This document shows positions 1 to 64,000 of a DNA stretch of 64,000 nucleotides, in pieces; position 1 is the stretch's first letter, and each line of letters begins with the position of its first letter. The notes beneath the pieces are model-generated. The model saw nothing but the letters and a program-made list of their open reading frames with translations. It made no database searches and had not been told where the DNA came from. The translations under genes were made by a program, and so were the position numbers. Source of the DNA: Gluconobacter cadivus. Lineage in GTDB: Bacteria; Pseudomonadota; Alphaproteobacteria; Acetobacterales; Acetobacteraceae. The stretch is from NCBI RefSeq assembly GCF_015244745.1, contig NZ_JABCQI010000007.1, positions 124,001 to 188,000 of the forward strand, given 5' to 3'.

Positions 1-658
1 GGTCTCAGAGTTTTCCAGAAATGACATCGCACGTCATTTAAAGATCGATCCTGCACGTATCAGCGTCATCACCGAGGGTGCGGATCATGCCACCCGCATT
101 GCCGCGGACAGATCCGTTTTAGAGACCCATGGTCTGGAAAGCGGAAAATACGTTCTGGCAGTTGGCAACAAAGCACCTCACAAAGATTTTGCAGCCCTTG
201 ATCACCTCGCCGCAACGCTGGGTCAGCGCGGGATCAAACTCGTCATCAGCGGTGGAATGAACGGACGGGTTTTCAGCGCAGGCGCTCCTGATCTGCAACA
301 CGCAACCTATGTCGGCAGGGTCACGGATGCGGAGCTGCACGCGCTCTATAGTGAAGCCGCCTGTTTTGTCTTTCCGTCCATCTATGAAGGTTTCGGCCTC
401 CCACCCGTAGAAGCTATGGCAGCCGGTTGCCCTGTTGTTGCCCGCGATATTCCCGTCCTGCGCGAAGTGTGCAGTCAAGCCGCCCTGTTCGGTCGAACCC
501 CCGCCGATCTGACGGCGCGTGTCATTGAATTGCTCGACAATCACGAACGCGCCAATGACCTTCGCCGCGCGGGATACGAACAGGTTCAGAAATACCGCTG
601 GACGATCGCCGCAAGACAGCTTCTAGACATCATGCGCGAGGAATCTGCCAAATGCTGA
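1..658 (+). CDS. Glycosyltransferase family 4, C-terminal part (5' end outside window)
   Basis: The reading frame is open from base 2 to the TGA at 656-658, so the N-terminal half lies to the left of the window. The visible part begins with VSEFSRNDIARHL, typical of the linker before the nucleotide-sugar domain of GT-B enzymes. It then shows the EGFGLPPVEAM segment, which carries the E-x7-E retaining-GT4 signature, followed by AAGCPVVARDIPVLREV. By family knowledge it transfers a sugar from a nucleotide-sugar donor onto a lipid-linked or polysaccharide acceptor at the cytoplasmic side of the inner membrane. The next gene overlaps its stop (ATG at 652), and two GT2 genes follow, so it belongs to an exopolysaccharide or related surface-glycan cluster. 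Donor and acceptor cannot be read from sequence. Confidence 0.9.
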   Translation, partial: VSEFSRNDIARHLKIDPARISVITEGADHATRIAADRSVLETHGLESGKYVLAVGNKAPHKDFAALDHLAATLGQRGIKLVISGGMNGRVFSAGAPDLQHATYVGRVTDAELHALYSEAACFVFPSIYEGFGLPPVEAMAAGCPVVARDIPVLREVCSQAALFGRTPADLTARVIELLDNHERANDLRRAGYEQVQKYRWTIAARQLLDIMREESAKC

Positions 659-1023
659 CAGCTTCCCGCCTATTGGCGATAATGATTGGCATCGCTGCCA
701 TCGTACCTGCCTGTGGACAGGACGAGAGCGCAGGTCTTTCCCCAAGAAAGATGGTCTTATGGTGCACAGTCATGGATGGAGCCTCGAAACGCCTTTTCGC
801 GTCTGATCCGGTTCCTACATCCGCACTTAGCCATATGGCTCTATGGAATGCCAACAGTCGTTTCATAACAATCGTCAATAGTCGCTACAATCTGACAATC
901 CGTAACAACGATCATTCATGTTCCGTTTACCTCGATATGACACACGCTACAAAAGCCCGCGACGTGCTCGTCTCCCTAGCGCAACAGCGTGGCAACCGTA
1001 TTGTAAACGTCGGATCGAATTAA
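652..1023 (+). CDS. Small exported protein of unknown function in glycan cluster
   Basis: This 123-residue product is not recognised. Residues 1-21 form a hydrophobic signal-like stretch (LLAIMIGIAAIVPA) followed by Cys. VPAC is a poor lipobox because of the proline at -2, so it may be a lipoprotein or a simple Sec-exported protein. The remainder has no visible catalytic motif and contains three further Cys. The start codon overlaps the end of the upstream GT4 gene by 7 bp (ATGCTGA), which indicates translational coupling and argues that it is a real gene. The GT2 gene follows after 3 bp. An accessory role in glycan assembly is inferred from position only. Confidence 0.55.
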   Translation: MLTASRLLAIMIGIAAIVPACGQDESAGLSPRKMVLWCTVMDGASKRLFASDPVPTSALSHMALWNANSRFITIVNSRYNLTIRNNDHSCSVYLDMTHATKARDVLVSLAQQRGNRIVNVGSN

Positions 1024-1026
1024 TTC

Positions 1027-2052
1027 ATGACCCCCGATACAACCCAGATGCCCTCGGCAGACCTCCTCTGCCCTCACGGTTCTCATGAGGACAACCGACA
1101 GATGCAGCCGACACCCACGAACACTGAAGAGACTGTGCTTTTTACAGAAAAAATGCAGGTCGTTGTGGGTATCGCCACCAGTAGCCGTCCAACAATTCTG
1201 GCCGAACTCGTGCGTCAACTGGCTCATCAAACGGTCAAACCACACAGAATCATCATCAGTTACGCCAAACCGGACGATATTTCCGCTATTCCCCAGACAC
1301 TTCGGGACATGGCTTCAGTCGAATTCGTTACCGGGCACCAGGGAGCTGCCGTTCAGCGCAATGTCATCCTTGACCGCCTTAAAGACGAAGATATCGTCCT
1401 GTTTTTCGATGACGACTTTTTTCCCCACCCCACATATATCGCCCGTATCATCGAAGCATTTCGTGACAATCCCAATATTCTGGGCGCAACAGGACACGTT
1501 CTGGCGGATGGCGCACAAGGGCCCGGTCTGCTGATTGAAGATGCAAACCGTCTGAATGCCCAGGCCGACACAGCGGCAGTTTCTAAAATCGAAGATGCTT
1601 TCAACACTTACGGCTGCAACATGGCGTTCCGTTGCGCCGCCATAAAACGTCTTGGCGCGCGCTTCGATGAAAGACTCCCTCTCTATTCCTGGTATGAAGA
1701 CATAGATTTTTCCCGCTCTCTTCTGCCCCACGGCCGGGTCGTCAAGGTCAACAGCGCGCAAGGTGTGCACCTTGGAAACAAGACCGGGAAAGGCTCCGAA
1801 CTGCGGCTAGGTTACTCCCAGATCATCAATTGCATTTATCTGGCCCAGAAAGGAACGTATCCTTGGTCCAACGCCCTGAAAAGCGCGGGGAGGCATCTCG
1901 TTATTAACACCCTGAAATCATTCAGACCCGAATATTACATCGACCGCAAAGGCCGTTTGCTAGGCAATCTGATCGGACTTGGCGACCTGCTGAGGAACCG
2001 CATTACGCCAGAACGCGCTGCAACACTTCATTCAAATAAAAAGGCTTCCTGA
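1027..2052 (+). CDS. Glycosyltransferase family 2 (GT-A fold)
   Basis: This is an inverting GT2-type enzyme that would use a nucleotide sugar at the cytoplasmic face of the membrane. The N-terminal beta strand VVVGIATSSRP starts near residue 45. The metal/nucleotide-binding acidic motif FFDDD lies at about 126-130, and a YEDIDFS acceptor-side acidic motif follows near residue 220. No transmembrane anchor is evident. The first 25 residues are low-complexity and not family-like. The in-frame ATG at 1102 has TGAGGA about 10 bases upstream and may be the true start. It lies 3 bp after the small exported protein and 1 bp before the next GT2 gene, so it is within one operon. The sugar transferred is unknown. 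Confidence 0.88.
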   Translation: MTPDTTQMPSADLLCPHGSHEDNRQMQPTPTNTEETVLFTEKMQVVVGIATSSRPTILAELVRQLAHQTVKPHRIIISYAKPDDISAIPQTLRDMASVEFVTGHQGAAVQRNVILDRLKDEDIVLFFDDDFFPHPTYIARIIEAFRDNPNILGATGHVLADGAQGPGLLIEDANRLNAQADTAAVSKIEDAFNTYGCNMAFRCAAIKRLGARFDERLPLYSWYEDIDFSRSLLPHGRVVKVNSAQGVHLGNKTGKGSELRLGYSQIINCIYLAQKGTYPWSNALKSAGRHLVINTLKSFRPEYYIDRKGRLLGNLIGLGDLLRNRITPERAATLHSNKKAS

Positions 2053-2053
2053 G

Positions 2054-2929
2054 ATGCGATTCTCCTTGGTTGTCTCGACTCTGGCCCGCCCTGCCGAAGT
2101 CGAGGCCTTCATGCAGGGGCTAGAGAAGCAGACGTTCAAAGATTTCGAAGTCATTCTGGTCGATCAGAGTCAATCGGACATCTACGAAGATCTTGTCGCT
2201 CGATACAGCGCCAAATGGCCTTTGAAACACCTTCGCCCCGAGATCAACGGACTGCGTTATGCTCGCAATTTTGGCGCGAACCTCGCAGTGGGCGACCTCA
2301 TAGCCTTTCCGGACGACGACTGCATTTACGAGCCCGACACGCTGGAACGGGTGAACGCCTATTTCCGCAAAACAGATGATACAGGCTTCATTACTGGTGC
2401 CGTGCTCAATCTGGATGGCGCCCCCACAGCCATGGGGCGCTGGCTGAGAAAAAGCCAGAACCTGAACCAGCATAACATCTGGACCGGACTGATCGAGTTC
2501 AATTTTTTCATGCCGCGCAACACGTTTGAAAAAATCAATGGGTTCGATGAAGATCTGGGGATTGGAGCCCCATTTGGGTCTGCAGAGGGCCCTGACCTTG
2601 CCCTCCGCCTGATGGCGGTAGGATCGAAAGGGTATCACGATCGCGCCCTTCTGGTCCGCCATATGGACAAACCGCCCACTCTCAACCGTGAACGCGCCTA
2701 TGACTATGGCATTGGGATGGGGTATGTCCTTCGCAAGAACCGTGCAGCCCTGAAAACAGTCATGACATTCTTTATCCGCCCCTTCGGAGGGATCTGTCTC
2801 AGCATCATTCGCAGACGATCTGAAATGACAGCCTATTATTTCAAGATGCTTCAGGGGCGATTGTCTGGATATTTCTGCCAAGCGGCCAGTGAGGCAGCCC
2901 GGCATAGTGCAGGAAAAATTCTTTCCTGA
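2054..2929 (+). CDS. Glycosyltransferase family 2 (GT-A fold)
   Basis: The 291-residue protein starts with FSLVVSTLARPAEVEAF, the first strand and loop of GT2 enzymes. LIAFPDDDCIYEPDTLE holds the DxD metal-binding motif near residue 90. A GFDEDLGIGAPFGSAEGPDLALRL segment near 170-190 corresponds to the acceptor/ED region. It begins one base after the stop of the preceding GT2 gene, so the two are almost certainly cotranslated. The C-terminal basic, partly hydrophobic stretch (FFIRPFGGICLSIIRRR) may associate with the membrane. It probably adds another residue of the same repeat unit; specificity is not visible. Confidence 0.88.
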   Translation: MRFSLVVSTLARPAEVEAFMQGLEKQTFKDFEVILVDQSQSDIYEDLVARYSAKWPLKHLRPEINGLRYARNFGANLAVGDLIAFPDDDCIYEPDTLERVNAYFRKTDDTGFITGAVLNLDGAPTAMGRWLRKSQNLNQHNIWTGLIEFNFFMPRNTFEKINGFDEDLGIGAPFGSAEGPDLALRLMAVGSKGYHDRALLVRHMDKPPTLNRERAYDYGIGMGYVLRKNRAALKTVMTFFIRPFGGICLSIIRRRSEMTAYYFKMLQGRLSGYFCQAASEAARHSAGKILS

Positions 2930-2964
2930 CAGACGTTTTTTACAAGTGGGAAAGACATACCGCC

Positions 2965-3930
2965 ATGCAAGTTCACTCACTGAAGATCCTCGCGGTCGCC
3001 AGCCTGGTGGCAGTGTCGATTTCCACTTCACCTGTCATTGCCCGTCCGAATGATCCTGCCGCGATGATCGCAGCCTGTCCCGCATGGCCAGCCCATTGTC
3101 GGGTCGATCTGAATGGGCGGGTTTACAGACTTCAGAACACCCTGCACCTCAATCCGCTCACGACAACTCTGACCAATGGCGTATTGGACGCTTCCAGCCT
3201 TCCCGATGGGCAGCCTGCAATCCTTGTCTCATCAGATGGGAAAGGGCAGCCGGAAAGTTACGATACTGCCTCTAACAGCATTGATCATCTTGTTCTGACC
3301 GGTCAGTCCAAAGCAGACGGAATCGTTCTGGACAACAAAGATGATGATAACATACGTGCCGCTGCAATTACGCTGGAAAACGTCTCCATTTCAGGCTTTC
3401 GGCGGGGACTGACTTTCGGGAACCATGCCTATGTTTTCGGTCTCTCGCATGTTCAGATCCATAATAACGCGACGGGGATCTATACCATTCCCAACCCCTC
3501 GGATGCCGGTGAACGGATTGCATTGGAAGACGTCAATGTTTTCAACAACACACTCGGCGTCGATGATGAAGGCGGCATGGAGTTGGACTGGCTCGCATCA
3601 CGTCTCGATTATAACGCGACAACCGCTTTCATTTCCGGCCCGTGGACGTTTGACGGGCATATAGAACTTGCTCCTCCGCAGACGCCTCCGATCCGGTTGC
3701 ACGCCTTGGTCGGAAAACCGGCAGGTTCTCTTTACATGACCACCGGATCGATCATTCTTGTCAACCAGTCTGGCGGCAAGGCCAGCAGTGATTACTGGGT
3801 CCAAAGCGACAGTCCCTACAGCACCATCCAGTTTCCAGCCCAGACTTACGGTGTCCGCGGAAAGATCGGCATCATGAATGGCCCCGCCGCCGTTTATGGT
3901 CCCGCCTTTCCGGCTTTCAACCCTCACTGA
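2965..3930 (+). CDS. Exported beta-helix-like protein at end of glycan cluster
   Basis: The 321-residue product has a clear Sec signal peptide (about residues 1-26, ending VIA before RPN). The body is rich in short beta-prone repeats with N/D/G turns (ITLENVSISGF, LSHVQIHNNATGIY, LEDVNVFNNTLGV), the look of a right-handed parallel beta-helix as in pectate-lyase-like folds. I see no recognisable lyase or hydrolase catalytic set. It follows the GT2 gene by 35 bp, with GGGAAAG about 12 bases before its ATG. A periplasmic or surface role in processing or binding the polysaccharide is plausible but inferred from context. Confidence 0.65.
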   Translation: MQVHSLKILAVASLVAVSISTSPVIARPNDPAAMIAACPAWPAHCRVDLNGRVYRLQNTLHLNPLTTTLTNGVLDASSLPDGQPAILVSSDGKGQPESYDTASNSIDHLVLTGQSKADGIVLDNKDDDNIRAAAITLENVSISGFRRGLTFGNHAYVFGLSHVQIHNNATGIYTIPNPSDAGERIALEDVNVFNNTLGVDDEGGMELDWLASRLDYNATTAFISGPWTFDGHIELAPPQTPPIRLHALVGKPAGSLYMTTGSIILVNQSGGKASSDYWVQSDSPYSTIQFPAQTYGVRGKIGIMNGPAAVYGPAFPAFNPH

Positions 3931-3938
3931 TCAGACAA

Positions 3939-3974
3939 AGCCCCTGATAAGGTGCAAAGCCTGATCAGGGGGCT
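3939..3974. terminator. Hairpin between convergent genes, probable bidirectional terminator
   Basis: AGCCCCTGAT (3939-3948) pairs with ATCAGGGGGCT (3964-3974), with one bulged G. It lies in the 49-bp gap between the plus-strand beta-helix gene and the minus-strand mutase gene. There is no strong U tract on either side, so Rho-independent activity is uncertain. Confidence 0.45.
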
Positions 3975-3979
3975 GTCGC

Positions 3980-5449
3980 CTACGCCATCCAGCGTCTGAC
4001 AGATTCAAGACCTAGTGTCAGGAGTTCTTCGGCCCGTTCGGCGGTCGCCGACTCAACATATACCCGCAATTCCGGCGCATTCCCGGATGGCCGCAGATGA
4101 ATGATGTCGCCAAGTTCGAACGTCATCCTGATACCGTCCGTCTCATCGACGGTCGCGACAGGCCCACAGGCCTCCACGAAGCCCAAAGCGCCGCTCACAG
4201 CAGGAACATCCTGACGCAGGAGAGCCAGACGGGCCTTGCTCTGCTCTGTGGGGACATCTTTCAGACGGTCGCTCACCGTGAAGCGGGGCGGAAGTGTTTC
4301 AAGCAGTTCCGCAAGCCCGCTCTGCCTGCTTCGGGCCGAAACCAGCGCACAGAGCATCGGCAGGACGGCATCGCGCGTCGGCAAAGCCACGAGACGTCGG
4401 CCGTCATGCTCGATATCGCTGGCGAGCAGAAAGCCCCCATTGGCTTCATAACCAACGGACGGAACATTTCCCTTCTCCACAGCATCCGTCATGCCTGACA
4501 CGACAAACGGCGAGCCAATGCGCGTTCTTTGAACGAAGGGCGCAACGCCTGACGCTTCCAGCGCCGTATTGCTGCTGACAGGCGTTGTGACGGAAACGGC
4601 GCCAAGCTTGCGGGCCGCGAGAATACCCAGCACATCACCCCGGAGCCAGCGACCGTTCTGATCCGCCAGCAGCGGACGATCAGAATCACCATCCGTCGTC
4701 AGGATCGCATCGAACTGTCCGGTCTGAGCCCAGTCCCGCGCGAGAACGACATCTTCCGGACGCACGGCTTCCGTATCGACCGAAACGAACACGTCCGAGC
4801 GACCCAAAGGATGCGCTTCCCCCCCGAGGGCTTCGACGACGGACACCAGAACGTCACGCCCCACGGCAGAATGCTGATAGACTCCGAGTTTCAGACCCGA
4901 CAACGCTGTCGGACCAAAGAAGTCGACATATCTGGCGACATATTCCGGCAACACATCAGTCAGAGACGGAACTGTGACGTCAATTTTTAGCGCGCCGTGC
5001 TCATCGAACCAGCCATCCGGCAGTGTGACGTCCTCATGCCGCATGGCCGCTTCGTCGCTTTTGAGAAATTCGCCGCGCGCACGGTTGAACTTGATGCCGT
5101 TCCGGTCGTCCGGAATATGGCTTCCCGTCACCATGAGTGACGGAATGCCCCTGCCAAACGCATAGAGGCTCAGAGCAGGCGTCGGCACAAAACCGCAGTT
5201 TACCGGCTGGCCTTCCATCCAGAGAATGGCCGTCGCACAGGCGCGCAAAATGCGCGGCGTACTCGGTCGCAGGTCTCCGGCGATAGCGACGGGCGTTCCG
5301 GGAGCAAACTCACCCAGCGTCTGTAAATGTTTGAGATAGCCGACGGTATACGCAAAACAGACAGCATCCGTCATGGACGTCACAAGTCCACGTGCGCCGC
5401 TCGTTCCAAACGCAACGCCTGATTCCACCATCCAGTCAGCTATTTTCAT
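3980..5449 (-). CDS. Phosphomannomutase/phosphoglucomutase family
   Basis: This is an alpha-D-phosphohexomutase of 489 residues that interconverts hexose 6- and 1-phosphates and so supplies GDP-mannose or UDP-glucose precursors. FGTSGARG occurs at 14-21. The phosphoserine loop is MVTGSHIPDDRNG with the catalytic Ser at about 110; it reads TGSHIP rather than the common TASHNP, a variant I associate with NoeK/ManB-like members. The metal loop is DGDSDR at 253-258 and the sugar-phosphate binding motif RPSGNAPELRVY lies near the C-terminus. It is convergent with the preceding glycan genes, which fits precursor supply for them. Whether mannose or glucose phosphate is preferred is not decidable here. 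Confidence 0.88.
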   Translation of the reverse strand: MKIADWMVESGVAFGTSGARGLVTSMTDAVCFAYTVGYLKHLQTLGEFAPGTPVAIAGDLRPSTPRILRACATAILWMEGQPVNCGFVPTPALSLYAFGRGIPSLMVTGSHIPDDRNGIKFNRARGEFLKSDEAAMRHEDVTLPDGWFDEHGALKIDVTVPSLTDVLPEYVARYVDFFGPTALSGLKLGVYQHSAVGRDVLVSVVEALGGEAHPLGRSDVFVSVDTEAVRPEDVVLARDWAQTGQFDAILTTDGDSDRPLLADQNGRWLRGDVLGILAARKLGAVSVTTPVSSNTALEASGVAPFVQRTRIGSPFVVSGMTDAVEKGNVPSVGYEANGGFLLASDIEHDGRRLVALPTRDAVLPMLCALVSARSRQSGLAELLETLPPRFTVSDRLKDVPTEQSKARLALLRQDVPAVSGALGFVEACGPVATVDETDGIRMTFELGDIIHLRPSGNAPELRVYVESATAERAEELLTLGLESVRRWMA

Positions 5450-5773
5450 ATGTAATCAGTCCCAAACAGTTAGAAAAACAGGCGATGGATGGACATATCA
5501 GTGCCTGATTGCGGGCAGTAAGACGCGCTTCTTTTTGCATCCACTCAAGAAGAAGCATTCCCTGTTTTTATGGCTCACGGTTGCTGTGATGACAACCGCG
5601 CAGGTTATCCGCAGCAGATCAGATTTCTGGCCCGTCATCGGGGCATCAGCGTGATAAGTCACACTAAATCTTAAAATATCACAGATATATGTGTTCTATA
5701 TCTCGCAATCGGTGATATGGCTGTCCTTCGAATTTGCGTGTCCCTGACACTGAAGCCGTCTGGAGGGCCAGAA
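5450..5773 (+). promoter_or_regulatory. 324-bp intergenic promoter region upstream of tetrose operon
   Basis: This gene-free stretch separates the divergent mutase gene from the kinase operon and must hold both promoters. The left 200 bp show nothing I can name. The right end is AT-rich and carries three copies of a GTGATA-type element: GTGATA/TCAC at 5651-5662 (GTGA-taag-TCAC, itself dyad), ATATCAC at 5676-5682 and its exact inverted copy GTGATAT at 5712-5718. These are candidate operators for a sugar-responsive repressor, which is not encoded in the window. A ribosome-binding site GGAGGG at 5762-5767 sits 6 bases before the kinase ATG. Confidence 0.45.
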
Positions 5774-7393
5774 ATGCGCCGGGATTTCATCATCGGAATC
5801 GATAGCGGTTCCACCACGACCAAAGCCGTTGTGTTTTCGTCCACAGGGGCCATCGTCGGAACAGGGCGACGCCGTGTCGCACAGCACATGGAGCGCCCGC
5901 ACCATGTCGAGCGCGATATGCACGAAGCGTGGCAGGCCGTTATCGGATCCATTCGCGATGCGCTAAGCGCCGCAGGACTGGAGGGGAGCGCCATTGCTTC
6001 TGTCGGGGTCACGGCGCACGGGGATGGTGTTTTTCTACTTGACCGCTCAAGAAATCCACTGGGCCGGGGCATCATGTCGCTCGACAGCCGGGCGACGGCC
6101 ATTCACGAGCGATGGAAGCGTGACGGCATTTCCGATCTGACGCTCCCGATCGCGGGGCAGCGTCCGTACGTCTATTCGGCCAACACACTTCTTGCCTGGA
6201 TCCGGGACAACGAACCGGAACGGTATCAGGCAATCGGGTCCGTGATTTTTGCCAAGGACTGGATCCGTTACTGCCTGACGGGTGAAATCGCGACGGATCT
6301 GACCGAGGCCAGCACGTCTTTTACCGATCTGTACACGCAGGATTACAGCGACGATCTGCTGAATGTTCTGGGCCTTGCGGACATCCGGGCTGCGCTGCCG
6401 GAAATGCGCTTCTCCTGTGAGCAGGGTGGCGTCGTGACGGCGGAAGCCGCAGCCCTGACGGGACTTGTGGTCGGAACGCCGGTTTCGGTCGGGTTGCATG
6501 ATGTGACGGCCGCAGCCGTCGGTCTGGGCCATACCAGAGCGGGCGATCTGTCGATCACGGCTGGAACCTTTTCGATCAACGAGGTTTTCCGCGACCGGCC
6601 TGTCGTCGGGGAAGGCTGGGCCTGTCGGGCAGGATATCGTCGCGGGTTGTGGAACTGCATGGCGATTTCTCCGGCGTCCTCGAGCAATCTCGAATGGCTG
6701 GCGAAAATCCTCATGCCCGGCGATCAGGACGCTGCCCGTGTTCTTTCTGCGGAAATAGAAGCGCGCCTGTCCCAGCCGGGAACCCGTCCTGCGGTTCCGC
6801 TGTATCACCCGTTCCTGTTCGGCTCGCCCTATGACGCCCCCGCCAGCGCGTCCCTGTTCGGCGTGCAATCCTGGCATGACCGGGCGGATCTGTTTCAGGC
6901 AATGGTGGAAGGAACGGTCTTCAATCATCGTGAACATGTCGATGCCCTCAAACAGACCGGACCCGTCCGCAGGATCGGAATTTCGGGAGGTGGAAGCGGA
7001 CAGCCTGCCATCGCCCAGATGTTCGCGGATATTCTGGGAATGCCTGTCCGCATCCCCGAAGTCCGCGAAGCCGGAGCTCTGGGCGCGGCCCTGACGGCGA
7101 GCGTTTCCGTAGGATTGTACGCGAACCTTGAAGATGCCGTGGCCGCGCAGGACGTGCCGATGCACACCTACAGACCGCAGCCGGACCGCGAGCGCGTTTA
7201 TGAGGGAATTTATCGCCGCTATGTCGCACTGACACAGGCCATGAGGCCGTTCTGGTCAGATCTTTATGATGGCGGAACGTCCTCGCTGAAGCCTGCCACG
7301 ACAGAACGATCTCGCGAAAACGATCTCGTGGAGGCCGGACCGGTTCTGAACTACGCCATGGCCAGCACCATGACACAGGGAGCACGGCCATGA
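5774..7393 (+). CDS. eryA: FGGY carbohydrate kinase, probable erythritol kinase
   Basis: An ATP-dependent polyol/ketose kinase of 539 residues. The first nucleotide-binding motif is IIGIDSGSTTTKAVVF at 6-21. The catalytic Asp lies in VGLHDVTAAAVG, and the second ATPase-lobe signature is RIGISGGGSGQPAIAQM. I chose ATG 5774 over an in-frame upstream ATG at 5717 because GGAGGG lies 6 bases before it and the Rossmann strand starts at once. Its stop overlaps the next gene by ATGA. Sequence alone gives only FGGY kinase. The erythritol assignment rests on the neighbouring EryB-, EryH- and EryI-like genes. Product in the known Brucella/rhizobial pathway: L-erythritol 4-phosphate. Confidence 0.72.
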   Translation: MRRDFIIGIDSGSTTTKAVVFSSTGAIVGTGRRRVAQHMERPHHVERDMHEAWQAVIGSIRDALSAAGLEGSAIASVGVTAHGDGVFLLDRSRNPLGRGIMSLDSRATAIHERWKRDGISDLTLPIAGQRPYVYSANTLLAWIRDNEPERYQAIGSVIFAKDWIRYCLTGEIATDLTEASTSFTDLYTQDYSDDLLNVLGLADIRAALPEMRFSCEQGGVVTAEAAALTGLVVGTPVSVGLHDVTAAAVGLGHTRAGDLSITAGTFSINEVFRDRPVVGEGWACRAGYRRGLWNCMAISPASSSNLEWLAKILMPGDQDAARVLSAEIEARLSQPGTRPAVPLYHPFLFGSPYDAPASASLFGVQSWHDRADLFQAMVEGTVFNHREHVDALKQTGPVRRIGISGGGSGQPAIAQMFADILGMPVRIPEVREAGALGAALTASVSVGLYANLEDAVAAQDVPMHTYRPQPDRERVYEGIYRRYVALTQAMRPFWSDLYDGGTSSLKPATTERSRENDLVEAGPVLNYAMASTMTQGARP

Positions 7394-9099
7394 GCGGACT
7401 GAAAGATATCCGCGAGACTGCGGAGTTCGATGTCGTCATTATCGGGGCCGGCATCAACGGAGCCGGACTGTTTCGCGAACTGGCCCTACAGGATCTGCGC
7501 GTCCTGCTCGTTGATAGGAGCGACATCTGTTCCGGCGCCTCCTGCGCGCCCTCGCGGCTGATCCATGGCGGAATCAAATATCTCGAAACGGGTGAATTCC
7601 GCTTGGTCGCGCAGTCCACTTTGGAGCGCAATCTTCTGCTGCGGAATGCGCCGCATGTGGTCAAACCCTTGCCAACGGTTCTGCCAATCCGCTCCTGGTT
7701 CGGAGGCATCGTCCCGTCTTTAAGGAAATTCCTGCGTCTGGGCGGAAAAATGACGGACCGGGGGGCTCTGGTGCTGGAAGCCGGGCTTCAGATCTATGAT
7801 TTTCTGGGACGGCGCGCGCGTGTCATGCCCCGACACAGCCTCTTCCTCAATCGCAGGACACGGGAAGAATGGCCGCATATGGCGACGGACGTTCTCGCCA
7901 CCGCACAATATTATGACGCGGCCATCACCCAGCCCGAGCGGCTTGGTTATGAATGTGTGCAGGACGGGCTGAATGTCGGGACCGGCTGCGGGGTTGCGAC
8001 CTATAGTGTTCCGGTTTCATTTGCCGATGGCATTCTGCGTCTCAGGGACAGCATGACCGGAGAGACACGCAATGTCCGCACACGGGCGCTTGTGAATGCG
8101 GGAGGCGCGTGGATCGATCGCATCAATGCCGTCCTCGGCGAGAAGACGCGGTATATCGGCGGCACGAAAGGCTCGCACCTGCTGTTGCGGCATGACGGAC
8201 TTCTGCGCGAACTCAAAGGACGCATGATGTATTTCGGAACGCCGGACGGACGGATCTGTCTGGCCTATCCGTTTTACGGTCACGTTCTGGTCGGCTCAAC
8301 GGATCTCCGGATCGAAGATCCCGATACCGCCACCTGCACCGACGACGAACAGGAATACATGCTGCGAATGGTCGCGGATCTGTTCCCCGGCTTCAGCTTT
8401 AGTTCTGATGACGTAGTTTACCGCTACAGTGGCGTCCGCCCCCTCCCCGCGACCGATGCATCCGATCCCGGAGCCATCAGCCGCGATCATATCGTGCATG
8501 AAAACCGGCTTGGAGACACGCCCCTCCTGTCACTGGTTGGCGGGAAGTGGACGACATTCCGTGGGCTGGCCGAAGAGGTTGCAGACCAGCTTCTCGACAC
8601 TCTGGGCGCTGCACGGCACCTCTCCACGAAGACTTTCCCGATTGGCGGCGGCCGCGATTATCCGGCGCCAGAGCGCTATTCCGCGTATCTAGACGAGTTT
8701 TTCGTAACCTATGGCATGCCGCGCCAGAGGGCCGGAATTCTGCTGGAACGGTACGGATCGCGCGCCCGCGCTTTTGCGGTGTTCTGCCAGAAAGAAGCCG
8801 ACGCGCCATTGCGGACGCTCCCGACCTACACACGTCGCGAACTGGCCTTCATCGCTTCGGAAGAACTGGTCCGCACCCTTTCCGATGTTCTCTTTCGCCG
8901 GACGCCGGTTGCCCTGAGCGGCCTCCTCACACCCGACGTCGTTCTCGAGGTGGGCGGTGTCGTGGGTGCAGCTCTCGGATGGAGCGCACAGGAAACGGAC
9001 CGGCAGTGCCGCGCCGCCTGGAAAGAAGCGCAGGAGCGCCACAACCTGAAGGGCGACCTCCCCGACACCTCCCCCTCACAGACAGCCCTGAGAGCCTGA
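7390..9099 (+). CDS. eryB: FAD-dependent GlpD/EryB-type polyol-phosphate dehydrogenase
   Basis: This 569-residue flavoprotein belongs to the glycerol-3-phosphate dehydrogenase family. The FAD-binding motif VVIIGAGINGAGLFREL is at 15-31. CSGASCAPSRLIHGGIKYLE matches the conserved substrate/FAD region of GlpD. GSTDLRIEDPD, RPLPATDASDPGAISRDH and the GGKWTTFRGLAEE motif near 380 follow. By family knowledge it is a peripheral inner-membrane enzyme passing electrons to quinone. In the erythritol pathway EryB oxidises L-erythritol 4-phosphate to L-3-tetrulose 4-phosphate. Start overlaps the kinase stop (ATGA) and the next gene starts 3 bp after its stop. A plain glycerol-3-phosphate role is possible but unlikely beside the tetrose isomerases. 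Confidence 0.72.
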   Translation: MSGLKDIRETAEFDVVIIGAGINGAGLFRELALQDLRVLLVDRSDICSGASCAPSRLIHGGIKYLETGEFRLVAQSTLERNLLLRNAPHVVKPLPTVLPIRSWFGGIVPSLRKFLRLGGKMTDRGALVLEAGLQIYDFLGRRARVMPRHSLFLNRRTREEWPHMATDVLATAQYYDAAITQPERLGYECVQDGLNVGTGCGVATYSVPVSFADGILRLRDSMTGETRNVRTRALVNAGGAWIDRINAVLGEKTRYIGGTKGSHLLLRHDGLLRELKGRMMYFGTPDGRICLAYPFYGHVLVGSTDLRIEDPDTATCTDDEQEYMLRMVADLFPGFSFSSDDVVYRYSGVRPLPATDASDPGAISRDHIVHENRLGDTPLLSLVGGKWTTFRGLAEEVADQLLDTLGAARHLSTKTFPIGGGRDYPAPERYSAYLDEFFVTYGMPRQRAGILLERYGSRARAFAVFCQKEADAPLRTLPTYTRRELAFIASEELVRTLSDVLFRRTPVALSGLLTPDVVLEVGGVVGAALGWSAQETDRQCRAAWKEAQERHNLKGDLPDTSPSQTALRA

Positions 9100-9102
9100 A
9101 CC

Positions 9103-10086
9103 ATGAACCGTTATGAAGAAAAAATCGCGCGCATGCTGGCCGGTCAGGACGACCGTACGGATTTCATTCTCGCAGATGCCAAGGATTCCGACATGGCCGC
9201 GGGCGTCAGCGCCACAGGCCTGCGTCGCGACCCCAGACAGGGTCATTCCCGTTTCCGGACGCGCCGCGAATATGTCGACGTGATCCACGGCATCCTCCAG
9301 CAGGACATCGTGGACATCATGCTGACGTCGGCCTCCATTCTGGAGACCCTGATCGCGGAAGACGGCTTTGCCGGAACCCGGATCCAGTCCGCGATCCGGG
9401 CCAATGACACGACGGATCTGTGGCGCGGACGGGGTGGCTCCTACCAGTCCCAGAAATCCGTTCCTTTCCGCTCGGCATCGCTGAAAAAAGCGCAGACCAG
9501 CCTTGGCCTGTATTCCATGACCTTCAACGGCGACGCCGAACAGGACAGCTTTGCGCTGGAAGAATTCGCCCGCTTTCGGGAAGAAGCCGAAGAAAGCCGC
9601 TTTTCGTATTTCCTTGAGGTCTTCAATCCCAATGAAGGCCGGATCGCACAGGCGGATCGCGGCTTTTATCTGAACGACATGATTGTCCGCTGTCTGGCAG
9701 GTTTGCGGCGTGAAGAACGCCCCGTTTTCCTCAAGGTGCCCTTCAATGGCGCGGACGCCCTGAGCGAACTCTGTGCGTTCGACCCTTCCGTGATCGTGGG
9801 CATCATGGGGGGCAGCAGCGGAACAACGCGCGACTGTCTGGAACTGATCCATCAGGCGCAGTGCTGTGGTGCGCGCGCAGCGCTTTTCGGCCGCAAGATC
9901 GTGGATGCAGATGACCCGCTTCTGCTGATCGAGGCCATGCGCAGCGTGACCGACGGCGCGCTGTCGGCAAAAGAAGCAACACATCTCTATCATGAAAAAC
10001 TGGGCGCTCAGGGCGTACCGCCCCTCAGAGAGGCGGATCTGGATAGCGTAGTGACCGAAGCGGTCCTGCTGGAGCGCGCAGCGTAA
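9103..10086 (+). CDS. Aldolase-like protein of unknown function in tetrose operon
   Basis: The 327-residue protein is not firmly assigned. FILADAKDSDMAAGV near the N-terminus, the VDIMLTSASILETL strand, RFSYFLEVFNPNEG near 165 and RPVFLKVPFNGADAL near 210 look like successive strands of a TIM barrel, with a possible Schiff-base Lys in FLKV. GIMGGSSGTTRD and AALFGRKIVDADDP resemble phosphate-binding loops of class I (DhnA/LacD-like) aldolases. It sits exactly where EryC (xylose-isomerase superfamily) would be expected, but I see no xylose-isomerase-type metal motif. It may be a tetrulose-phosphate racemase/isomerase or an aldolase. It follows eryB by 3 bp, so it is certainly part of the operon. 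Confidence 0.6.
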   Translation: MNRYEEKIARMLAGQDDRTDFILADAKDSDMAAGVSATGLRRDPRQGHSRFRTRREYVDVIHGILQQDIVDIMLTSASILETLIAEDGFAGTRIQSAIRANDTTDLWRGRGGSYQSQKSVPFRSASLKKAQTSLGLYSMTFNGDAEQDSFALEEFARFREEAEESRFSYFLEVFNPNEGRIAQADRGFYLNDMIVRCLAGLRREERPVFLKVPFNGADALSELCAFDPSVIVGIMGGSSGTTRDCLELIHQAQCCGARAALFGRKIVDADDPLLLIEAMRSVTDGALSAKEATHLYHEKLGAQGVPPLREADLDSVVTEAVLLERAA

Positions 10087-10127
10087 CATTTTTATGTGAT
10101 TATAAAGCAGAGCGGGTTTCCCAAGAA

Positions 10128-10168
10128 TTCAGAAGAAAATCGCCCTCAAAGAGGATTTTTCTTCTGAA
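10128..10168 (+). terminator. Large intercistronic hairpin (attenuator, processing site or terminator)
   Basis: TTCAGAAGAAAATC (10128-10141) pairs with GATTTTTCTTCTGAA (10154-10168), a 14-bp stem with one bulge and a 12-nt loop. No U tract follows, so it is more likely a 3'-end stabilising/processing hairpin or an attenuator separating the first three genes from the isomerase/transport genes than a full terminator. Confidence 0.5.
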
Positions 10169-10186
10169 CTTCCTAAATTTTGTATC

Positions 10187-10207
10187 GTTACTTTTGGTAT
10201 TGGTAAC
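10187..10207 (+). promoter_or_regulatory. Possible operator/promoter dyad before isomerase genes
   Basis: GTTAC (10187-10191) and GTAAC (10203-10207) form an inverted repeat around an 11-bp AT-rich spacer, within an AT-rich 130-bp gap. This suggests a second promoter for the isomerase-transporter-kinase half of the cluster. The arms are short, so confidence is low. Confidence 0.3.
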
Positions 10208-10300
10208 TCTTTTATGTTATGCTTTAACGCTCAAGCTAACATATACCGGTCTGCAACACGGAGAATCGGGATGAACATTCAGCCTCTCGGAAGGTCGGAA

Positions 10301-11080
10301 ATGGATCAGGTCTGGATCGGAACGAGCTGGAAGATGAACAAGGGACCGGCCGAAGCCATCGCTTCAGCGCAGGCCCTTGAAGGATTTGTTCCGCCGCAGG
10401 GGATCCAGCCTTTCGTCATCCCGCCGTTCACGTCCCTGAAGGATGTCTGCACCGTGCTGGAAGACAGCGCCCTGATGGTGGGCGCGCAGAACATGCACTG
10501 GGAAGACAGCGGGTCCTGGACGGGCGAAGTCTCGCCGGAGATGATCCGGGACTGCGGCGCCTCGATGGTGGAAATCGGCCACTCCGAACGTCGCCAGCAT
10601 TTCGGCGAGACGGACTGGACCGTTAACCTGAAGGTTCACGCAGCCCTCCGTCACGGATTACGCCCGCTCATCTGCATCGGCGATACGCTGAACGAGTACG
10701 AGTTTGGCGTCTCGCACGAAACGCTGGCCCGGCAGACCAAAATCGCACTGCATGGCGTGGCGCGAAACGATCTGGCGCATGTCCTGATTGCCTATGAGCC
10801 GGTCTGGGCCATCGGAGCTTCCGGCCGCCCGGCGGACGCGGACTTCGTCTCGGATGTTCATACCCGCCTTCGAGGTGTCGTGCAGGACCTCGCAGGTGCA
10901 GAGGGTGCGCGCATCCCGCTGCTTTATGGCGGCAGCGTCTCGCGGGACAACATCCGCAGCTATGTCGGACTTGCGGATGTGGATGGTGTGTTCATCGGGC
11001 GGGCGGCCTGGAAGGCGACGGACTTCATGGCCCTCATCGACAGTGTGCGTGATCTGGTTTCGGACAAAATAGCGGCCTGA
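10301..11080 (+). CDS. eryH: TpiA2/EryH-like triose-phosphate-isomerase family tetrulose-phosphate isomerase
   Basis: This 259-residue TIM homologue keeps the catalytic Lys ([11 protein letters not shown]11), His (EIGHSERR, H94) and Glu ([10 protein letters not shown]166) and the phosphate loop LLYGGSVS. In the Lys motif, Asn of classical TIM (NWKMN) is replaced by Ser, as I recall for the TpiA2 group. TpiA2 was shown in Brucella to isomerise tetrulose 4-phosphate (renamed EryH), and LerI of mycobacteria is a relative. In-frame ATGs at 10214 and 10271 are alternatives; 10271 has GGAG at 10260-10263. I prefer 10301 because GGAAGG lies 6 bases upstream and the protein then begins as the family does. 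The adjacent rpiB-like gene supports the tetrose role over glycolytic TpiA. Confidence 0.78.
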
Positions 11081-11109
11081 ACGGTCGCCTGAACGCAAGA
11101 ACAGGAAAA

Positions 11110-11598
11110 ATGACCATGCGTATTGCCATTGGTGGAGACAGCGCCGGAGAAGGCCTGGCGAGACTTCTGACCCAGCATCTCTCGACGCTTGGACGCCATG
11201 TCGTCGTCGACATGTCCCATCCCGAAGATGAACGGGCCGAACTGTATTCCGAACTGAGCGAGCGCGTGTCGCTGGCGGTTCTGAGCGGTGAATTCGACCG
11301 CGGCATTCTGTGCTGTGGAACCGGAATTGGCGTGTGCATTTCCGCCAACAAAATTCCCGGCATCCGAGCGGCGCTGACCCATGACACCTATTCCGCCGAA
11401 CGCGCGGCCCTGTCGAACAACGCGCATATCATCACCATGGGCGCGCGGGTGATCGGGCCGGAAGTGGCGAAGTCGATCGTGGAAGCCTGGCTGGCTTGCA
11501 CCTTCGATCCCACAAGTGCATCGGCGCGCAATATTGCCGGAATTGATGCACTCGGCAGGAAATACCGGCAGCCCGTCTCCGCGAATATGAGCTGCTGA
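11110..11598 (+). CDS. eryI: RpiB/EryI-like sugar-phosphate isomerase (D-erythrose-4-phosphate forming)
   Basis: A 162-residue RpiB/LacAB family isomerase. [12 protein letters not shown] at the N-terminus is the phosphate/substrate loop, and [16 protein letters not shown] holds the catalytic Cys at 69, equivalent to Cys66 of E. coli Rpi[33 protein letters not shown] matches the C-terminal family signature. In the erythritol pathway RpiB (EryI; DerI in mycobacteria) converts the D-tetrulose phosphate into D-erythrose 4-phosphate, which enters the pentose phosphate pathway. AGGA sits a few bases before the ATG, and an ATG two codons in is an alternative. A pure ribose 5-phosphate isomerase role is less likely beside the TpiA2-like gene. 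Confidence 0.8.
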
Positions 11599-11652
11599 AA
11601 TAAAAACTTTTAGCCCGAACAGGTTCTGGCTGATTTTCGAAAGAACAGAGTT

Positions 11653-12585
11653 ATGAAAACGGCATTCGCTTTTGCCGCAATGCTGGCGGCTGCGCCAGTT
11701 CTGTCCTCCGGCGTCGCCTGTGCGGCGGAGAGTGGCGCGCCCCTGCATTTCGTTCTGATCCCCAAGACGGTCCATCCGTGGTTTGACAAAGCCATGACAG
11801 GGGCGAAGGCCGCTGGTGACATGATCACCAAAGCAACGGGCCGCCCGGTTGAAATCGAATATCGCGCGCCGCAGACGGCCGATGTGTCTTCGCAGAACGA
11901 CATTATCGAACGCGCTGTCGCGACCCATCCTGATGGCCTGATCCTCGATCTGCTGGATGAGAAGGGCAATCGCGCCGCCATGGACGAAGCAGCGGATCAG
12001 AAAATCCCGATGACGGTGTTCGACTCCCTGCCGCCCGAAGGCATGGACATCACGGCCGTCGGCGCGGATTTCTGCGAACAGGGCACTATGGCGGCCGAGC
12101 GGCTGGCGAACCTCGTTGGCAAGAAGGGTGAGGTTGCCATCATGATGGGTGTGCCCACAGCGCCAAATCATACGCTTCGGGCCGAGTGTGAAAAGAAGGT
12201 CTTTGCAAAATACCCCGACATGAAAGTCGTCGCGACGGGGATCGACAATGACAGCATCGAAACCGCACAGAAACAGGCCTCCGCCATCATGCAGGCCCAT
12301 CCGGATCTGGTGGGCTGGGTCGCCTGCGATGCCTCCGGGCCGGTGGGCATCGGACAGGCCATCCGCGAGGGCGGCAAGACCGGGAAAGTCAAAGAAGTCG
12401 GCCTCGACAACCTCAATGACATGATCCAGCTCATCAAGGACGGCGTAGCGGAATCTTCCGCCTCCAGCCGCCCCGAAATGCAGGGTTACTGGGCTGTCAT
12501 CTCTGCCTGGCAAAAAGCCATGGGACAGAAGACACCCAAATATATCGATACCGGAATTGATCTTCTGACCAGCAAAACCCTCTGA
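11653..12585 (+). CDS. Periplasmic sugar-binding protein of CUT2 ABC importer
   Basis: The 310-residue product has a Sec signal peptide (about 1-25, cleavage near ACA/AES). The mature part is a type I periplasmic binding fold: LHFVLIPKTVHPWFDKAMTGAKAA, GLILDLLDEKG, VFDSLPPEG, WVACDASGPVGIGQAIREGG. These match the ribose/galactose-binding (RbsB-like) family. It precedes the RbsA-like ATPase and RbsC-like permease and lies inside the tetrose operon. It therefore probably captures erythritol, erythrulose or another short polyol in the periplasm. Ligand identity is inferred only from neighbours. Confidence 0.85.
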   Translation: MKTAFAFAAMLAAAPVLSSGVACAAESGAPLHFVLIPKTVHPWFDKAMTGAKAAGDMITKATGRPVEIEYRAPQTADVSSQNDIIERAVATHPDGLILDLLDEKGNRAAMDEAADQKIPMTVFDSLPPEGMDITAVGADFCEQGTMAAERLANLVGKKGEVAIMMGVPTAPNHTLRAECEKKVFAKYPDMKVVATGIDNDSIETAQKQASAIMQAHPDLVGWVACDASGPVGIGQAIREGGKTGKVKEVGLDNLNDMIQLIKDGVAESSASSRPEMQGYWAVISAWQKAMGQKTPKYIDTGIDLLTSKTL

Positions 12586-12622
12586 CATCTTGCCGTACGA
12601 TCAGGACAAGGGAAACACGACC

Positions 12623-14128
12623 ATGACAATTCTTCAGATCGAAGCCGTACGGAAGACCTATCCCGGCGTGGTCGCACTCGATCATGTGGATCTGACGCTG
12701 GAGCCAGGGAAAATCCATATTCTCGCTGGCGAAAACGGTGCCGGAAAATCCACCCTGATCAAGGTCCTGACCGGCCTCGTCGCCCCTGATGAGGGCCGCG
12801 TCCTGATCGAAGGCGGAGACGCGCTGGCGGACCGCACTCTGTTTACGAAAGTCGCCTATGTCCCGCAGGAGCTGAGCCTTTTTGGTTCCATGACGGTGGC
12901 CGAGAACATGTTCATGCCGTTCGACCGCTCCGGGTTCGGCCATCTGACGGTCTCACGCCGTGCCATGGAAAAGGCTGCGGCAGACCTCATCCAGCGCTTC
13001 GGAATTCATGCAAAACCCGGCCATCTGGTGAACCGCATCAGCGTGCCGGACCAGCAGCTTCTTCAGATCGCGCGCGCGGCCTGCCGTGAGGAATTCAGGG
13101 TTCTCATCCTTGATGAACCGACCTCCTCGCTGACGGCGAACGAAACCGAGCATCTGTTCCGGATCATCCGCAGATTACGCGATGACGGCTGCGCGATCGT
13201 GTTTGTCTCCCACAAGATGGAAGAAATCTTTGAGCTGGGCGACACGGTAACGGTTCTGCGCAATGGCCGCAGCGTCGGCACCTACCCCATGCAGGGCATG
13301 ACGGAAGGGCACCTGATCCAGCTCATGTCCGGCAGCTCCGTCTCGTTGGAAGAGAAGTTCCAGCCGCGTTTCGCCGTCAGTGAAAACGACACCATCTTGA
13401 GCGCTAAACAGATTTCAGGACCGGGGTTTTCGGATGCCTCCTTCACCCTGCGCCGGGGCGAGATCCTTGGATTTGCGGGGCTTGTCGGCGCGGGCCGCTC
13501 CGAACTGATGCAGACGATTTTCGGCTATCATCGGGCGACATCCGGCCAGTGCTTCCTCGACGGAGAAGAAATCCCCCGTGGCCGCACGGACCGTGCCGTA
13601 GCGATGGGGATGGTTTACCTCTCCGAAGAGCGCAAACATCACGGCATTTTCCCGCTGCTCAGCGTGCGGGAAAATATCAGCCTCTCAGTTCTGGATCGCA
13701 TGCAGCGCGGCGGCATCATTTCCTCCCGGCGTGAAAATGACGTCGTGGCGGAGACGATCCAGCAGTTCGACGTCCGGACGTCCTCCGCGTCCAAAAAAAT
13801 CGTTCATCTGTCAGGCGGCAACCAGCAGAAGGCAATCATTGGACGCGCAATGGCCCGCAGGCCGCGCGTCCTGATTTTCGATGAACCCACCAAAGGGATC
13901 GATATCGGAACCAAGTTCCAGATTTACCGCATCATGCAGCAGCTTGCCGAAGAAGGCGTGGGGATCATCCTCGTTTCGTCCGAAATGACCGAGCTTCAGC
14001 GCTGCGCCTCGCGGATCATCACCATGTATTCCGGCCGGATCACGGGTTCGTTCGATCAGGCCACCACCGACGTCAACACGCTTGTCGGCGCGATCATCGG
14101 CGCCCCGGAGACCCGTCATGTCGCTTGA
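12623..14128 (+). CDS. CUT2 sugar ABC importer, duplicated ATP-binding subunit (RbsA-like)
   Basis: This 501-residue protein carries two fused ABC ATPase domains. Domain 1 has Walker A GENGAGKST, a signature-type stretch ISVPDQQLLQIARA (degenerate, as usual for RbsA) and Walker B LILDEPTSS. Domain 2 has GLVGAGRSE, signature LSGGNQQKAIIGRAM and LIFDEPTKGID. The architecture is diagnostic of carbohydrate uptake transporter class 2. I chose ATG 12623 over a TTG at 12590 because MTILQIEAVRKTYPG is the family start and AAGGGAAA lies upstream. Its end overlaps the permease start by 11 bp. It energises uptake of the operon's sugar. Confidence 0.9.
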   Translation: MTILQIEAVRKTYPGVVALDHVDLTLEPGKIHILAGENGAGKSTLIKVLTGLVAPDEGRVLIEGGDALADRTLFTKVAYVPQELSLFGSMTVAENMFMPFDRSGFGHLTVSRRAMEKAAADLIQRFGIHAKPGHLVNRISVPDQQLLQIARAACREEFRVLILDEPTSSLTANETEHLFRIIRRLRDDGCAIVFVSHKMEEIFELGDTVTVLRNGRSVGTYPMQGMTEGHLIQLMSGSSVSLEEKFQPRFAVSENDTILSAKQISGPGFSDASFTLRRGEILGFAGLVGAGRSELMQTIFGYHRATSGQCFLDGEEIPRGRTDRAVAMGMVYLSEERKHHGIFPLLSVRENISLSVLDRMQRGGIISSRRENDVVAETIQQFDVRTSSASKKIVHLSGGNQQKAIIGRAMARRPRVLIFDEPTKGIDIGTKFQIYRIMQQLAEEGVGIILVSSEMTELQRCASRIITMYSGRITGSFDQATTDVNTLVGAIIGAPETRHVA

Positions 14129-15137
14129 AACCACCCTCCCCGCCGCGCCGTCCAAGCCACCGAAACTGCCGCCCATGAAGGCTCTGGTGTCGCGTCTGGT
14201 GGGCAATCCGCTGGGCGGCGTCATCGCCGCGCTCGTCATCATTTTCGGGGCGTCCTGTGCGCTGTCGCCGCACTTCCTGACGTCCTTCAACATGATGATC
14301 ATCGCGCGTGCGCTGGCCTTTGTCGGGCTGGTCACGATCGGACAGTCCGTTCTCATGATCCTGGGCGAGCTTGACCTGTCCGTTGGTGCCATTGGTGGCC
14401 TGGCGGGTGTGGTCGGCGGCATTTTAATGGTGCAGCTTGGGCTGAACCCCTGGCTTTCGCTCGGGCTGTGCCTGCTGATGGGAGCCGGGTGCGGATTGCT
14501 GAACGGAGCGCTCATTACGCAACTCCGCCTGCACTCGCTGGTGCTGACGATCGGTATGGCTGGCGTTTATGGCGGCGCCAACCTCGTTGCGACCAAAGGC
14601 GTGGCCATTACGGGCATTCCCCGTGACATCTCCTTTCTCGGGCGTGGGCTCGTCATGGGTGTTCCCGTGCCGTTCGTCGTGCTTCTGGTGTGTCTGGCGG
14701 TTGTGGCGTTCGTCATGTTCCGCACGCCCGTCGGCCGCTACATCTACGCCATCGGCAGCAACCCGGACGCCGCCCGGATGCTGGGCATCCGCGTCAACGC
14801 CATCCGCATGGGCGCTTTTGCCCTCGCCGGGTTCCTGTCCGCCCTTGCCGGAATCCTGATGGTGGCCCGTCTGGGAACGGCCCAGCCTTCCATCGGTGAC
14901 ACATGGGTTCTCGCACCCATCGCCGCAGCCGTCATTGGCGGTGTCGCAACCACCGGCGGCATCGGCAGTCCGGTCGGAGCGGTTCTGGGTGCAGTCATCA
15001 TCGGCATGATCGAAGACATCATCGTCCTGTTCGGAATTTCGCCCTACTGGCAGTCGGTCGTCAGCGGCGGGATCGTTGTCCTCGCCATCTCCTTCGACGC
15101 ACTGGCCCGTCGTTACCTCAACCGTGATGCAGCCTGA
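14118..15137 (+). CDS. CUT2 sugar ABC importer permease (RbsC-like)
   Basis: A 339-residue inner-membrane permease with about 8-10 hydrophobic helices. The conserved GELDLSVGAIGGLAGV loop and the GSNPDAARMLGIRV motif are characteristic of the BPD_transp_2/RbsC family. The ATG at 14118 overlaps the upstream ATPase gene by 11 bp and has GGAG at 14107-14110; an in-frame upstream start would overlap further without benefit. One permease gene is present, so the transporter would hold a homodimeric channel with the double ATPase, as for ribose importers. Confidence 0.88.
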   Translation: MSLETTLPAAPSKPPKLPPMKALVSRLVGNPLGGVIAALVIIFGASCALSPHFLTSFNMMIIARALAFVGLVTIGQSVLMILGELDLSVGAIGGLAGVVGGILMVQLGLNPWLSLGLCLLMGAGCGLLNGALITQLRLHSLVLTIGMAGVYGGANLVATKGVAITGIPRDISFLGRGLVMGVPVPFVVLLVCLAVVAFVMFRTPVGRYIYAIGSNPDAARMLGIRVNAIRMGAFALAGFLSALAGILMVARLGTAQPSIGDTWVLAPIAAAVIGGVATTGGIGSPVGAVLGAVIIGMIEDIIVLFGISPYWQSVVSGGIVVLAISFDALARRYLNRDAA

Positions 15138-15173
15138 CGGTCCCGCTGCGGGACACGACTGGAGGAAAAACAC

Positions 15174-16931
15174 ATGACCAAGATCTGCGGCGACGCATCC
15201 AATTTCGCAATGTCAGCCCTTCGTGGGTTCAGCCTGATCCATCATGACCTTGTGCGCCTCGTCCGTGGCGGCGTTCTGCGGGCAAAACCCGGCCCCAAAG
15301 GCAAGGTCGCCGTCGTGCTGGGAGGCGGTTCGGGCCACTATCCCGCCTTTGCGGGCTATGTCGGCAAGGGCTTCGGCGATGCTGCCGTGGCAGGCGACAT
15401 TTTCGCATCCCCCTCTACGCAGGCCATCAAGAGCATCGCCCGACAGGCCGATCTCGGCGGAGGGATCATCCTCGGCTACGGCAACTACGCGGGCGATGTG
15501 CTCAATTTCGGGATTGCCGCCGACCGTCTGCGCGAAGAGGGCTATGACGTCCGCGTTCTGGCAACCGCCGATGACGTGGCCAGTTCGGACGCCTCCACCC
15601 GCGAACGCCGCCGGGGCATTGCGGGAGACCTACCGATTTTCAAGATCGTCGGGGCCGCTGCCGAAGCCGGACTGACGCTTGATGAGGTCGAGGAAGTCGC
15701 GCATCGCGTGAACCGTCAGACCTGCACCTTCGGCGTGGCTTTCGACGGCTGCACCCTGCCCGGCGAGACTGAAAAACTGTTTGAAGTTCCCAAGAACCGC
15801 ATGGCCCTAGGTTTGGGTGTTCACGGTGAGCCGGGAATTGATGAACAGGACGTCCCCAGCCCGGAAGCGCTGGCAAAAATCCTGTTCGACCGTCTGCTGG
15901 CCGAAATTCCCCACGAAGCGCCGCGACGTGTCGCTGTGCTACTGAACGGTCTGGGCAGCACCAAGCAGGAAGAGCTTTTCGTGCTGTGGAACGCGCTGGC
16001 GCCAATGTTCGAAAACGCCGGGCTAACCCTCGTGGCCCCACTGGTGGGCGAATATGTCACCAGTCTGGACATGGCGGGCTGTTCCCTGACTCTGACATGG
16101 CTCGACGAGGATCTTGAGGAGTACTGGCGCGCGCCAGTGGATTCCGCGGCCCTGCGCCATGACAAGTTAGTCGGGGACGGCGTGGCTGACCTTGCCGTCG
16201 AAGATGAGGCGACGATCGTCTATATGCGCTCCGCTACCGCAGCGGGCCGTCAGGGCGGGGCGTGTGTTGCGGATGTCATGGAAAATCTGGCGAAGATGCT
16301 GGCCGCCGAGGAATCCAGCTTGGGGCATATCGACGCCCTTGCTGGCGATGGCGACCATGGACAGGGCATGGCGCGCGGGTCCGCAGCATCAGCCCGCGCC
16401 GCCCGTAACGCAGCCAATGCCGGTGCCGGCCCGGCTACGGTTCTGGCCACGGCAGCCGATGCCTGGGCCGACCGTGCCGGGGGCACATCGGGTGCGCTCT
16501 GGGGAGAAGGTCTGCGGGCCTTCAGCACGGCGCTAGATGATGGCCGTCTGCCGAGTGCCGAACAGCTTTCGCAGGGCGCCCGCAACAGTATGGAGCGCAT
16601 CATGCTGCTCGGCAGGGCCAGGCCCGGCGACAAGACTCTCGTGGATGCCTTGGTCCCGTTTGTGGAAACGCTGGAGCGGGAACTGGCCGCGGGCCATGAG
16701 CTTGTCAAAGCCTGGATGGAAGGCGCAGAGGCCGCCTATCAGGCCGCGCAGGACACACGCAACCTGTTGCCCCGGATGGGACGGGCGAAAATGCACGGCG
16801 AACGGAGCAAGGGCCATCCCGATGCCGGTGCCCTGTCCCTCGCCCTCTGCGTACGTAGCGTTGGTAGGGACCTGAAAGCCGGAATGGCTGCCCAGCACGC
16901 ACACGATCTGCTGCACGACCTCAGGGCCTGA
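15174..16931 (+). CDS. Fused DhaK-DhaL ketose kinase, candidate L-erythrulose kinase
   Basis: This 585-residue ATP-dependent kinase joins a DhaK domain (about 1-330) to a DhaL domain (about 355-585). DhaK shows GGGSGHYPAFAG at 50-61 and the substrate-binding His (GLGVHGEPG, H217) that forms a hemiaminal with the ketose. DhaL shows the metal-binding DGDHG at 392-396 and DRAGGTSGALWG. GGAGGAAAAACAC precedes the ATG. This fused form phosphorylates dihydroxyacetone in many organisms; in mycobacteria a homologue (LerK) phosphorylates L-erythrulose to its 1-phosphate. Position beside EryH/EryI-like isomerases and an importer favours L-erythrulose, which acetic acid bacteria make from erythritol. 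This remains inference. Confidence 0.78.
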   Translation: MTKICGDASNFAMSALRGFSLIHHDLVRLVRGGVLRAKPGPKGKVAVVLGGGSGHYPAFAGYVGKGFGDAAVAGDIFASPSTQAIKSIARQADLGGGIILGYGNYAGDVLNFGIAADRLREEGYDVRVLATADDVASSDASTRERRRGIAGDLPIFKIVGAAAEAGLTLDEVEEVAHRVNRQTCTFGVAFDGCTLPGETEKLFEVPKNRMALGLGVHGEPGIDEQDVPSPEALAKILFDRLLAEIPHEAPRRVAVLLNGLGSTKQEELFVLWNALAPMFENAGLTLVAPLVGEYVTSLDMAGCSLTLTWLDEDLEEYWRAPVDSAALRHDKLVGDGVADLAVEDEATIVYMRSATAAGRQGGACVADVMENLAKMLAAEESSLGHIDALAGDGDHGQGMARGSAASARAARNAANAGAGPATVLATAADAWADRAGGTSGALWGEGLRAFSTALDDGRLPSAEQLSQGARNSMERIMLLGRARPGDKTLVDALVPFVETLERELAAGHELVKAWMEGAEAAYQAAQDTRNLLPRMGRAKMHGERSKGHPDAGALSLALCVRSVGRDLKAGMAAQHAHDLLHDLRA

Positions 16932-16940
16932 CAGCAAAGT

Positions 16941-16983
16941 CACCGATCATCGTCTCTTTTGCTTGGGCGGACGATGATCGGTG
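16941..16983. terminator. Strong hairpin between convergent operons
   Basis: CACCGATCATCGTC (16941-16954) is perfectly complementary to GACGATGATCGGTG (16970-16983), with a 15-nt loop. It lies between the stop of the DhaK-DhaL gene and the stop of the first sulfatase, so it probably ends transcription from both sides, although U tracts are weak. Confidence 0.65.
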
Positions 16984-16997
16984 TCCCCTTTCGTTGG

Positions 16998-18452
16998 TTA
17001 AAGGGCGATCGGATATTCACGCGACGGCCTGTGTTCCGACACAAGTCGTCCTGAGAGCTCGCGGACAATCTCGGGATATCTGGTGGCCACATCACGCTTT
17101 TCGCCCGGATCTGCCGTCAGATCATAAAGTTCCAGCCGGGACGACCCGACAGGCCGCACGATTTTCCATCGCCCCAGACGCGCCGCCTGCCAGAAAGACG
17201 GCTCATACGTCTCCCAGTAGAGCAGTCGCTCCGGCAGCTCCCCCTGCCCCAGCAGAACGGGTGTCAGATCGCGACCATCCGTCACCACAGGAACACTGCG
17301 CCCTGCCAGCCCGAGAACCGTCGGCAGCAAATCTGGATGATAAACGGGTGTCCCGTTCGTCGTGCCCGCGGCGATCCGTGAAGGCCAGCGCGCAATCAGC
17401 GGAACACGGATTCCGCCCTCGTAAAGCTCGCGTTTATAGCCTCGCAACGGACCATGAGAGTTGAAGAAGGTCACAACCTCCGTCTGCTCCGCCGTGGGTT
17501 CGGATCTCGGCCCATGATCGGACGACACAAACACGATCGTATCGTTGTCCAGCCCCGACGCTTCAAGCGTTTGCAGAATACTGCCGACGCCAGCGTCCAG
17601 AAATTCGATCATAGCCGCATAGGCCTTTTCCCGGGCGCCCCAGGGCTCTCCTGCATAATCCCCCTCGGCTGGCGTAATATGCGGGCTATGCGGCGCGTTA
17701 TAGGCGACCGTCAGGAAAAAAGGCTTCTGGCGATGACGCCTGATGAAGTCGCAGCTCTGATCCGTCACGATGTCGGTTTCGTAGACAGCCCGCCCCCCGC
17801 CGGCATTTCCCGCGACATCCTGCAACGTCGTGCCGTCGTACCATTTCTCCGGAAAATAGCCCTGCGTCTTTTCCGTCTGCGTCAACCATCCGTGGAATTC
17901 ATCAAACCCGTGCCGCGTCGGGATGGCATCAGGATCGTAACCATCGAGATGCCACTTCCCCACCAGCCCCGTCACATATCCCTGCTCTTTCAGAACGGAC
18001 GCGACCGTCGGTTCCTTATCGAACAGATTGGCCCTGCGGATCTGCTCCTTCCCCTTGTATCCGACCACGCCTCCGGCGAGCGCAAAATTGTCTCGGATGG
18101 ACGCATGTCCCATATGACGCCCCGTCATGAGCGCACAGCGGGAAGGCGAGCAGATGGGCGCGCCACCATAAGCCTGCGTGAACTTCATGCCCTGAGCCGC
18201 CATCCGGTCGATATGCGGTGTGCGGATTCTGGTCTGGCCGTAACAGCCCAGATCATACACACCCAAGTCATCCGCGATGATGTAAATGATGTTGGGCGCC
18301 CGCGAGACTGCCCTGGAAGCCGCCTGCGCAGCCCCCTCCGACAGCCCCAAAGTCACCGTGCCGAGCGCTGCGCTTCCGGCGAGGAGTGTCCGCCGGTTCA
18401 TACGGATTGAACGGATCAAGGCCTGCGCCTCCTGTGATGGAACGGGATTCAT
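16998..18452 (-). CDS. Type I sulfatase A with Tat-type signal
   Basis: A 484-residue alkaline-phosphatase-superfamily sulfatase. APNIIYIIADDLG is the metal-binding DD strand, and ICSPSRCALMTG holds the Cys (101 from this start) that becomes formylglycine. KWHLDGYDPD and FVSSDHGP are further metal/active-site motifs. The N-terminus contains MNRRTLLAGSAALG, a twin-arginine-like signal, so it would be exported folded to the periplasm. The start may be Met18 (18401) directly at that signal, but the annotated ATG overlaps the previous stop as ATGA, suggesting coupling. It is the last gene of a minus-strand operon (sulfatase C, receptor, sulfatase B, this). Substrate unknown. Confidence 0.88.
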   Translation of the reverse strand: MNPVPSQEAQALIRSIRMNRRTLLAGSAALGTVTLGLSEGAAQAASRAVSRAPNIIYIIADDLGVYDLGCYGQTRIRTPHIDRMAAQGMKFTQAYGGAPICSPSRCALMTGRHMGHASIRDNFALAGGVVGYKGKEQIRRANLFDKEPTVASVLKEQGYVTGLVGKWHLDGYDPDAIPTRHGFDEFHGWLTQTEKTQGYFPEKWYDGTTLQDVAGNAGGGRAVYETDIVTDQSCDFIRRHRQKPFFLTVAYNAPHSPHITPAEGDYAGEPWGAREKAYAAMIEFLDAGVGSILQTLEASGLDNDTIVFVSSDHGPRSEPTAEQTEVVTFFNSHGPLRGYKRELYEGGIRVPLIARWPSRIAAGTTNGTPVYHPDLLPTVLGLAGRSVPVVTDGRDLTPVLLGQGELPERLLYWETYEPSFWQAARLGRWKIVRPVGSSRLELYDLTADPGEKRDVATRYPEIVRELSGRLVSEHRPSREYPIAL

Positions 18453-20803
18453 TGGCCGGAGGACTGCGCAGTCGTGAGGGTGACCGTGTCGATACGGCCC
18501 GTAAATGCTGCGGGCACCGTATAGGCCGGGCTCACGGCAGATCCCAGATCACGACCGATATCGAGGGTCTCCCGCGATGACAGGGCGATGTTGCTGAAAC
18601 GCGCCTGCCGGGCCGGGGCTCCGTCCACGGAAAGCCCTACCGTCGCGGGAACCGGCTTCCCGCCCACCCAGCGCCGGATCATCTCCGCTGCCGCATCGCT
18701 TGTCCCCGCTGTCCGCTCCTGCTCCGGTGTGACCGTCACGACAATATGCCGCCGTCCTGCCGCCAAAGGAGCAGACGTTACGATCTGTCCTGTCCGCACA
18801 CCATTTGCATTGGCTTCATAAACAAGGCGCCCCTTCGAAACATAAAGGGTGACACCCCCATATCGCCCGCCCTCGGCGAAAATCACCCCCTGCGCCCCGC
18901 CCGCAGGAACATCGACATCAGCACTCAGCGTATACGGATCATGCCCCAGATCCGGTGCAAAACGCGGCCCTACGCGATCCACGCCAGAGCGGTATGTAAA
19001 GACCGTCTGGCCTGTCGCCGTACCAAGCGGATATGCGTCAACTCCGGGCCGGAGCGGATCTGCATGATTACGGCTGGCCTCGTGCTGGAAAAGCGCCTGA
19101 AGCTCTTTGAGTTTTTCGGGATATTTCGCAGCCAGATCATGGGCCTGACTGTAGTCATCGCTCAACCTGTAGAGCTCCCACGGATGCGTCTGCGGCTGTG
19201 TCCCACGGGTCAGATACACGCGGTTGTCACCCACCTCCCATGTTTCCTGAGCAAGCTGTCCGGCCCACCATCCATCGGAATAAATGCCCAGATTTCCGCT
19301 CGTAGTGAAATACTGCACTTTGTGCCGCGACGGAGCGTCGGGATGATCGAACGTATAAAGCAGGCTCCGGCCTTCAATCGGGAGTTGCTCAACGCCCGCC
19401 GTGTGGGACGGCGGTGTAATCCCGGCGGCTTCATAAAGCGTTGGCGCAATATCGTTCAGATGCCCGAATTGACCCCGTATTCCATGAGTGTCGTGGATGC
19501 GTGCGGGCCAAGAGATGACCAGCGGGTCCGTCGTCCCACCCAGATGGGCGGCATCCTGTTTCGTGCCCTGAAACGGAGACGTCAGCGCCCATGCCCATGC
19601 GGCGGCATAATGGTTGAGATACAACTCGCTTCCCAGCGCATCACTGTCGGCCAGACGCGTCCTGACATCCGGCGTTCCGCCCTCCGCAGTCTTCGCATCC
19701 CTCCCCAGAAACCCGCCTTCGGCACTCCCGCCATTATCCCCGAACACTTCCAGGACAAGCGTGTTGTCCGCAATGCCTTCCTCCCGCAGAGTCGCCAGAA
19801 GCCGTCCGACTTCATGATCGGTTTCTTCGGCAAAAGCGGCATAGACCTCGGCCTGATGCGCGAGCAGCTTCTTTTCATCCGCAGACAGACTGTCCCATGC
19901 AGGCAGGGTGGAGGGGCGCGGTGTCAGTTCCGCATTCGCCGGGATAACGCCAAGCGCCTTCTGACGCTCAAAGCTCTGCTGCCGGATAACATCCCAGCCC
20001 TGATCGAACTTCCCTTTATATTTCGCAATCCATGCCTTGGGCACATGATGCGGCTCGTGCGTCGCACCCGTCGCATAATAAAGGAAGAACGGTTTATCGT
20101 GCGCCACGGCGTCATGCTGATGCAGCCAGCGGACGGCTTCGTTGGTGATGTCGGTCGTGAAATAATAGCCCTGTTCCGGCGTGGAAGACGGCTCAACAGG
20201 GGTCTGGTCACGGTAAAGACGCGGATAATACTGATTGTCCGCTGCGGCGAGAAACCCATAAAAATGTTCGAACCCCCACCGCCCTGTCGGCCACAGATCA
20301 AACGGCCCCGCCGCGCTAATCTGCCAGTAAGGCGTATTGTGCCATTTTCCGAACGCCGCCGTATTATATCCGTGTTCCTTGAGAACTTCGGCAACCGGCG
20401 TCACGTTCGCAGGCAGAACGGTATTATACCCCGGATGTCTGGAAGCAGCTTCTTCGATATTTCCGAACCCCACCTGCCGGTCATTATATCCCGTCAGCAA
20501 GGATGCCCGCGACGGGGAGCACAAAGCATTGACGTGAAAATTGTTATACCGCAGCCCGGCATCCGCCAGACGCGTGAAATCCGGTGTCGAAATCGGGCCA
20601 CCAAAAACATTCGTCGCACCAAATCCGACATCATCAATCAGAATCACGACAATATTCGGCGCCCCCTTGGGCGCCTGTGGCGATTGCGGCCAGCCCTGCG
20701 TCGCCTCGGACGGTTCTGCGGCACGGGCATGCTGCACAACACTACCCCATAAAAGCGTACTGCCCAGAAGAAGGCCCAGAGACATCTGTCTTTTCATGAC
20801 CAT
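18449..20803 (-). CDS. Large arylsulfatase (type I sulfatase B) with C-terminal beta domain
   Basis: A 784-residue sulfatase of the AtsA-like long type. It has a Sec-type signal peptide (about 1-28) with no twin arginine. VVILIDDVGFGATN supplies metal ligands and NALCSPSRASLLTG carries the formylglycine Cys at 95. KWHNTPYWQ and VFGDNGGSAEGG follow. After the catalytic part (to about 590), a C-terminal module (YTLSADVDVPAGGAQGVIFAEG onwards) resembles a concanavalin-like sandwich seen in this subfamily. Family members cleave aryl sulfates. It lies 11 bp after the TonB-dependent receptor gene and overlaps sulfatase A by 4 bp. Unlike the other four sulfatases here, it appears Sec-exported. Confidence 0.88.
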   Translation of the reverse strand: MVMKRQMSLGLLLGSTLLWGSVVQHARAAEPSEATQGWPQSPQAPKGAPNIVVILIDDVGFGATNVFGGPISTPDFTRLADAGLRYNNFHVNALCSPSRASLLTGYNDRQVGFGNIEEAASRHPGYNTVLPANVTPVAEVLKEHGYNTAAFGKWHNTPYWQISAAGPFDLWPTGRWGFEHFYGFLAAADNQYYPRLYRDQTPVEPSSTPEQGYYFTTDITNEAVRWLHQHDAVAHDKPFFLYYATGATHEPHHVPKAWIAKYKGKFDQGWDVIRQQSFERQKALGVIPANAELTPRPSTLPAWDSLSADEKKLLAHQAEVYAAFAEETDHEVGRLLATLREEGIADNTLVLEVFGDNGGSAEGGFLGRDAKTAEGGTPDVRTRLADSDALGSELYLNHYAAAWAWALTSPFQGTKQDAAHLGGTTDPLVISWPARIHDTHGIRGQFGHLNDIAPTLYEAAGITPPSHTAGVEQLPIEGRSLLYTFDHPDAPSRHKVQYFTTSGNLGIYSDGWWAGQLAQETWEVGDNRVYLTRGTQPQTHPWELYRLSDDYSQAHDLAAKYPEKLKELQALFQHEASRNHADPLRPGVDAYPLGTATGQTVFTYRSGVDRVGPRFAPDLGHDPYTLSADVDVPAGGAQGVIFAEGGRYGGVTLYVSKGRLVYEANANGVRTGQIVTSAPLAAGRRHIVVTVTPEQERTAGTSDAAAEMIRRWVGGKPVPATVGLSVDGAPARQARFSNIALSSRETLDIGRDLGSAVSPAYTVPAAFTGRIDTVTLTTAQSSGQ

Positions 20804-20814
20804 TCCTCGCCGGT

Positions 20815-23364
20815 TCAGTAGTTCACGCGGGCAATAAAGCCGAAATTGCGGGGCTGCGTGACATAGGCGTACCAGCTGCCATTTCCCGAAGCGGCGCTTC
20901 CCTGGGAAATCTGCGTGACACGCCGCTCGTCCGTTGCATTATTGATGAAGCCCGCGAGTTCCCAACGCCCCTGATGGTCGCGAAACCCGAAATTCAGGTT
21001 CAGCGTGCCATAAGCCGGCACCCAGCCATAAACGGAGTTGTTGCTGGAGGTGTTCATGCGGGTGTTGTAATTGTAGCTCCCACCTGCATAGGCATCGAGA
21101 GGGCGGGAAAAAATCTTTCCGATCCCGTGCGAATACTGCACCGCAGCCGACAGCGCCCATCTCGGCACGAACGGAATCTGCGTATGGGCGAGACTGTAAG
21201 CGCCTTTCCATGCCAGTTCCGGTGGTGCACTTGTGGAATACTGGAGGAACTGGGCGTCATTATAAGACGCAGACAGAGACGTTACGAGATTGGCAAGCGG
21301 GCTGTAATGAATGTCCATCTCCGCACCACGGACCCGCACTTTTGGAGCACTGCTCAGATAGGAAACCAGCGCGCCCTGATATTCATGAACTGCCGTGACC
21401 TGATAGTTGTGGTCGTTCGTCTGATACAGCGCACCGCTGACCAGAAGACGGTTCTGAAGAAACTGCGCCTTCGCCCCGACCTCAAAAGAGTCGTCCGTCT
21501 CCTTGCCCACATTCGGCGAAACTGCGCCCTGAGAAAGCTGGCTCGCAGAAAAAGAGACCAGATTGAGGCCACCGGATTTTCCACCGCGGCCATAGCGGCC
21601 GTAAACAATGGCATTATCCGCCACATGGTATTTCGCAACGAACTGTCCGGTTACGAAACCATTATCGACATGCGCGCCATACCCCGTATTGCTACCATAC
21701 AGGCCCCAGATTTTCTGTGCCGTAGCCAGTGGTGTGATGGCTGAATTATAGCTTTCGGGTGTAACCTGCCATTGGGAAAAACTTCCCGTCTTGGTGCTGT
21801 AATTATATCGTACGCCCGTCACGAAATCCAGTTTGCGGGTGATGTGCCAGGTCCCGTTCGCGTAAAGCCCATAATAATTGGTGGTGGGCTGTCCATAGCT
21901 GCGCACGTCATAATTGTTCAGGACATTCGAGGCCTGTTCGGCAGAAATACCGCTGACGGGTGAGCTTCCGGTTCCATATCCATACCACGCTCCGGCATCC
22001 GGCCCGTAGCGGGTATCGCCGTAAACACGGTTTTCCTGCCACATGTAAAACGCTCCAACCCGATAATCGAGCAGACGCCCCAGAGAACTGGAAAAACGGA
22101 GTTCCTGCGTGAACTGCCTTTGATCGACCTTGGCATTGCTGTTGAGAATGGCATTGGCCGGCCCCAGATCACCGTCATTATGCGGTGCCCAGTCCCACCA
22201 CCGGAAAGCCGTGATGGAGGACAGCGTGAAATTGGCATGGTGCCAGTCCACATGGCCCGAAAGCCCCATGTCTTCCTGCTCTGCGTCAGAAAGAGAGCTT
22301 CGGTTGATGGTATAAGGCGCATTGGAGGGGGCCGTGCCACCATATCCCGCCCAACCCAAACGCTGCGGCAGCGTTCCCGCTACGGCGCTGCCATCCGTCT
22401 TGGTTGCAACGATCTTGTAGAGCCCCCCAGAGCAGCAGTTTTCACGAAGATGGGCATAATCTCCCGTCAGCCGGACACTCAGCTCATCCGTGGGGTGATA
22501 CAGAACCTGTGCGCGGAAAGAGCGGCTTGTCTGGCCATTAATATCGCCCCCGCCCGCAAGGTTTTTGACCCAGCCGCTGTTGCCATATCCCAACGCACTC
22601 AGCCGGACCGCAAGCTTGTCCTTGACGAGCGGCGTCGTCACCCCAAGGCTCCAGCGGTTATAATCATAATTTCCAACCCCCGCTTCACCATAGACATGTC
22701 GGGTATGCAGATCCGGCGCGGCCGTTGTGAGTTCGATGGCGCCTGCCGTGGCCGTCATGCCCCCTTCCGTTCCCGCCGGACCACGCAGGACGGTGATCCC
22801 GTTCAGATCGACCAGATCGCTCAGCGCAGTCGCAGGGCGTGAACGATAAACACCATCGACATACACCGCCACGCCCCCTTCGATCCCATCCGTCGCTGCC
22901 GTTCCGGCGGCTCCGAGACCACGGATATTGATTGTGGTGTTGCGCGGATTGGAAATATTGAGTTGAACGGTCGGCAGGAGACGCGCGGCCTGAGGCAGGG
23001 CCGTGATATGTTCGGCCTTCAGTTCCTGTGCACCGATCCGTGTCGCAGCCTGCGGAACGTTCTGAAGCGCATGCGTTTCCTGGTCAATCGTATGCGCTGC
23101 TGCCTGCACCGGAGATGCGACCACATGGATCCGTTCCGGATCGGAGACCGGCGCCCTGACCGCTTTGAGAGTGGGCCGAGCTGCCGGAACCGATTTTGCC
23201 GTATGGTGCCTGTGCGCGGTATGCGTGGCCGCGATTCCTTCTTTGGGGACGGCGCTCTGTGCCTGCGCACTGTCCCACCCCGTCACATCAACCACGGCAG
23301 CGATGGCGGTAAGCAGGACGTATTTTTTCTTCATGACCAGAATATTCCCGAACCGCATTAACAT
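20815..23364 (-). CDS. TonB-dependent outer-membrane receptor in sulfatase island
   Basis: An 849-residue receptor. The plug domain spans about 100-230: AARLLPTVQLNISNPRNTTINIRGLG, VAVYVDGVYRSRP, GITVLRGPAGTEGG. A long beta-barrel with many aromatic-rich strands follows, ending in FGFIARVNY. The signal peptide best fits a start at Met11 (23334, MKKKYVLLTAIAAVV), though an upstream ATG at 23364 is in frame. It is cotranscribed with sulfatases on both sides, so it probably imports a sulfated aromatic or sulfated glycan across the outer membrane with TonB energy. Ligand specificity cannot be read from sequence. Confidence 0.9.
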   Translation of the reverse strand: MLMRFGNILVMKKKYVLLTAIAAVVDVTGWDSAQAQSAVPKEGIAATHTAHRHHTAKSVPAARPTLKAVRAPVSDPERIHVVASPVQAAAHTIDQETHALQNVPQAATRIGAQELKAEHITALPQAARLLPTVQLNISNPRNTTINIRGLGAAGTAATDGIEGGVAVYVDGVYRSRPATALSDLVDLNGITVLRGPAGTEGGMTATAGAIELTTAAPDLHTRHVYGEAGVGNYDYNRWSLGVTTPLVKDKLAVRLSALGYGNSGWVKNLAGGGDINGQTSRSFRAQVLYHPTDELSVRLTGDYAHLRENCCSGGLYKIVATKTDGSAVAGTLPQRLGWAGYGGTAPSNAPYTINRSSLSDAEQEDMGLSGHVDWHHANFTLSSITAFRWWDWAPHNDGDLGPANAILNSNAKVDQRQFTQELRFSSSLGRLLDYRVGAFYMWQENRVYGDTRYGPDAGAWYGYGTGSSPVSGISAEQASNVLNNYDVRSYGQPTTNYYGLYANGTWHITRKLDFVTGVRYNYSTKTGSFSQWQVTPESYNSAITPLATAQKIWGLYGSNTGYGAHVDNGFVTGQFVAKYHVADNAIVYGRYGRGGKSGGLNLVSFSASQLSQGAVSPNVGKETDDSFEVGAKAQFLQNRLLVSGALYQTNDHNYQVTAVHEYQGALVSYLSSAPKVRVRGAEMDIHYSPLANLVTSLSASYNDAQFLQYSTSAPPELAWKGAYSLAHTQIPFVPRWALSAAVQYSHGIGKIFSRPLDAYAGGSYNYNTRMNTSSNNSVYGWVPAYGTLNLNFGFRDHQGRWELAGFINNATDERRVTQISQGSAASGNGSWYAYVTQPRNFGFIARVNY

Positions 23365-23366
23365 TT

Positions 23367-23399
23367 ATATATCGTTGTTTTTACATAAGAACGATATAT
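23367..23399 (-). promoter_or_regulatory. Inverted repeat before TonB receptor gene, candidate operator
   Basis: ATATATCGTT (23367-23376) is exactly complementary to AACGATATAT (23390-23399), with a 13-bp spacer. The right arm continues into the self-palindrome ACGATATATCGT (23391-23402). The block abuts the receptor's first possible start. Within it, ATATCGTTGTTTT (23369-23381) recurs identically upstream of the sulfate transporter at 31257-31269. Confidence 0.5.
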
Positions 23400-23425
23400 C
23401 GTCGTTTTGATTCGGTCCATACGAA

Positions 23426-23438
23426 CGAATCGGATTCG
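23426..23438. promoter_or_regulatory. Short perfect palindrome between sulfatase C and receptor
   Basis: CGAATC-G-GATTCG is a 13-bp dyad in the 145-bp gap between the sulfatase C stop and the receptor start. It may be part of the receptor promoter or a weak terminator; nothing else is recognisable in the rest of this gap. Confidence 0.3.
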
Positions 23439-23509
23439 GGATGTATTTATTTACACTATTTTATAATGTTATATGTCCTATGTTCTGGTCTGCTTTGGTG
23501 AACCCCACA

Positions 23510-24952
23510 TCAGTCAGACCGGGACGCATCATAATGATCCGCAAAATCCTGGGCATCCGCTCCCCAACTGTAACTGCCCTGCGGGAAAGGCAGCATCGTT
23601 GCATTCCAGACTGCCCATTCCTTTTTCAGACGGGCAAAAAGCTCCGGTTTGCGATCTTTCAGATTGGCTCTCTCACGCGGATCGCTGACAACGTCGAAGA
23701 GAAATTCGTTCTCCCCGATTTTCAAATATTTGTAATCGCCATCGAGATGAGCGTGCTGGTCATGGATCTTGTAACGCCAGAACAGTGAGCGCGACTGGCG
23801 TTTCTCCGGATTACTCAGGAACGGCAGAAGATTTGTGCCGTCGGACGGGAAAGTTGCGTCCGGCGTCACGCCCGCAGCAGCCAGGAAACTGGGAAGCCAG
23901 TCCATCGTGATGAGGGTCTGGTCGCTCTCGGACCCTGCCCTCACCCGTGCGGGCCACCTCAGAACCGCCGGCACCCTGAGCCCACCCTCCAGAAGCTCCC
24001 CCTTCATGCCCGTAAAAGGCCAGATCTCGGAGAAACGCTCGCCGCCGTTGTCGCTGGTAAACACGACGATCGTATTTTCCGTCAGTTGATGGCGGTCAAG
24101 TGTCGCAAGAACCCGGCCGATCTGGTCATCCATGGCTCTGACCATCCGGCCATAGGTCTTCTGCGTTCCGCCATCATAGTCGAAGATCCTGCCTTTCAGG
24201 CGCTTTGATTCGGCCTCATCCTCCGGCCCTTCCCAAGGCCAGTGCGGCGCATTGAAATGCAGACTGAGGAAAAATGGCGACGGGTCCTGTGCAAACGTCT
24301 CGACCAGCCGAACGGCTTCGTCCCCCAGAAGCCCCGTCAGATAACCATGATCGTGGATCAGATGGTCGTCCCGATAAAACTGGTCCTCACCGGGTTTTCC
24401 CTGATGGGTGAAATAGTCGGCAGCGCCACCAGAAATACCGTAAAAATGGTCATAGCCGCTCTTGAGCGGCCCGAACTCCGGAGGGCTCCCAAGGTGCCAC
24501 TTCCCCACCAGAGCCGTCCTGTACCCGGCCCTGTGAAGCTGCTCCGGGAGGGTCGGCAATCCCGGCGGAAGCCCGATTTTCCCGCTGGATGAGGCAATCG
24601 GTTCTTCCAGACCACAGGTAATCCGGTCCTGATAACGCCCGGTAATCAGGGCCGTCCGCGTCGCGGAACAGACGGCGGAATTCGCATAGGCGCGCGTCAG
24701 CTTGATGCCTTCATGCGCGATACGGTCAATGGAAGGCGTCGTAAAACCCGGCGTGCCGAAGCAGCTCACATCCGCGTATCCAAGATCATCCGCAAGAATG
24801 AAAATGATGTTCGGTGCCTTTGCTCTTTCGCCGGAACGGCCCGAAATCCCCGGCTGGGCGATCGCCCGCGCTCCCGGCCCCGTCATTGCGCCAAGGCCGA
24901 TCCCTGCGACAGTGGAAAGGAAGGCGCGACGCCTCTGGACAAATCGGGTCAT
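23510..24952 (-). CDS. Type I sulfatase C with Tat signal
   Basis: This 480-residue sulfatase starts, as I read it, at the ATG whose product begins MTRFVQRRRAFLSTVAG. That is a good twin-arginine signal (RRAFL), and the longer frame to 25042 would put 30 hydrophobic residues before it. NIIFILADDLGYADVS binds metal. The active-site motif is AVCSATRTALITG, i.e. C-S-A-T-R with Ala in place of the usual Pro; C-x-[PA]-x-R is still accepted by the formylglycine-generating enzyme in known sulfatases. KWHLGSPPEFGPL and FTSDNGGERFSE follow. It is the first gene of the C-receptor-B-A operon and faces the arylsulfotransferase-like gene across a shared promoter region. Confidence 0.88.
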   Translation of the reverse strand: MTRFVQRRRAFLSTVAGIGLGAMTGPGARAIAQPGISGRSGERAKAPNIIFILADDLGYADVSCFGTPGFTTPSIDRIAHEGIKLTRAYANSAVCSATRTALITGRYQDRITCGLEEPIASSSGKIGLPPGLPTLPEQLHRAGYRTALVGKWHLGSPPEFGPLKSGYDHFYGISGGAADYFTHQGKPGEDQFYRDDHLIHDHGYLTGLLGDEAVRLVETFAQDPSPFFLSLHFNAPHWPWEGPEDEAESKRLKGRIFDYDGGTQKTYGRMVRAMDDQIGRVLATLDRHQLTENTIVVFTSDNGGERFSEIWPFTGMKGELLEGGLRVPAVLRWPARVRAGSESDQTLITMDWLPSFLAAAGVTPDATFPSDGTNLLPFLSNPEKRQSRSLFWRYKIHDQHAHLDGDYKYLKIGENEFLFDVVSDPRERANLKDRKPELFARLKKEWAVWNATMLPFPQGSYSWGADAQDFADHYDASRSD

Positions 24953-24990
24953 CTGCGGGCTTTCAGTCTGGATTATTAAACTATCAATTA

Positions 24991-25012
24991 TGGTTAAAAA
25001 TATTAACAACCA
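24991..25012. promoter_or_regulatory. Dyad in divergent promoter of sulfatase C and sulfotransferase genes
   Basis: TGGTT (24991-24995) and AACCA (25008-25012) flank an inner GTTAA/TTAAC repeat (24993-24997 and 25003-25007). The block is centred in the AT-rich 150-bp region between the two divergent starts, where a shared regulator could bind. Confidence 0.4.
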
Positions 25013-25102
25013 AAAAATAGGATGTAAATTCATAAAAACCAATATTGATGGTTGAAAGAACCTCGAAAAGCGGTTTCAGTTGGCAAACTCCTCCGGGAGA
25101 CC

Positions 25103-26494
25103 ATGATTCCAGATAACAGGGTAAGTGATATGGCTTCGTTCCCACTCAGGCTCTCCACCGGCGCTATGGGCACGATGGCCTTGTGCACTGCCCTCATGGC
25201 CATCCCCGACGCAGCAAAAGCCGTCCCCAGCGTGGTGCCGACCGGCGTCACCCGTTACAACCCCGAAAAGGCTTACAACAGCTTCATCCTGTTTTCCGGA
25301 AGCGACAATCACACCCATCTCATCGACATGAACGGTCACGAGGTCCGGCAATGGGCACAAGCCGGATTCCCCGCCAAATACATTGATCCCGCTCTGGTCC
25401 AGGGGCAGAAAGGCATTATCGGGCTACAGCTTTCGGAAATCCGCGGGGACGGCACCCACAAGATCCCCGGAGCCACAGCCGGTTTCCGTAACCGAACGTT
25501 CGGCTATGTGGACTGGTCTGACAAAACGCTCTGGGAATGGGGTCTTCAGTCGCCTGAAGGCAATGCCCGTCAGCATCATGACTGGGCCCGCCTGCCCGAT
25601 GGCGGCACGCTTCTTCTGGCCAACCAGAACCGCTCCATCCCCGGCGGGGCCAAGCCGGTACTGGATGACGTGATTTATGAGATCGCCCCGGACGGCAAAA
25701 TCCGCTGGACCTGGAAGGCCGGAGACCATCTTCGGGAATTCGGCTTTACCGACAGCCAGCTTCAACTGGTAACGCATGCTGAAAATCCGGATTACCTTCA
25801 TATCAACAACATGCAGCTTGTAGGCGATAACCACTGGTATCGCGCGGGAGACAAACGTTTCGCACCGGACAACATCCTGATCGATTCACGGGAGGCCAAC
25901 TTCATCGCAATCCTGGACCGCCATTCCGGCAAGGTCGTCTGGCGTCTGGGCCCTAACCTCCCGCAGCGGCGCCGCAGCGAACCTGCTGTTCCTTTCGCCG
26001 TCGACCAGTTCGTCGGACAGCATGACGCGCATCTTATTCCCGAAGGCCTACCGGGGGCAGGCAACCTGATCGTTTTCGACAATCAGGGAGAAGCAGGCTA
26101 TCCCGCCCGTCCGTTGCAGGTCGCCAACGGTTCGCGAATTCTGGAAATCAATCCCGTAACGGCGCAGGTCGTCTGGCAGTACACAGGCGAGAATTCCGGC
26201 GGCCCGCCATGGTCCTTCTACAGCAGCTTCATCAGCTCCGTGGACCGGCTGCCCAATGGCAATACCCTGATCGACGAAGGCATGAACGGACGCTTCTTCC
26301 AGGTCACGCCCACGGGTGAAATCGTGTGGGAATATGTTTCGCCCTATTCAGGTGAAACGCCCGGCAGCTCTTCAGGAAAAACAACGCGCTCCAACTGGGT
26401 CTATCGTATCCAGCCCGTGCCATATGGATGGGTGCCCTCGACCGTCTCCCATACCGAAACAGTCGTGGTTCCGGCTTCAGATCCGGAAAAATAA
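25103..26494 (+). CDS. Arylsulfotransferase (AssT)-like exported protein
   Basis: The 463-residue protein resembles the aryl-sulfate sulfotransferase families (ASST/Arylsulfotran_2), which form a six-bladed beta-propeller and move sulfuryl groups between phenolic donors and acceptors without PAPS. Propeller-type repeats are visible: THLIDMNGHEVRQW, ARQHHDWARLPDGGTLLLANQN, DDVIYEIAPDGKIRWTW, QHDAHLIPEGLPGAGNLIVFDN, NGSRILEINPVTAQVVWQYTG, SSVDRLPNGNTLIDEG. The His in RQHHDW and in GQHDAHLI are candidates for the conserved catalytic and sulfate-binding residues. A signal peptide ends near AAKA. Start 25103 has GGGAG at 25095-25099; an ATG at 25052 is less likely. Convergent with sulfatase D and divergent from sulfatase C. 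Confidence 0.75.
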   Translation: MIPDNRVSDMASFPLRLSTGAMGTMALCTALMAIPDAAKAVPSVVPTGVTRYNPEKAYNSFILFSGSDNHTHLIDMNGHEVRQWAQAGFPAKYIDPALVQGQKGIIGLQLSEIRGDGTHKIPGATAGFRNRTFGYVDWSDKTLWEWGLQSPEGNARQHHDWARLPDGGTLLLANQNRSIPGGAKPVLDDVIYEIAPDGKIRWTWKAGDHLREFGFTDSQLQLVTHAENPDYLHINNMQLVGDNHWYRAGDKRFAPDNILIDSREANFIAILDRHSGKVVWRLGPNLPQRRRSEPAVPFAVDQFVGQHDAHLIPEGLPGAGNLIVFDNQGEAGYPARPLQVANGSRILEINPVTAQVVWQYTGENSGGPPWSFYSSFISSVDRLPNGNTLIDEGMNGRFFQVTPTGEIVWEYVSPYSGETPGSSSGKTTRSNWVYRIQPVPYGWVPSTVSHTETVVVPASDPEK

Positions 26495-26503
26495 TACAAT
26501 CGC

Positions 26504-26536
26504 AGGGCTGGCGGCCAAAGTCATGACGCCAGCCCT
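26504..26536. terminator. Bidirectional terminator-like hairpin
   Basis: AGGGCTGGCG (26504-26513) pairs perfectly with CGCCAGCCCT (26527-26536) in the 48-bp gap between the convergent sulfotransferase-like and sulfatase D genes. Confidence 0.6.
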
Positions 26537-26542
26537 CCCTTC

Positions 26543-27940
26543 TCAGGCAGGCACCGTCGGTTCCGAAGGGGACTGACCATCGGGCGGATTGACAACCGCC
26601 CCCACCGGAGCCGCCACAGGCCCTTTGAGAAGCGGGTCCTGCGTCTCCTGCATCCAGCGCCGCAGGCGCTTTCTCATTTCCCGCAGAACGTCTCCATACT
26701 GCGGATCGTGACACAGGTTACCGGTTTCCGCAGGATCGAACGTCAGATCATAAAGAGCCTCTTCAGGCAGACGATGATCCGGCCATCCGGCCCCGACCCA
26801 GACGGACTTGCTGGGACTGTCATCGCAGTTCGGCAGCACGGGCTGCCTGCGACTTCCAAATCTGCGAATATATTTCCATCGCTGCGTCCGGACGGCCCGC
26901 ATCGGTTCATATGACGCGTGATACGTCATCTCAGCATAGACGGCATCCCGGATTTCCGCCTGACTGCCCCGCAAGACCGGAAGAAAAGATTGCCCCGCAA
27001 GCCAGGAAGGACGCGGGATGCCCAGGTAATCATAAACTGTCGGAAAAACATCAATCTGCGAGACCATCACGTCCGACTGATGCCCCACGGCCAGACCCGG
27101 CCCTCGCATGATCAGTGCCGTTCCGATCCCGTCATCCGTCAGGTTGCATTTCATGCCCGGAAAAGCGATGCCATGATCCGTGACGAAAATAACCAGCGTA
27201 TTGCGGTCATAACCATTTCTGGACAAAGCCTGCAAAACCCGCCCGACACCCGCATCCAACTGACGCGCGCTTGCCCCGAAAGCCGCGAAATCGTGGCGGA
27301 TTTCCGGCGTATCGGGTAATGGACGCGGAACGCTCCGCACACGCTCCAGATCCGCGGGGGTCGGGTCCGGATACTCCCGATGCGTCTCGAAAAATCCGAC
27401 ATCCAGAAAAAACGGCTGTCTGGGCCGGCTGTCCAGAAACCGCTCGGCTATCGGTGCCACCACAGAAGCTTCCGCACGCCATTTCCCGCTCTCGTCGCGA
27501 TAGGCAAGATTCCTGTCATACCCCAGCGTGTCCGGATCAGCGGCAACATGCTGCATCCCTGTCAGCACGGCCTGATATCCGAATTTCTGCAGGTCCCGGA
27601 AAAGGAGCTGCCGCGGATCGTTCAGCCTGAAACCCCGATGCGCCAGCCCAATCATTCCGGAACGATGGGGAGACTGACCGGTCAGCAGAGCCGCACGACT
27701 AGGAGAGCAGACCGGTGCCGCACTGAACGCCTGCCGGAACGTCACGCCCTCACGCGCCAGAGAGGCTATTTCCGGAGTAGAGACCGCGCTGTCATAAGGC
27801 TCGAGCGACCGTCCACTGTCGTGGGAATGAAGATAGAGAATATTCGTCCACCTGCCTTTCGGAAGGGACTGCCCATATCCTTTTGCCATGAAGGCGCCTC
27901 CGCCTGAGGCAAGAAGGGTGCGACGTCTGACCTGTACCAT
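26543..27940 (-). CDS. Type I sulfatase D (heparan-N-sulfatase-like subgroup), Tat signal
   Basis: A 465-residue sulfatase with an N-terminal RRRTLLASGGGAF twin-arginine-like signal. The first metal strand reads NILYLHSHDSGR: the usual DD is HD, a variant I associate with the subgroup containing heparan N-sulfatases. APVCSPSRAALLTG has the formylglycine Cys at 78. GMQHVAADPDTLGYD and FVTDHGIAFPGMK complete the active-site regions. It follows sulfatase E by 86 bp on the same strand and probably belongs to the operon headed by the formylglycine-generating enzyme. Substrate unknown. Confidence 0.87.
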   Translation of the reverse strand: MVQVRRRTLLASGGGAFMAKGYGQSLPKGRWTNILYLHSHDSGRSLEPYDSAVSTPEIASLAREGVTFRQAFSAAPVCSPSRAALLTGQSPHRSGMIGLAHRGFRLNDPRQLLFRDLQKFGYQAVLTGMQHVAADPDTLGYDRNLAYRDESGKWRAEASVVAPIAERFLDSRPRQPFFLDVGFFETHREYPDPTPADLERVRSVPRPLPDTPEIRHDFAAFGASARQLDAGVGRVLQALSRNGYDRNTLVIFVTDHGIAFPGMKCNLTDDGIGTALIMRGPGLAVGHQSDVMVSQIDVFPTVYDYLGIPRPSWLAGQSFLPVLRGSQAEIRDAVYAEMTYHASYEPMRAVRTQRWKYIRRFGSRRQPVLPNCDDSPSKSVWVGAGWPDHRLPEEALYDLTFDPAETGNLCHDPQYGDVLREMRKRLRRWMQETQDPLLKGPVAAPVGAVVNPPDGQSPSEPTVPA

Positions 27941-28026
27941 GATGTTCCTGCGGATATTCTGCCCCCGCGCAGAGCCAAAAGCTTTGCGGAGAGTATGAGA
28001 GAATTGAGAGTTTCTTCCCGCAGCCT

Positions 28027-30057
28027 CTAGATCTGCGGATCGCTGATCCTGCCTCCCATGGCCGCCACCAGCTTCTTTCCTGCCGGACTCTGCATGGCGG
28101 CTGCATCAAAATCGGACGGCTGTTTCAGACGCGGCGTATAGGTTCCGGCGCGTTTTTCGCTGAGATACCGTGCGGCGGCCCGTACCGCGAAAAGTCCCAG
28201 AACACCCTGCACGTCAGGCGGCGAAACACGCGCCGTCAGGGCCGTCTGAACAGCCGGCGTTACAGCGGGAGAGCGCACATTCCGCCCATAAGTCGCCGCC
28301 AGAACCGCAGCCAGGGCCCCCTCCGGATCACCCGTTTGCGCGATCTTTCCCGCAACCCAGTCGATGGCCTGAGCAGCATCGGGGCCATTCAGCAGAATTT
28401 CACCCAGCACAGCCCTGATCACCACAGACGGCTCTTTTCCAAATGCCAATGCCACATCATGAGTGGTCCGGGCATCCAGCGGCGTCTGCACCGCAAGAAT
28501 ACCCGTAGCCGCCCAGTACCGCACGGCTTCGCTATCATTTCCAAGAGAGGCCCTGAACGCCGGAAGATGTTCCGCACTCCGCTGGGTCACCTTCGCCCCC
28601 AGCGCCATCAGCGCAGGCAACGGATAAGCGCCAGGCTCGCGGCTTGCCTGATACCCCTGATGTCGCAGCCCTTCCGCAAGGAACGCATTATCGTTGATCG
28701 CAATCATCTGCGCATCAAGCACACCCCGCAGATGTTGCAGTTCAGCCTGATGCGCCGGATCGTCGATCAGGTTGCTGATCTGATGCGGATCACTCGCAAG
28801 ATCATAAAGCTCTTCACCCGGCTTGTCCTGCCAGAAGGCTGCCTGAACAGCGTTCAGACGCCCCGCCAGCCACTCCTCTTCCCAGGACTGGTAACCGCGA
28901 CCTTTCCACTCATACGCATTATGCTGTCCGTAAATGCGATGTGGCATGTAGTTACGGATATAGCGGTAACGCCCACTCCGGACCGTCCGCATCAGATCCA
29001 GCCGTTCATCCATCCGGTTACGACCACTGAACACATGATCGCGTGGCGCGGGAACGTGCTGCCCGAGAAATGGCTGTCCCTGCATATGCCGGGGAATTGC
29101 CGCCCCTGCCAGCGACAGTGTCGTCGGCGCCATATCCACCAGACTCACGAGATCCGGACTGACCTGCCCGGCCGCACGTTGCGCAAAATGCTGAAATTTC
29201 TTTGGAAACCGCACGATCAGGGGCACGTGCAGCCCCCCTTCATAACAGTATCGCTTCGTTCTGGGCTGCACCCCGCCATGATCGGCGAAAAACATGACGA
29301 TCGTGTCCTGAGCCAGACCGTCCTGTTCAAGCTCGCCCAGAATATGGGCCACCGCTTTATCCTGCCGGTTCACCATGTCGATGTTGCGCGCAATCGAATC
29401 CCGGATATCGGGCGTGTCCGGCAGATAGGGCGGAATATGGACCCGCGCAGGATCAGTCACGGTCGCACCCGTCTCAAACAGATGGGATTCATGCGTGATG
29501 AGATAATTGTAGACCGCGAAAAAGGGTTTCCCCGCCGGGCGGTTCCGCCAGTGTGCCGTCACTGAACACGCATCCCAGATCGTCGCAGGATCAAGGTCAC
29601 AGTTGTAGTCGGTAAAGACGTTATTGGTGCAGTAATACCCCGCCCCACGCATCAGTTCCGGAAGGCTTTCGAACTGTCCTGCAATGCGGGCCACAGCGCG
29701 CATGTTTTCCGCCGGTCCACAGCTTTGCGGATACAGCCCCGTGACCAGCGAGAAACGCGACGGAGAGCAGACCGGGGTAGTGGCATAGGCGCTTTTAAAG
29801 CGGTTTCCCTCGCGGGCCAGTGCGTCAATCGTCGGCGTCACCGCCAGAGGATTGCCGTAACATCCCAGAAGAGGCGCATGGATATCATGGCAGACGATCC
29901 AGATAATGTTCGGCTTCCGGCCTGCCGGGGTCTCTGACGCGGCAGAGATGGTCTTCGCCCTGGCATTAACACCAGCACCGGCCGAAAACGCCACACCGGC
30001 CGCGCCCGTCGTCGCCAAAAGATGACGGCGGCTCACCGCTCTGGAGGGTCGATCCAT
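28027..30057 (-). CDS. Type I sulfatase E with C-terminal HEAT-like extension, Tat signal
   Basis: This sulfatase of about 676 residues begins at the ATG 2 bp after the stop of the formylglycine-generating enzyme gene. An upstream in-frame ATG (30090) would overlap that gene and delay the signal. MDRPSRAVSRRHLLATTGAAG is a good Tat signal. NIIWIVCHDIHAPLLG gives the metal strand with HD, TPVCSPSRFSLVTG the formylglycine Cys (97 from this start), and FFADHGG the second metal site. After about residue 480 an alpha-helical extension (EAVRYWAATGIL, PSVVIRAVLGEILL, EGALAAVLAATYG) looks like HEAT-type repeats. Tight linkage to its activating enzyme suggests co-production. Confidence 0.88.
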   Translation of the reverse strand: MDRPSRAVSRRHLLATTGAAGVAFSAGAGVNARAKTISAASETPAGRKPNIIWIVCHDIHAPLLGCYGNPLAVTPTIDALAREGNRFKSAYATTPVCSPSRFSLVTGLYPQSCGPAENMRAVARIAGQFESLPELMRGAGYYCTNNVFTDYNCDLDPATIWDACSVTAHWRNRPAGKPFFAVYNYLITHESHLFETGATVTDPARVHIPPYLPDTPDIRDSIARNIDMVNRQDKAVAHILGELEQDGLAQDTIVMFFADHGGVQPRTKRYCYEGGLHVPLIVRFPKKFQHFAQRAAGQVSPDLVSLVDMAPTTLSLAGAAIPRHMQGQPFLGQHVPAPRDHVFSGRNRMDERLDLMRTVRSGRYRYIRNYMPHRIYGQHNAYEWKGRGYQSWEEEWLAGRLNAVQAAFWQDKPGEELYDLASDPHQISNLIDDPAHQAELQHLRGVLDAQMIAINDNAFLAEGLRHQGYQASREPGAYPLPALMALGAKVTQRSAEHLPAFRASLGNDSEAVRYWAATGILAVQTPLDARTTHDVALAFGKEPSVVIRAVLGEILLNGPDAAQAIDWVAGKIAQTGDPEGALAAVLAATYGRNVRSPAVTPAVQTALTARVSPPDVQGVLGLFAVRAAARYLSEKRAGTYTPRLKQPSDFDAAAMQSPAGKKLVAAMGGRISDPQI

Positions 30058-30059
30058 GC

Positions 30060-31064
30060 TCACAGATCCACCACAGCCGACGACGCACATCTGAAACCGA
30101 TATGGCCGAGAGAGCTGTCAGGCGTCGTATGGGTCCGTGCCGAATTGCGATACCGGTTGCAATAGGAGTGATGGCACATATGCGATCCCCCCCGGATCAC
30201 CCTGTCCGTCCCCTCGGGTGGTCCTGAAGGATTGCATCGCGTCAGGGCATTTTCAGCCTGATGCCAGACCGGGCTCCAGAAATCGGAGCACCATTCCCAC
30301 GTATTGCCCACCATGTTGTAAAGGCCGTATCCATTCGGCGGAAATGCGGTAACGGGCACGGTCGTCACATACCCGTCCTGGCGGGTGTTCTCATCGGGGA
30401 AACGTCCCTGCCAGATGTTGCACTGCGCCTCCCCATCAGGACGCAGTTCATTTCCCCAGGGGTAACGGAAATTCTGCATCCGGCCCCGCGCGGCAATTTC
30501 CCATTCCGCTTCCGTCGGCAAACGCTTGCCCGCCCAGACCGCATAAGCGGTCGCATCATTCCACGACACATGCACGACCGGATGATCCTGACGGGCCGAA
30601 ATATGCGACCCCGGCCCTTCAGGATGACGCCACTGCGCGCCACGGACCGGCAGCCACCACGGCGTCTGCGGAACAGAACCGCGCAGACGGCGCTTCTTCG
30701 CTGTCGCCGTCGCCACTCCTTCGAAAACGAACGACCACCCCTCCGCTTCGGCTTCCGTCACATACCCCGTAGCTGCGACAAATGCCGCAAACTGCCGGTT
30801 GCTGACAGCATATCTATCGATCCAGAAAGCATCGACCTCCACGAGCCGAACCGGCCCCTCGCCATCCGCGACATGGATTTCGGAATCATCAGCGCCAATC
30901 TGGTGCGTTCCCTCCCCGATCAGCACCATGTCCTCATAGCCCGAGGTACGGCAGGGCTGACGATCCTGAAACACCGGAACAGACGGCGCGCGCGAAGACG
31001 CCCGCGCCGCCTGCGGAACGCAGCACGCTTTTTTCGGGTGAGCAGAAGCGGAGATGAGGGTCAT
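30060..31064 (-). CDS. Formylglycine-generating enzyme (sulfatase-activating, SUMF1 type)
   Basis: A 334-residue aerobic, copper-dependent oxidase that converts the Cys of C-x-P-x-R into C-alpha-formylglycine in newly made sulfatases. DMVLIGEGTHQIGADD starts the fold. FWIDRYAVSNRQFAAFVAATGY, PVVHVSWNDATAYAVWAGKRLPTEAEWEIAARG and NTWEWCSDFW are family motifs. GGSHMCHHSYCNRYR keeps both catalytic Cys (297 and 302, five apart as in human C336/C341). No signal peptide is seen, so it acts in the cytoplasm, consistent with Tat export of folded sulfatases. It heads the operon with sulfatases E and D and would also serve A, B and C. Residues 1-40 are poorly conserved-looking and the start is uncertain. 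Confidence 0.9.
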   Translation of the reverse strand: MTLISASAHPKKACCVPQAARASSRAPSVPVFQDRQPCRTSGYEDMVLIGEGTHQIGADDSEIHVADGEGPVRLVEVDAFWIDRYAVSNRQFAAFVAATGYVTEAEAEGWSFVFEGVATATAKKRRLRGSVPQTPWWLPVRGAQWRHPEGPGSHISARQDHPVVHVSWNDATAYAVWAGKRLPTEAEWEIAARGRMQNFRYPWGNELRPDGEAQCNIWQGRFPDENTRQDGYVTTVPVTAFPPNGYGLYNMVGNTWEWCSDFWSPVWHQAENALTRCNPSGPPEGTDRVIRGGSHMCHHSYCNRYRNSARTHTTPDSSLGHIGFRCASSAVVDL

Positions 31065-31102
31065 TAAACTGATCCTGATAGTTTTATTATTTAAAACCTC
31101 TA

Positions 31103-31118
31103 TTTCATCGTTATTGAA
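31103..31118 (-). promoter_or_regulatory. Dyad upstream of formylglycine-generating enzyme gene
   Basis: TTTCA and TGAAA flank an ATCGTT core (31107-31112), about 40 bp upstream of the enzyme's start. The core resembles the motif found before the TonB receptor and the sulfate-binding protein. The whole 267-bp gap 31065-31331 is AT-rich and holds divergent promoters. Confidence 0.35.
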
Positions 31119-31256
31119 AACACAAACCCTTCGGTATTTTCAATCCCGCGTTGCAGAATCGTTCTGTTTTCTTCTGAAATCTTTGTTTTTCAGCCGATTT
31201 TCAAGAATCGCTCCGGGACACGCTTGACGGCAATAGGCAGATCTATAATCAAAATG

Positions 31257-31269
31257 ATATCGTTGTTTT
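31257..31269 (+). promoter_or_regulatory. ATATCGTTGTTTT motif upstream of sulfate transporter
   Basis: This 13-base sequence is identical to that at 23369-23381. It lies 62 bases before the sbp start, ahead of an AT-rich stretch with a possible -10 TATATA (31293-31298). It is a candidate binding site for a sulfur-limitation regulator, which is not encoded in the window. Confidence 0.45.
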
Positions 31270-31331
31270 AATTAATTACGTTTTGTTTTTGTTATATAGA
31301 TCGACCCGACATTCCCCTGCTCCCGAAGGCC

Positions 31332-32366
31332 ATGGCCATGAAAAACCTGTCGTCCCGCCGTTACACCCTCAAAGGAACACTGGCTCTCGCTGCAACCCTC
31401 ATCGCAGGTCCGTGCCTGTCCGCCGCACATGCTGCGGATTACCACCTTCTGAATGTGTCCTATGACCCGACGCGCGAGCTTTACAGCGACATCAACCATG
31501 CCTTCCCAGCCTTCTGGTCCAAGACCCATAGCGGAGACAGCGTTGTCGTAACGTCATCGCATGGCGGCTCCGGCGCGCAGGCGCGCTCGGTTCTGGAGGG
31601 CGCACCCGCGGATGTCGTCACGCTGGGTCTCGCCTACGATATTGATATTCTCGCCCAGAACGGCCTTCTGGCTACAGACTGGCAGAAACGCCTGCCGCAC
31701 AATTCAACGCCCTATACCAGCACGATCGTGTTCCTCGTGCGTAAAGGCAACCCGAAGAACATCCACGATTGGCCCGATCTGATCCGCGATGGCATTCAGG
31801 TTGTCACCCCAAATCCCAAGACATCCGGGGGCGCACGATGGAACTATCTGGCCGCGTGGGGCTGGGCGCTTCATCAGCCCGGTGGGACGGAACAGTCCGC
31901 AACAGCATACCTCAAGGCGCTCTTTGCGCATGTCCCCGTTCTTGATACGGGCGCGCGTGGCGCTACCAACAGCTTCGTCCAGCGCGGCCTGGGCGATGTT
32001 CTGATCGCATGGGAAGACGAAGCCCTGCTGGCCTCGCGCGATCTGGGGCCGGACAAATTCGATATTGTCGTGCCCCCCCTCACCATTCTTGCCGAACCTC
32101 CCGTCGCCACCGTGGACCGCAACGTGCAGGAACACGGAACCGAAGCCGTCTCCCGCGCCTATCTGGACTTCCTGTTCTCCCCAGAAGGCCAGCGGATCGG
32201 CGCCAGACACTATTTCCGCCCCGTGGACCCTGCGATTCAGGCCGAAACAGCCGCAGTCTTCCCACACACCACAACCTTCGACGTCGCCAGCCTGGGCGGC
32301 TGGACCCGCCTGCAGAAAACCCATTTCTCGGACGGCGGCGTGTTCGACCAGATCTACAGCCACTGA
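31332..32366 (+). CDS. sbp: Periplasmic sulfate-binding protein
   Basis: A 344-residue solute-binding protein of the sulfate/thiosulfate family. The signal peptide spans about 1-35 (cut after AAHA). LLNVSYDPTRELYSDIN is the diagnostic start of Sbp/CysP, SHGGSGAQARSVLEGAPADVVTLG binds sulfate through backbone amides, and TPNPKTSGGARWNYLAAWGWA is a further signature. It is the first gene of an sbp-cysT-cysW-cysA operon, whose genes nearly or actually overlap. Divergent from the sulfatase-activation operon, it would capture sulfate released in the periplasm by the five sulfatases. Confidence 0.93.
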   Translation: MAMKNLSSRRYTLKGTLALAATLIAGPCLSAAHAADYHLLNVSYDPTRELYSDINHAFPAFWSKTHSGDSVVVTSSHGGSGAQARSVLEGAPADVVTLGLAYDIDILAQNGLLATDWQKRLPHNSTPYTSTIVFLVRKGNPKNIHDWPDLIRDGIQVVTPNPKTSGGARWNYLAAWGWALHQPGGTEQSATAYLKALFAHVPVLDTGARGATNSFVQRGLGDVLIAWEDEALLASRDLGPDKFDIVVPPLTILAEPPVATVDRNVQEHGTEAVSRAYLDFLFSPEGQRIGARHYFRPVDPAIQAETAAVFPHTTTFDVASLGGWTRLQKTHFSDGGVFDQIYSH

Positions 32367-32368
32367 GT

Positions 32369-33238
32369 GTGAAACCCCTGACCGTGACGGGCCTGGGTTC
32401 TTTCCCGCGCCGACGCCAGACATTACCCGGCTTTTCACTGTCGCTGGGCCTGAGCCTGCTCTGGACCGGGCTGCTCGTCGTTCTCCCCCTGACGGCGCTG
32501 CTGCTCCGGCCCTGGCAGCACGGCCTCGGCCCGATGATCCATGCGCTGCATGACGCACGCATGTATGCCGCCCTGCGGGTCAGTTTTATCTGCGCCTTCC
32601 TGGCGGTCCTCATTGACCTGCCGATCGGCCTGCTGCTGGCCTGGACCCTCGTCCGCTACCGACCGCCCGGCCATCGCGCCGTAGACGCCCTGATCGACCT
32701 CCCCTTCGCCATTCCCACAGCCGTGACCGGCATCGCTCTGGCCACCCTTTACGGCCCCGGCGGATGGATCGGCGCCCCTGCAGAAAAACTGGGACTGAAA
32801 CTCACCTTTTCTCCCGCCGGAATTGTCATCGCGCTGACCTTCATCGGACTGCCTTTCATCGTCCGTTCCGTCGAACCCGTGCTTCGCAGCTTTCCCAAAG
32901 ATGTCGAGGAAGCCGTTTTCCTTCTGGGCGCATCGGGATGGCAGCGTTTCTGCCGTATTCTCCTGCCCGCTCTCGCGCCCCCGCTTCTGAGCGGTGCAGG
33001 GCTCGCCTTTGCACGGGGCATCGGAGAATACGGCTCCGTCATCTTCATTGCGGGCAACCAGCCTTTCCACAGCGAGGTCGCACCGCTGCTGATCGTCATG
33101 CGGCTTCAGGAATTCAACTATGATGGCGCAACCTCCATCGCCCTGATCCTGCTTGTCACGGCCCTGCTCTGCCTCGTTGCCGTCAGCCATCTGCGCCGTT
33201 CGGTTTCTTCCGGACTGCTCCGTGAGGACGGCGCATGA
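32369..33238 (+). CDS. cysT: Sulfate ABC transporter permease CysT
   Basis: The reading frame is open far upstream inside sbp, but the family start (LPGFSLSLGLSLLWTGLLVVLPLTALL) points to the GTG at 32369, 2 bp after the sbp stop. This gives 289 residues with about six transmembrane helices. The EAVFLLGASGWQRFCRILLPALAPPLLSG segment is the cytoplasmic EAA loop that docks on the CysA ATPase. ARGIGEYGSVIFIAGN is a typical CysT motif. It forms the heterodimeric channel with CysW and ends overlapping cysW by ATGA. Confidence 0.9.
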   Translation: MKPLTVTGLGSFPRRRQTLPGFSLSLGLSLLWTGLLVVLPLTALLLRPWQHGLGPMIHALHDARMYAALRVSFICAFLAVLIDLPIGLLLAWTLVRYRPPGHRAVDALIDLPFAIPTAVTGIALATLYGPGGWIGAPAEKLGLKLTFSPAGIVIALTFIGLPFIVRSVEPVLRSFPKDVEEAVFLLGASGWQRFCRILLPALAPPLLSGAGLAFARGIGEYGSVIFIAGNQPFHSEVAPLLIVMRLQEFNYDGATSIALILLVTALLCLVAVSHLRRSVSSGLLREDGA

Positions 33239-34053
33239 CCCGTCAGTCTTCCCGGATAACCCCCGTTGTCCTGACCCTGCTCAGCTACACCATCATCGGC
33301 CTTCTCATCGTCCTGCCTGTGGTCCTGATCCTGCACGAAGCCCTGCGTCAGGGCCTGCATACGGCTCTTGAAACCCTCAAAGACCCGGAAGCCCGATCCT
33401 CCATCCGCCTGACAGCCTGCGTCACCGCCATCGTGACGGTCATCAACACGGCAGGCGGCGTCGCTGCGGCCTGGACATTGACAAAATACGACTTCCGAGG
33501 TGCCCGCCTTCTGGTGAGCCTGATCGAACTCCCCATCAGCGTTTCTCCCGTGATTGCGGGGCTGGTCTGGCTGCTGCTTTTCGGCCGGCAGGGATGGTGG
33601 GGAAACTGGCTCGGCCATCACGGCCTACACATCGCCTTCGCCGTCCCCGGCATCATTCTTGCAACGCTCTTCGTGACCTTCCCCTACGTCGCACGCACCC
33701 TCATGCCCTATATGGAACAGCAGGGCCGTGCCGCCGAAGAAACCGCCTTCCTGCTGGGCGCGGGCTTCTGGAAAACTCTGATCCACGTCACGCTCCCCGA
33801 CGCAGGCTGGGCGCTTCTTTCGGGAGTTCTTCTCACGACAGCCCGCGCCATGGGAGAATTCGGCGCAGTCGCCGTCATCTCAGGCCACATCCCCGGCGTC
33901 ACCGAAACCATGCCGCTCCATATCGAGACCCTCTATAACGGCTACCAGTCCGTAGCAGCCTTCGCGATGGCGGCCCTTCTCGTCCTTGTCGCAATGACAA
34001 CGGTCCTGATCCGCATGTTTCTCGAGCGTTCTTTCAGAAAACAGCATCCATGA
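33235..34053 (+). CDS. cysW: Sulfate ABC transporter permease CysW
   Basis: A 272-residue inner-membrane permease with about six helices. ELPISVSPVIAGLVWLLLFGRQGWWG and EETAFLLGAGFWKTLIHVTLPDAGWALLSG (EAA loop) are CysW hallmarks, and ARAMGEFGAVAVISGHIPG matches the family. Start overlaps the cysT stop and stop overlaps the cysA start, both as ATGA, so the three are translationally coupled. It pairs with CysT. Confidence 0.92.
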   Translation: MTRQSSRITPVVLTLLSYTIIGLLIVLPVVLILHEALRQGLHTALETLKDPEARSSIRLTACVTAIVTVINTAGGVAAAWTLTKYDFRGARLLVSLIELPISVSPVIAGLVWLLLFGRQGWWGNWLGHHGLHIAFAVPGIILATLFVTFPYVARTLMPYMEQQGRAAEETAFLLGAGFWKTLIHVTLPDAGWALLSGVLLTTARAMGEFGAVAVISGHIPGVTETMPLHIETLYNGYQSVAAFAMAALLVLVAMTTVLIRMFLERSFRKQHP

Positions 34054-35114
34054 GCATCACTCTCGAAGCCTTCACGCAATACGCTCCCCGCTCTTCGCGC
34101 AAACTGCTCGATAACATCGCGCTAACCGTCGAAGACCGCGCGTTCGTCGCGCTTGTCGGGCCATCCGGAGCCGGAAAAACCACCCTGCTCAGAGCCATTG
34201 CAGGCCTTTCCTCCCATTCCGAAGGCACACTGCTGATCGACGGCCTTCCCATCCACGACCGCCCCGTACAGGACCGGGGCATCGGGTTCGTCTTCCAGAA
34301 CTATGCCCTGTTCCGACACATGACCGTGGCCCGGAACATCGCCTTCGGCCTCGACGTCCTGCCCCGCGCGCGGCGCCCCGATCGCGCCGCCATCCAGCGC
34401 CGCGTCACTGAACTTCTGGACCTCATCCAGCTTCCCCATCTCGCAAAAGCCTACCCGGACCAGCTTTCCGGCGGCCAGAGACAGCGCGTGGCCCTTGCCC
34501 GCGCACTGGCAACCGGCCCCAGACTTCTCCTGCTCGATGAACCTTTCGGCGCCTTGGACCCTCTGGTCCGCCGTGACATCCGCCGCTGGCTCCGGGACCT
34601 GCACGACCGGATGAACCTGACGACCATTCTCGTCACCCATGACCACGAAGAAGCCATGGACGTCGCAGACACGCTCGTCGTCATGCAGGAGGGCCGCATC
34701 GTTCAGGCCGCCGACGCCTCCACCCTGAATGCTGCCCCCCAAACGCCCTTTGTCATGGAGTTTCTGGGCGAAACCCTCAAATTTCCGGGTACCGTCCGGT
34801 CTGGTCAGTTCGTTCCGGACAATACCGACATCGCCCCTTTCCCGTTCGAGGGGCCAGACGGAGACGCGACCGCTTTTATCCGCCCACATGACGTCTTCCT
34901 CCTGCCCGGGGCTGGACAGGCTTCCGTGGAAAAACGCCCCCATTTTTCCAACGGGCTTTTCCGCTATCAGATCGTTACCGCCGAGGCCGCATTTGAAATG
35001 ATTACACCCACAGACCTCTCCCCACAGGAGATGCAGAATGTCCGCGTCGACATCAGCCGCGGAAAAATTTTCTATCCCGCTGCTGCGTCAGAAGACCCTC
35101 CGAAGCCAGCCTGA
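34050..35114 (+). CDS. cysA: Sulfate ABC transporter ATP-binding protein CysA
   Basis: A 354-residue ATPase that drives sulfate uptake. Walker A is GPSGAGKTT near 34-42, the Q-loop VFQNYALF, the ABC signature [15 protein letters not shown] and Walker [13 protein letters not shown], followed by the H-loop [10 protein letters not shown]. The C-terminal 110 residues ([25 protein letters not shown]) form the TOBE-like domain of CysA. The stop lies 9 bp from the convergent sensor-kinase stop, with no room for a long terminator. Confidence 0.93.
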
Positions 35115-35123
35115 GCGGGCCAT

Positions 35124-36344
35124 TCATATCTGCACGTCAAAGGTCGTCGTCCATTCCGATCGCTCACCAGCCTGGCTCAGGACCAGCGTCCCGCCATGTC
35201 CCCTGACAATCTGGCGCGCCAGAGGCAGTCCGATCCCGTTGCCGCCCGCCTTGAACGAGACAAACGGCTCGAAAACCTGTTCCCGCAGCGCTGCATCAAT
35301 CCCTGAACCATTATCGCGGATTCTGATCAGAACGGCCCGATCGGCCATTTCAACAGCCAGTTGCACTCGGGGCGCAGACTGTCCCAGAGCAGCCTCGGCC
35401 CCGTTGTTCAGAAGATTCATAAGCGCCTGTTCCATCTGCGCGGCATCAAGTCGGACCATGAGCCGCCCCGCAGGCACCACCACGTCCAGCACCACGCGCG
35501 TACCCCAGCGCGCCATAAAAAGCGTGACGATTTCACGCACCAGCGCGCCAAGGTCTGCGGGCTTCAGATCCGGTCTGGGCAGACGCGCCAGATCGCGATA
35601 GCCGCGCACGAACCGATCCAGCCCCTCTGCACGACGCCGGATCGTTCCAAGCGCCTCCGCAATCAATGGCCCTGTCTCATGGCGGCTGTCTGCCGGTCCC
35701 CGACATTCGGAAAACAGCTCTTCGGCGGTGGCGGACAGGGAAACGATTGGTGTGAGGGAATTCATGATCTCGTGGCTGAGAACCTGAAGAAGACCACGCA
35801 GCGCCTGAGCTTCCGCAGCGTTCAACCCGGCCTCGATGTCCGTCAGCGCCAGATACGCAACGATCCCTCCTGCCCCGGCACCTTTTCCGACCGACAGCGC
35901 ATAGACCCGCGGCGCACTCCCGACGGATGGCAGACGGATCAGGCGTTTTTCCGGCCCCGACGCCTCCTTCTCCAAAGCCGCAATGAGAGCTTCGGGTGGC
36001 TCACGCAGGACCCCTTCCGTCATGAACAGACGCCGCGCCGCACGATTGGCGGCATGCAGGGTCCCATCCACATACTGGACCAGAAGCGGCACAGGCGCAT
36101 GATCGAGCAGCGCCCGGTTCCGCAGCTTTTCCCGATCCACGGGACGCACGACGGAAGGCTCGTGCCGTTTCAGACGCCGCGTCACCCGGATCTGCGCCGC
36201 AACGACAGACCCTGCACAGATCAGCCCGACGCATATGCACAGCAGGGCCGTCGCATAAAACCCCCGCTGCCAGGCCGGAATGGTCAGCAGACAGGCCGCC
36301 ACGATGCCGCAAAGCCGCAGGAACGTCTCAGCTACGACCCGCAT
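35124..36344 (-). CDS. Sensor histidine kinase of efflux locus (NtrY-like)
   Basis: A 406-residue membrane kinase. Two hydrophobic helices (about 8-24 and 30-50) enclose only a very short external loop, so it may sense within the membrane. A PAS-like segment follows (about 78-170). The phospho-acceptor His is H191 in VLSHEIMNSLTPI, an NtrB/NtrY-type H-box. The ATPase domain has NLLNNGAEAAL (N box), IRIRDNGSGID (G1) and GGNGIGLPLARQIVRGHGG (G2). Its ATG follows the regulator's stop directly (TAG ATG), so the two are one operon. It presumably phosphorylates that regulator to control the adjacent exporter. Confidence 0.88.
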   Translation of the reverse strand: MRVVAETFLRLCGIVAACLLTIPAWQRGFYATALLCICVGLICAGSVVAAQIRVTRRLKRHEPSVVRPVDREKLRNRALLDHAPVPLLVQYVDGTLHAANRAARRLFMTEGVLREPPEALIAALEKEASGPEKRLIRLPSVGSAPRVYALSVGKGAGAGGIVAYLALTDIEAGLNAAEAQALRGLLQVLSHEIMNSLTPIVSLSATAEELFSECRGPADSRHETGPLIAEALGTIRRRAEGLDRFVRGYRDLARLPRPDLKPADLGALVREIVTLFMARWGTRVVLDVVVPAGRLMVRLDAAQMEQALMNLLNNGAEAALGQSAPRVQLAVEMADRAVLIRIRDNGSGIDAALREQVFEPFVSFKAGGNGIGLPLARQIVRGHGGTLVLSQAGERSEWTTTFDVQI

Positions 36345-37553
36345 CTAAAGCCCGTACCGTGCCATACGACGATACAGCGCCGGTCTGGTCAGACCCAGTT
36401 CCCGCGCAGCCTGCGTCACATTGAATCCATGCTTGCGCAATGCCGTCTCGATCAGGGATCGCTCGGTATCGCGCAGCGTCAGCGCTGCGTTCGGAACCGC
36501 TTCGGCCTCTTCGGAAGCCGTTTCCCATGTCCCGGTGAGTACAGCCCGCTCAATCACCGCACGCAGACCGCGCACATTCTGAGGCCACTCTTCCTCACAC
36601 AGCAACCGAAGCCGGCCCTCGTCCATTGCGGGTTCCGCAAGTCCATGCCGGGCTGCGAAATACCGCAGGAAATGCGCGCTCAGAGCAACGATATCGTCCG
36701 CTCGCCCCTGCAAAGGAGAGAGGGTCAATCCGACCATTCCCAGATGCAGCATCAGCCGCGGATCCAGCATACCCTCCAGAGCCGCATGATCCCGCGAGGA
36801 CAGAGCAATCACCCGTGGAGCCACGCGTGCGTCCAGCCTGTCCGCCAGACGGCGCTGCATGGGCGCAGACAGCGCCTCGATATTGCGAAAGATCCACGTT
36901 CCCCGCCCTTCCGGCAAAGCCTCGCAATCCTCCGCACGGAGCATCACCGCAGGATCGTCTTCATAAGAAAGAGCATGAATGCGCCGCGCCAGCAGCATCT
37001 TCCCGACACCCGGCGCACCCGTGATGATCAGTGACGCGCGGGTCACAGCCAGACGGTCCGCTTCGGCAATGGTCCGCCTCAGATCATCGGACGCTATAAT
37101 CAGAGCGGGTTCTGCCTCAGTCGCGTGACGGGCCCGGCATTTCTTCAGCGTCCCCTCGACCAGCGCCAGAAGACGCTCGTTATTCCAGGGCTTCATGACG
37201 AAATCGACAGCCCCGGCGCGCATCGCCGCAACAGCAATCGTCACGCCACTATGGCCGGTCACGACAATCACCGGCAGGTCCGGACGCAGGACCAGCATGT
37301 CCCTGAGCAGGGCCAGCCCTTCGGCACCAGCAGTCATTCCTTTCGTATAATTGAGATCGAGCAGCACGAGATCGACAGGAAACGACGCCAGCTGCGTCAA
37401 CGCCTCATCCGCCCCATGCGCGGAAAGAATGTCCAGCCCGCTGCGACGGAACAGCAGACGGGCCGCAACCTGCACATCGCGATCGTCATCAACGAAGAGA
37501 AGACGCGGTGCCGGAAGAGCGGATTCCCCCGATTCGTTTCGGATTGCATTCAT
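36345..37553 (-). CDS. NtrC-like response regulator with degenerate AAA+ domain
   Basis: A 402-residue regulator. The receiver domain (about 16-135) has LLFVDDDRDV and the phosphorylated Asp at 66 in DLVLLDLNYTKG. The central domain keeps a Walker-A-like GAPGVGKMLLAR. The stretch that should hold the sigma54-contacting GAFTGA loop is missing, and the Walker B region reads GTWIFRNIEALS instead of GTLFLDEIG. The C-terminus is a Fis-type helix-turn-helix (NVTQAARELGLTRPALYRRMARYG). It therefore probably works without sigma54, as a phosphorylation-controlled DNA-binding protein. It is divergent from the exporter genes, and a perfect palindrome lies 24 bp before its start. Confidence 0.85.
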   Translation of the reverse strand: MNAIRNESGESALPAPRLLFVDDDRDVQVAARLLFRRSGLDILSAHGADEALTQLASFPVDLVLLDLNYTKGMTAGAEGLALLRDMLVLRPDLPVIVVTGHSGVTIAVAAMRAGAVDFVMKPWNNERLLALVEGTLKKCRARHATEAEPALIIASDDLRRTIAEADRLAVTRASLIITGAPGVGKMLLARRIHALSYEDDPAVMLRAEDCEALPEGRGTWIFRNIEALSAPMQRRLADRLDARVAPRVIALSSRDHAALEGMLDPRLMLHLGMVGLTLSPLQGRADDIVALSAHFLRYFAARHGLAEPAMDEGRLRLLCEEEWPQNVRGLRAVIERAVLTGTWETASEEAEAVPNAALTLRDTERSLIETALRKHGFNVTQAARELGLTRPALYRRMARYGL

Positions 37554-37576
37554 TGTGATCTTGACAGACCTCTCAG

Positions 37577-37619
37577 GGGTGTCCGGTTCCGGACACCCTG
37601 TTCGAAACCGGACATACCC
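37577..37619. promoter_or_regulatory. Perfect palindrome and extra half-site, likely response-regulator operator
   Basis: GGGTGTCCGG (37577-37586) and CCGGACACCC (37589-37598) form 10-bp perfect arms around TT. A further copy of the right arm, CCGGACA followed by taCCC, lies at 37608-37619, so there is a palindrome plus a spaced half-site. The location between the divergent regulator and adaptor genes suits control of both directions. A TATCGTTATTTA stretch at 37639-37650 lies further on. Confidence 0.65.
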
Positions 37620-37710
37620 GTAAAATCAGAATAAATTTTATCGTTATTTATCAATGAGTTAAATTCCATTTCCGCCATGATACACTGTTTGCCAACAGGA
37701 GAAACAGTGC

Positions 37711-39030
37711 ATGGATCAACCCGTTTCCAAAGCCCCGCCGAACGCCGCACTCCGCCCTGCATCCGGTGCCGTCATGGACCGGGCAGTCGTCCCGTCGCGG
37801 AGCAGGATCCTGACCCGGCGGGCTCTGCGTTATGGTACCCCCGTCGCGGTTGCGGGCCTGATCTGGGCCGGATGGCGCCTCGTCCCGGCATCGGGAACGC
37901 TTTCTGTCTCCCAGGAGCAGTTGACAGTGGCGACCGTCCAATCCGCGCCCTTTCTCGACTACCTTCCCGTCCGCGCCACCGTGGCCCCGCTCAACGTGAC
38001 CTTCATTGATGCCATTCAGGGCGGCGAAGTGTCCGAAGTCGTGGCGAAGGACGGCGCGCTCGTGAAAAAGGGAGACGTTCTGGCGCATCTGACCAACCCC
38101 CAACTCCAGCTCGACGTCACCTCCCGCGAAGCCCAGATCGCAAGCCAGCTTGGGGCCGTCAGCGCCCAGCGCCTGACCCTGCAACAGACGCGCACGACCG
38201 AAGAAACGCAGCGCGCAGAGGCACGCTACAATCTGCTCAAGGCCCAGCGCGAACTCTCCATCCGCCAGCAGTTGCACGATCAGGGTTTTGAATCCGACGC
38301 CAACGTCCAGTCCTACCGCGACGAAGCGGACTATTACGCCCAGCGCCTGAAACGCCTTGAAAGCGCCCTGACGCAGGATCTGAAGGTCGCGGACCGGCAG
38401 GGTGGCGAAATCGACGAGGAGGCCCAGCGCCTGCGCTCCAATCTGGACGTGGTGGAGGCCAGTCTTGGAGCGCTCGACCTCCGTGCGCCGCTGGATGGAC
38501 GCCTGACCAATTTCGATCTCCAGCCGGGACAGTCTCTCAAGGCCGGAGACAAGATCGGCCAGATCGACAGCGAAGGCCAGTACAGGCTCGATGCGGATAT
38601 CGATGAATTCTATCTCGGCCGCGTCGCGGTCGGCGAGCGGGCCGAAGCCGATCTGGGCGACACGAAACTTCCCATGACCGTCTCAAGGGTTCACCCGCAG
38701 GTCACGAACGGTCAGTTCCGCGCGGAACTCACATTCGACAGACCGCCGCCAGCCGGATTGCGGCGCGGAGAAAGCATCGATCTGCGCATCACGCTGGGCG
38801 AAACCCATCGCGCGCTCGTCCTGCCCAACGGAGCATGGCTGGAGGCCAGCGGCGGCTCTTCGGCCTTCGTCCTAGCCTCGGGCGAGCAGAGTGCGGACCG
38901 CGTGTCGATCACATCCGGCCGCCGCAATCCCGAACAGGTCGAGATCACCGGCGGCCTGCATGACGGCGATCGGGTGATCGTCTCTTCCTACAATTCCTAC
39001 AAGAATTTCAGCCATCTCGCGATTCACTGA
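37711..39030 (+). CDS. HlyD/MacA-type periplasmic adaptor of ABC exporter
   Basis: A 439-residue membrane-fusion protein. A single N-terminal anchor helix (about 35-52, PVAVAGLIWAGWRLV) is followed by a biotinyl-lipoyl half-motif (GGEVSEVVAKDGALVKKGDVLAHL). A long coiled-coil hairpin (about 125-255, LQLDVTSREAQIASQLG to EIDEEAQRLRSNLDVVEASL) follows, then the second lipoyl half (LRAPLDGRLTNFDLQPGQSLKAG) and beta-barrel/membrane-proximal domains. It would link inner-membrane permeases to the TolC-like channel encoded downstream. AGGAG precedes the ATG by about 9 bases. Confidence 0.88.
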   Translation: MDQPVSKAPPNAALRPASGAVMDRAVVPSRSRILTRRALRYGTPVAVAGLIWAGWRLVPASGTLSVSQEQLTVATVQSAPFLDYLPVRATVAPLNVTFIDAIQGGEVSEVVAKDGALVKKGDVLAHLTNPQLQLDVTSREAQIASQLGAVSAQRLTLQQTRTTEETQRAEARYNLLKAQRELSIRQQLHDQGFESDANVQSYRDEADYYAQRLKRLESALTQDLKVADRQGGEIDEEAQRLRSNLDVVEASLGALDLRAPLDGRLTNFDLQPGQSLKAGDKIGQIDSEGQYRLDADIDEFYLGRVAVGERAEADLGDTKLPMTVSRVHPQVTNGQFRAELTFDRPPPAGLRRGESIDLRITLGETHRALVLPNGAWLEASGGSSAFVLASGEQSADRVSITSGRRNPEQVEITGGLHDGDRVIVSSYNSYKNFSHLAIH

Positions 39031-39056
39031 CGCAACGCATTGCAGGACCGGACACC

Positions 39057-39740
39057 ATGCTGATCGAACTCTCGCACATCCAGCGCCTCTACCGCTCCGA
39101 CGAAGTGGAGACGACCGCTCTGCACGACATCGAACTCCAGATCGAAAAAGGCGAATTCGTCGCGATCATGGGGCCGTCGGGCTGCGGCAAGTCCACGCTG
39201 CTGAACATCCTCGGCACGATCGACCGCCCGACCGGGGGCTCATACCGCTTCGGTGAGCATGAACTGACGGCGATGAACGAGGCAGAACTGGCGAAATTCC
39301 GCCGCGAGCATCTGGGCTACGTGTTCCAGAGCTTCAACCTGATCGACGAACTGACGATCGAGGAGAATATCGAACTCGCCCTGATCTATCGCAACATGCC
39401 CAAAGCCGAACGGCAGAGCCGTGTGTCCCATGCCATGGACCATGTCGGCATCGCCCATCGTGCACGGCATTACCCGTCCCAGCTTTCCGGCGGTCAGCAG
39501 CAGCGCGCGGCCATCGCGCGCGCCATCGTGGGCGAACCGAGCCTGATCCTCGCCGACGAACCGACCGGCAATCTCGACACCGAAAACGGCGCACAGGTGA
39601 TGGACATCCTCCAGCGCCTGAACGACGAGGGCGCCACCATCATCATGGTCACGCACTCTCCAAGCCACGCCGACCTCGCCCGCCGCCGCATCGACATGCT
39701 CGACGGACAGGTCGTCGTCTCCGTCCGCAACGCGATCTGA
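39057..39740 (+). CDS. MacB/LolD-type ABC ATPase, only ATPase of the five-permease locus
   Basis: A 227-residue ATPase with Walker A GPSGCGKST near 41-49, Q-loop VFQSFNLIDEL, signature LSGGQQQRAAIARAI, Walker B LILADEPTGNLD and H-loop VTHSPSHADLA. It belongs to the MacB/LolD/FtsE group that couples to FtsX-fold permeases without substrate passage through the membrane. It lies 26 bp after the adaptor gene and 27 bp before the first permease. No other ATPase occurs up to 53.4 kb, so it must serve all five permeases. Confidence 0.92.
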   Translation: MLIELSHIQRLYRSDEVETTALHDIELQIEKGEFVAIMGPSGCGKSTLLNILGTIDRPTGGSYRFGEHELTAMNEAELAKFRREHLGYVFQSFNLIDELTIEENIELALIYRNMPKAERQSRVSHAMDHVGIAHRARHYPSQLSGGQQQRAAIARAIVGEPSLILADEPTGNLDTENGAQVMDILQRLNDEGATIIMVTHSPSHADLARRRIDMLDGQVVVSVRNAI

Positions 39741-39767
39741 AGCGACAGCAAGGGAGGAACGAGGGCC

Positions 39768-42212
39768 ATGAGAACGATGATGTCGGATTTCTGGCGACTG
39801 GCCGTGCGCTACAGGCTCTACACCGCCCTGAATGTGATCGGTCTTGGGTTGGGCGTGGCCACGTTTCTCACCCTGGCGCTGGTGGCGCGTTACGAACTGG
39901 GCTGGGACGGCTTTTACCGGCAATCGGCGTCGATCTACGAACTGCAGGCTGATTTCATGATCGGCAGCGGCACATTTCATATGGCCGCGCTTCATGATCC
40001 GATGCTTCCGGCCGTCCAAACCCGTATTCCCGGCCTGCAAGGCACGCGCCTTGAACAGATCTCCGCAGACCTGGTGGCGCCTTCGGACATTAGCAAAACG
40101 GTGCATTACGACCAGACGGTCAGCTTCGTCGATCCGAATTTCTTCGACCTTTTCGACCTGAAATTCACAGCCGGTTCGCCAGCCGTTCTCTCCTCGCCCG
40201 AAAACATCATCCTGTCGGCGACCATGGCGCGGCAGCTGTTTGGGGAAAAACCCGCGCTCGGCCAGACACTGGAGGTTACGCGTCATGGCAAGACTTCCGT
40301 CTATCGTGTCGCGGGAGTGCTTCGCGACCATCCGTCCAACACCACGATCCCGACCGATCTGATTGCCGCTATCCCGAAAACTGCTGCGGACCGCCCGTGC
40401 GACGGCTGGGACACGATGTGCGCGCAAACCTACGCGGTGCTGCCCACACCCGCCTTGCGCCAGTCTTTTCTGCAAAACGCCCATGACGTCCTGATGACCT
40501 CCCCGATGTCCCGCGCCATTGAGCAGAAAGATCCGGGGGGTGAAAAAATGACCCTCAAGATTGTTCCTCTCCCGCTCGTTCATTTCGGCTCCGATGGCGT
40601 GGCGGAGGACGGGGCATCACGCAGCGTGCTGTTCGCACTCGCCGCAATCGGCACCCTCTCCCTGCTCGCGGGAGCGATGAATTACGTCAATCTCGCCACC
40701 GCGCAGTCTCTGGGTCGGGCGCGGGAAGTGGCCATCCGCAAAGTTCTCGGCGCCTCCCACACCCGGCTGATGATCCGCTTTCTGGGGGAAACCCTCGTGC
40801 TGACGACGCTGGCGGCCATGCTGGGACTGATCCTGACGGAAATCGCGCTCCCGATGGTCGCCAGCCTCTCGGGCTGGGCCGTGGCGCTGGATTACGGCTG
40901 GACACTCCCCCTCCTCTGCGGCGTCATCGTCGTCCTCACGCTGGGAGCCGGCTTTTATCCCGCTTTCATGCTGTCCTCCTTTTCACCCGCACCGGTCCTC
41001 GCTTCCGCCCGCCTTCCGGCACAGGGGCGCTTCGGTGCACGGATCCGGCTCTTTCTGGTGGGGCTCCAGTTCGCATTCGCCGTGACGCTCGGGATCTGCA
41101 CCCTCGTCGTCAACGCGCAGGCGCTGCATCTGCGTCATCTGGACCGGGGCATGACGATCCCCGGCCTCGCCATTATCGCCACGGAAAACCTCACCGCGCT
41201 GGACAGGCAGCAGACCGCCATCGTGAACCTCCTGCGCGCCATGCCCGAAGTCACCGACCTGTCCGTCTCGGCGGGAGGGACACTCGGGCGCTACGACGTC
41301 GGGAGCGTCCACCGCGCACCCGGCCAGAAAGCCTTCATGGCGCAGACCGTCGCCCATGACGAAGCATTCTTCAGGACGTTCCGGCTGCACCTGCTCGCGG
41401 GACGCCTGACAACATCCGCCCACGCGACAGATGTCACACATACGAAAAACGGCAATCCGGACGTGCTGGCGCAGAACTTTGTCCTCAGCCGGGAAGCAAC
41501 GCGCAAGCTCGGTTTTTCCTCGCCGCAGGCCGCTCTGGGACAGACCTTCATGTTTGGTGACAGCCATATCGCCGAGAAACGCACGATTGTCGGTGTCGTC
41601 GAGGACGTCATTCTCAATTCCGGGCAGGACACCTTGCCTCCCCCGATCTACGAACTTGAAACAGGCCCGATCGAGCAGGGGATCATCGCGTTCCGGACCG
41701 CACCTGGTGCAATGCCCCGTGTTCTGGATGCACTGCGCAGGGCATGGCCGACACTGGCACCCGGCGTTCCGTTCGAGCCGCAGACCATGACCGAAATCAT
41801 CGCGGACTCAACCCGGGGCGATTTCGCACGCGGCCGTCTGTTCAGCATTGGCGCGGCCGTCGCCATCGCCATCGCCTGCCTCGGTCTGTACGGACTGGCG
41901 GCTTTCAATGCCGAACGCCGGATGCATGAAGTCGGCATCCGCAAGACACTGGGCGCCACGACCGCGCAGATCATGCGCCTGCTGCTGGGGCAGTTCCTGC
42001 GCCCTGTCCTGTACGCGAGCCTGATCGCCTGGCCTGTGGCCTGGCTGTTCATGCGGAACTGGCTCACGGGCTTCGACAACCCGGTCGCACTCACGCCTCT
42101 GTATTTCGTGCTCACCACGCTGCTCGCCGCTTTGCTGTGTGCGCTGACAATCTTCGGCCGGACCTTCGGCCTCGCCCGGGCCGAACCCGCCCGTGCCCTT
42201 CGCGCGGAGTGA
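39768..42212 (+). CDS. FtsX/MacB-type ABC permease 1 (duplicated module)
   Basis: An 814-residue permease with two repeats of periplasmic MacB_PCD-like domain plus FtsX-like membrane domain. Helix 1 is in NVIGLGLGVATFLTLALVARYE. A first periplasmic domain is followed by three helices with the coupling motif ARREVAIRKVLGAS-like (REVAIRKVLGAS near 325). A second periplasmic domain follows, and a C-terminal three-helix set carries EVGIRKTLGATTAQIMRLLLGQFLRPV. Between EIALP and FYPA there are 33 residues, as in permeases 2, 4 and 5. It ends ARAEPARALRAE, a tail repeated in permeases 2 and 3. It forms a mechanotransmission-type exporter with the single ATPase. Confidence 0.9.
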   Translation: MRTMMSDFWRLAVRYRLYTALNVIGLGLGVATFLTLALVARYELGWDGFYRQSASIYELQADFMIGSGTFHMAALHDPMLPAVQTRIPGLQGTRLEQISADLVAPSDISKTVHYDQTVSFVDPNFFDLFDLKFTAGSPAVLSSPENIILSATMARQLFGEKPALGQTLEVTRHGKTSVYRVAGVLRDHPSNTTIPTDLIAAIPKTAADRPCDGWDTMCAQTYAVLPTPALRQSFLQNAHDVLMTSPMSRAIEQKDPGGEKMTLKIVPLPLVHFGSDGVAEDGASRSVLFALAAIGTLSLLAGAMNYVNLATAQSLGRAREVAIRKVLGASHTRLMIRFLGETLVLTTLAAMLGLILTEIALPMVASLSGWAVALDYGWTLPLLCGVIVVLTLGAGFYPAFMLSSFSPAPVLASARLPAQGRFGARIRLFLVGLQFAFAVTLGICTLVVNAQALHLRHLDRGMTIPGLAIIATENLTALDRQQTAIVNLLRAMPEVTDLSVSAGGTLGRYDVGSVHRAPGQKAFMAQTVAHDEAFFRTFRLHLLAGRLTTSAHATDVTHTKNGNPDVLAQNFVLSREATRKLGFSSPQAALGQTFMFGDSHIAEKRTIVGVVEDVILNSGQDTLPPPIYELETGPIEQGIIAFRTAPGAMPRVLDALRRAWPTLAPGVPFEPQTMTEIIADSTRGDFARGRLFSIGAAVAIAIACLGLYGLAAFNAERRMHEVGIRKTLGATTAQIMRLLLGQFLRPVLYASLIAWPVAWLFMRNWLTGFDNPVALTPLYFVLTTLLAALLCALTIFGRTFGLARAEPARALRAE

Positions 42213-42223
42213 CCGTCATGCTC
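42201..42223 (+). repeat. Permease junction repeat, copy 1
   Basis: The 23-base junction covering the end of permease 1, its stop and the start of permease 2 (ending ACCGTCATGCTC) recurs at 44636-44658 with one mismatch. It contains the ribosome-binding GGAG. Confidence 0.7.
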
Positions 42224-44647
42224 TCCCGATACGTCTCTCCTGTTTTCACGGCGTTCTTTCGCCAGATGCGCCATCATCGGCTCTATACGGCCATCAACAT
42301 CGCAGGACTGGCCCTTGGGCTTGCGACCTGCCTCACCTTTGGGCTGATCGTCCGCTACGAATTCACGTTCGACCGGTGGCTCACCGATTCAGGCGACATC
42401 TATCGACTGGATGCGGTGAATGCGTCCGGCGGGAAACCGGCGGAAATCGCGGATGCCCCGTTCCGGGTTTACGACGCGCTCCGGACAGCTTTCCCTGAAA
42501 TCACACATGCCACGCGCATCCGCCCCGACAATATTTCCATTATCACACCGGACGATATCCACGCGTCCAACGCGCTCTATGTGGATCCCGATTTCTTCGC
42601 GACGCTGCCCTACCCGCTTCTGCGCGGCAATACGGCTTCCGCGCTGTCGGCACCAAACAGCATCGTTCTTTCGCAGGAACGCGCACTGGCCTATTTCCAT
42701 ACGATCGACGTGATCGGGCGCAGACTGACGGTCGATCACGACGGGCGCAAGGCGGACCTCACTGTAACCGGCGTTCTCGGCCCGGTCCCGGGCAATACGA
42801 CACTCAGACCCGACATGCTGATCCCGATCGACAGTGCAATGCTGGCCTCCCCGGCCTTCATGCAGTGGGGGATCGAGGGCGGATATCTCTTCTTTCGTCT
42901 CCGCAGCCCCTCCGACGCCAGACACATGCAGAATGCGATGGCGCAGTTTTCCAACGACCATGTGCCCGCACGGGTGCGGGAGAACGGGGAATTACGCGAC
43001 TGGCGGGTCCGCGAACTGCCGTCCCTGCATTTCCTTGACGGAACGCTGGGGGCCTCGGACGCCAGCCGGACCGGCGTCATCATGCTGGGGCTCATCGGCG
43101 TTCTGGCGCTCCTCTCCGCCCTTATCAACAAGATCAACCTGTCTGCCGCCCGTGGTCTGCTCCGTGCCCGCGAAGTGGCGATGCGCAAGACGCTGGGTGC
43201 CACACGACGCGATCTGATCGTCCAGTTCATGGGCGAGGCGATGCTGCTTGTCCTGTGCGCAGCCATCCCGGCCCTGGCCCTGATTGAAATCGCCATCCCG
43301 ACAGTCAACGCGCTGGGCGGATGGGATATCGTCATTCCCTATGGCCTTGTGCTGCCGACACTCCTGGCGCTGACGATCGTCGTGGGCCTGATGGCGGGCG
43401 CCTATCCGGCTCTGTGGCTTTCGTCCTACCAGCCCGCAAGAGTGCTTGCGGCCTCGCGCATGGCGACGATGGGCCGCCTTGGCGCCATCGTCCGTCTCGG
43501 ACTTGTGGTCGTTCAGTTCGGCTTTGCGATCGGGCTGAGTGCCTCAAGCGTGGTAATCCTGCGCCAGTCCGTTTTCGTGCGGGACATGAACCGCGGGTTC
43601 GAAAGCAGCGGGCTGGCCTTCATTCCGTTCATCGACAATGTCGGCCCCTCGGCCACACAACTGTCGCTCATGGATGCTTTCCGCAGCATTCCGGGTGTGA
43701 CGACGGTGTCCTATTTCTACACGATGCCGGGTAATTACGGCTTCTTCGCAGGTGATTATTTTTCGCCCGCAACCATGCCGGATCACCGCCCGCGGCTCGA
43801 ATGGCAGGATATCGGACGCGACTACTTTCAGCTCTTCGGAATGCACCTGATAGCGGGGCGTCTGTTCGACGACGCCCATGGCGAAGACGACCAGCAGAAA
43901 GGAAGCGGCATCCATTCAGCCATCATCGACGTCAGTTCCGCACGCGCACTGGGCTACACAACGCCAGAAGCCGCGTTGGGCCAGACGATCCGCAAGAATA
44001 CTGATCGTGCGTCATGGCGCATCATCGGCGTGGTAAATGATATCCGCCTGAAATCGGCACGCGAACAGAGCGTTCCCCATGTTTATTTCTACACGTCCTC
44101 CCCGTACCGTTTCACAAGCGCCGGCATCCGCTTTGAAAACCGTTCGAAACAGGACGTCAAAACCGCTCTTCAGGCGATCTGGCGGCAAAGAGCACCCGGT
44201 CTCGCATTTAACGCCGTTCTGGCCACCGATCTGCTGTCCGGTGACTATCGTGACGACGAACGGCGCGGCGAGCTTCTGGCCATCGGCGCGGGCATTGCCA
44301 TCTTCATCGCGGTGATGGGCATGTACGCTCTCGCCTCCTTCACCGTCGCCCGCCGGATGCTTGAGGTCGGCATCCGCAAGACACTGGGCGCAACGACCGG
44401 CCGCGTTCTGGGCCTGCTGATGGGACAGTTTCTCAAGCCGGTTGTGGGAGCCGGGCTGATCGGCTGTGCCCTGGCCTGGATGATGATGCGGAACTGGCTG
44501 TCGGGCTTCGACGCACGGATTGCGCTCTCTCCGATTTATTTCGCCTCGGTTTTCGTGGCGGCGCTGTTTGTGGCCGCCCTGACCGTCCTGTTCCAGACCT
44601 TGCGCGTCGCCCGGGCCGAGCCTGCACGCGCCCTGCGCGCGGAGTAA
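42218..44647 (+). CDS. FtsX/MacB-type ABC permease 2
   Basis: An 809-residue paralogue of permease 1. The open frame continues back into permease 1, but the ATG at 42218 gives the family start MLSRYVSPVFTAFFRQMRHHRLYTAINIAGLALGLA. Its ribosome-binding GGAG is embedded in the last codons of permease 1 (GCGGAGTGA). It has REVAMRKTLGATRRDL and EVGIRKTLGATTGRVLGLLMGQFLKPV coupling segments. In the first membrane domain it reads SAARGLLRAREVA with Lys in INKINLS. The gap to the next permease is 5 bp, the same as before it. The differing periplasmic domains may give a different substrate preference. Confidence 0.9.
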   Translation: MLSRYVSPVFTAFFRQMRHHRLYTAINIAGLALGLATCLTFGLIVRYEFTFDRWLTDSGDIYRLDAVNASGGKPAEIADAPFRVYDALRTAFPEITHATRIRPDNISIITPDDIHASNALYVDPDFFATLPYPLLRGNTASALSAPNSIVLSQERALAYFHTIDVIGRRLTVDHDGRKADLTVTGVLGPVPGNTTLRPDMLIPIDSAMLASPAFMQWGIEGGYLFFRLRSPSDARHMQNAMAQFSNDHVPARVRENGELRDWRVRELPSLHFLDGTLGASDASRTGVIMLGLIGVLALLSALINKINLSAARGLLRAREVAMRKTLGATRRDLIVQFMGEAMLLVLCAAIPALALIEIAIPTVNALGGWDIVIPYGLVLPTLLALTIVVGLMAGAYPALWLSSYQPARVLAASRMATMGRLGAIVRLGLVVVQFGFAIGLSASSVVILRQSVFVRDMNRGFESSGLAFIPFIDNVGPSATQLSLMDAFRSIPGVTTVSYFYTMPGNYGFFAGDYFSPATMPDHRPRLEWQDIGRDYFQLFGMHLIAGRLFDDAHGEDDQQKGSGIHSAIIDVSSARALGYTTPEAALGQTIRKNTDRASWRIIGVVNDIRLKSAREQSVPHVYFYTSSPYRFTSAGIRFENRSKQDVKTALQAIWRQRAPGLAFNAVLATDLLSGDYRDDERRGELLAIGAGIAIFIAVMGMYALASFTVARRMLEVGIRKTLGATTGRVLGLLMGQFLKPVVGAGLIGCALAWMMMRNWLSGFDARIALSPIYFASVFVAALFVAALTVLFQTLRVARAEPARALRAE

Positions 44648-44658
44648 CCGTCATGCTC
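44636..44658 (+). repeat. Permease junction repeat, copy 2
   Basis: This is the same junction between permeases 2 and 3 (TAA in place of TGA). A more diverged third copy spans 47041-47063 between permeases 3 and 4. The copies mark how the genes were duplicated in tandem. Confidence 0.7.
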
Positions 44659-47052
44659 TTCACCATCCTGCGCAGCATCCTCCGTCAGGCCCGGCGTCAG
44701 CCGCTCTATCTGGCGCTCAACGTCCTCGGGCTGGGGCTCGGCATGGCGGTCTGCCTCGTGCTGACCCTTCAGGTCCGTTACGAATACAGCTTCAACGCGA
44801 CCATTCCCGACGCGGCGCATGTCCTTCGGCTGGACTCCCATCTCATGTTCCCGGGCAGCGCACCGCAGGAATATGCCGATGTCCCGTTCATCGCCTTTCC
44901 GTTCCTGCGCACCGATTTCCCGCAGATCGTCGATACGACGCGCTACGAAACGGAAGACTACCAGCTCCATAACGGCGACAGAAGCATCTCCGCCGATGCC
45001 GCCATGGTGGACCCGTCCTTTTTCAACGTCATCGCCCTCCCGCTTGAACACGGCGACCCGCGTTCAGCCCTGAGCAGGCCCGACGCCATCGTCCTGTCCG
45101 CCGATACGGCACAGGCGCTGTTTGGCACGACCGACGTGCTGGGACGCACGCTCACAACCGATCATGAAGGGCACCGCAGCAGTCAGACGGTCACAGGCGT
45201 ACTGGCGCGCGCGTCCGGTCCGGTCACGATCGCCCCGGACGCCCTCACGCCTTTCCCGTCCGATGAAATGCAGAAACCACAGTTCACACGCTGGGGTTCA
45301 AGCTCGGGCAATATCTTCCTTCATCTGCGGAGCGAAGCCGACCGTACCGCCATCGCAAGAAACCTGACCCGCTTCGTGATCGACCATGCGTCCGGTACGG
45401 CGAATGATGACAGCAGCGAGGGCGTCCACCCCGAACGGCGCTTCGCCCTGTCCCTCGTCAGTCTGCGCGAGACGCATTTCAATGACCTGCATGTCGTCGG
45501 CGGCGATGACGCGACCGATCGCTCGGTGGTGAATATTCTCGCACTGATCGGCGCCCTCGCGCTTCTTCTTGCCGTGCTCAACGCCATCAATCTCGCCACG
45601 GCCCGCTCCGGTCTGCGCGCGCGGGAAGTCGCCATCCGCAAGACGCTCGGCGCCACGCGAAAGGCACTGTTCGTCCAGTTCGTCGGCGAAGCGATCGCCA
45701 GTACCGCCATTGGCGGCGCACTCGCGCTCGCCCTGTGCGAGATCGCCCTGCCCTTCCTCCTCTGTGTCGTGCTGCTGACGGGGCTTGCCTGCGGGATCTA
45801 CCCCGCGCTCGTCCTGTCTTCCTACCAGCCCGCGCATGTTCTGGCGGCCACGCGCATGCCGTCTGGCGGACGCGGGGCAACGCGTCTGCGGAACGGTCTC
45901 GTCATCGTGCAGTTCGCCTTCGCAGTGGCCTTCGCCATCTGCACACTGGTGGTGAACCGGCAGGCCCATTTCATGCAGTCACAGGATCTGGGGTTCGCCC
46001 GTGACGGCATCCTGATCAGCTCCGACATCATGACGAGCGATATCGCAAAGCAACGGGCAATCCTTGAGGCCCTGCGCCATACGCCGGGTGTCGTCTCCGC
46101 ATCGCTGTCAGAGCTGACCCCGAACATCGACAACCGCCACCGCTTCAACGTGACGCCTGTCGGCCCCCATCGCGAAGACATTCATGTCCTCGGCGATACG
46201 GTCGTCGGAGACTACGCCACGACCTATCGCCCCCGCATGCTTGCAGGCCGGTGGTTCGACAACAGCCATGGCGAAGACGACAGCCCCGGTGATGACGCAT
46301 TCCACAAATCGCCCGGAAAGACATGGAACGTCGTCCTCAACCGCACGGCCGTGTCCCGGCTGGGCTTTGCCTCACCGGAAAGCGCCATAGGCACGCCCCT
46401 CAAAAGCGGTCCCGTCACGCTGCGGGTCATCGGCGTCATGGAAGACATGCGCTTCGTCTCCGCCCGCGATGATGTCTCCCCGCAGATTACGTTCAATTCA
46501 ACCGCCGCCCTCGATTATCCCCATGCGTCGGTCCGTTTCTCGGGCGTGCCCGAAAACATCATGAAAACGCGCCTCAAATCGGCCTGGGACCCGGTTTTCC
46601 CTGATGATCCGACCAGTTTCCGCACGGTGCAGGACCGTATGTCCACGTTCTACATCACGGAGCAGCGCCGGGGATGGCTGTTCTCCATCGCGTCCGGCAT
46701 CGCGATTTTCATCGCCTGTCTGGGCCTGTACGGTCTGGCGTCCTTCACGGCCCTGCGACGCACCCATGAAGTCGGAATCCGCAAGGCGCTCGGGGCCACG
46801 ACGCACAACGTGCTGACCCTCATGCTCGGCGATTTCCTGCGTCCCGTGCTGCTGGCCTGCATCATGGCGGCCTTTCCGGCGCTGTTCGTGATGCGCTCCT
46901 GGCTGTCCGGCTTCCACCAGCGCATCGCGCTCTCCTGGCTCGATTTCGCAGTCGTGGTCCTCGTGACCCTGCTTATCGCCGCCCTCACCGTCCTCGGACA
47001 GACCCTGCGCCTCGCCCGTGCCGAACCGGCCCGCGCGCTCAGAGCGGAGTAA
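44653..47052 (+). CDS. FtsX/MacB-type ABC permease 3, with 19-residue internal loss
   Basis: A 799-residue paralogue. It keeps the N-terminal helix (NVLGLGLGMAVCLVLTLQVRYEYS), both periplasmic domains and the coupling motifs REVAIRKTLGATRKAL and EVGIRKALGATTHNVLTLMLGDFLRPV. Between EIALP and YPAL, where permeases 1, 2, 4 and 5 each have 33 residues, it has only 14 (FLLCVVLLTGLACG). This exactly removes the external loop with the LSGW/DYG motif and part of the next helix (near base 45755). The frame is intact. The product may be misfolded, specialised or only structural. Confidence 0.88.
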   Translation: MLFTILRSILRQARRQPLYLALNVLGLGLGMAVCLVLTLQVRYEYSFNATIPDAAHVLRLDSHLMFPGSAPQEYADVPFIAFPFLRTDFPQIVDTTRYETEDYQLHNGDRSISADAAMVDPSFFNVIALPLEHGDPRSALSRPDAIVLSADTAQALFGTTDVLGRTLTTDHEGHRSSQTVTGVLARASGPVTIAPDALTPFPSDEMQKPQFTRWGSSSGNIFLHLRSEADRTAIARNLTRFVIDHASGTANDDSSEGVHPERRFALSLVSLRETHFNDLHVVGGDDATDRSVVNILALIGALALLLAVLNAINLATARSGLRAREVAIRKTLGATRKALFVQFVGEAIASTAIGGALALALCEIALPFLLCVVLLTGLACGIYPALVLSSYQPAHVLAATRMPSGGRGATRLRNGLVIVQFAFAVAFAICTLVVNRQAHFMQSQDLGFARDGILISSDIMTSDIAKQRAILEALRHTPGVVSASLSELTPNIDNRHRFNVTPVGPHREDIHVLGDTVVGDYATTYRPRMLAGRWFDNSHGEDDSPGDDAFHKSPGKTWNVVLNRTAVSRLGFASPESAIGTPLKSGPVTLRVIGVMEDMRFVSARDDVSPQITFNSTAALDYPHASVRFSGVPENIMKTRLKSAWDPVFPDDPTSFRTVQDRMSTFYITEQRRGWLFSIASGIAIFIACLGLYGLASFTALRRTHEVGIRKALGATTHNVLTLMLGDFLRPVLLACIMAAFPALFVMRSWLSGFHQRIALSWLDFAVVVLVTLLIAALTVLGQTLRLARAEPARALRAE

Positions 47053-47057
47053 ACGCC

Positions 47058-49493
47058 ATGCTTTCCCATATCGCCCTCGTTTTCTGGCGCGGCATTCTCC
47101 AGCGCCGCCTGTTCACGACCCTGAACGTGCTGGGCATGGCGCTCGGCATGGCGGCGTTCCTGACGCTTGCGCTGATCGTGCGTTACGAATTCACCTTCGA
47201 TCGCTGGATCCCCGATGCAGGGCATATCTACCGGCTGGATGCCTTCTCCGACGAGGAAGCCTCGGTCTCCAGCATCCGGCTGATCGATGCGCTCCGCGCA
47301 GAGCATCCGGACTGGAACGCGACCGCGATCCTGCGTGGCTTCTCCGGAGCGACCGTCCGCGTCAACGACAACGCCTGGGACGTCTTCATTGCCCGGACCG
47401 ATACCCACCTGTTCGATGTCTTCGCGCTCCCGCTGGCGGAGGGCGATCCGCGCACGGCCCTTGTTCCTGAAGGCGTGGTGCTGACACGAACGCAGGCGCG
47501 GCGTTTCTTCGGCCGGGATCACGATGTTCTGGGGAAGACGCTGGACATCACGCAGAAGGGCCGGACCGAACGGCTCCATGTCACCGGCGTCCTGAAGGAC
47601 CTGCCGCCGAACACCACGCCACAATTCGATCTTCTCGTCCCAACCTCCGCCTCCGAAATGCAGGTCGGGTCCTCGTGGGAAATGAGCGCAGCCGAGACCT
47701 GGGTGCGGGTTTCACCAGCCGTCGCATCCCGACTGCCCGATCTTCTCAGTGGTATCGTACAGCGTCATGCCGCCGGACTGTCATCGGAAGACGCCAAGGC
47801 GTTCAAAATTCGCGCACGGCCCCTCACGACACTCCATTTCTTCGACGCGACCATTGGCTGGGGCGGGGCGGATGAACGCCTGCCGATCATTCTCGGTGTC
47901 GTCGGGCTGCTCGCACTCGGGGCGGGTCTGGTCAATTTCGTCACGCTCTCCACGGCCCTTGCCGCAACCCGCGCGCGGGAAGTCGCAATGCGCAAGGTGC
48001 TGGGCGCCACAGTCCTGACACTCGGACTGTCTTTCACGGCGGAGGCCATCGGTCTGGCCCTGATCGCGGCCGTCATCGCGCTCGTCCTGACCGAACTGAG
48101 CCTCCCCTGGATCAGCACATTAAGCGGCTGGCCGGTCGGCCTCGATTTCGGTTTCGCCCTGCCCCTGCTGTTGGCTTCCGCAATCATCGGCGGGGCCTGC
48201 GCGGGGGCCTATCCGTCCTGGATGCTCTCGCGCTTCCGCCCGGCGGCTGTTCTCGCCTCGGCCCGGATGCCGGGAAGTGGGCGTCTTGGCAGCCGTCTGC
48301 GGGAGGGGCTGACCGTCGCTCAATTCGCCTTCGCCGTGACGCTGACGATCTGCACACTGGTCATCTGGCGTCAGACCCATCTGCTCCAGACGATGGATCG
48401 CGGTTTTCAGCAGTCCGGCCTTCTGATGGCCTATCTGCCGAACGAACAGGCCGAGCGCCTGCGCCAGCAACGCCTGAGCGATCTCGTCCGTGGCCTGCCC
48501 GGCGTCACCGGCGTCACGGTTGCGGACGACGCACCCGGCGGCGGAAGAGCGGGCATAACATTCGATACGACCCGTCCGGGACGTTCAGACCCACCGCCTC
48601 TGCTGGCCATAGTCGCGATGCAGCCCTCCACGCTGCCTGTCTGGGGCGCGCATCTCCTCGCCGGTCGCCTGTTCGACACGAGCCACGATTATGACAGCCG
48701 CGCCATGCCGGTCGCACCCTTCGACAGCTTTCTGGCCGGACAGAGCTGGACATTCGGCACCCACAGCGTCGTCCTCAACGAGTCCGCCATCCGCGCGCTC
48801 GGCTTTGCAGACGCTGCCAGCGCCATCGGAACGCCCATCACGCTGCACGGCAAGGACATCCAGACGATCATTGGCGTCGTCGCCGACATGCGGTTCAAAA
48901 ACAGCCGCGCCAGTGTCACGCCCGCACTGTATTACGCCGTATCCGGCCCGATCGGTTACGGCGTGCTCTCCGTCCGCTTCGACCACGCTCCCGAAAACGC
49001 CATCCGGACTGCGATCGCCACGGTGTGGAAGCAGGTCTATCCCGAAAGCGCACTGAACCTGCGCAGTGTCGGCGACATCATCGACGACGACACCCGGCCG
49101 GAAAAACAGCGTGGGACGCTGATGATCGTCGCGTCCTTCGTGACGCTGTCGATTTCCTGCATCGGTCTGTACGGCATCGCCGTGTTCAACGTGCGCCGCC
49201 GCCTGTTCGAAATCGGCGTCCGCAAAGTGCTCGGCGCAACGGCGCAACAGGTCACGCGGCTTTTAGTGCTGCAATTCCTGCGCCCCGTCCTGATCGCAAA
49301 CCTCATCGCCTGGCCGGTCGCCTGGTGGGTGATGCGGGGCTGGCTGTCCGGGTTCGACCGGCGCATCAGCCTCTCCCCGCTCTATTTCGCCCTGACCGCG
49401 CTGATCGTGCTGACGCTCGCCACACTCACCACCCTGCTCCAGATCCGCCGCGGCGCCCGCAGCGCGCCCGCCATCGCTCTCAGCTCCCAGTAA
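47058..49493 (+). CDS. FtsX/MacB-type ABC permease 4
   Basis: An 811-residue paralogue with NVLGMALGMAAFLTLALIVRYEFTFDRW at the N-terminus, the first coupling motif REVAMRKVLGATVLTL and the C-terminal EIGVRKVLGATAQQVTRLLVLQFLRPV. The 33-residue EIALP-equivalent to YPSW segment with LSGW is intact. The C-terminus RRGARSAPAIALSSQ is unlike the RAEPARALRAE tail of permeases 1-3, so it stands somewhat apart. It is preceded by the same 5-bp spacing after GCGGAGTAA, and is followed 31 bp later by the TolC-like gene. Confidence 0.9.
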   Translation: MLSHIALVFWRGILQRRLFTTLNVLGMALGMAAFLTLALIVRYEFTFDRWIPDAGHIYRLDAFSDEEASVSSIRLIDALRAEHPDWNATAILRGFSGATVRVNDNAWDVFIARTDTHLFDVFALPLAEGDPRTALVPEGVVLTRTQARRFFGRDHDVLGKTLDITQKGRTERLHVTGVLKDLPPNTTPQFDLLVPTSASEMQVGSSWEMSAAETWVRVSPAVASRLPDLLSGIVQRHAAGLSSEDAKAFKIRARPLTTLHFFDATIGWGGADERLPIILGVVGLLALGAGLVNFVTLSTALAATRAREVAMRKVLGATVLTLGLSFTAEAIGLALIAAVIALVLTELSLPWISTLSGWPVGLDFGFALPLLLASAIIGGACAGAYPSWMLSRFRPAAVLASARMPGSGRLGSRLREGLTVAQFAFAVTLTICTLVIWRQTHLLQTMDRGFQQSGLLMAYLPNEQAERLRQQRLSDLVRGLPGVTGVTVADDAPGGGRAGITFDTTRPGRSDPPPLLAIVAMQPSTLPVWGAHLLAGRLFDTSHDYDSRAMPVAPFDSFLAGQSWTFGTHSVVLNESAIRALGFADAASAIGTPITLHGKDIQTIIGVVADMRFKNSRASVTPALYYAVSGPIGYGVLSVRFDHAPENAIRTAIATVWKQVYPESALNLRSVGDIIDDDTRPEKQRGTLMIVASFVTLSISCIGLYGIAVFNVRRRLFEIGVRKVLGATAQQVTRLLVLQFLRPVLIANLIAWPVAWWVMRGWLSGFDRRISLSPLYFALTALIVLTLATLTTLLQIRRGARSAPAIALSSQ

Positions 49494-49524
49494 GCCCCGC
49501 GCTTCTTCCGGACCCGATACGCCC

Positions 49525-50937
49525 ATGACTTACCGTAAAGCCCTCATCCTCACCCTGCTGGCCTCGGTCCCCGCTCTTCTGCCCGCTCCGGCGGACGCCC
49601 TGACACTTCAGGAGGCGCTGGCACTTGCCTATCGCAGCAATCCAACGTTGCGGGGGGAACAGGCCAACCAGCGCGCCGTCACCGAAAACTCCGCACAAGC
49701 CCGGTCCGGCTGGCGACCGACCGTTCAGGTTAACATGGACGCCTCCTATCAGCAGGGACCCTATACCAGCGCCTTCGCCCTGGGGTCCTATACGTCCAAC
49801 TCCGCTGAAGGGTATGTCTCGGCCAAACAGACGCTCTATTCGTTCGGTCACGTCGCCAATCAGGTGCGCGCGGCGGATGCGCGCTCGCGAGCGGAGCTGC
49901 ACCAGTTGCGACTGACCGAGGCGCAGGTCTTCACCGGTGTGGTAACGGCCTATATGAACGTGTTGCGAGACCGGAACATTCTCGACGTGCGGCGGGCCGA
50001 TCTGGACATGCTCACCCGTCAGGTACAGCTCACAACCTCCCGCTACACCCTCGGCGGGCAGCCCTCCGAGCAGGTGACGCGCACAGATGTCGAACAGGCG
50101 GAAACGCGACGTCGTTCAGCGGAAGTCGCCGTCACACAGGCTCAGGCCACGCTCGCGGCCTCGGTTGCGCAGTTCCGCGCGGTCATCGGGACGGAGCCGG
50201 ACACACTGACGATGCCGAACGGCCTGCCCGGCCTACCCGCGACACTGGATCAGGCGCTGAGAACCGCACTGGCGCTCAATCCGCAGCTGATCCAGATGCA
50301 GGAAACCAAGAAAGCCACCGCCGCCGATATCGACACCGCACGCTCGCAATGGGGCCCTCAGATTCAGGTGCAAGGCACGTTCGGAACGATCGGCCCGGCC
50401 TCCCCGTTCCACGGCGACCAGTATGGCGAGCAGGTAACGGGCCTCGTCCAGCTCGTGCAGCCGATCTATAATGGCGATCTGTATAATTCGCAGATCCGTC
50501 AGGCCCGCAACAAGGACGAACAGGCCCGCGAGAGCGTCGAACTCGCCCGGCGCACCGCCTTGCAGGACGTGGCGACCAATTGGCACGCGGTCGAAAACGG
50601 GCTGCAAGCCATCCGCGCCGGGACGACGGAAGTCCGCTCCGGCGAGACTTCCCTCAAAGGCTATCAGATCGAATATGGCTACGGCCTACGCAGCACGACC
50701 GACGTGCTCTATGCCGATCAGAATCTGCGTTCGGCACAGGTGGAACTCGCCGGAAGCCGCCATGACACCATCGTCGCCGAAGCCACCCTCCTCGCCTCGA
50801 TGGGCCGTCTGCAGGCCGAAGACCTGTTGCCCAACCTTCCGCATTATGACGCCGCAGCGAAGCTCCAGCGCGCCCGCACGCGCGGCTGGGAGCCCCTTCA
50901 GGCGCCGATCTCCGCCATCGACAAAGCCGGCTGGTAA
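49525..50937 (+). CDS. TolC-type outer-membrane efflux protein
   Basis: A 470-residue outer-membrane factor with signal peptide (1-25, cut after ADA). LTLQEALALAYRSNPTLRGEQANQRAVTENSAQARSGWRPTV is the typical first TolC repeat; a second repeat begins at LDQALRTALALNPQLIQMQETKKATAADIDTARSQWGP. YGYGLRSTTDVLYADQNLRSAQVELAGSRHDTIVAEATLLASMG is the conserved C-terminal helix. It would complete a tripartite pump with the HlyD-type adaptor and MacB-type inner-membrane complexes. It lies between permeases 4 and 5. Confidence 0.92.
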   Translation: MTYRKALILTLLASVPALLPAPADALTLQEALALAYRSNPTLRGEQANQRAVTENSAQARSGWRPTVQVNMDASYQQGPYTSAFALGSYTSNSAEGYVSAKQTLYSFGHVANQVRAADARSRAELHQLRLTEAQVFTGVVTAYMNVLRDRNILDVRRADLDMLTRQVQLTTSRYTLGGQPSEQVTRTDVEQAETRRRSAEVAVTQAQATLAASVAQFRAVIGTEPDTLTMPNGLPGLPATLDQALRTALALNPQLIQMQETKKATAADIDTARSQWGPQIQVQGTFGTIGPASPFHGDQYGEQVTGLVQLVQPIYNGDLYNSQIRQARNKDEQARESVELARRTALQDVATNWHAVENGLQAIRAGTTEVRSGETSLKGYQIEYGYGLRSTTDVLYADQNLRSAQVELAGSRHDTIVAEATLLASMGRLQAEDLLPNLPHYDAAAKLQRARTRGWEPLQAPISAIDKAGW

Positions 50938-50947
50938 GGAAAAAACG

Positions 50948-53377
50948 ATGTTCGCAGAGACCTTCAGAGCAACCTGGCGCACCCTTACCGCCCAGAAACG
51001 CTATACGCTTCTCAATCTGGCGGGTCTGGCGCTCGGCATCGCCGTTTTCCTCACGATGGCGCTGATCGTGCGGTACGAAACCAGTTATGATTCCAGCGTT
51101 CCCAACGTCTCGCATCTCTATGCCGTGGACGAAGCCTTCCGCCCGGCCGGACACGCACCGGCCGACAGCGATTTCATCAGCTTCGTGCCTTTCCCGTTCC
51201 TGAAGCAGGACTTCCCGGAAATCAGCGCCGTCATCCGGATCATGCAGGAAACGCTCGTGGTGCGGGGCGGGGCACTCCTCGCGCAGGAAAAGGTGACGAT
51301 GACGGACCCGGAGTTCTTTTCCGTCTTCGCACTGCCCCTTCTCGCCGGAGACCGCGCCACCGCACTGGATGGCCCTGGGAAGGTCGTGATTTCAGCCGAT
51401 ATGGCGCGAAAATACTTTGGAACCGAACAGGCGCTGGGCAAGCGGCTGCGCATCGATAATGGCCAGACGGACGCGATCGTAACCGGTATTCTCGCCCCCC
51501 AGCCACCGAACCAGACGATGAAATTCGATCTGATCGAAGTTATTCCGACGAACTGGCTCTCCCGCTACGCCTTCACGAACTGGGGTTCGCTCTGGGGCAC
51601 GATCTGGCTCCGTATCGATGACCCGCGCGCCCTCCTGCGCATCCGCGCCGGTCTCGCGCACTATCCCTACACCCATCCCGGAAACTGGACGAAGGCTCTA
51701 CTTGAGGAAATGTTCGGGACCGGCGGACTGAACCTGCTGCCGCTGAAAGATTTTCATTTTCATGCGGCGGCCATCGGGGAAGGCGGCAACAGCCAGGCTC
51801 TCATCCGCATTCTGGGTCTGATTGGACTGGCTGGTCTGGCCACAGCCATTATCAACTATGTCAATCTGGCCACGGCACGCTCGGCCTTGCGTGCGCGTGA
51901 AGTGGCGGTGCGCAAGGTTCTAGGCGCGACACGTCCGCGCCTGATCGCGCAGTTCATGAGCGAAGCCTATCTAATGGTCATGATCGCTGCCGCTCTGGGC
52001 ACGGCTCTGACGGAGCTCGCCCTGCACTGGGTCAATCTGTGGGGCGGCTGGAGCTTGTCGATGGACTGGGGATTTGTCCTGTCGGTTGATGGGCTGGTCG
52101 TGCTGGGTGCCGGAACACTGGCAGGCTTCTATCCCGCTCTGGTCATTTCTGGCTTTCGTCCGGCTGCGGTTCTCGCCGCCAGCAAAACCCCCGCGGGCGG
52201 GCGGATCGAGAGCGGACTGCGCTCCCTTCTGGTCGTGCTGCAGTTCAGCTTCGCCATGACACTCGCAATCTGCAGCCTCGTCATGAGTCTTCAGGCGCGT
52301 CATGTCCGGACACTGGATCGTGGCATGACGCAGGACGGGCTGATCGTCATCCCTGCGCTCGATGATTCCTCCCTCCTCAATCGCCAGCGCGACATCATGG
52401 CGCGTCTGGCCCAGGTGCCGGGTGTGCGGATCGCAACGCGGTCAGACATTTATCCCTATAACGCCGTCAACAACGAAGACTGGCTACGCGTTGGCCATCC
52501 CGAAAAGCACTCGATGAACTGGGGACGCGCAACCGAAGGGTATTTCGACGCGATCGGCGCGCATCTTCTCGCGGGGCGGTTTTTCGATCCCCATCATGGG
52601 CAGGATTATCCCGCCAACCCGTTCACCGCCGGCAACGGCACCAGCGTCATCCTGACGCGCCTCGCCGCCGAACGCTTCGGGTTTGCGTCTCCGCAGACTG
52701 CCATCGGAAAAGATATTCAGGAATCAGGCGCGCCTCAGACCTATCATGTCATCGGCGTCATCGACGATATCCGGATCCATTCGGCAAATGCCCCCATGAA
52801 ACCGCTGCTGTTCACAGGGGCCTCTGGCTCGTTCCCCTATATCGGCGGCCTGATCCGCTATAACGGCGCGTCCGCGCAGATCGAAATGGAGCGCCTTGCA
52901 AAAGCCTGGGCCGAAATCGCACCGGACGTGGCTTTCTCTGCCCGGACAGCGTCAGACATTTTCGCCGAGGACTATCGTGCAGATGAAAGCCACGGCGCAC
53001 TCTTCGGTATCGGCTCGACGATCGCTATCGCAATTGCCTGTCTGGGCCTTTACGGCCTCTCGGCGTTCAATGTCTCAAGACGACGTCAGGAAATCGGCAT
53101 CCGCAAGGTCCTCGGTGCAGGAACGCGGGACGTGTTGTGGCTTCTCCTCACACAGTTTCTCCGTCCGGTCGCTTTCGCCAGCCTGATCGCATGGCCCGTC
53201 GCCTGGGGCCTCATGCGGATCTGGCTGTCCACATTCGATGACCGGATCAGTCTGACGCCCCTGCCCTTCCTCGCCGTTACGGCCGCGGCCATCTTCATCG
53301 CCGTCCTGACGATCATCACCCAGACCCGGCGCATCGCAACCCTGCCCCCCGCCACTGCCCTGCGCCAAAACGGATAA
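50948..53377 (+). CDS. FtsX/MacB-type ABC permease 5
   Basis: An 809-residue paralogue placed after the TolC gene. The open frame reaches back 159 codons into the TolC gene, but MFAETFRATWRTLTAQKRYTLLNLAGLALGIA is the family start, 10 bp after the TolC stop with AAGGAAAAAACG before it. Coupling motifs are REVAVRKVLGATRPRLIAQFMSEA and EIGIRKVLGAGTRDVLWLLLTQFLRPV. The 33-residue loop segment is intact (WGGW/DWG). The C-terminus differs from permeases 1-3. It probably shares the single ATPase encoded 11 kb upstream. Confidence 0.9.
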   Translation: MFAETFRATWRTLTAQKRYTLLNLAGLALGIAVFLTMALIVRYETSYDSSVPNVSHLYAVDEAFRPAGHAPADSDFISFVPFPFLKQDFPEISAVIRIMQETLVVRGGALLAQEKVTMTDPEFFSVFALPLLAGDRATALDGPGKVVISADMARKYFGTEQALGKRLRIDNGQTDAIVTGILAPQPPNQTMKFDLIEVIPTNWLSRYAFTNWGSLWGTIWLRIDDPRALLRIRAGLAHYPYTHPGNWTKALLEEMFGTGGLNLLPLKDFHFHAAAIGEGGNSQALIRILGLIGLAGLATAIINYVNLATARSALRAREVAVRKVLGATRPRLIAQFMSEAYLMVMIAAALGTALTELALHWVNLWGGWSLSMDWGFVLSVDGLVVLGAGTLAGFYPALVISGFRPAAVLAASKTPAGGRIESGLRSLLVVLQFSFAMTLAICSLVMSLQARHVRTLDRGMTQDGLIVIPALDDSSLLNRQRDIMARLAQVPGVRIATRSDIYPYNAVNNEDWLRVGHPEKHSMNWGRATEGYFDAIGAHLLAGRFFDPHHGQDYPANPFTAGNGTSVILTRLAAERFGFASPQTAIGKDIQESGAPQTYHVIGVIDDIRIHSANAPMKPLLFTGASGSFPYIGGLIRYNGASAQIEMERLAKAWAEIAPDVAFSARTASDIFAEDYRADESHGALFGIGSTIAIAIACLGLYGLSAFNVSRRRQEIGIRKVLGAGTRDVLWLLLTQFLRPVAFASLIAWPVAWGLMRIWLSTFDDRISLTPLPFLAVTAAAIFIAVLTIITQTRRIATLPPATALRQNG

Positions 53378-53413
53378 CAGGCCGCACAGACAGCTCCCTC
53401 ACGAAACCCAACC

Positions 53414-53449
53414 ATGAATTAAATTCATAGAACAATGAAATAAAATCAT
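53414..53449 (+). promoter_or_regulatory. Two MetR-type binding sites upstream of mesX
   Basis: ATGAATTAAATTCAT (53414-53428) contains the exact MetR consensus TGAA-N5-TTCA and is an odd-centred perfect palindrome. ATGAAATAAAATCAT (53435-53449) is a second site with ATCA in place of TTCA. The sites are 21 bp apart, two helical turns. The metR gene is 2 kb downstream. Confidence 0.7.
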
Positions 53450-53466
53450 TTTTGCTCACTGAACCT

Positions 53467-53587
53467 CTCGGGCATAACAGCATCCAACGCGTCTCAACAT
53501 AACCGGCCTGAAAACTGCCGATTGGAAGCTGCACACACGTAAAATTCTCTACAGATCCCATCATGATCTGGAGAATTTCTGCCCGAG
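53467..53587 (+). ncRNA. Structured leader of mesX-mesD mRNA (candidate regulatory RNA)
   Basis: CTCGGGCA (53467-53474) can pair with TGCCCGAG (53580-53587), closing a domain that ends one base before the AAGGTG ribosome-binding site of mesX. Inside are CAGC-x2-CCAA (53478-53487) with TTGG-x2-GCTG (53522-53531), a CGGC/GCCG hairpin (53504-53507 and 53517-53520), and a long arm AAATTCTC-x2-CAGATC (53542-53557) with GATCTG-GAGAATTT (53565-53578). Together they form a three-way junction. I do not recognise a known riboswitch class, and the cobalamin B12-box is not visible. Confidence 0.45.
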
Positions 53588-53602
53588 CAAGGTGAAACAG
53601 GA

Positions 53603-54586
53603 ATGTCTGCCGAATTTACGTTCTCTATCAAAAAAACCCGGTTTGACGAAGACTATACGCCTTCGGACGACACACGCCTGACAACCAATTTCGCCAATCT
53701 GGCCAGAGGTGAACACCGGCGGGAAAACCTGCAGAGAGTTCTGCAGATGATCGATAACCGCTTCAATTCCCTCGCGCATTGGGACAACCCCAAGGCAGAT
53801 CGCTATTCCATTGAGCTTGAAATCATTTCCATCGAAATGAACATCAATGCTGATGCAAAGCGTGACGTCTTTCCGCTCATTGAAATTCTCAACACGACCA
53901 TTGTCGACAAGGTTAAAAACGAGCGGATCCCGGGCCTCTCGGGAAACAGTTTTTCGTCCTATGTTCGCGATTATGATTTCAGCGTCCTGCTTCTGAAACA
54001 CAATCAGGGCCGTTCAGAGTTTCAGGTTCCCGATCAGTACGGCGATCTGCATGGCAATCTGTTCAAGGCGGCGATCCATTCGGCTGACTACAAAGCCCTG
54101 TTTGGCAAGGCACCCGTCATCTGCCTGAGCGTTTCCAGCAACAGAACCTATCACCGAACCGAAAACCAGCACCCGGTTCTGGGGACCGAATACGAACAGC
54201 GCGAATTTTCCCTGACCGATCAGTATTTCGGGAAAATGGGCATGAAAGTCCGGTATTTCATGCCCGCTTTTGCCACCGCGCCGCTGGCATTCTATTTCAT
54301 CGGCGATCTTCTGTCAGACTATTCCGATCTGGAACTGATCAGCACGATCAGCACGATGGAATCCTTCCAGAAAATCTACCGGCCGGAAATCTACAATGCC
54401 AATTCCCCGGCATCCGACTGCTATCAGCCCACCCTGAAGCATCAGGATTATTCGCTGACCCGCATCGTTTACGATCGTGAGGAGCGCAGCAGGCTGGCCG
54501 TTGAACAGGGCGTGTTCACGGAAGAACGTTTCATCAAGCCGTATCAGGACATTCTGGGACAGTGGTCTGCCCAGTTTCCCGCCTGA
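53603..54586 (+). CDS. mesX: MesX, DUF1852 partner of methionine synthase MesD
   Basis: A 327-residue protein of the DUF1852 family, recognised by MSAEFTFSIKKTRFDEDYTPSDDTRLTTNFANLARG, by HWDNPKADRYSIELEIISIEMNI and by the immediate downstream mesD. DUF1852 proteins (MesX) were shown genetically to be needed with MesD for a folate-independent, oxygen-dependent methionine synthesis; their biochemical role, perhaps supplying the methyl donor, is unknown. No signal peptide or membrane helix is seen. AAGGTG is 8 bases before the ATG, directly after a foldable leader. It is separated from mesD by 30 bp. Confidence 0.88.
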   Translation: MSAEFTFSIKKTRFDEDYTPSDDTRLTTNFANLARGEHRRENLQRVLQMIDNRFNSLAHWDNPKADRYSIELEIISIEMNINADAKRDVFPLIEILNTTIVDKVKNERIPGLSGNSFSSYVRDYDFSVLLLKHNQGRSEFQVPDQYGDLHGNLFKAAIHSADYKALFGKAPVICLSVSSNRTYHRTENQHPVLGTEYEQREFSLTDQYFGKMGMKVRYFMPAFATAPLAFYFIGDLLSDYSDLELISTISTMESFQKIYRPEIYNANSPASDCYQPTLKHQDYSLTRIVYDREERSRLAVEQGVFTEERFIKPYQDILGQWSAQFPA

Positions 54587-54616
54587 TCCATCAAAGACAC
54601 CAAGGCCGCAATCATC

Positions 54617-55645
54617 ATGAAAACACTTCTCCCGACCTCGACCGCTGGCAGCCTGCCGAAACCTTCATGGCTCGCAAAGCCGGAAACCCTCTGGTCCCCC
54701 TGGAAACTTCAGGGTGAAGAACTGGTCGAAGGCAAGCAGGATGCCCTGCGCCTGACGCTGGATAACCAGAACCGTGCCGGCATTGATATCGTCAGTGACG
54801 GCGAACAGACACGCCAGCATTTCGTCACGACGTTCATCGAACATCTGAGCGGCGTCGATTTCGAGAACCGCCAGACGGTCAAGATCCGCAACCGTTACGA
54901 CGCAAGCGTGCCGTCCGTCGTGGGCGCCGTGTCGCGCGAAAAGCCCGTCTTCGTCGAAGACGCCAAGTTCCTGCGCAAGCTCACGGACAAGCCGATCAAG
55001 TGGGCTCTCCCCGGCCCCATGACCATGATCGATACGCTGCATGACGCCCATTACAAGAGCCGTGAAAAGCTGGCTTGGGAGTTCGCCCGCATCCTGAACC
55101 AGGAAGCCCGTGAACTTGAAGCGGCTGGCGTGGACATCATCCAGTTCGATGAACCTGCCTTCAACGTTTTCTTCGACGAAGTGAATGACTGGGGCATCGC
55201 CACGCTGGAAAAGGCCATTGAAGGCCTGAAATGCGAAACCGCCGTCCATATCTGCTACGGATACGGCATCAAGGCGAATATCGACTGGAAGAACACTCTG
55301 GGCTCGGAGTGGAGACAGTACGAGGAGATTTTCCCCAAGCTGCAGCGGTCGAACATCGATCTGATCTCGCTGGAATGCCAGAATTCGCGTGTTCCGATGG
55401 ATCTCATCGAACTTATCCGCGGCAAGAAGGTGATGGTCGGCGCCATCGACGTAGCCACCAGCACCGTTGAAACACCAGAAGACGTCGCCAACACGCTGCG
55501 AAAGGCCCTTCAGTTCGTCGATGCGGACAAGCTGTATCCGTCGACCAACTGCGGAATGACCCCGCTGTCCCGCCAGGTCGCAACGGGAAAGCTAAACGCC
55601 CTGAGCGCAGGTGCTGCAATCGTTCGGAAAGAACTTCTGGGCTGA
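54617..55645 (+). CDS. mesD: MesD, folate-independent methionine synthase
   Basis: A 342-residue protein homologous to the C-terminal catalytic half of MetE, lacking the folate-binding N-terminal half. LPTSTAGSLPKPSWL is the homocysteine-site start, ALPGPMTMIDTLHD and IQFDEPAF follow. The zinc ligands appear in VHICYGYG (His-x-Cys) and STNCGMTPLS (Cys), with Glu in LISLECQNS. Beside DUF1852 this is the MesD type, which makes methionine from homocysteine without cobalamin or methyl-tetrahydrofolate and requires MesX and oxygen. It ends before a strong terminator and converges with metR. Confidence 0.9.
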   Translation: MKTLLPTSTAGSLPKPSWLAKPETLWSPWKLQGEELVEGKQDALRLTLDNQNRAGIDIVSDGEQTRQHFVTTFIEHLSGVDFENRQTVKIRNRYDASVPSVVGAVSREKPVFVEDAKFLRKLTDKPIKWALPGPMTMIDTLHDAHYKSREKLAWEFARILNQEARELEAAGVDIIQFDEPAFNVFFDEVNDWGIATLEKAIEGLKCETAVHICYGYGIKANIDWKNTLGSEWRQYEEIFPKLQRSNIDLISLECQNSRVPMDLIELIRGKKVMVGAIDVATSTVETPEDVANTLRKALQFVDADKLYPSTNCGMTPLSRQVATGKLNALSAGAAIVRKELLG

Positions 55646-55655
55646 CCTGTCTGAC

Positions 55656-55700
55656 GGAGTGGAGGTCGGCATAGCGGCCTCCACTCCACGTCCTGTTTTA
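55656..55700. terminator. Terminator between mesD and metR
   Basis: GGAGTGGAGG (55656-55665) pairs perfectly with CCTCCACTCC (55678-55687). The stem can extend inward by about three pairs around a GCATAG loop, and GTTTTA follows on the plus strand. It separates convergent mesD and metR. Confidence 0.75.
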
Positions 55701-56609
55701 CGGGATCAGAACGTCCTGATCCCCGGGACTGGCCGCAAATTTTATGAAATTGGTGAGATACTGGACGTCCTCGTCCGTTTCGCGCCGTCCCAGAAAAATC
55801 TGCTTTGCAATGCCATGTTTGCCAATCCTGATGGCATGCAGATCAAAGCGTGTGGCGTATTCCTCCACCAGCCATCGGGGAAGAACGGCCACGCCCCGGC
55901 CATGCGCCACCATCACCAGCATGATATCCGTCGTTTCGATCTGCTTCTGCTGACGCGGCGCAATCCCGGCGGGCTGTAGAAACTGCGTGTAAATATCCAG
56001 TCGTTCCGTCGGCACCGGGTAAGTGATGAGGATCTCATCCGCCAGTTGCTCAGGTGTGACGGATTGAACATCGCGCAATCTGTGGCCGCTTCCGACAACA
56101 AGAACGAGTTCATAGTCAAAGACGGGGGTGAACTTCAGTTCCGGCTTGTAGAGCGGATCCGGCGTTACGAGAATATCAATCTCGTTGCCCAACAGCGCCC
56201 CAATCCCCCCGAACTGGAATTTCTGTCTGACGTCCACATCGACTTGCGGCCAGCGTTCCAGATACGGCGAGACAACGTTGAGCAGCCATTGATAACACGG
56301 ATGGCATTCCATCCCGATCCTCAGCGTACCGCGCTCTCCATTGGCAAACTGCTCCAGCCGCTCTTCAGCCAGAGAAAACTGTGGCAGGAGCCGGTTCGCA
56401 AGCGAAAGCAGCCACTGCCCGGCCTGCGTCAGAACCAGCGACCGCCCCTCGCGGCGCCAGATCTTCACGCCAAGCTGGATTTCGATCTTGCGGACCGCAT
56501 GGCTCAGAGCAGGCTGCGTCAGGTTCAGTCGCGCCGCAGCCGCCGTCAGCGATCCCTCCCGGGCGACTTCCTGAATAATGGTCAGATGATTGCGTTCGAG
56601 AATGGCCAT
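55698..56609 (-). CDS. metR: MetR-type LysR regulator of methionine synthesis
   Basis: A 303-residue LysR-family activator. The N-terminal helix-turn-helix is GSLTAAAARLNLTQPALSHAVRKIE at about 19-43. The effector domain begins LRIGMECHPCYQWLL, closely matching the MetR signature IECHSCIQWL, and continues PVFDYELVLVV and TYPVPTERLDIYTQFLQPAGI, also MetR-like. MetR uses homocysteine as coactivator. The two TGAA-N5-TTCA-type sites before mesX make that operon its likely target. A near-match, TGAATTTTGTGCA, lies in its own upstream region (minus strand), suggesting autoregulation. Confidence 0.88.
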   Translation of the reverse strand: MAILERNHLTIIQEVAREGSLTAAAARLNLTQPALSHAVRKIEIQLGVKIWRREGRSLVLTQAGQWLLSLANRLLPQFSLAEERLEQFANGERGTLRIGMECHPCYQWLLNVVSPYLERWPQVDVDVRQKFQFGGIGALLGNEIDILVTPDPLYKPELKFTPVFDYELVLVVGSGHRLRDVQSVTPEQLADEILITYPVPTERLDIYTQFLQPAGIAPRQQKQIETTDIMLVMVAHGRGVAVLPRWLVEEYATRFDLHAIRIGKHGIAKQIFLGRRETDEDVQYLTNFIKFAASPGDQDVLIP

Positions 56610-56610
56610 A

Positions 56611-56650
56611 CCCTGTCAGTCATATGCACAAAATTCATATGCCGACAGGG
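56611..56650 (-). promoter_or_regulatory. Extended dyad directly before metR start
   Basis: CCCTGTC (56611-56617) and CATATG (56621-56626) are mirrored by CATATG (56636-56641) and GACAGGG (56644-56650). The dyad abuts the metR ATG and contains the near-MetR site. It could be an autoregulatory operator, a hairpin covering the start, or the terminator of the upstream amidohydrolase gene. Confidence 0.45.
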
Positions 56651-56675
56651 AAATGTTCTTCCTGAAGCCCTGCGC

Positions 56676-58439
56676 CTAGTAGAATTTAAGCGTGTCGGCC
56701 TGAAGCCACGCGGTCGTTCCCGGAGCACAGGATAGACCGATCTCCAGATCGGTGATGTCCCGGCCTGTCCAGGGCCTGTGATGCGGATTGTCCACGCTTG
56801 CCAGACTGGTGAACGGAACCCGGATCGTCTGCCAGTGCCCAGACATCGGCAGGGATGCGCTCCAGGACGCTCCGACCGTTCCATTGGCCGTCATGCGCGC
56901 ATCGCAGGACGATCCCCGCACCTCAACGGAAATCCCATGATAGGCCGAGACATCCACGGGCAGGATCGCGCCGGTCGAAAGCGGCACGGAAACACCCGCA
57001 TAAGGCGTCTTCTGCTGCGCCATGGTCGCCGTCATGAACAGCACATGCCCTTTGCCCGCCTCGCGCGGCATGACTCCGGAGACCTCGACCGTGCGGTCCG
57101 GTCCGCGATCCATCGTGTCGGTCCGCAGCGTATCCAACGAGGACCGCCCATCCGTTCGCTCGAAATCATCCACAAGTTTCGCAGCAGGCATCGGCGCAGG
57201 CCATCCGGGCCGTCCATCGGCAGGCGGAGCTTCGAGCCCGTAGAGCGGCTTTCCATCCACCATGGTCATTGCCACATGATGAATGTCGGAAATCGTCTTC
57301 CAGGGCCGTCCATCAAAAACCGTCATATCCGCCCGCAGACCCGGTGCGATAACACCGCGGTCCTTGTCCTGTCCGATCAGGACCGCACTGGAATGCGTCG
57401 CAGCCGTCAGGGCCTGCGCCGGCGTCAGACCGGCACGGACCAGAAGTTCAAGCTCATGAAGCGTTGAAAGACCATGCGGCGTCGCAGGCATTCCCGCATC
57501 CGTTCCCACGCCGATAACGACGCCCGCGCGGAAAAGCTTGCGGACATTGCGCAGTGCATTGTCGAACAGGACACTGTTCGCAACGACCTTATGGTCGGAA
57601 GAATGAACCCATTTGTCCGGATCGAAAACCGAAAGTGTCGGGATCTCACCCATCCCGCTCTCTCGGATAACGCCGACTTCGCCGTCGGTCAGCACCCGGT
57701 CCTGAAGACCGTGCGCCAGCGAATCAACCTTTGCCCGCGCCGCAATCAGGCCCCGTTCGACGGTCAGGGTATGGGTCATGACTTTGAGACCCTTGACGTG
57801 AGCCTCCGCCACGGCCGCCGCCAGCGTGGCTTCGTTCATGCTGGTGTTGTCGGGCATGCGGTTATAGCGCCAGCCATCCGAGAAAATCTTGATCAGGTCC
57901 GGATGATAAGCAACCACCGCGTCAATCGCGGCTTTCGCGCTGTCCGGAGAACTGATCCAGCGCGTCGTGTTCTGGTCCGCCCAGTCCGCACCATGGCCAC
58001 CCGGCGTGCTGATCCGGGCCGCAAAATTGACATGCGGCGCATCAAGCTTCACCAGCCATGCCCGCAAGGGCGCATAGGCTTCCGGCGCTTCGTTGAAATC
58101 GCTGACCGTCGTCACACCCGAACGCAGATAGGCGGCGGCGATGGATGGAAAATCAGTGGGGTCCCCCGCCACGGTCCAGTGCGTATGAAGATCGAAAAGC
58201 CCCGGCGTGACAGCCATGCCGTGCACATCAATGACATGCGCATTGGAAGGAACGGCGATATCCTTTCCGACCTCCGCAATCCTGCCATCACGGATCACAA
58301 TGGTCTTCCGCGCCGCCGGAGCGCCCGTGCCGTCAAAAACGACGCCTCCCACGATTGCAGTCGTCTCCGCCATCGCCGCCGGAACAGCAGCGCACAGAAA
58401 CGCCGCTCCAAGGCTCGCGGTCATCAGGGTTCGTTTCAT
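56676..58439 (-). CDS. Exported amidohydrolase with C-terminal CIA30-like domain
   Basis: A 587-residue metal-dependent amidohydrolase related to imidazolonepropionase/prolidase-like members. A Sec signal peptide spans 1-24 (cut AMA/ETT). GLFDLHTHWT gives the HxH metal motif at 85-87. KVMTHTLTVERG and SLAHGLQDR provide the next His ligands, GVGTDAGMPATPHG the catalytic Asp, and GVIAPGLRADMTVFDG the typical C-terminal small domain. From about residue 420 an added beta domain (LVDDFERTDGRSSLDTLR to AWLQADTLKFY) resembles the CIA30/galactose-binding fold. Last gene of an operon with a secreted protease and a TonB receptor, so a periplasmic dipeptidase-like role is plausible. Confidence 0.82.
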   Translation of the reverse strand: MKRTLMTASLGAAFLCAAVPAAMAETTAIVGGVVFDGTGAPAARKTIVIRDGRIAEVGKDIAVPSNAHVIDVHGMAVTPGLFDLHTHWTVAGDPTDFPSIAAAYLRSGVTTVSDFNEAPEAYAPLRAWLVKLDAPHVNFAARISTPGGHGADWADQNTTRWISSPDSAKAAIDAVVAYHPDLIKIFSDGWRYNRMPDNTSMNEATLAAAVAEAHVKGLKVMTHTLTVERGLIAARAKVDSLAHGLQDRVLTDGEVGVIRESGMGEIPTLSVFDPDKWVHSSDHKVVANSVLFDNALRNVRKLFRAGVVIGVGTDAGMPATPHGLSTLHELELLVRAGLTPAQALTAATHSSAVLIGQDKDRGVIAPGLRADMTVFDGRPWKTISDIHHVAMTMVDGKPLYGLEAPPADGRPGWPAPMPAAKLVDDFERTDGRSSLDTLRTDTMDRGPDRTVEVSGVMPREAGKGHVLFMTATMAQQKTPYAGVSVPLSTGAILPVDVSAYHGISVEVRGSSCDARMTANGTVGASWSASLPMSGHWQTIRVPFTSLASVDNPHHRPWTGRDITDLEIGLSCAPGTTAWLQADTLKFY

Positions 58440-58491
58440 CGTCTGCGTCTCTCAGTCCTTGGCGTTCAGTCTGGCTCGGAAATGGCCGGTT

Positions 58492-60996
58492 TCAAATCGG
58501 GGCGTCTTCCGAAAGCCACCCTCCTTCGCCCCCGCCGATGGGTGTTCCGGGCGGAATATTGGCGGCTGGCCGCGTTGTTTTTAACGCCTCACGCCCCAGA
58601 CGTGCCTGATCATGCAGCAGGACACTCATTTCCTGACACCAGACCGCTTCATCCCCCTGCCCTTTAAACGCCGCGAAATTCCCGGCCGCCTGCCGGATAG
58701 CCCCGGAAAGAGCCAGCGCAACATCCGGCGAGGTATGCGGATCGTCGCGCGTCTGGGCCATGCTGAGAATGGTCCGATAGGCAATCCGCCGCTCCAGAGC
58801 CGTCTGGTGCCGGGACGCGACATCAGCCGTTAGCCTGTTCAGCAGATCGCCAAGGCCGGGCAGCGCAGGATCGCGAGCATTTTGCAGAACCATCCGCTCC
58901 AGACGGCCCGGCCCGAGCAGGGAATGTAGCGTGATCTCGGCCGCCGTCTCCGCCGCATTGAGTGGATCGAAAGTGGAAGACCCAGCCATCCGAAAGACTT
59001 CGGTATCGTATTGCGGATCAGAATTGCCATTCACGCCAGACGACAGCATGAGCGTCAGCGCGGGCGAAACGCTCAACACCTTCGGAGACAGCGTCTCCAG
59101 CAGGACATCCATCGCCGCATGCTGCCGCTTCGCATCCACCGACACCGGCAGCGGACTCTGTCCGTCAACAACGGCATAGCGGTAATCCAGCCCGCCGATC
59201 AGCTTGCCGACAGCTTCGACGTCATAACGATGCACCAGCCAGAGCGGAACGAATTTGCGACGCAGGTCAGATAGCCGCTCTCCCGGATGCAGGACATGAG
59301 GCCCAAAATGCGACAGCGCGATCTCACGCACCTTCAGCATCTGCCGCAGATCGTCCGGCGTATCGCCGCCATCCGTCCACATATTGTTGCCCGCGAGTGC
59401 GGAATCGCTGTCCCGGCCGTCGATATCGGTGCCGAAACGCATGCCCTGCGCCTCGATCGCTTTGGCCTTGAGCGCCGCGGCCTTCTCCGGATCCTCGCCA
59501 GGCTTCGGCTGACCGTACAACCAGTCGATGGCATAGCGGTCCCAGGAGCCGACACCCTTCGCATACGCATCGGAAAAATCGAGCTTATCTCCCGTTATCC
59601 CAATCCGGGGGCCGGGATAATCCATGACGGAGGCCCGGTCTTGCGTGCTGGCATAAAAATTATGCACAAGGCCAAGCGTATGGCCGACCTCATGAACGCC
59701 AAGCTGCCGCAGCCGGTCCAGCGAAATCCGGACAGGATCATCGGGTCGGCCGGTATTCTCGTCCTCAGTCCCCGCCAGCGCCTCGAAGATAATCAGATCC
59801 TGCCGAAGCCGAAGTCCTTCCAGCACCACATTTCCGCGCAGCACTTCGCCCGTCCGCGGATCAATCACACTGATCCCGTAAGAATAACTTCGGGTCTGAC
59901 GTTCATTCCAGTTGACGATGTTATAGCGGATATCCTGCGGATCGACGCCCGGCGGCAGGATCTTCACCTGAAACGCATCAATATACCCGGCAGCGTCAAA
60001 CGCGTTGTTCCACCAGGCGACCCCCTCGGCCAGAGCGGTCCGCACAGGCTCGGGCGCGGCGTTGTCGATATAATAAACAATCGGTTTTACAACCCGCGAG
60101 CGTGCTGCGGACGGATCGGTTTTGACCAGACGGAAACGGTTGGCATACTCGATCAGAACATTCTGCCCCAACGGTGCCCCGAAATCATAAACCGCCGTCC
60201 CATGACTGCCCGAGCGGATATCCAGCCTGCGCGGCACATATCCCGGCCCCGGAAGACGCACGAGCGAATGATGGACAATGAAGCTGATCTGATGCGGATC
60301 TGGGGAAAGCTGGCTGACTTCCTTTCCCGGACTGTCGGACGCAAAGGTCAGAACGGATTCCGCCTCGATATTATCCGGAAAAGCCTTGACGCTGGCTGAG
60401 TCCACCTGACTGAGGGCGGCAAGCTGATGAAATCCCTTCCCCCCGGCCTCAACCGTATCCGGCAGCTTCATCCCTCCGCCATTAAGCGTTTCGGCAATGG
60501 CCATCGTGTCATGGGTATAAAAAGGGGTAAGATCGACCACCGTATGCCCGGCCTGATCGACCGAAACGATATCCAGCATCGCAATCACACTGAACGGAAA
60601 ACTCCGCCTGACCCCTTCCCGAACCTCCGCATCCCCCTGAGACATGAATTTCGGATTTTCAAAAATTACCGCAACCCGCGAGCCGATCCGGCGAAAAGCC
60701 AGAATATGCGTCGGTCCGAGCATCCCGTGATCCAGCCGGATATTAGCCGACCCGATCCCTGTCCGCAGCGCACTGGCATAAAGATAGCGTCCATACAGCC
60801 CGTCGCTGTCCGGTGCAGGAAGCGAAACCAGCGTTTTTCCGTTATGGGCATCGACACGGACCGTCAGCAGTGGCACCTCTTTCGCATCCTGAGCATATGC
60901 CCACGATCCAATGCCAGAACTTGCGGTTGCAATGGTACTGACGAGAAGCAGGAAACGGAGATTTCGTGACTGTCGAAGACATTTCAAAGAAAACAT
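58492..60996 (-). CDS. Exported zinc metalloprotease (metzincin-type, DUF5117/DUF4953-like)
   Basis: A protein of about 834 residues with a signal peptide (MFSLKCLRQSRNLRFLLLVSTIATASSGIGSWAYA). I take the ATG at 60996 because AGGA lies about 7 bases upstream; the ATG at 61011 has its GGAG only 1-2 bases away. In numbering from 61011, HEVGHTLGLVH is at 440-450, the HExxHxxGxxH zinc motif of metzincins, and SVMDYP at 461-466 is the Met-turn. The region before (WNNAFDAAGY, DIRYNIVNW, YGISVIDPRTGEVLRGNV) is characteristic of the large DUF5117/DUF4953 proteases. It lies 21-36 bp after the TonB receptor gene. It would cleave peptides or proteins in the periplasm or at the surface. Confidence 0.87.
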   Translation of the reverse strand: MFSLKCLRQSRNLRFLLLVSTIATASSGIGSWAYAQDAKEVPLLTVRVDAHNGKTLVSLPAPDSDGLYGRYLYASALRTGIGSANIRLDHGMLGPTHILAFRRIGSRVAVIFENPKFMSQGDAEVREGVRRSFPFSVIAMLDIVSVDQAGHTVVDLTPFYTHDTMAIAETLNGGGMKLPDTVEAGGKGFHQLAALSQVDSASVKAFPDNIEAESVLTFASDSPGKEVSQLSPDPHQISFIVHHSLVRLPGPGYVPRRLDIRSGSHGTAVYDFGAPLGQNVLIEYANRFRLVKTDPSAARSRVVKPIVYYIDNAAPEPVRTALAEGVAWWNNAFDAAGYIDAFQVKILPPGVDPQDIRYNIVNWNERQTRSYSYGISVIDPRTGEVLRGNVVLEGLRLRQDLIIFEALAGTEDENTGRPDDPVRISLDRLRQLGVHEVGHTLGLVHNFYASTQDRASVMDYPGPRIGITGDKLDFSDAYAKGVGSWDRYAIDWLYGQPKPGEDPEKAAALKAKAIEAQGMRFGTDIDGRDSDSALAGNNMWTDGGDTPDDLRQMLKVREIALSHFGPHVLHPGERLSDLRRKFVPLWLVHRYDVEAVGKLIGGLDYRYAVVDGQSPLPVSVDAKRQHAAMDVLLETLSPKVLSVSPALTLMLSSGVNGNSDPQYDTEVFRMAGSSTFDPLNAAETAAEITLHSLLGPGRLERMVLQNARDPALPGLGDLLNRLTADVASRHQTALERRIAYRTILSMAQTRDDPHTSPDVALALSGAIRQAAGNFAAFKGQGDEAVWCQEMSVLLHDQARLGREALKTTRPAANIPPGTPIGGGEGGWLSEDAPI

Positions 60997-61032
60997 GAAG
61001 GCTTCCTGCATTCTCCAGAGAGGGGATTATTT

Positions 61033-64000
61033 TCAGAAATTCGCAGTAACGGCGACGCGGAAAACCCTTCCCAGATAATTGTAGAGGGACTCATTGGTCT
61101 GGGCATAGGCAGGCACGTTGTTTCCGTCAGGCCCGCTCCCGATCAGAACCGGTTTCGAATTGAGCATGTTGTTCATGACGAACGTTGCTCTGACAGGGTG
61201 GTTATAGGCCGTGAAATCATAGGCGATGGACGTATCGAAATAGACAGCACCCTTGATGTGGTTGTTGTTGATCGTCCGATGCTGCGGCGTCGAAACCGGG
61301 CAGTTCGTGGTGCACTGGACATAGTCGTTGCCATAAACACCTGAGCTGAAACCACGCGCCACAAGATTGAACGTATAGTTGTCTACCTTGTAGAAAGAGC
61401 TGATCCGGTAATTCCATTTCGGCGCGCTGTAATCGCCCGACAGACTACCGCCATTCACGCCAGCATAGTTGATCGGATAGACGTTGTTATCAACCGTATT
61501 GGAGATGTAGTGCGTGATTTCGCCATGGACCGAGAATGTCCCCGGCAGCTTCTTCCAGATTTTCGCAAGGCGAAACCTGTAGCTCGCCTCGATATCAAGC
61601 CCTCGCTCCTTCTGGCTGGCAAAGTTGAACGGTTGCAACAGAATGCTCTGCAACACGCCATTCGAATAATGGATGTTGTTGCACCAGGCCGTTCCGCCGG
61701 AATAGCAGAAATCAACAGCGTTCTGCCCGGTGACGGTCCCGATCGCATTGCTGATATTGATGCTGTAATAATCAACCGACGCCATAAAACCGGGCAGGAA
61801 ACGCGGACTGAGAACCGTTCCTACCGTCCAGGTGTTAGAGGTTTCCGGTGAAAGACTGGTGTTGCCAGTCCGGATCTGCGTGAACGGCTGTGAACCCGGA
61901 TCGGGCGAATTCGCCGGCAGAACCACGGTATTGTTCAGCGATGTTCCCGCAGCATAAAGCTCGTTCAGATTGGGCGCGCGGATATCATGGCTGTACGTCC
62001 CACGAAACTTGATGTCCTGAATAGGCGCATAAGTCGCACCCGTCTTCCAGGTCTCGACGCTTCCGGATGTGGAATAATCCGTATAACGCCCGGCACCATT
62101 GATATCGACGCCCTTCAGAACCGGCAGATCAAGCTCCACATAGCCTTCCTTGACGTTATAGGAGCCTTTGTTGGCCAGGAAGTTCCCGTACTGCCAGCCT
62201 GACTGATAGGCGGAGTTCACATAGCCCGACACCGACTCACGCCGCCAGTCGCCCCCCATGGCAATGGCTGCATTTCCGCCCGGCAGATGGAACATGTCCC
62301 CCCCGATATCGAAGGAGGCGACATGCTGCTGAAGCACCTGCTCACGCGCTGGCTGTCCCGTCTGGCCACCATAAATATAATTCAGCGCGGCGGCAGACGG
62401 CCCGCTCGTGTCAAGACGGTCAATCGGCACACAACCATTGCCGGGATTGCTGATCGTCGAACGGCACATGATCTGGCCGTTATGCATCACGGCATCCTGT
62501 GCCAGAGCCATCCGCGACACATTCCAAGTATTCTTCAGCCGGATATCATCAAGAGTCCGGCCATACTGGTAATACCAGTCCCAGTGCCAGTTATTTCCCG
62601 CAAACTTGAACTTCCCGTTCATCCCGCCGACATAACGAAACACCTGACGGCTTACATCGCTTCCCGGCACCGGAAAGCCCGCATTGCTCGTTCCCATATT
62701 GAACGAATTCAGACCGGCAGCAGCCATCTGGCTGGCGACCTGTGAATAATCGCGGTTCAGATAGGCATTGTCGCGATTAATCGTAACCCCAGTACTGGGA
62801 GTCTGCTGGTAATAGCTGCTCCCGATATACTTGTTCCAGGAAAACTGGCCGAAGATTTCGGTATGCTCGCTGATGTCGTAGGACGTGCGGTTAAAGACGC
62901 TGATGCGCTCCTCGCTCGGGGTCAGCGAGTTGGTCCCCACATGCCCTTTCAGCGTCTCCTCCGTATCCCCACCAATCATGTAAGGGCTCGAAGCCGCACT
63001 TCTCACACCATATTTGAGCTGCCCGGTCTGCCCCGGTGCTCCAAAATATGTTCCTGCAAGCGGCCCCGAACTGATCAGACCACCCGACGTATAGGTCGAG
63101 GGACCAAATCCTGACCCCACAAGCCGCTGTGGCTGACCATTGGTTGCGGTATAGGCCGGGTTGTTGATCTGGAAATATCCGCTGTCGTTCCAAGAACGAT
63201 CAATCGTATCCACACCGAACTGCTGGTAATACTGCGCATCCAGCAGCACATGGAGCTTCCCGTTCAGGAAAGTCTTTCCCATGGTTGCGTTGAGCGTGTA
63301 ATTCGGATCATCCGCATAAGTCGTAAAACCGGTATTGGCCGAGAGCTTCACGCCCGAGAACTTCTTGTTCAGAACAAAATTGACGACACCGCCCACCGCA
63401 TCGGAACCATACTGCGCGGAAGCGCCCCCTGTCACAACTTCCACACGTTCGACAAGGTTCTGCGGAATGGTGTTGACGTCCACCAGCCCCGTGATGGACG
63501 ACGGCACCGACCGCTGACCATCAATAAGGATCAGCGTCCGGTTGGCCCCCAGACCGCGAAGATTGACGGAGTTGATCCCGGCCAGCCCCGAAGACAGAAA
63601 GCCCGAACTGGTCGCAGACGTACTTCCCTGCGTCACCGCAGGAAGCTGGTTCACCAGATCAGAGATATTTGCCGGAACCTGGGCAGCGATATCCTCATGT
63701 CCCAATACTGTCACCGGCGTTGGAGAACTGAAGCCGTTACGGACAATATGGCTCCCCGTAACCGTCACCTGTTCCGCCGCACTGCTTTTGACAGACGTGA
63801 CTTTCTGCAATTCCTTCTTTTTTGCAGAAGCCTTTACGCTGGTTCCAGAAGATAATCTATGTTCGACACCGGAACGTTCTGAGGAATTTTTTTTGACTTC
63901 TGCTGAAGGCGTTGCAGCATCTTTCACATCAGCCGCACACACAGCCGTCATCGGAAAAACACACAGGATCGACGTCGACAGAAGAGAGCGGGAAAAGCGG
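61033..64000 (-). CDS. TonB-dependent receptor, start outside window
   Basis: The frame is open to the right edge. The residues upstream of the internal Met at 63951 read RFSRSLLSTSILCVFP and continue MTAVCAADVKD, clearly part of a signal peptide, so that Met is not the start and the gene begins beyond base 64000. About 989 residues are visible. QVTVTGSHIVRNGFSSPTPVTVL starts the plug; INSVNLRGLGANRTLILIDGQR and VERVEVVTGGASAQYGSDAVGGVVNFVLN are strong plug motifs. The barrel ends FRVAVTANF with the terminal Phe. This subfamily is common in peptide or carbohydrate uptake by sphingomonad/xanthomonad-type bacteria. Cotranscription with a protease and an amidohydrolase favours peptide uptake. 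Confidence 0.9.
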   Translation of the reverse strand, partial: RFSRSLLSTSILCVFPMTAVCAADVKDAATPSAEVKKNSSERSGVEHRLSSGTSVKASAKKKELQKVTSVKSSAAEQVTVTGSHIVRNGFSSPTPVTVLGHEDIAAQVPANISDLVNQLPAVTQGSTSATSSGFLSSGLAGINSVNLRGLGANRTLILIDGQRSVPSSITGLVDVNTIPQNLVERVEVVTGGASAQYGSDAVGGVVNFVLNKKFSGVKLSANTGFTTYADDPNYTLNATMGKTFLNGKLHVLLDAQYYQQFGVDTIDRSWNDSGYFQINNPAYTATNGQPQRLVGSGFGPSTYTSGGLISSGPLAGTYFGAPGQTGQLKYGVRSAASSPYMIGGDTEETLKGHVGTNSLTPSEERISVFNRTSYDISEHTEIFGQFSWNKYIGSSYYQQTPSTGVTINRDNAYLNRDYSQVASQMAAAGLNSFNMGTSNAGFPVPGSDVSRQVFRYVGGMNGKFKFAGNNWHWDWYYQYGRTLDDIRLKNTWNVSRMALAQDAVMHNGQIMCRSTISNPGNGCVPIDRLDTSGPSAAALNYIYGGQTGQPAREQVLQQHVASFDIGGDMFHLPGGNAAIAMGGDWRRESVSGYVNSAYQSGWQYGNFLANKGSYNVKEGYVELDLPVLKGVDINGAGRYTDYSTSGSVETWKTGATYAPIQDIKFRGTYSHDIRAPNLNELYAAGTSLNNTVVLPANSPDPGSQPFTQIRTGNTSLSPETSNTWTVGTVLSPRFLPGFMASVDYYSINISNAIGTVTGQNAVDFCYSGGTAWCNNIHYSNGVLQSILLQPFNFASQKERGLDIEASYRFRLAKIWKKLPGTFSVHGEITHYISNTVDNNVYPINYAGVNGGSLSGDYSAPKWNYRISSFYKVDNYTFNLVARGFSSGVYGNDYVQCTTNCPVSTPQHRTINNNHIKGAVYFDTSIAYDFTAYNHPVRATFVMNNMLNSKPVLIGSGPDGNNVPAYAQTNESLYNYLGRVFRVAVTANF

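Follow-up and report, generated by a model that had tools for sequence, protein, structure and literature searches.

Five duplicated MacB-type permeases beside a single ATPase gene in Gluconobacter cadivus: a candidate tripartite exporter with a shared core

Introduction

How are duplicated FtsX permeases driven when they have no ATPase of their own? To our knowledge there is no settled answer. The 64,000-nucleotide stretch of Gluconobacter cadivus DNA analyzed here (the window) raises this question with five permeases of 799–814 residues, one ATPase, and one adaptor. Shared ATPases are known among importers, where FhuC serves several systems and MsiK of Streptomyces is also held in common. 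The Staphylococcus aureus FhuC is described as energizing permeases encoded elsewhere (PMC10147376). These systems resemble the arrangement considered below in that one ATPase drives permeases encoded elsewhere, but they are importers rather than tripartite exporters and have no common adaptor or duct. A literature search covering titles and the openings of abstracts, with few subscription journals, returned nothing on several MacB-type permeases sharing one ATPase.

Results

Layout of the locus

Four permease genes lie head to tail, followed by a TolC gene and then by the fifth permease (Table 1). Because the intergenic gaps from the adaptor through P5 are only 5–31 bp, these genes probably form one operon. 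The genes for a histidine kinase and a response regulator form a divergent pair upstream of the adaptor, which confirms the two-component system that an earlier note on this DNA had placed beside the pump genes. The note had also described five permeases in tandem sharing one ATPase, one adaptor, and one TolC; the gene counts hold, whereas the tandem arrangement fails for P5, which lies beyond TolC.

Table 1. Genes and putative operator of the exporter locus, with positions in the window
Feature	Position	Strand	Remarks
Sensor histidine kinase	35124..36344	-	two N-terminal hydrophobic stretches with a short loop between
NtrC/NtrX-like response regulator, Fis-type HTH	36345..37553	-	no GAFTGA-like loop
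Double palindromic operator (putative)	37580..37614	.	TGTCCGnnnnCGGACA-nnn-TGTyCGnnnnCGGACA; ends 96 bp upstream of adaptor start codon
Periplasmic adaptor, HlyD/MacA type, 439 aa	37711..39030	+	nearest named model DarC, under cut-off
ATPase, MacB/LolD/DarD type, 227 aa	39057..39740	+	sole close copy in genome
Permease P1, 814 aa	39768..42212	+	two MacB_PCD and two FtsX stretches
Permease P2, 809 aa from ATG	42218..44647	+	GTG at 42215 a possible alternative start
Permease P3, 799 aa	44653..47052	+	in-frame loss of 19 residues present in its orthologues
Permease P4, 811 aa	47058..49493	+	MacB_PCD and FtsX
TolC-family outer-membrane duct, 470 aa	49525..50937	+	
Permease P5, 809 aa	50948..53377	+	downstream of TolC

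Each permease resembles a fused pseudo-dimer

All five permeases contain two stretches each of MacB_PCD (PF12704) and FtsX (PF02687) above the Pfam cut-offs, bearing out the doubled module proposed previously, and both NBD-docking coupling motifs are intact in every one. Each ∼810-residue chain would thus comprise two FtsX modules, two periplasmic domains, and two coupling motifs, so that one permease with two ATPase copies is predicted to make a complete inner-membrane unit. Hydropathy is a rough fit to four-helix modules with a stalk, one expected helix of P1 falling under the threshold. The MacB chains 5lil, 5nik, and 5gko match the permease profile (PDB, E 1e-19 to 3e-21), and the ATPase matches 5xu1 as well as MacB and LolD chains in phmmer searches. 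The locus has two features of the MacB family, or type VII ABC transporters: a MacB-like periplasmic core with FtsX, and a MacB/LolD-type NBD.

As in MacAB-TolC, a MacB_PCD/FtsX permease is encoded in an operon with an HlyD/MacA-type adaptor and TolC. Here, however, the ATPase is a separate gene rather than a fusion to the permease N terminus, two modules are fused in each permease chain, and there are several permeases per ATPase. The best NCBIfam models are DarD (NF038007) for the ATPase and DarC (NF038010) for the adaptor, with DarB (NF038008) second best for each permease, but all scores lie well under the cut-offs (ATPase 264.8 bits versus 375, adaptor 225.5 versus 450, permeases 40.1–58.3 versus the DarB equivalog cut-off of 700). 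The top model for all five permeases is TIGR03434 (ADOP), which we take to stand for “Acidobacterial duplicated orphan permease” and which in its defining sense has no ATPase nearby. The ∼800-residue doubled layout is shared, and the orphan copies recall the lone permeases of relatives described below; in contrast, the window permeases score 234.6–303.5 bits against a subfamily cut-off of 622.3 and adjoin an ATPase, and the system here has an ATPase operon and a common palindrome. Escherichia coli YbbP is described as a fused two-module permease with two linking helices (PMC5985334). YbbA-YbbP likewise pairs such a permease with a separate ATPase, and YbbA is among the structure matches of our ATPase; it differs in the two linking helices, and the excerpt of PMC5985334 mentions no permease array for YbbP.

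The permeases are divergent and conserved

The five permeases are old paralogues, with P2–P5 36%–38% identical to P1 in pairwise comparison. In the tree, P1, P2, P3, P4, and P5 form separate clades across species, and their relative order is constant in every operon with at least two of them. Purifying selection acts on all five (dN/dS 0.07–0.19). The window's P3 has a 19-residue in-frame gap relative to its orthologues, which takes in the first part of the N module's last helix and the loop preceding it; given these missing residues, this copy may be non-functional. Special diversification of the periplasmic domains, suggested earlier as a means of widening substrate range, is not supported, as the mean periplasmic/membrane divergence ratio among the window paralogues (1.85) falls within the range of set means for orthologues or near-orthologues (1.24–1.91).

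One ATPase accompanies a variable number of permeases

We found exactly one close ATPase in each of the 23 genomes with the system that were examined, against one to six permeases. Twelve of the 26 genus genomes searched, the window's included, have the close ATPase, at 86%–100% identity, and the system with it; in all 11 further family genomes it is 75%–93% identical and the next best is ≤47%. The next-nearest ATPase in the window's genome is 43% identical. A dedicated ATPase elsewhere, which the note had named as counter-evidence, was looked for in this genome: a whole-genome search for MacB_PCD (E ≤ 0.001) revealed one other frame, LolC/E-like and 426 residues long, on another contig with a neighboring ATPase, and no further MacB_PCD permease/ATPase pair. 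Distant ATPases (33%–47% identical) occur in 11/11 family genomes, and some distant ATPase may serve a permease, including the lone ones described below.

The arrangement is not unique to the window: arrays of permeases that have a single ATPase are also found in Sphingomonadales, Bacteroidota, and other groups. Operons with one permease occur in G002, G128, G129, G149, and G176, on an A. tropicalis plasmid, and in S. parapaucimobilis, and G128, G129, G149, and G176 have no second permease genome-wide at E ≤ 1e-60. Only a P3-type permease is present in every one of the 12 genus genomes that have the system, though in G020 it is split into two frames. Breaks in single permeases in G014, G020, and G009 indicate that individual copies are dispensable.

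Stand-alone permeases share the operon's palindrome

No lone permease was found in the window's own genome, so the evidence for action in trans comes from relatives. Four genomes (G127, G091, G221, and G079) contain eight lone permeases, and none of the system's other parts (kinase and regulator, adaptor, ATPase, TolC) was matched in the 7–15 kb examined around them; a 38% identical ATPase lies ∼6 kb from one in G091. Two permease lineages are found both in operons and detached. Both coupling motifs are intact in six of the eight; the second motif is variant in the other two, one of which ends at a contig edge that leaves its first motif out of view. Two pairs of one clade have a dN/dS of 0.17, indicating purifying selection on lone permeases too.

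The palindrome TGTCCGnnnnCGGACA precedes the operon, and an exact or near copy lies 98–109 bp upstream of the start codon in 6/7 lone permeases (those of the eight with a visible start region), the exception being one in G079 (C1). In G127, G091, and G221, all nine exact palindromes lie at an operon (five) or upstream of a lone permease (four); this count covers those three genomes, and exact copies in G128, G129, G261, G292, and G176 (C27) fall outside it. Allowing up to three mismatches, the double operator is present in 20/23 genomes with the system and 0/23 without, and a reversed-pattern control gave 0/46. Single exact palindromes also arise by chance: 14 genus genomes without the system contain 11 sites, spread over nine of them, compared with nine sites for the reversed pattern across this set. 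Two exact copies were discarded as chance, one the second copy of the window's genome (C5), within a 1,080-codon open frame, and one in a genome without the system (G024), within a 1,213-codon frame. In the more distant G049, the palindrome is absent from the 15 kb examined at a lone permease, and the operon lacks the double form.

The regulator lacks the GAFTGA motif of sigma-54-dependent activators. The 12 genus regulators have no GAFTGA-like loop, and neither do the A. tropicalis and S. parapaucimobilis regulators; the G049 regulator has GAFTDA. Loss is not general, as 12/21 regulators of other loci, a set including A. tropicalis and S. parapaucimobilis, keep the loop (GAFTGA in 1, GAFTDA or GSFTDA in 11, neither in 9). 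Sigma-54 is encoded in the window's genome, and a sigma-54 promoter before the adaptor was considered. There is no GG-N10-GC in the window's pre-adaptor gap on either strand, nor on the one strand searched in three relatives, and the idea was dropped for this family because the window's regulator has no GAFTGA-like loop.

Discussion

Considered together, gene content, ATPase and permease counts, selection, stand-alone permeases, and the shared palindrome make it probable, in our judgment, that a common hub of ATPase, adaptor, and TolC works with interchangeable permeases within a single regulon, forming a tripartite exporter of the MacB kind (type VII ABC). The earlier proposal of one ATPase for several complete permeases is thus supported by the single close ATPase, purifying selection, and the operator at lone permeases; that the permeases physically share the ATPase, adaptor, and duct is an inference from these observations. 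The kinase and regulator would switch on the operon through the double palindrome, which the regulator presumably binds, and in several relatives would also switch on unlinked permease genes bearing the same palindrome. The permeases would use one supply of ATPase, adaptor, and TolC in turn or in competition, and each would probably pump a different periplasmic substrate outward by a MacB mechanotransmission stroke.

An ordinary array, in which one permease (P3, for example) works with the ATPase while the others use other MacB/LolD-type ATPases or are unenergized, would suit the ubiquity of the P3 type in the genus, the other LolD-like ATPases in these genomes, and the broken single permeases. 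However, selection and intact coupling motifs extend to all five permeases, lone permeases carry the operon's palindrome, and P3 itself has the 19-residue deletion in the window and is broken in G020; we regard this reading as unlikely. In BceAB-BceS the kinase reads the state of the permease. By analogy, some permeases might act as sensors and not as pumps, their state being read by the kinase here, which is nearly devoid of a periplasmic part; its two N-terminal hydrophobic stretches with a short loop, like the shared palindrome, would fit such a role. Yet in the operons examined there is one kinase however many permeases are present, and it also accompanies single permeases, which makes sensing quite improbable.

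Hetero-oligomeric assemblies, raised earlier, are not required, because operons with one permease exist. MdtABC, of the RND type, is described as a tripartite system with two distinct transporter genes (PMC8277102). Obligate assembly of at least two distinct permeases on a single pair of ATPases, in the manner of MdtB and MdtC, would account for the tight gene spacing and constant relative order. But MdtABC is an RND heterotrimer, whereas each permease here looks complete alone, with two modules already in place, and four genomes hold a single permease; obligate hetero-assembly is therefore very improbable.

Returning to the shared hub, we lean slightly toward a broader version, in which an ATPase-adaptor-TolC core drives dispersed permeases that are freely gained and lost and tied to it by nothing but a common operator; this scheme would also account for many of the duplicated permeases of Bacteroidota and Acidobacteria that lack an adjacent ATPase. 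In acetic acid bacteria, lone permeases can be connected with one ATPase and one operator in a form open to testing. If this is true, the permease alone is the unit of evolution in such an exporter, and ATPase counts undercount pumps.

A RiPP substrate for the window's system was considered and not adopted, because the radical SAM gene of the A. tropicalis plasmid has no match in the window's genome (E ≤ 1e-10) and one match among the 26 genus genomes. On that plasmid, the one-permease operon is followed by a 78-residue peptide, with a start that looks signal-like by eye, and the radical SAM gene.

Organization of the Permease Operon

The genes described in the earlier note are genuine open reading frames and lie where it placed them. 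All five FtsX/MacB-type permeases (P1–P5) are present, but their coordinates and that of TolC show that only P1–P4 stand in tandem, with the fifth behind TolC rather than part of an unbroken run. The two-component pair reported beside the pump genes is also there.

Genes of the exporter system in the window
Feature	Coordinates	Orientation
Histidine kinase	35124–36344	opposite to adaptor–P5 genes
Response regulator	36345–37553	opposite to adaptor–P5 genes
Adaptor	37711–39030	+
ATPase	39057–39740	+
Permease P1	39768–42212	+
Permease P2	42218–44647	+
Permease P3	44653–47052	+
Permease P4	47058–49493	+
TolC	49525–50937	+
Permease P5	50948–53377	+, after TolC

Whole-protein scores of P1–P5 exceed the Pfam cut-offs for MacB_PCD and FtsX, and each protein contains two stretches of either domain, bearing out the proposed duplicated module. 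Hydropathy is roughly consistent with a helix, a periplasmic domain, and a further three helices, in two rounds, with one expected P1 helix falling below threshold. Across the genome (3.29 Mb, 32 contigs), MacB_PCD was found only in P1–P5 and in one 426-aa frame on a different contig. The closest other ATPases are 43% and 35% identical to that of the operon; the latter adjoins the 426-aa frame and is likely LolD. In P3 of this strain, 57 bp present in the G011 and G021 orthologs are missing in frame. The gap, bordered by two similar 9-base stretches, costs the N module a loop and the first part of its last helix.

Adjoining the kinase, but outside the system, is a binding-protein-dependent ABC importer (32009–35114) comprising two permeases and an ATPase whose C terminus weakly matches the CysA type. 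P5 is followed by genes for a MesX-type putative oxygenase and for a protein with a cobalamin-independent methionine synthase domain (53603–55645). Relatives of both flank the system in G021, on the same side as here, and in G017, on the kinase side; an oxygenase relative also lies beside the system in G001.

One ATPase Accompanies a Variable Number of Permeases

The ATPase is found in 12 of 26 genus genomes, always as a single copy (86%–100% identical), while permeases number five in G000 and G011, four in G021, and three in G023, G001, G022, and G012. G017 has four, one of them inverted and distant. Broken copies accompany three intact permeases in G020 and two in G014, and the single permeases of G009 and G002 are joined by a fragment and by unlinked fragments, respectively. 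In G012, whose three permeases are open, the TolC reading frame is split in two (L051 8333–9765).

A family scan, limited to scoring four candidates per genome, found a permease at E ≤ 1e-80 in 16 of 249 sampled genomes, five of them within the genus. The 11 others were recounted, with operon surroundings examined in 10 of them. Each has one ATPase at 75%–93% identity and no other above 47%. Their operons hold four permeases in G127; three in G091, G221, and G074; two in G292 and, by coordinates, G261; and one in G079, G128, G129, G149, and G176.

Permeases Detached from the Operon

Eight permeases of these relatives lie apart from the operon (G127 C3 and C1, G091 C1 and C12, G221 C23 and C29, G079 C1 and C5; C, contig). 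No profile match at E ≤ 1e-3 to kinase, regulator, adaptor, ATPase, or TolC was found in the 7–15 kb around them, the flanks being short on one side for G079 C1 (1.1 kb from the contig start) and G079 C5 (cut by the contig end). A 38% identical ATPase lies ∼6 kb from the G091 C1 permease, outside the flank examined. The distant genome G049 likewise has one separate permease, with no other system parts in the 15 kb examined.

In a tree of 41 permeases, P1–P5 form separate supported clades, each spanning species. In a second tree, the lone G127 C3 permease falls inside the P5 group, which elsewhere comes after TolC, and G079 C5 at its base; G127 C1, G221 C23, and G091 C12 are sister to an operon permease of G012 and G001, G079 C1 and G221 C29 to P2, and G091 C1 to P1. 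At least two permease lineages are therefore found both detached and within operons. For the lone G221 C23 permease, dN/dS is 0.17 against both G091 C12 and G127 C1. In Sphingomonas sanguinis (L069), the cluster around one permease includes an adjacent kinase and regulator but no adaptor, ATPase, or TolC.

A Palindrome Precedes Most Operons and Lone Permeases

Upstream of the window's adaptor, TGTCCGGTTCCGGACA occurs at 37580 and again, with one mismatch, at 37599. This putative operator, with a period of 19, also precedes the operons of relatives. Allowing up to three mismatches, 20 of 23 genomes with the system have it, as against 0 of 23 without the system, and the reversed pattern occurs in none of the 46. 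At this threshold it is missing from G012 (best site, five mismatches), G128, and G129; in G049, neither form of the palindrome appears in the stretches scanned. Twenty of the 24 places are at operons (19 judged from surrounding sequence, G261 by coordinates) and two upstream of lone permeases (G091 C1 and G221 C29). The remaining two precede a small Cro/C1-type helix-turn-helix gene in two Gluconacetobacter genomes (L191 7345–7707 and L192 7332–7676; Pfam assignment for the L191 copy), which may represent a third class of regulon member.

A weight matrix derived from the operon sites locates the palindrome before six of the seven lone permeases whose start region can be seen (L163, L165, L167, L178, L179, and L180), 98–109 bp from the chosen start codon, compared with 96 bp in the window operon. 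It finds none upstream of the seventh, G079 C1 (L170), immediately preceded by a transposase piece (DDE_Tnp_1, 646–1134) that may have replaced its control region.

Across whole genomes, the exact 16-mer occurs twice in G127, three times in G091, and four times in G221, five of these nine sites belonging to operons and the other four preceding lone permeases. The exact 16-mers of G128, G129, G261, and G292 are at other places, as is one of the two in G176. Single exact 16-mers in the genus also arise by chance: genus genomes without the system have 11, in 9 of 14 genomes, against nine for the reversed pattern. Extra copies, one or two apiece, are present in several genus genomes that have the system. 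The two copies inspected in the genus both lie inside long open frames.

An inverted repeat, CACTGTTT...AGGAG...AAACAGTG (37683–37709), surrounds the adaptor's likely ribosome-binding site and is conserved in 10 of the 11 genus relatives examined; it is possibly a translational control element or part of a promoter.

Divergence among the Permeases

P2–P5 are 36%–38% identical to P1. Over the ten pairs, mean identity rises from 28%–29% in the two periplasmic parts to 46%–53% across the four membrane parts, with the two coupling motifs at 72% and 62%. Against relatives (two for P1, three for P2, five for P3, one of them partial, five for P4, and four for P5), dN/dS is 0.07–0.19 for each permease, some ratios being rough because dS exceeds 1 in several comparisons. 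The idea that the periplasmic domains have undergone special diversification is not supported: the periplasmic-to-membrane divergence ratio averages 1.85 over the ten paralog pairs, comparable with 1.67, 1.24, 1.59, and 1.91 in four ortholog or near-ortholog sets (5, 3, 3, and 11 pairs). In G049, it averages 1.98 over three paralog pairs.

A Model for Shared Export Components

The genomic pattern suggests an ATPase, adaptor, and TolC common to several permeases. The regulator is NtrC/NtrX-like. In none of the 12 genus genomes carrying the system, that of the window included, does it have a GAFTGA-like loop; among 21 regulators found next to related permeases at other loci, 12 keep GAFTGA, GAFTDA, or GSFTDA. 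Given this absence in the genus, the regulator most likely needs no sigma-54 for its action at the palindrome. The genes that it would switch on are those for the adaptor, the ATPase, TolC, and every permease, whether in the operon or unlinked. Since coupling motifs and periplasmic domains both occur twice per permease, one permease and two ATPase copies would make up an inner-membrane unit, which would dock on the common adaptor and TolC. In the MacB mechanotransmission model, as given in parts of the published account (PMC5985334), ATP binding closes the periplasmic domains, pushing periplasmic substrate into the duct. Units of P1–P5 may work in the same manner.

The nearest named systems include MacAB-TolC, the darobactin exporter, whose curated cut-offs are not reached by the window proteins, and ADOP, whose cut-off is not reached by the permeases. 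One scan, with the best 80 of 514 relatives retained, gave 79 genome loci. In 14 of these, three or more full permeases share the main cluster with one ATPase; there are, for example, three permeases in Sphingomonas pituitosa, six in Alpha proteobacterium AAP38, four in Mucilaginibacter phyllosphaerae, six in Cecembia rubra, and seven in a Cyclobacteriaceae genome. The array itself is therefore not new. Of the 79, 51 have one to eight full permeases and no ATPase of at least 200 bits in the cluster, many of the 79 clusters reaching the edge of the stretch examined. Importers with a common ATPase are known, as with MsiK and, reportedly, FhuC; the literature searched, which lay largely outside subscription journals, yielded no description of a tripartite exporter with a shared ATPase.

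Peptide-Linked Loci

The plasmid pAtBDGP1A of A. tropicalis, typed as conjugative, carries a single-permease version of the system (L057 9379–19472), followed by a gene for a 78-aa peptide with a signal-like start and by a radical SAM gene; the system possibly exports a modified-peptide product. A relative (41%) of this radical SAM gene in G001 (L064 5540–11736) adjoins a 95-aa peptide, a Fic/2OG-Fe(II) oxygenase fusion, and a C39-peptidase ABC exporter, a candidate for another peptide cluster.
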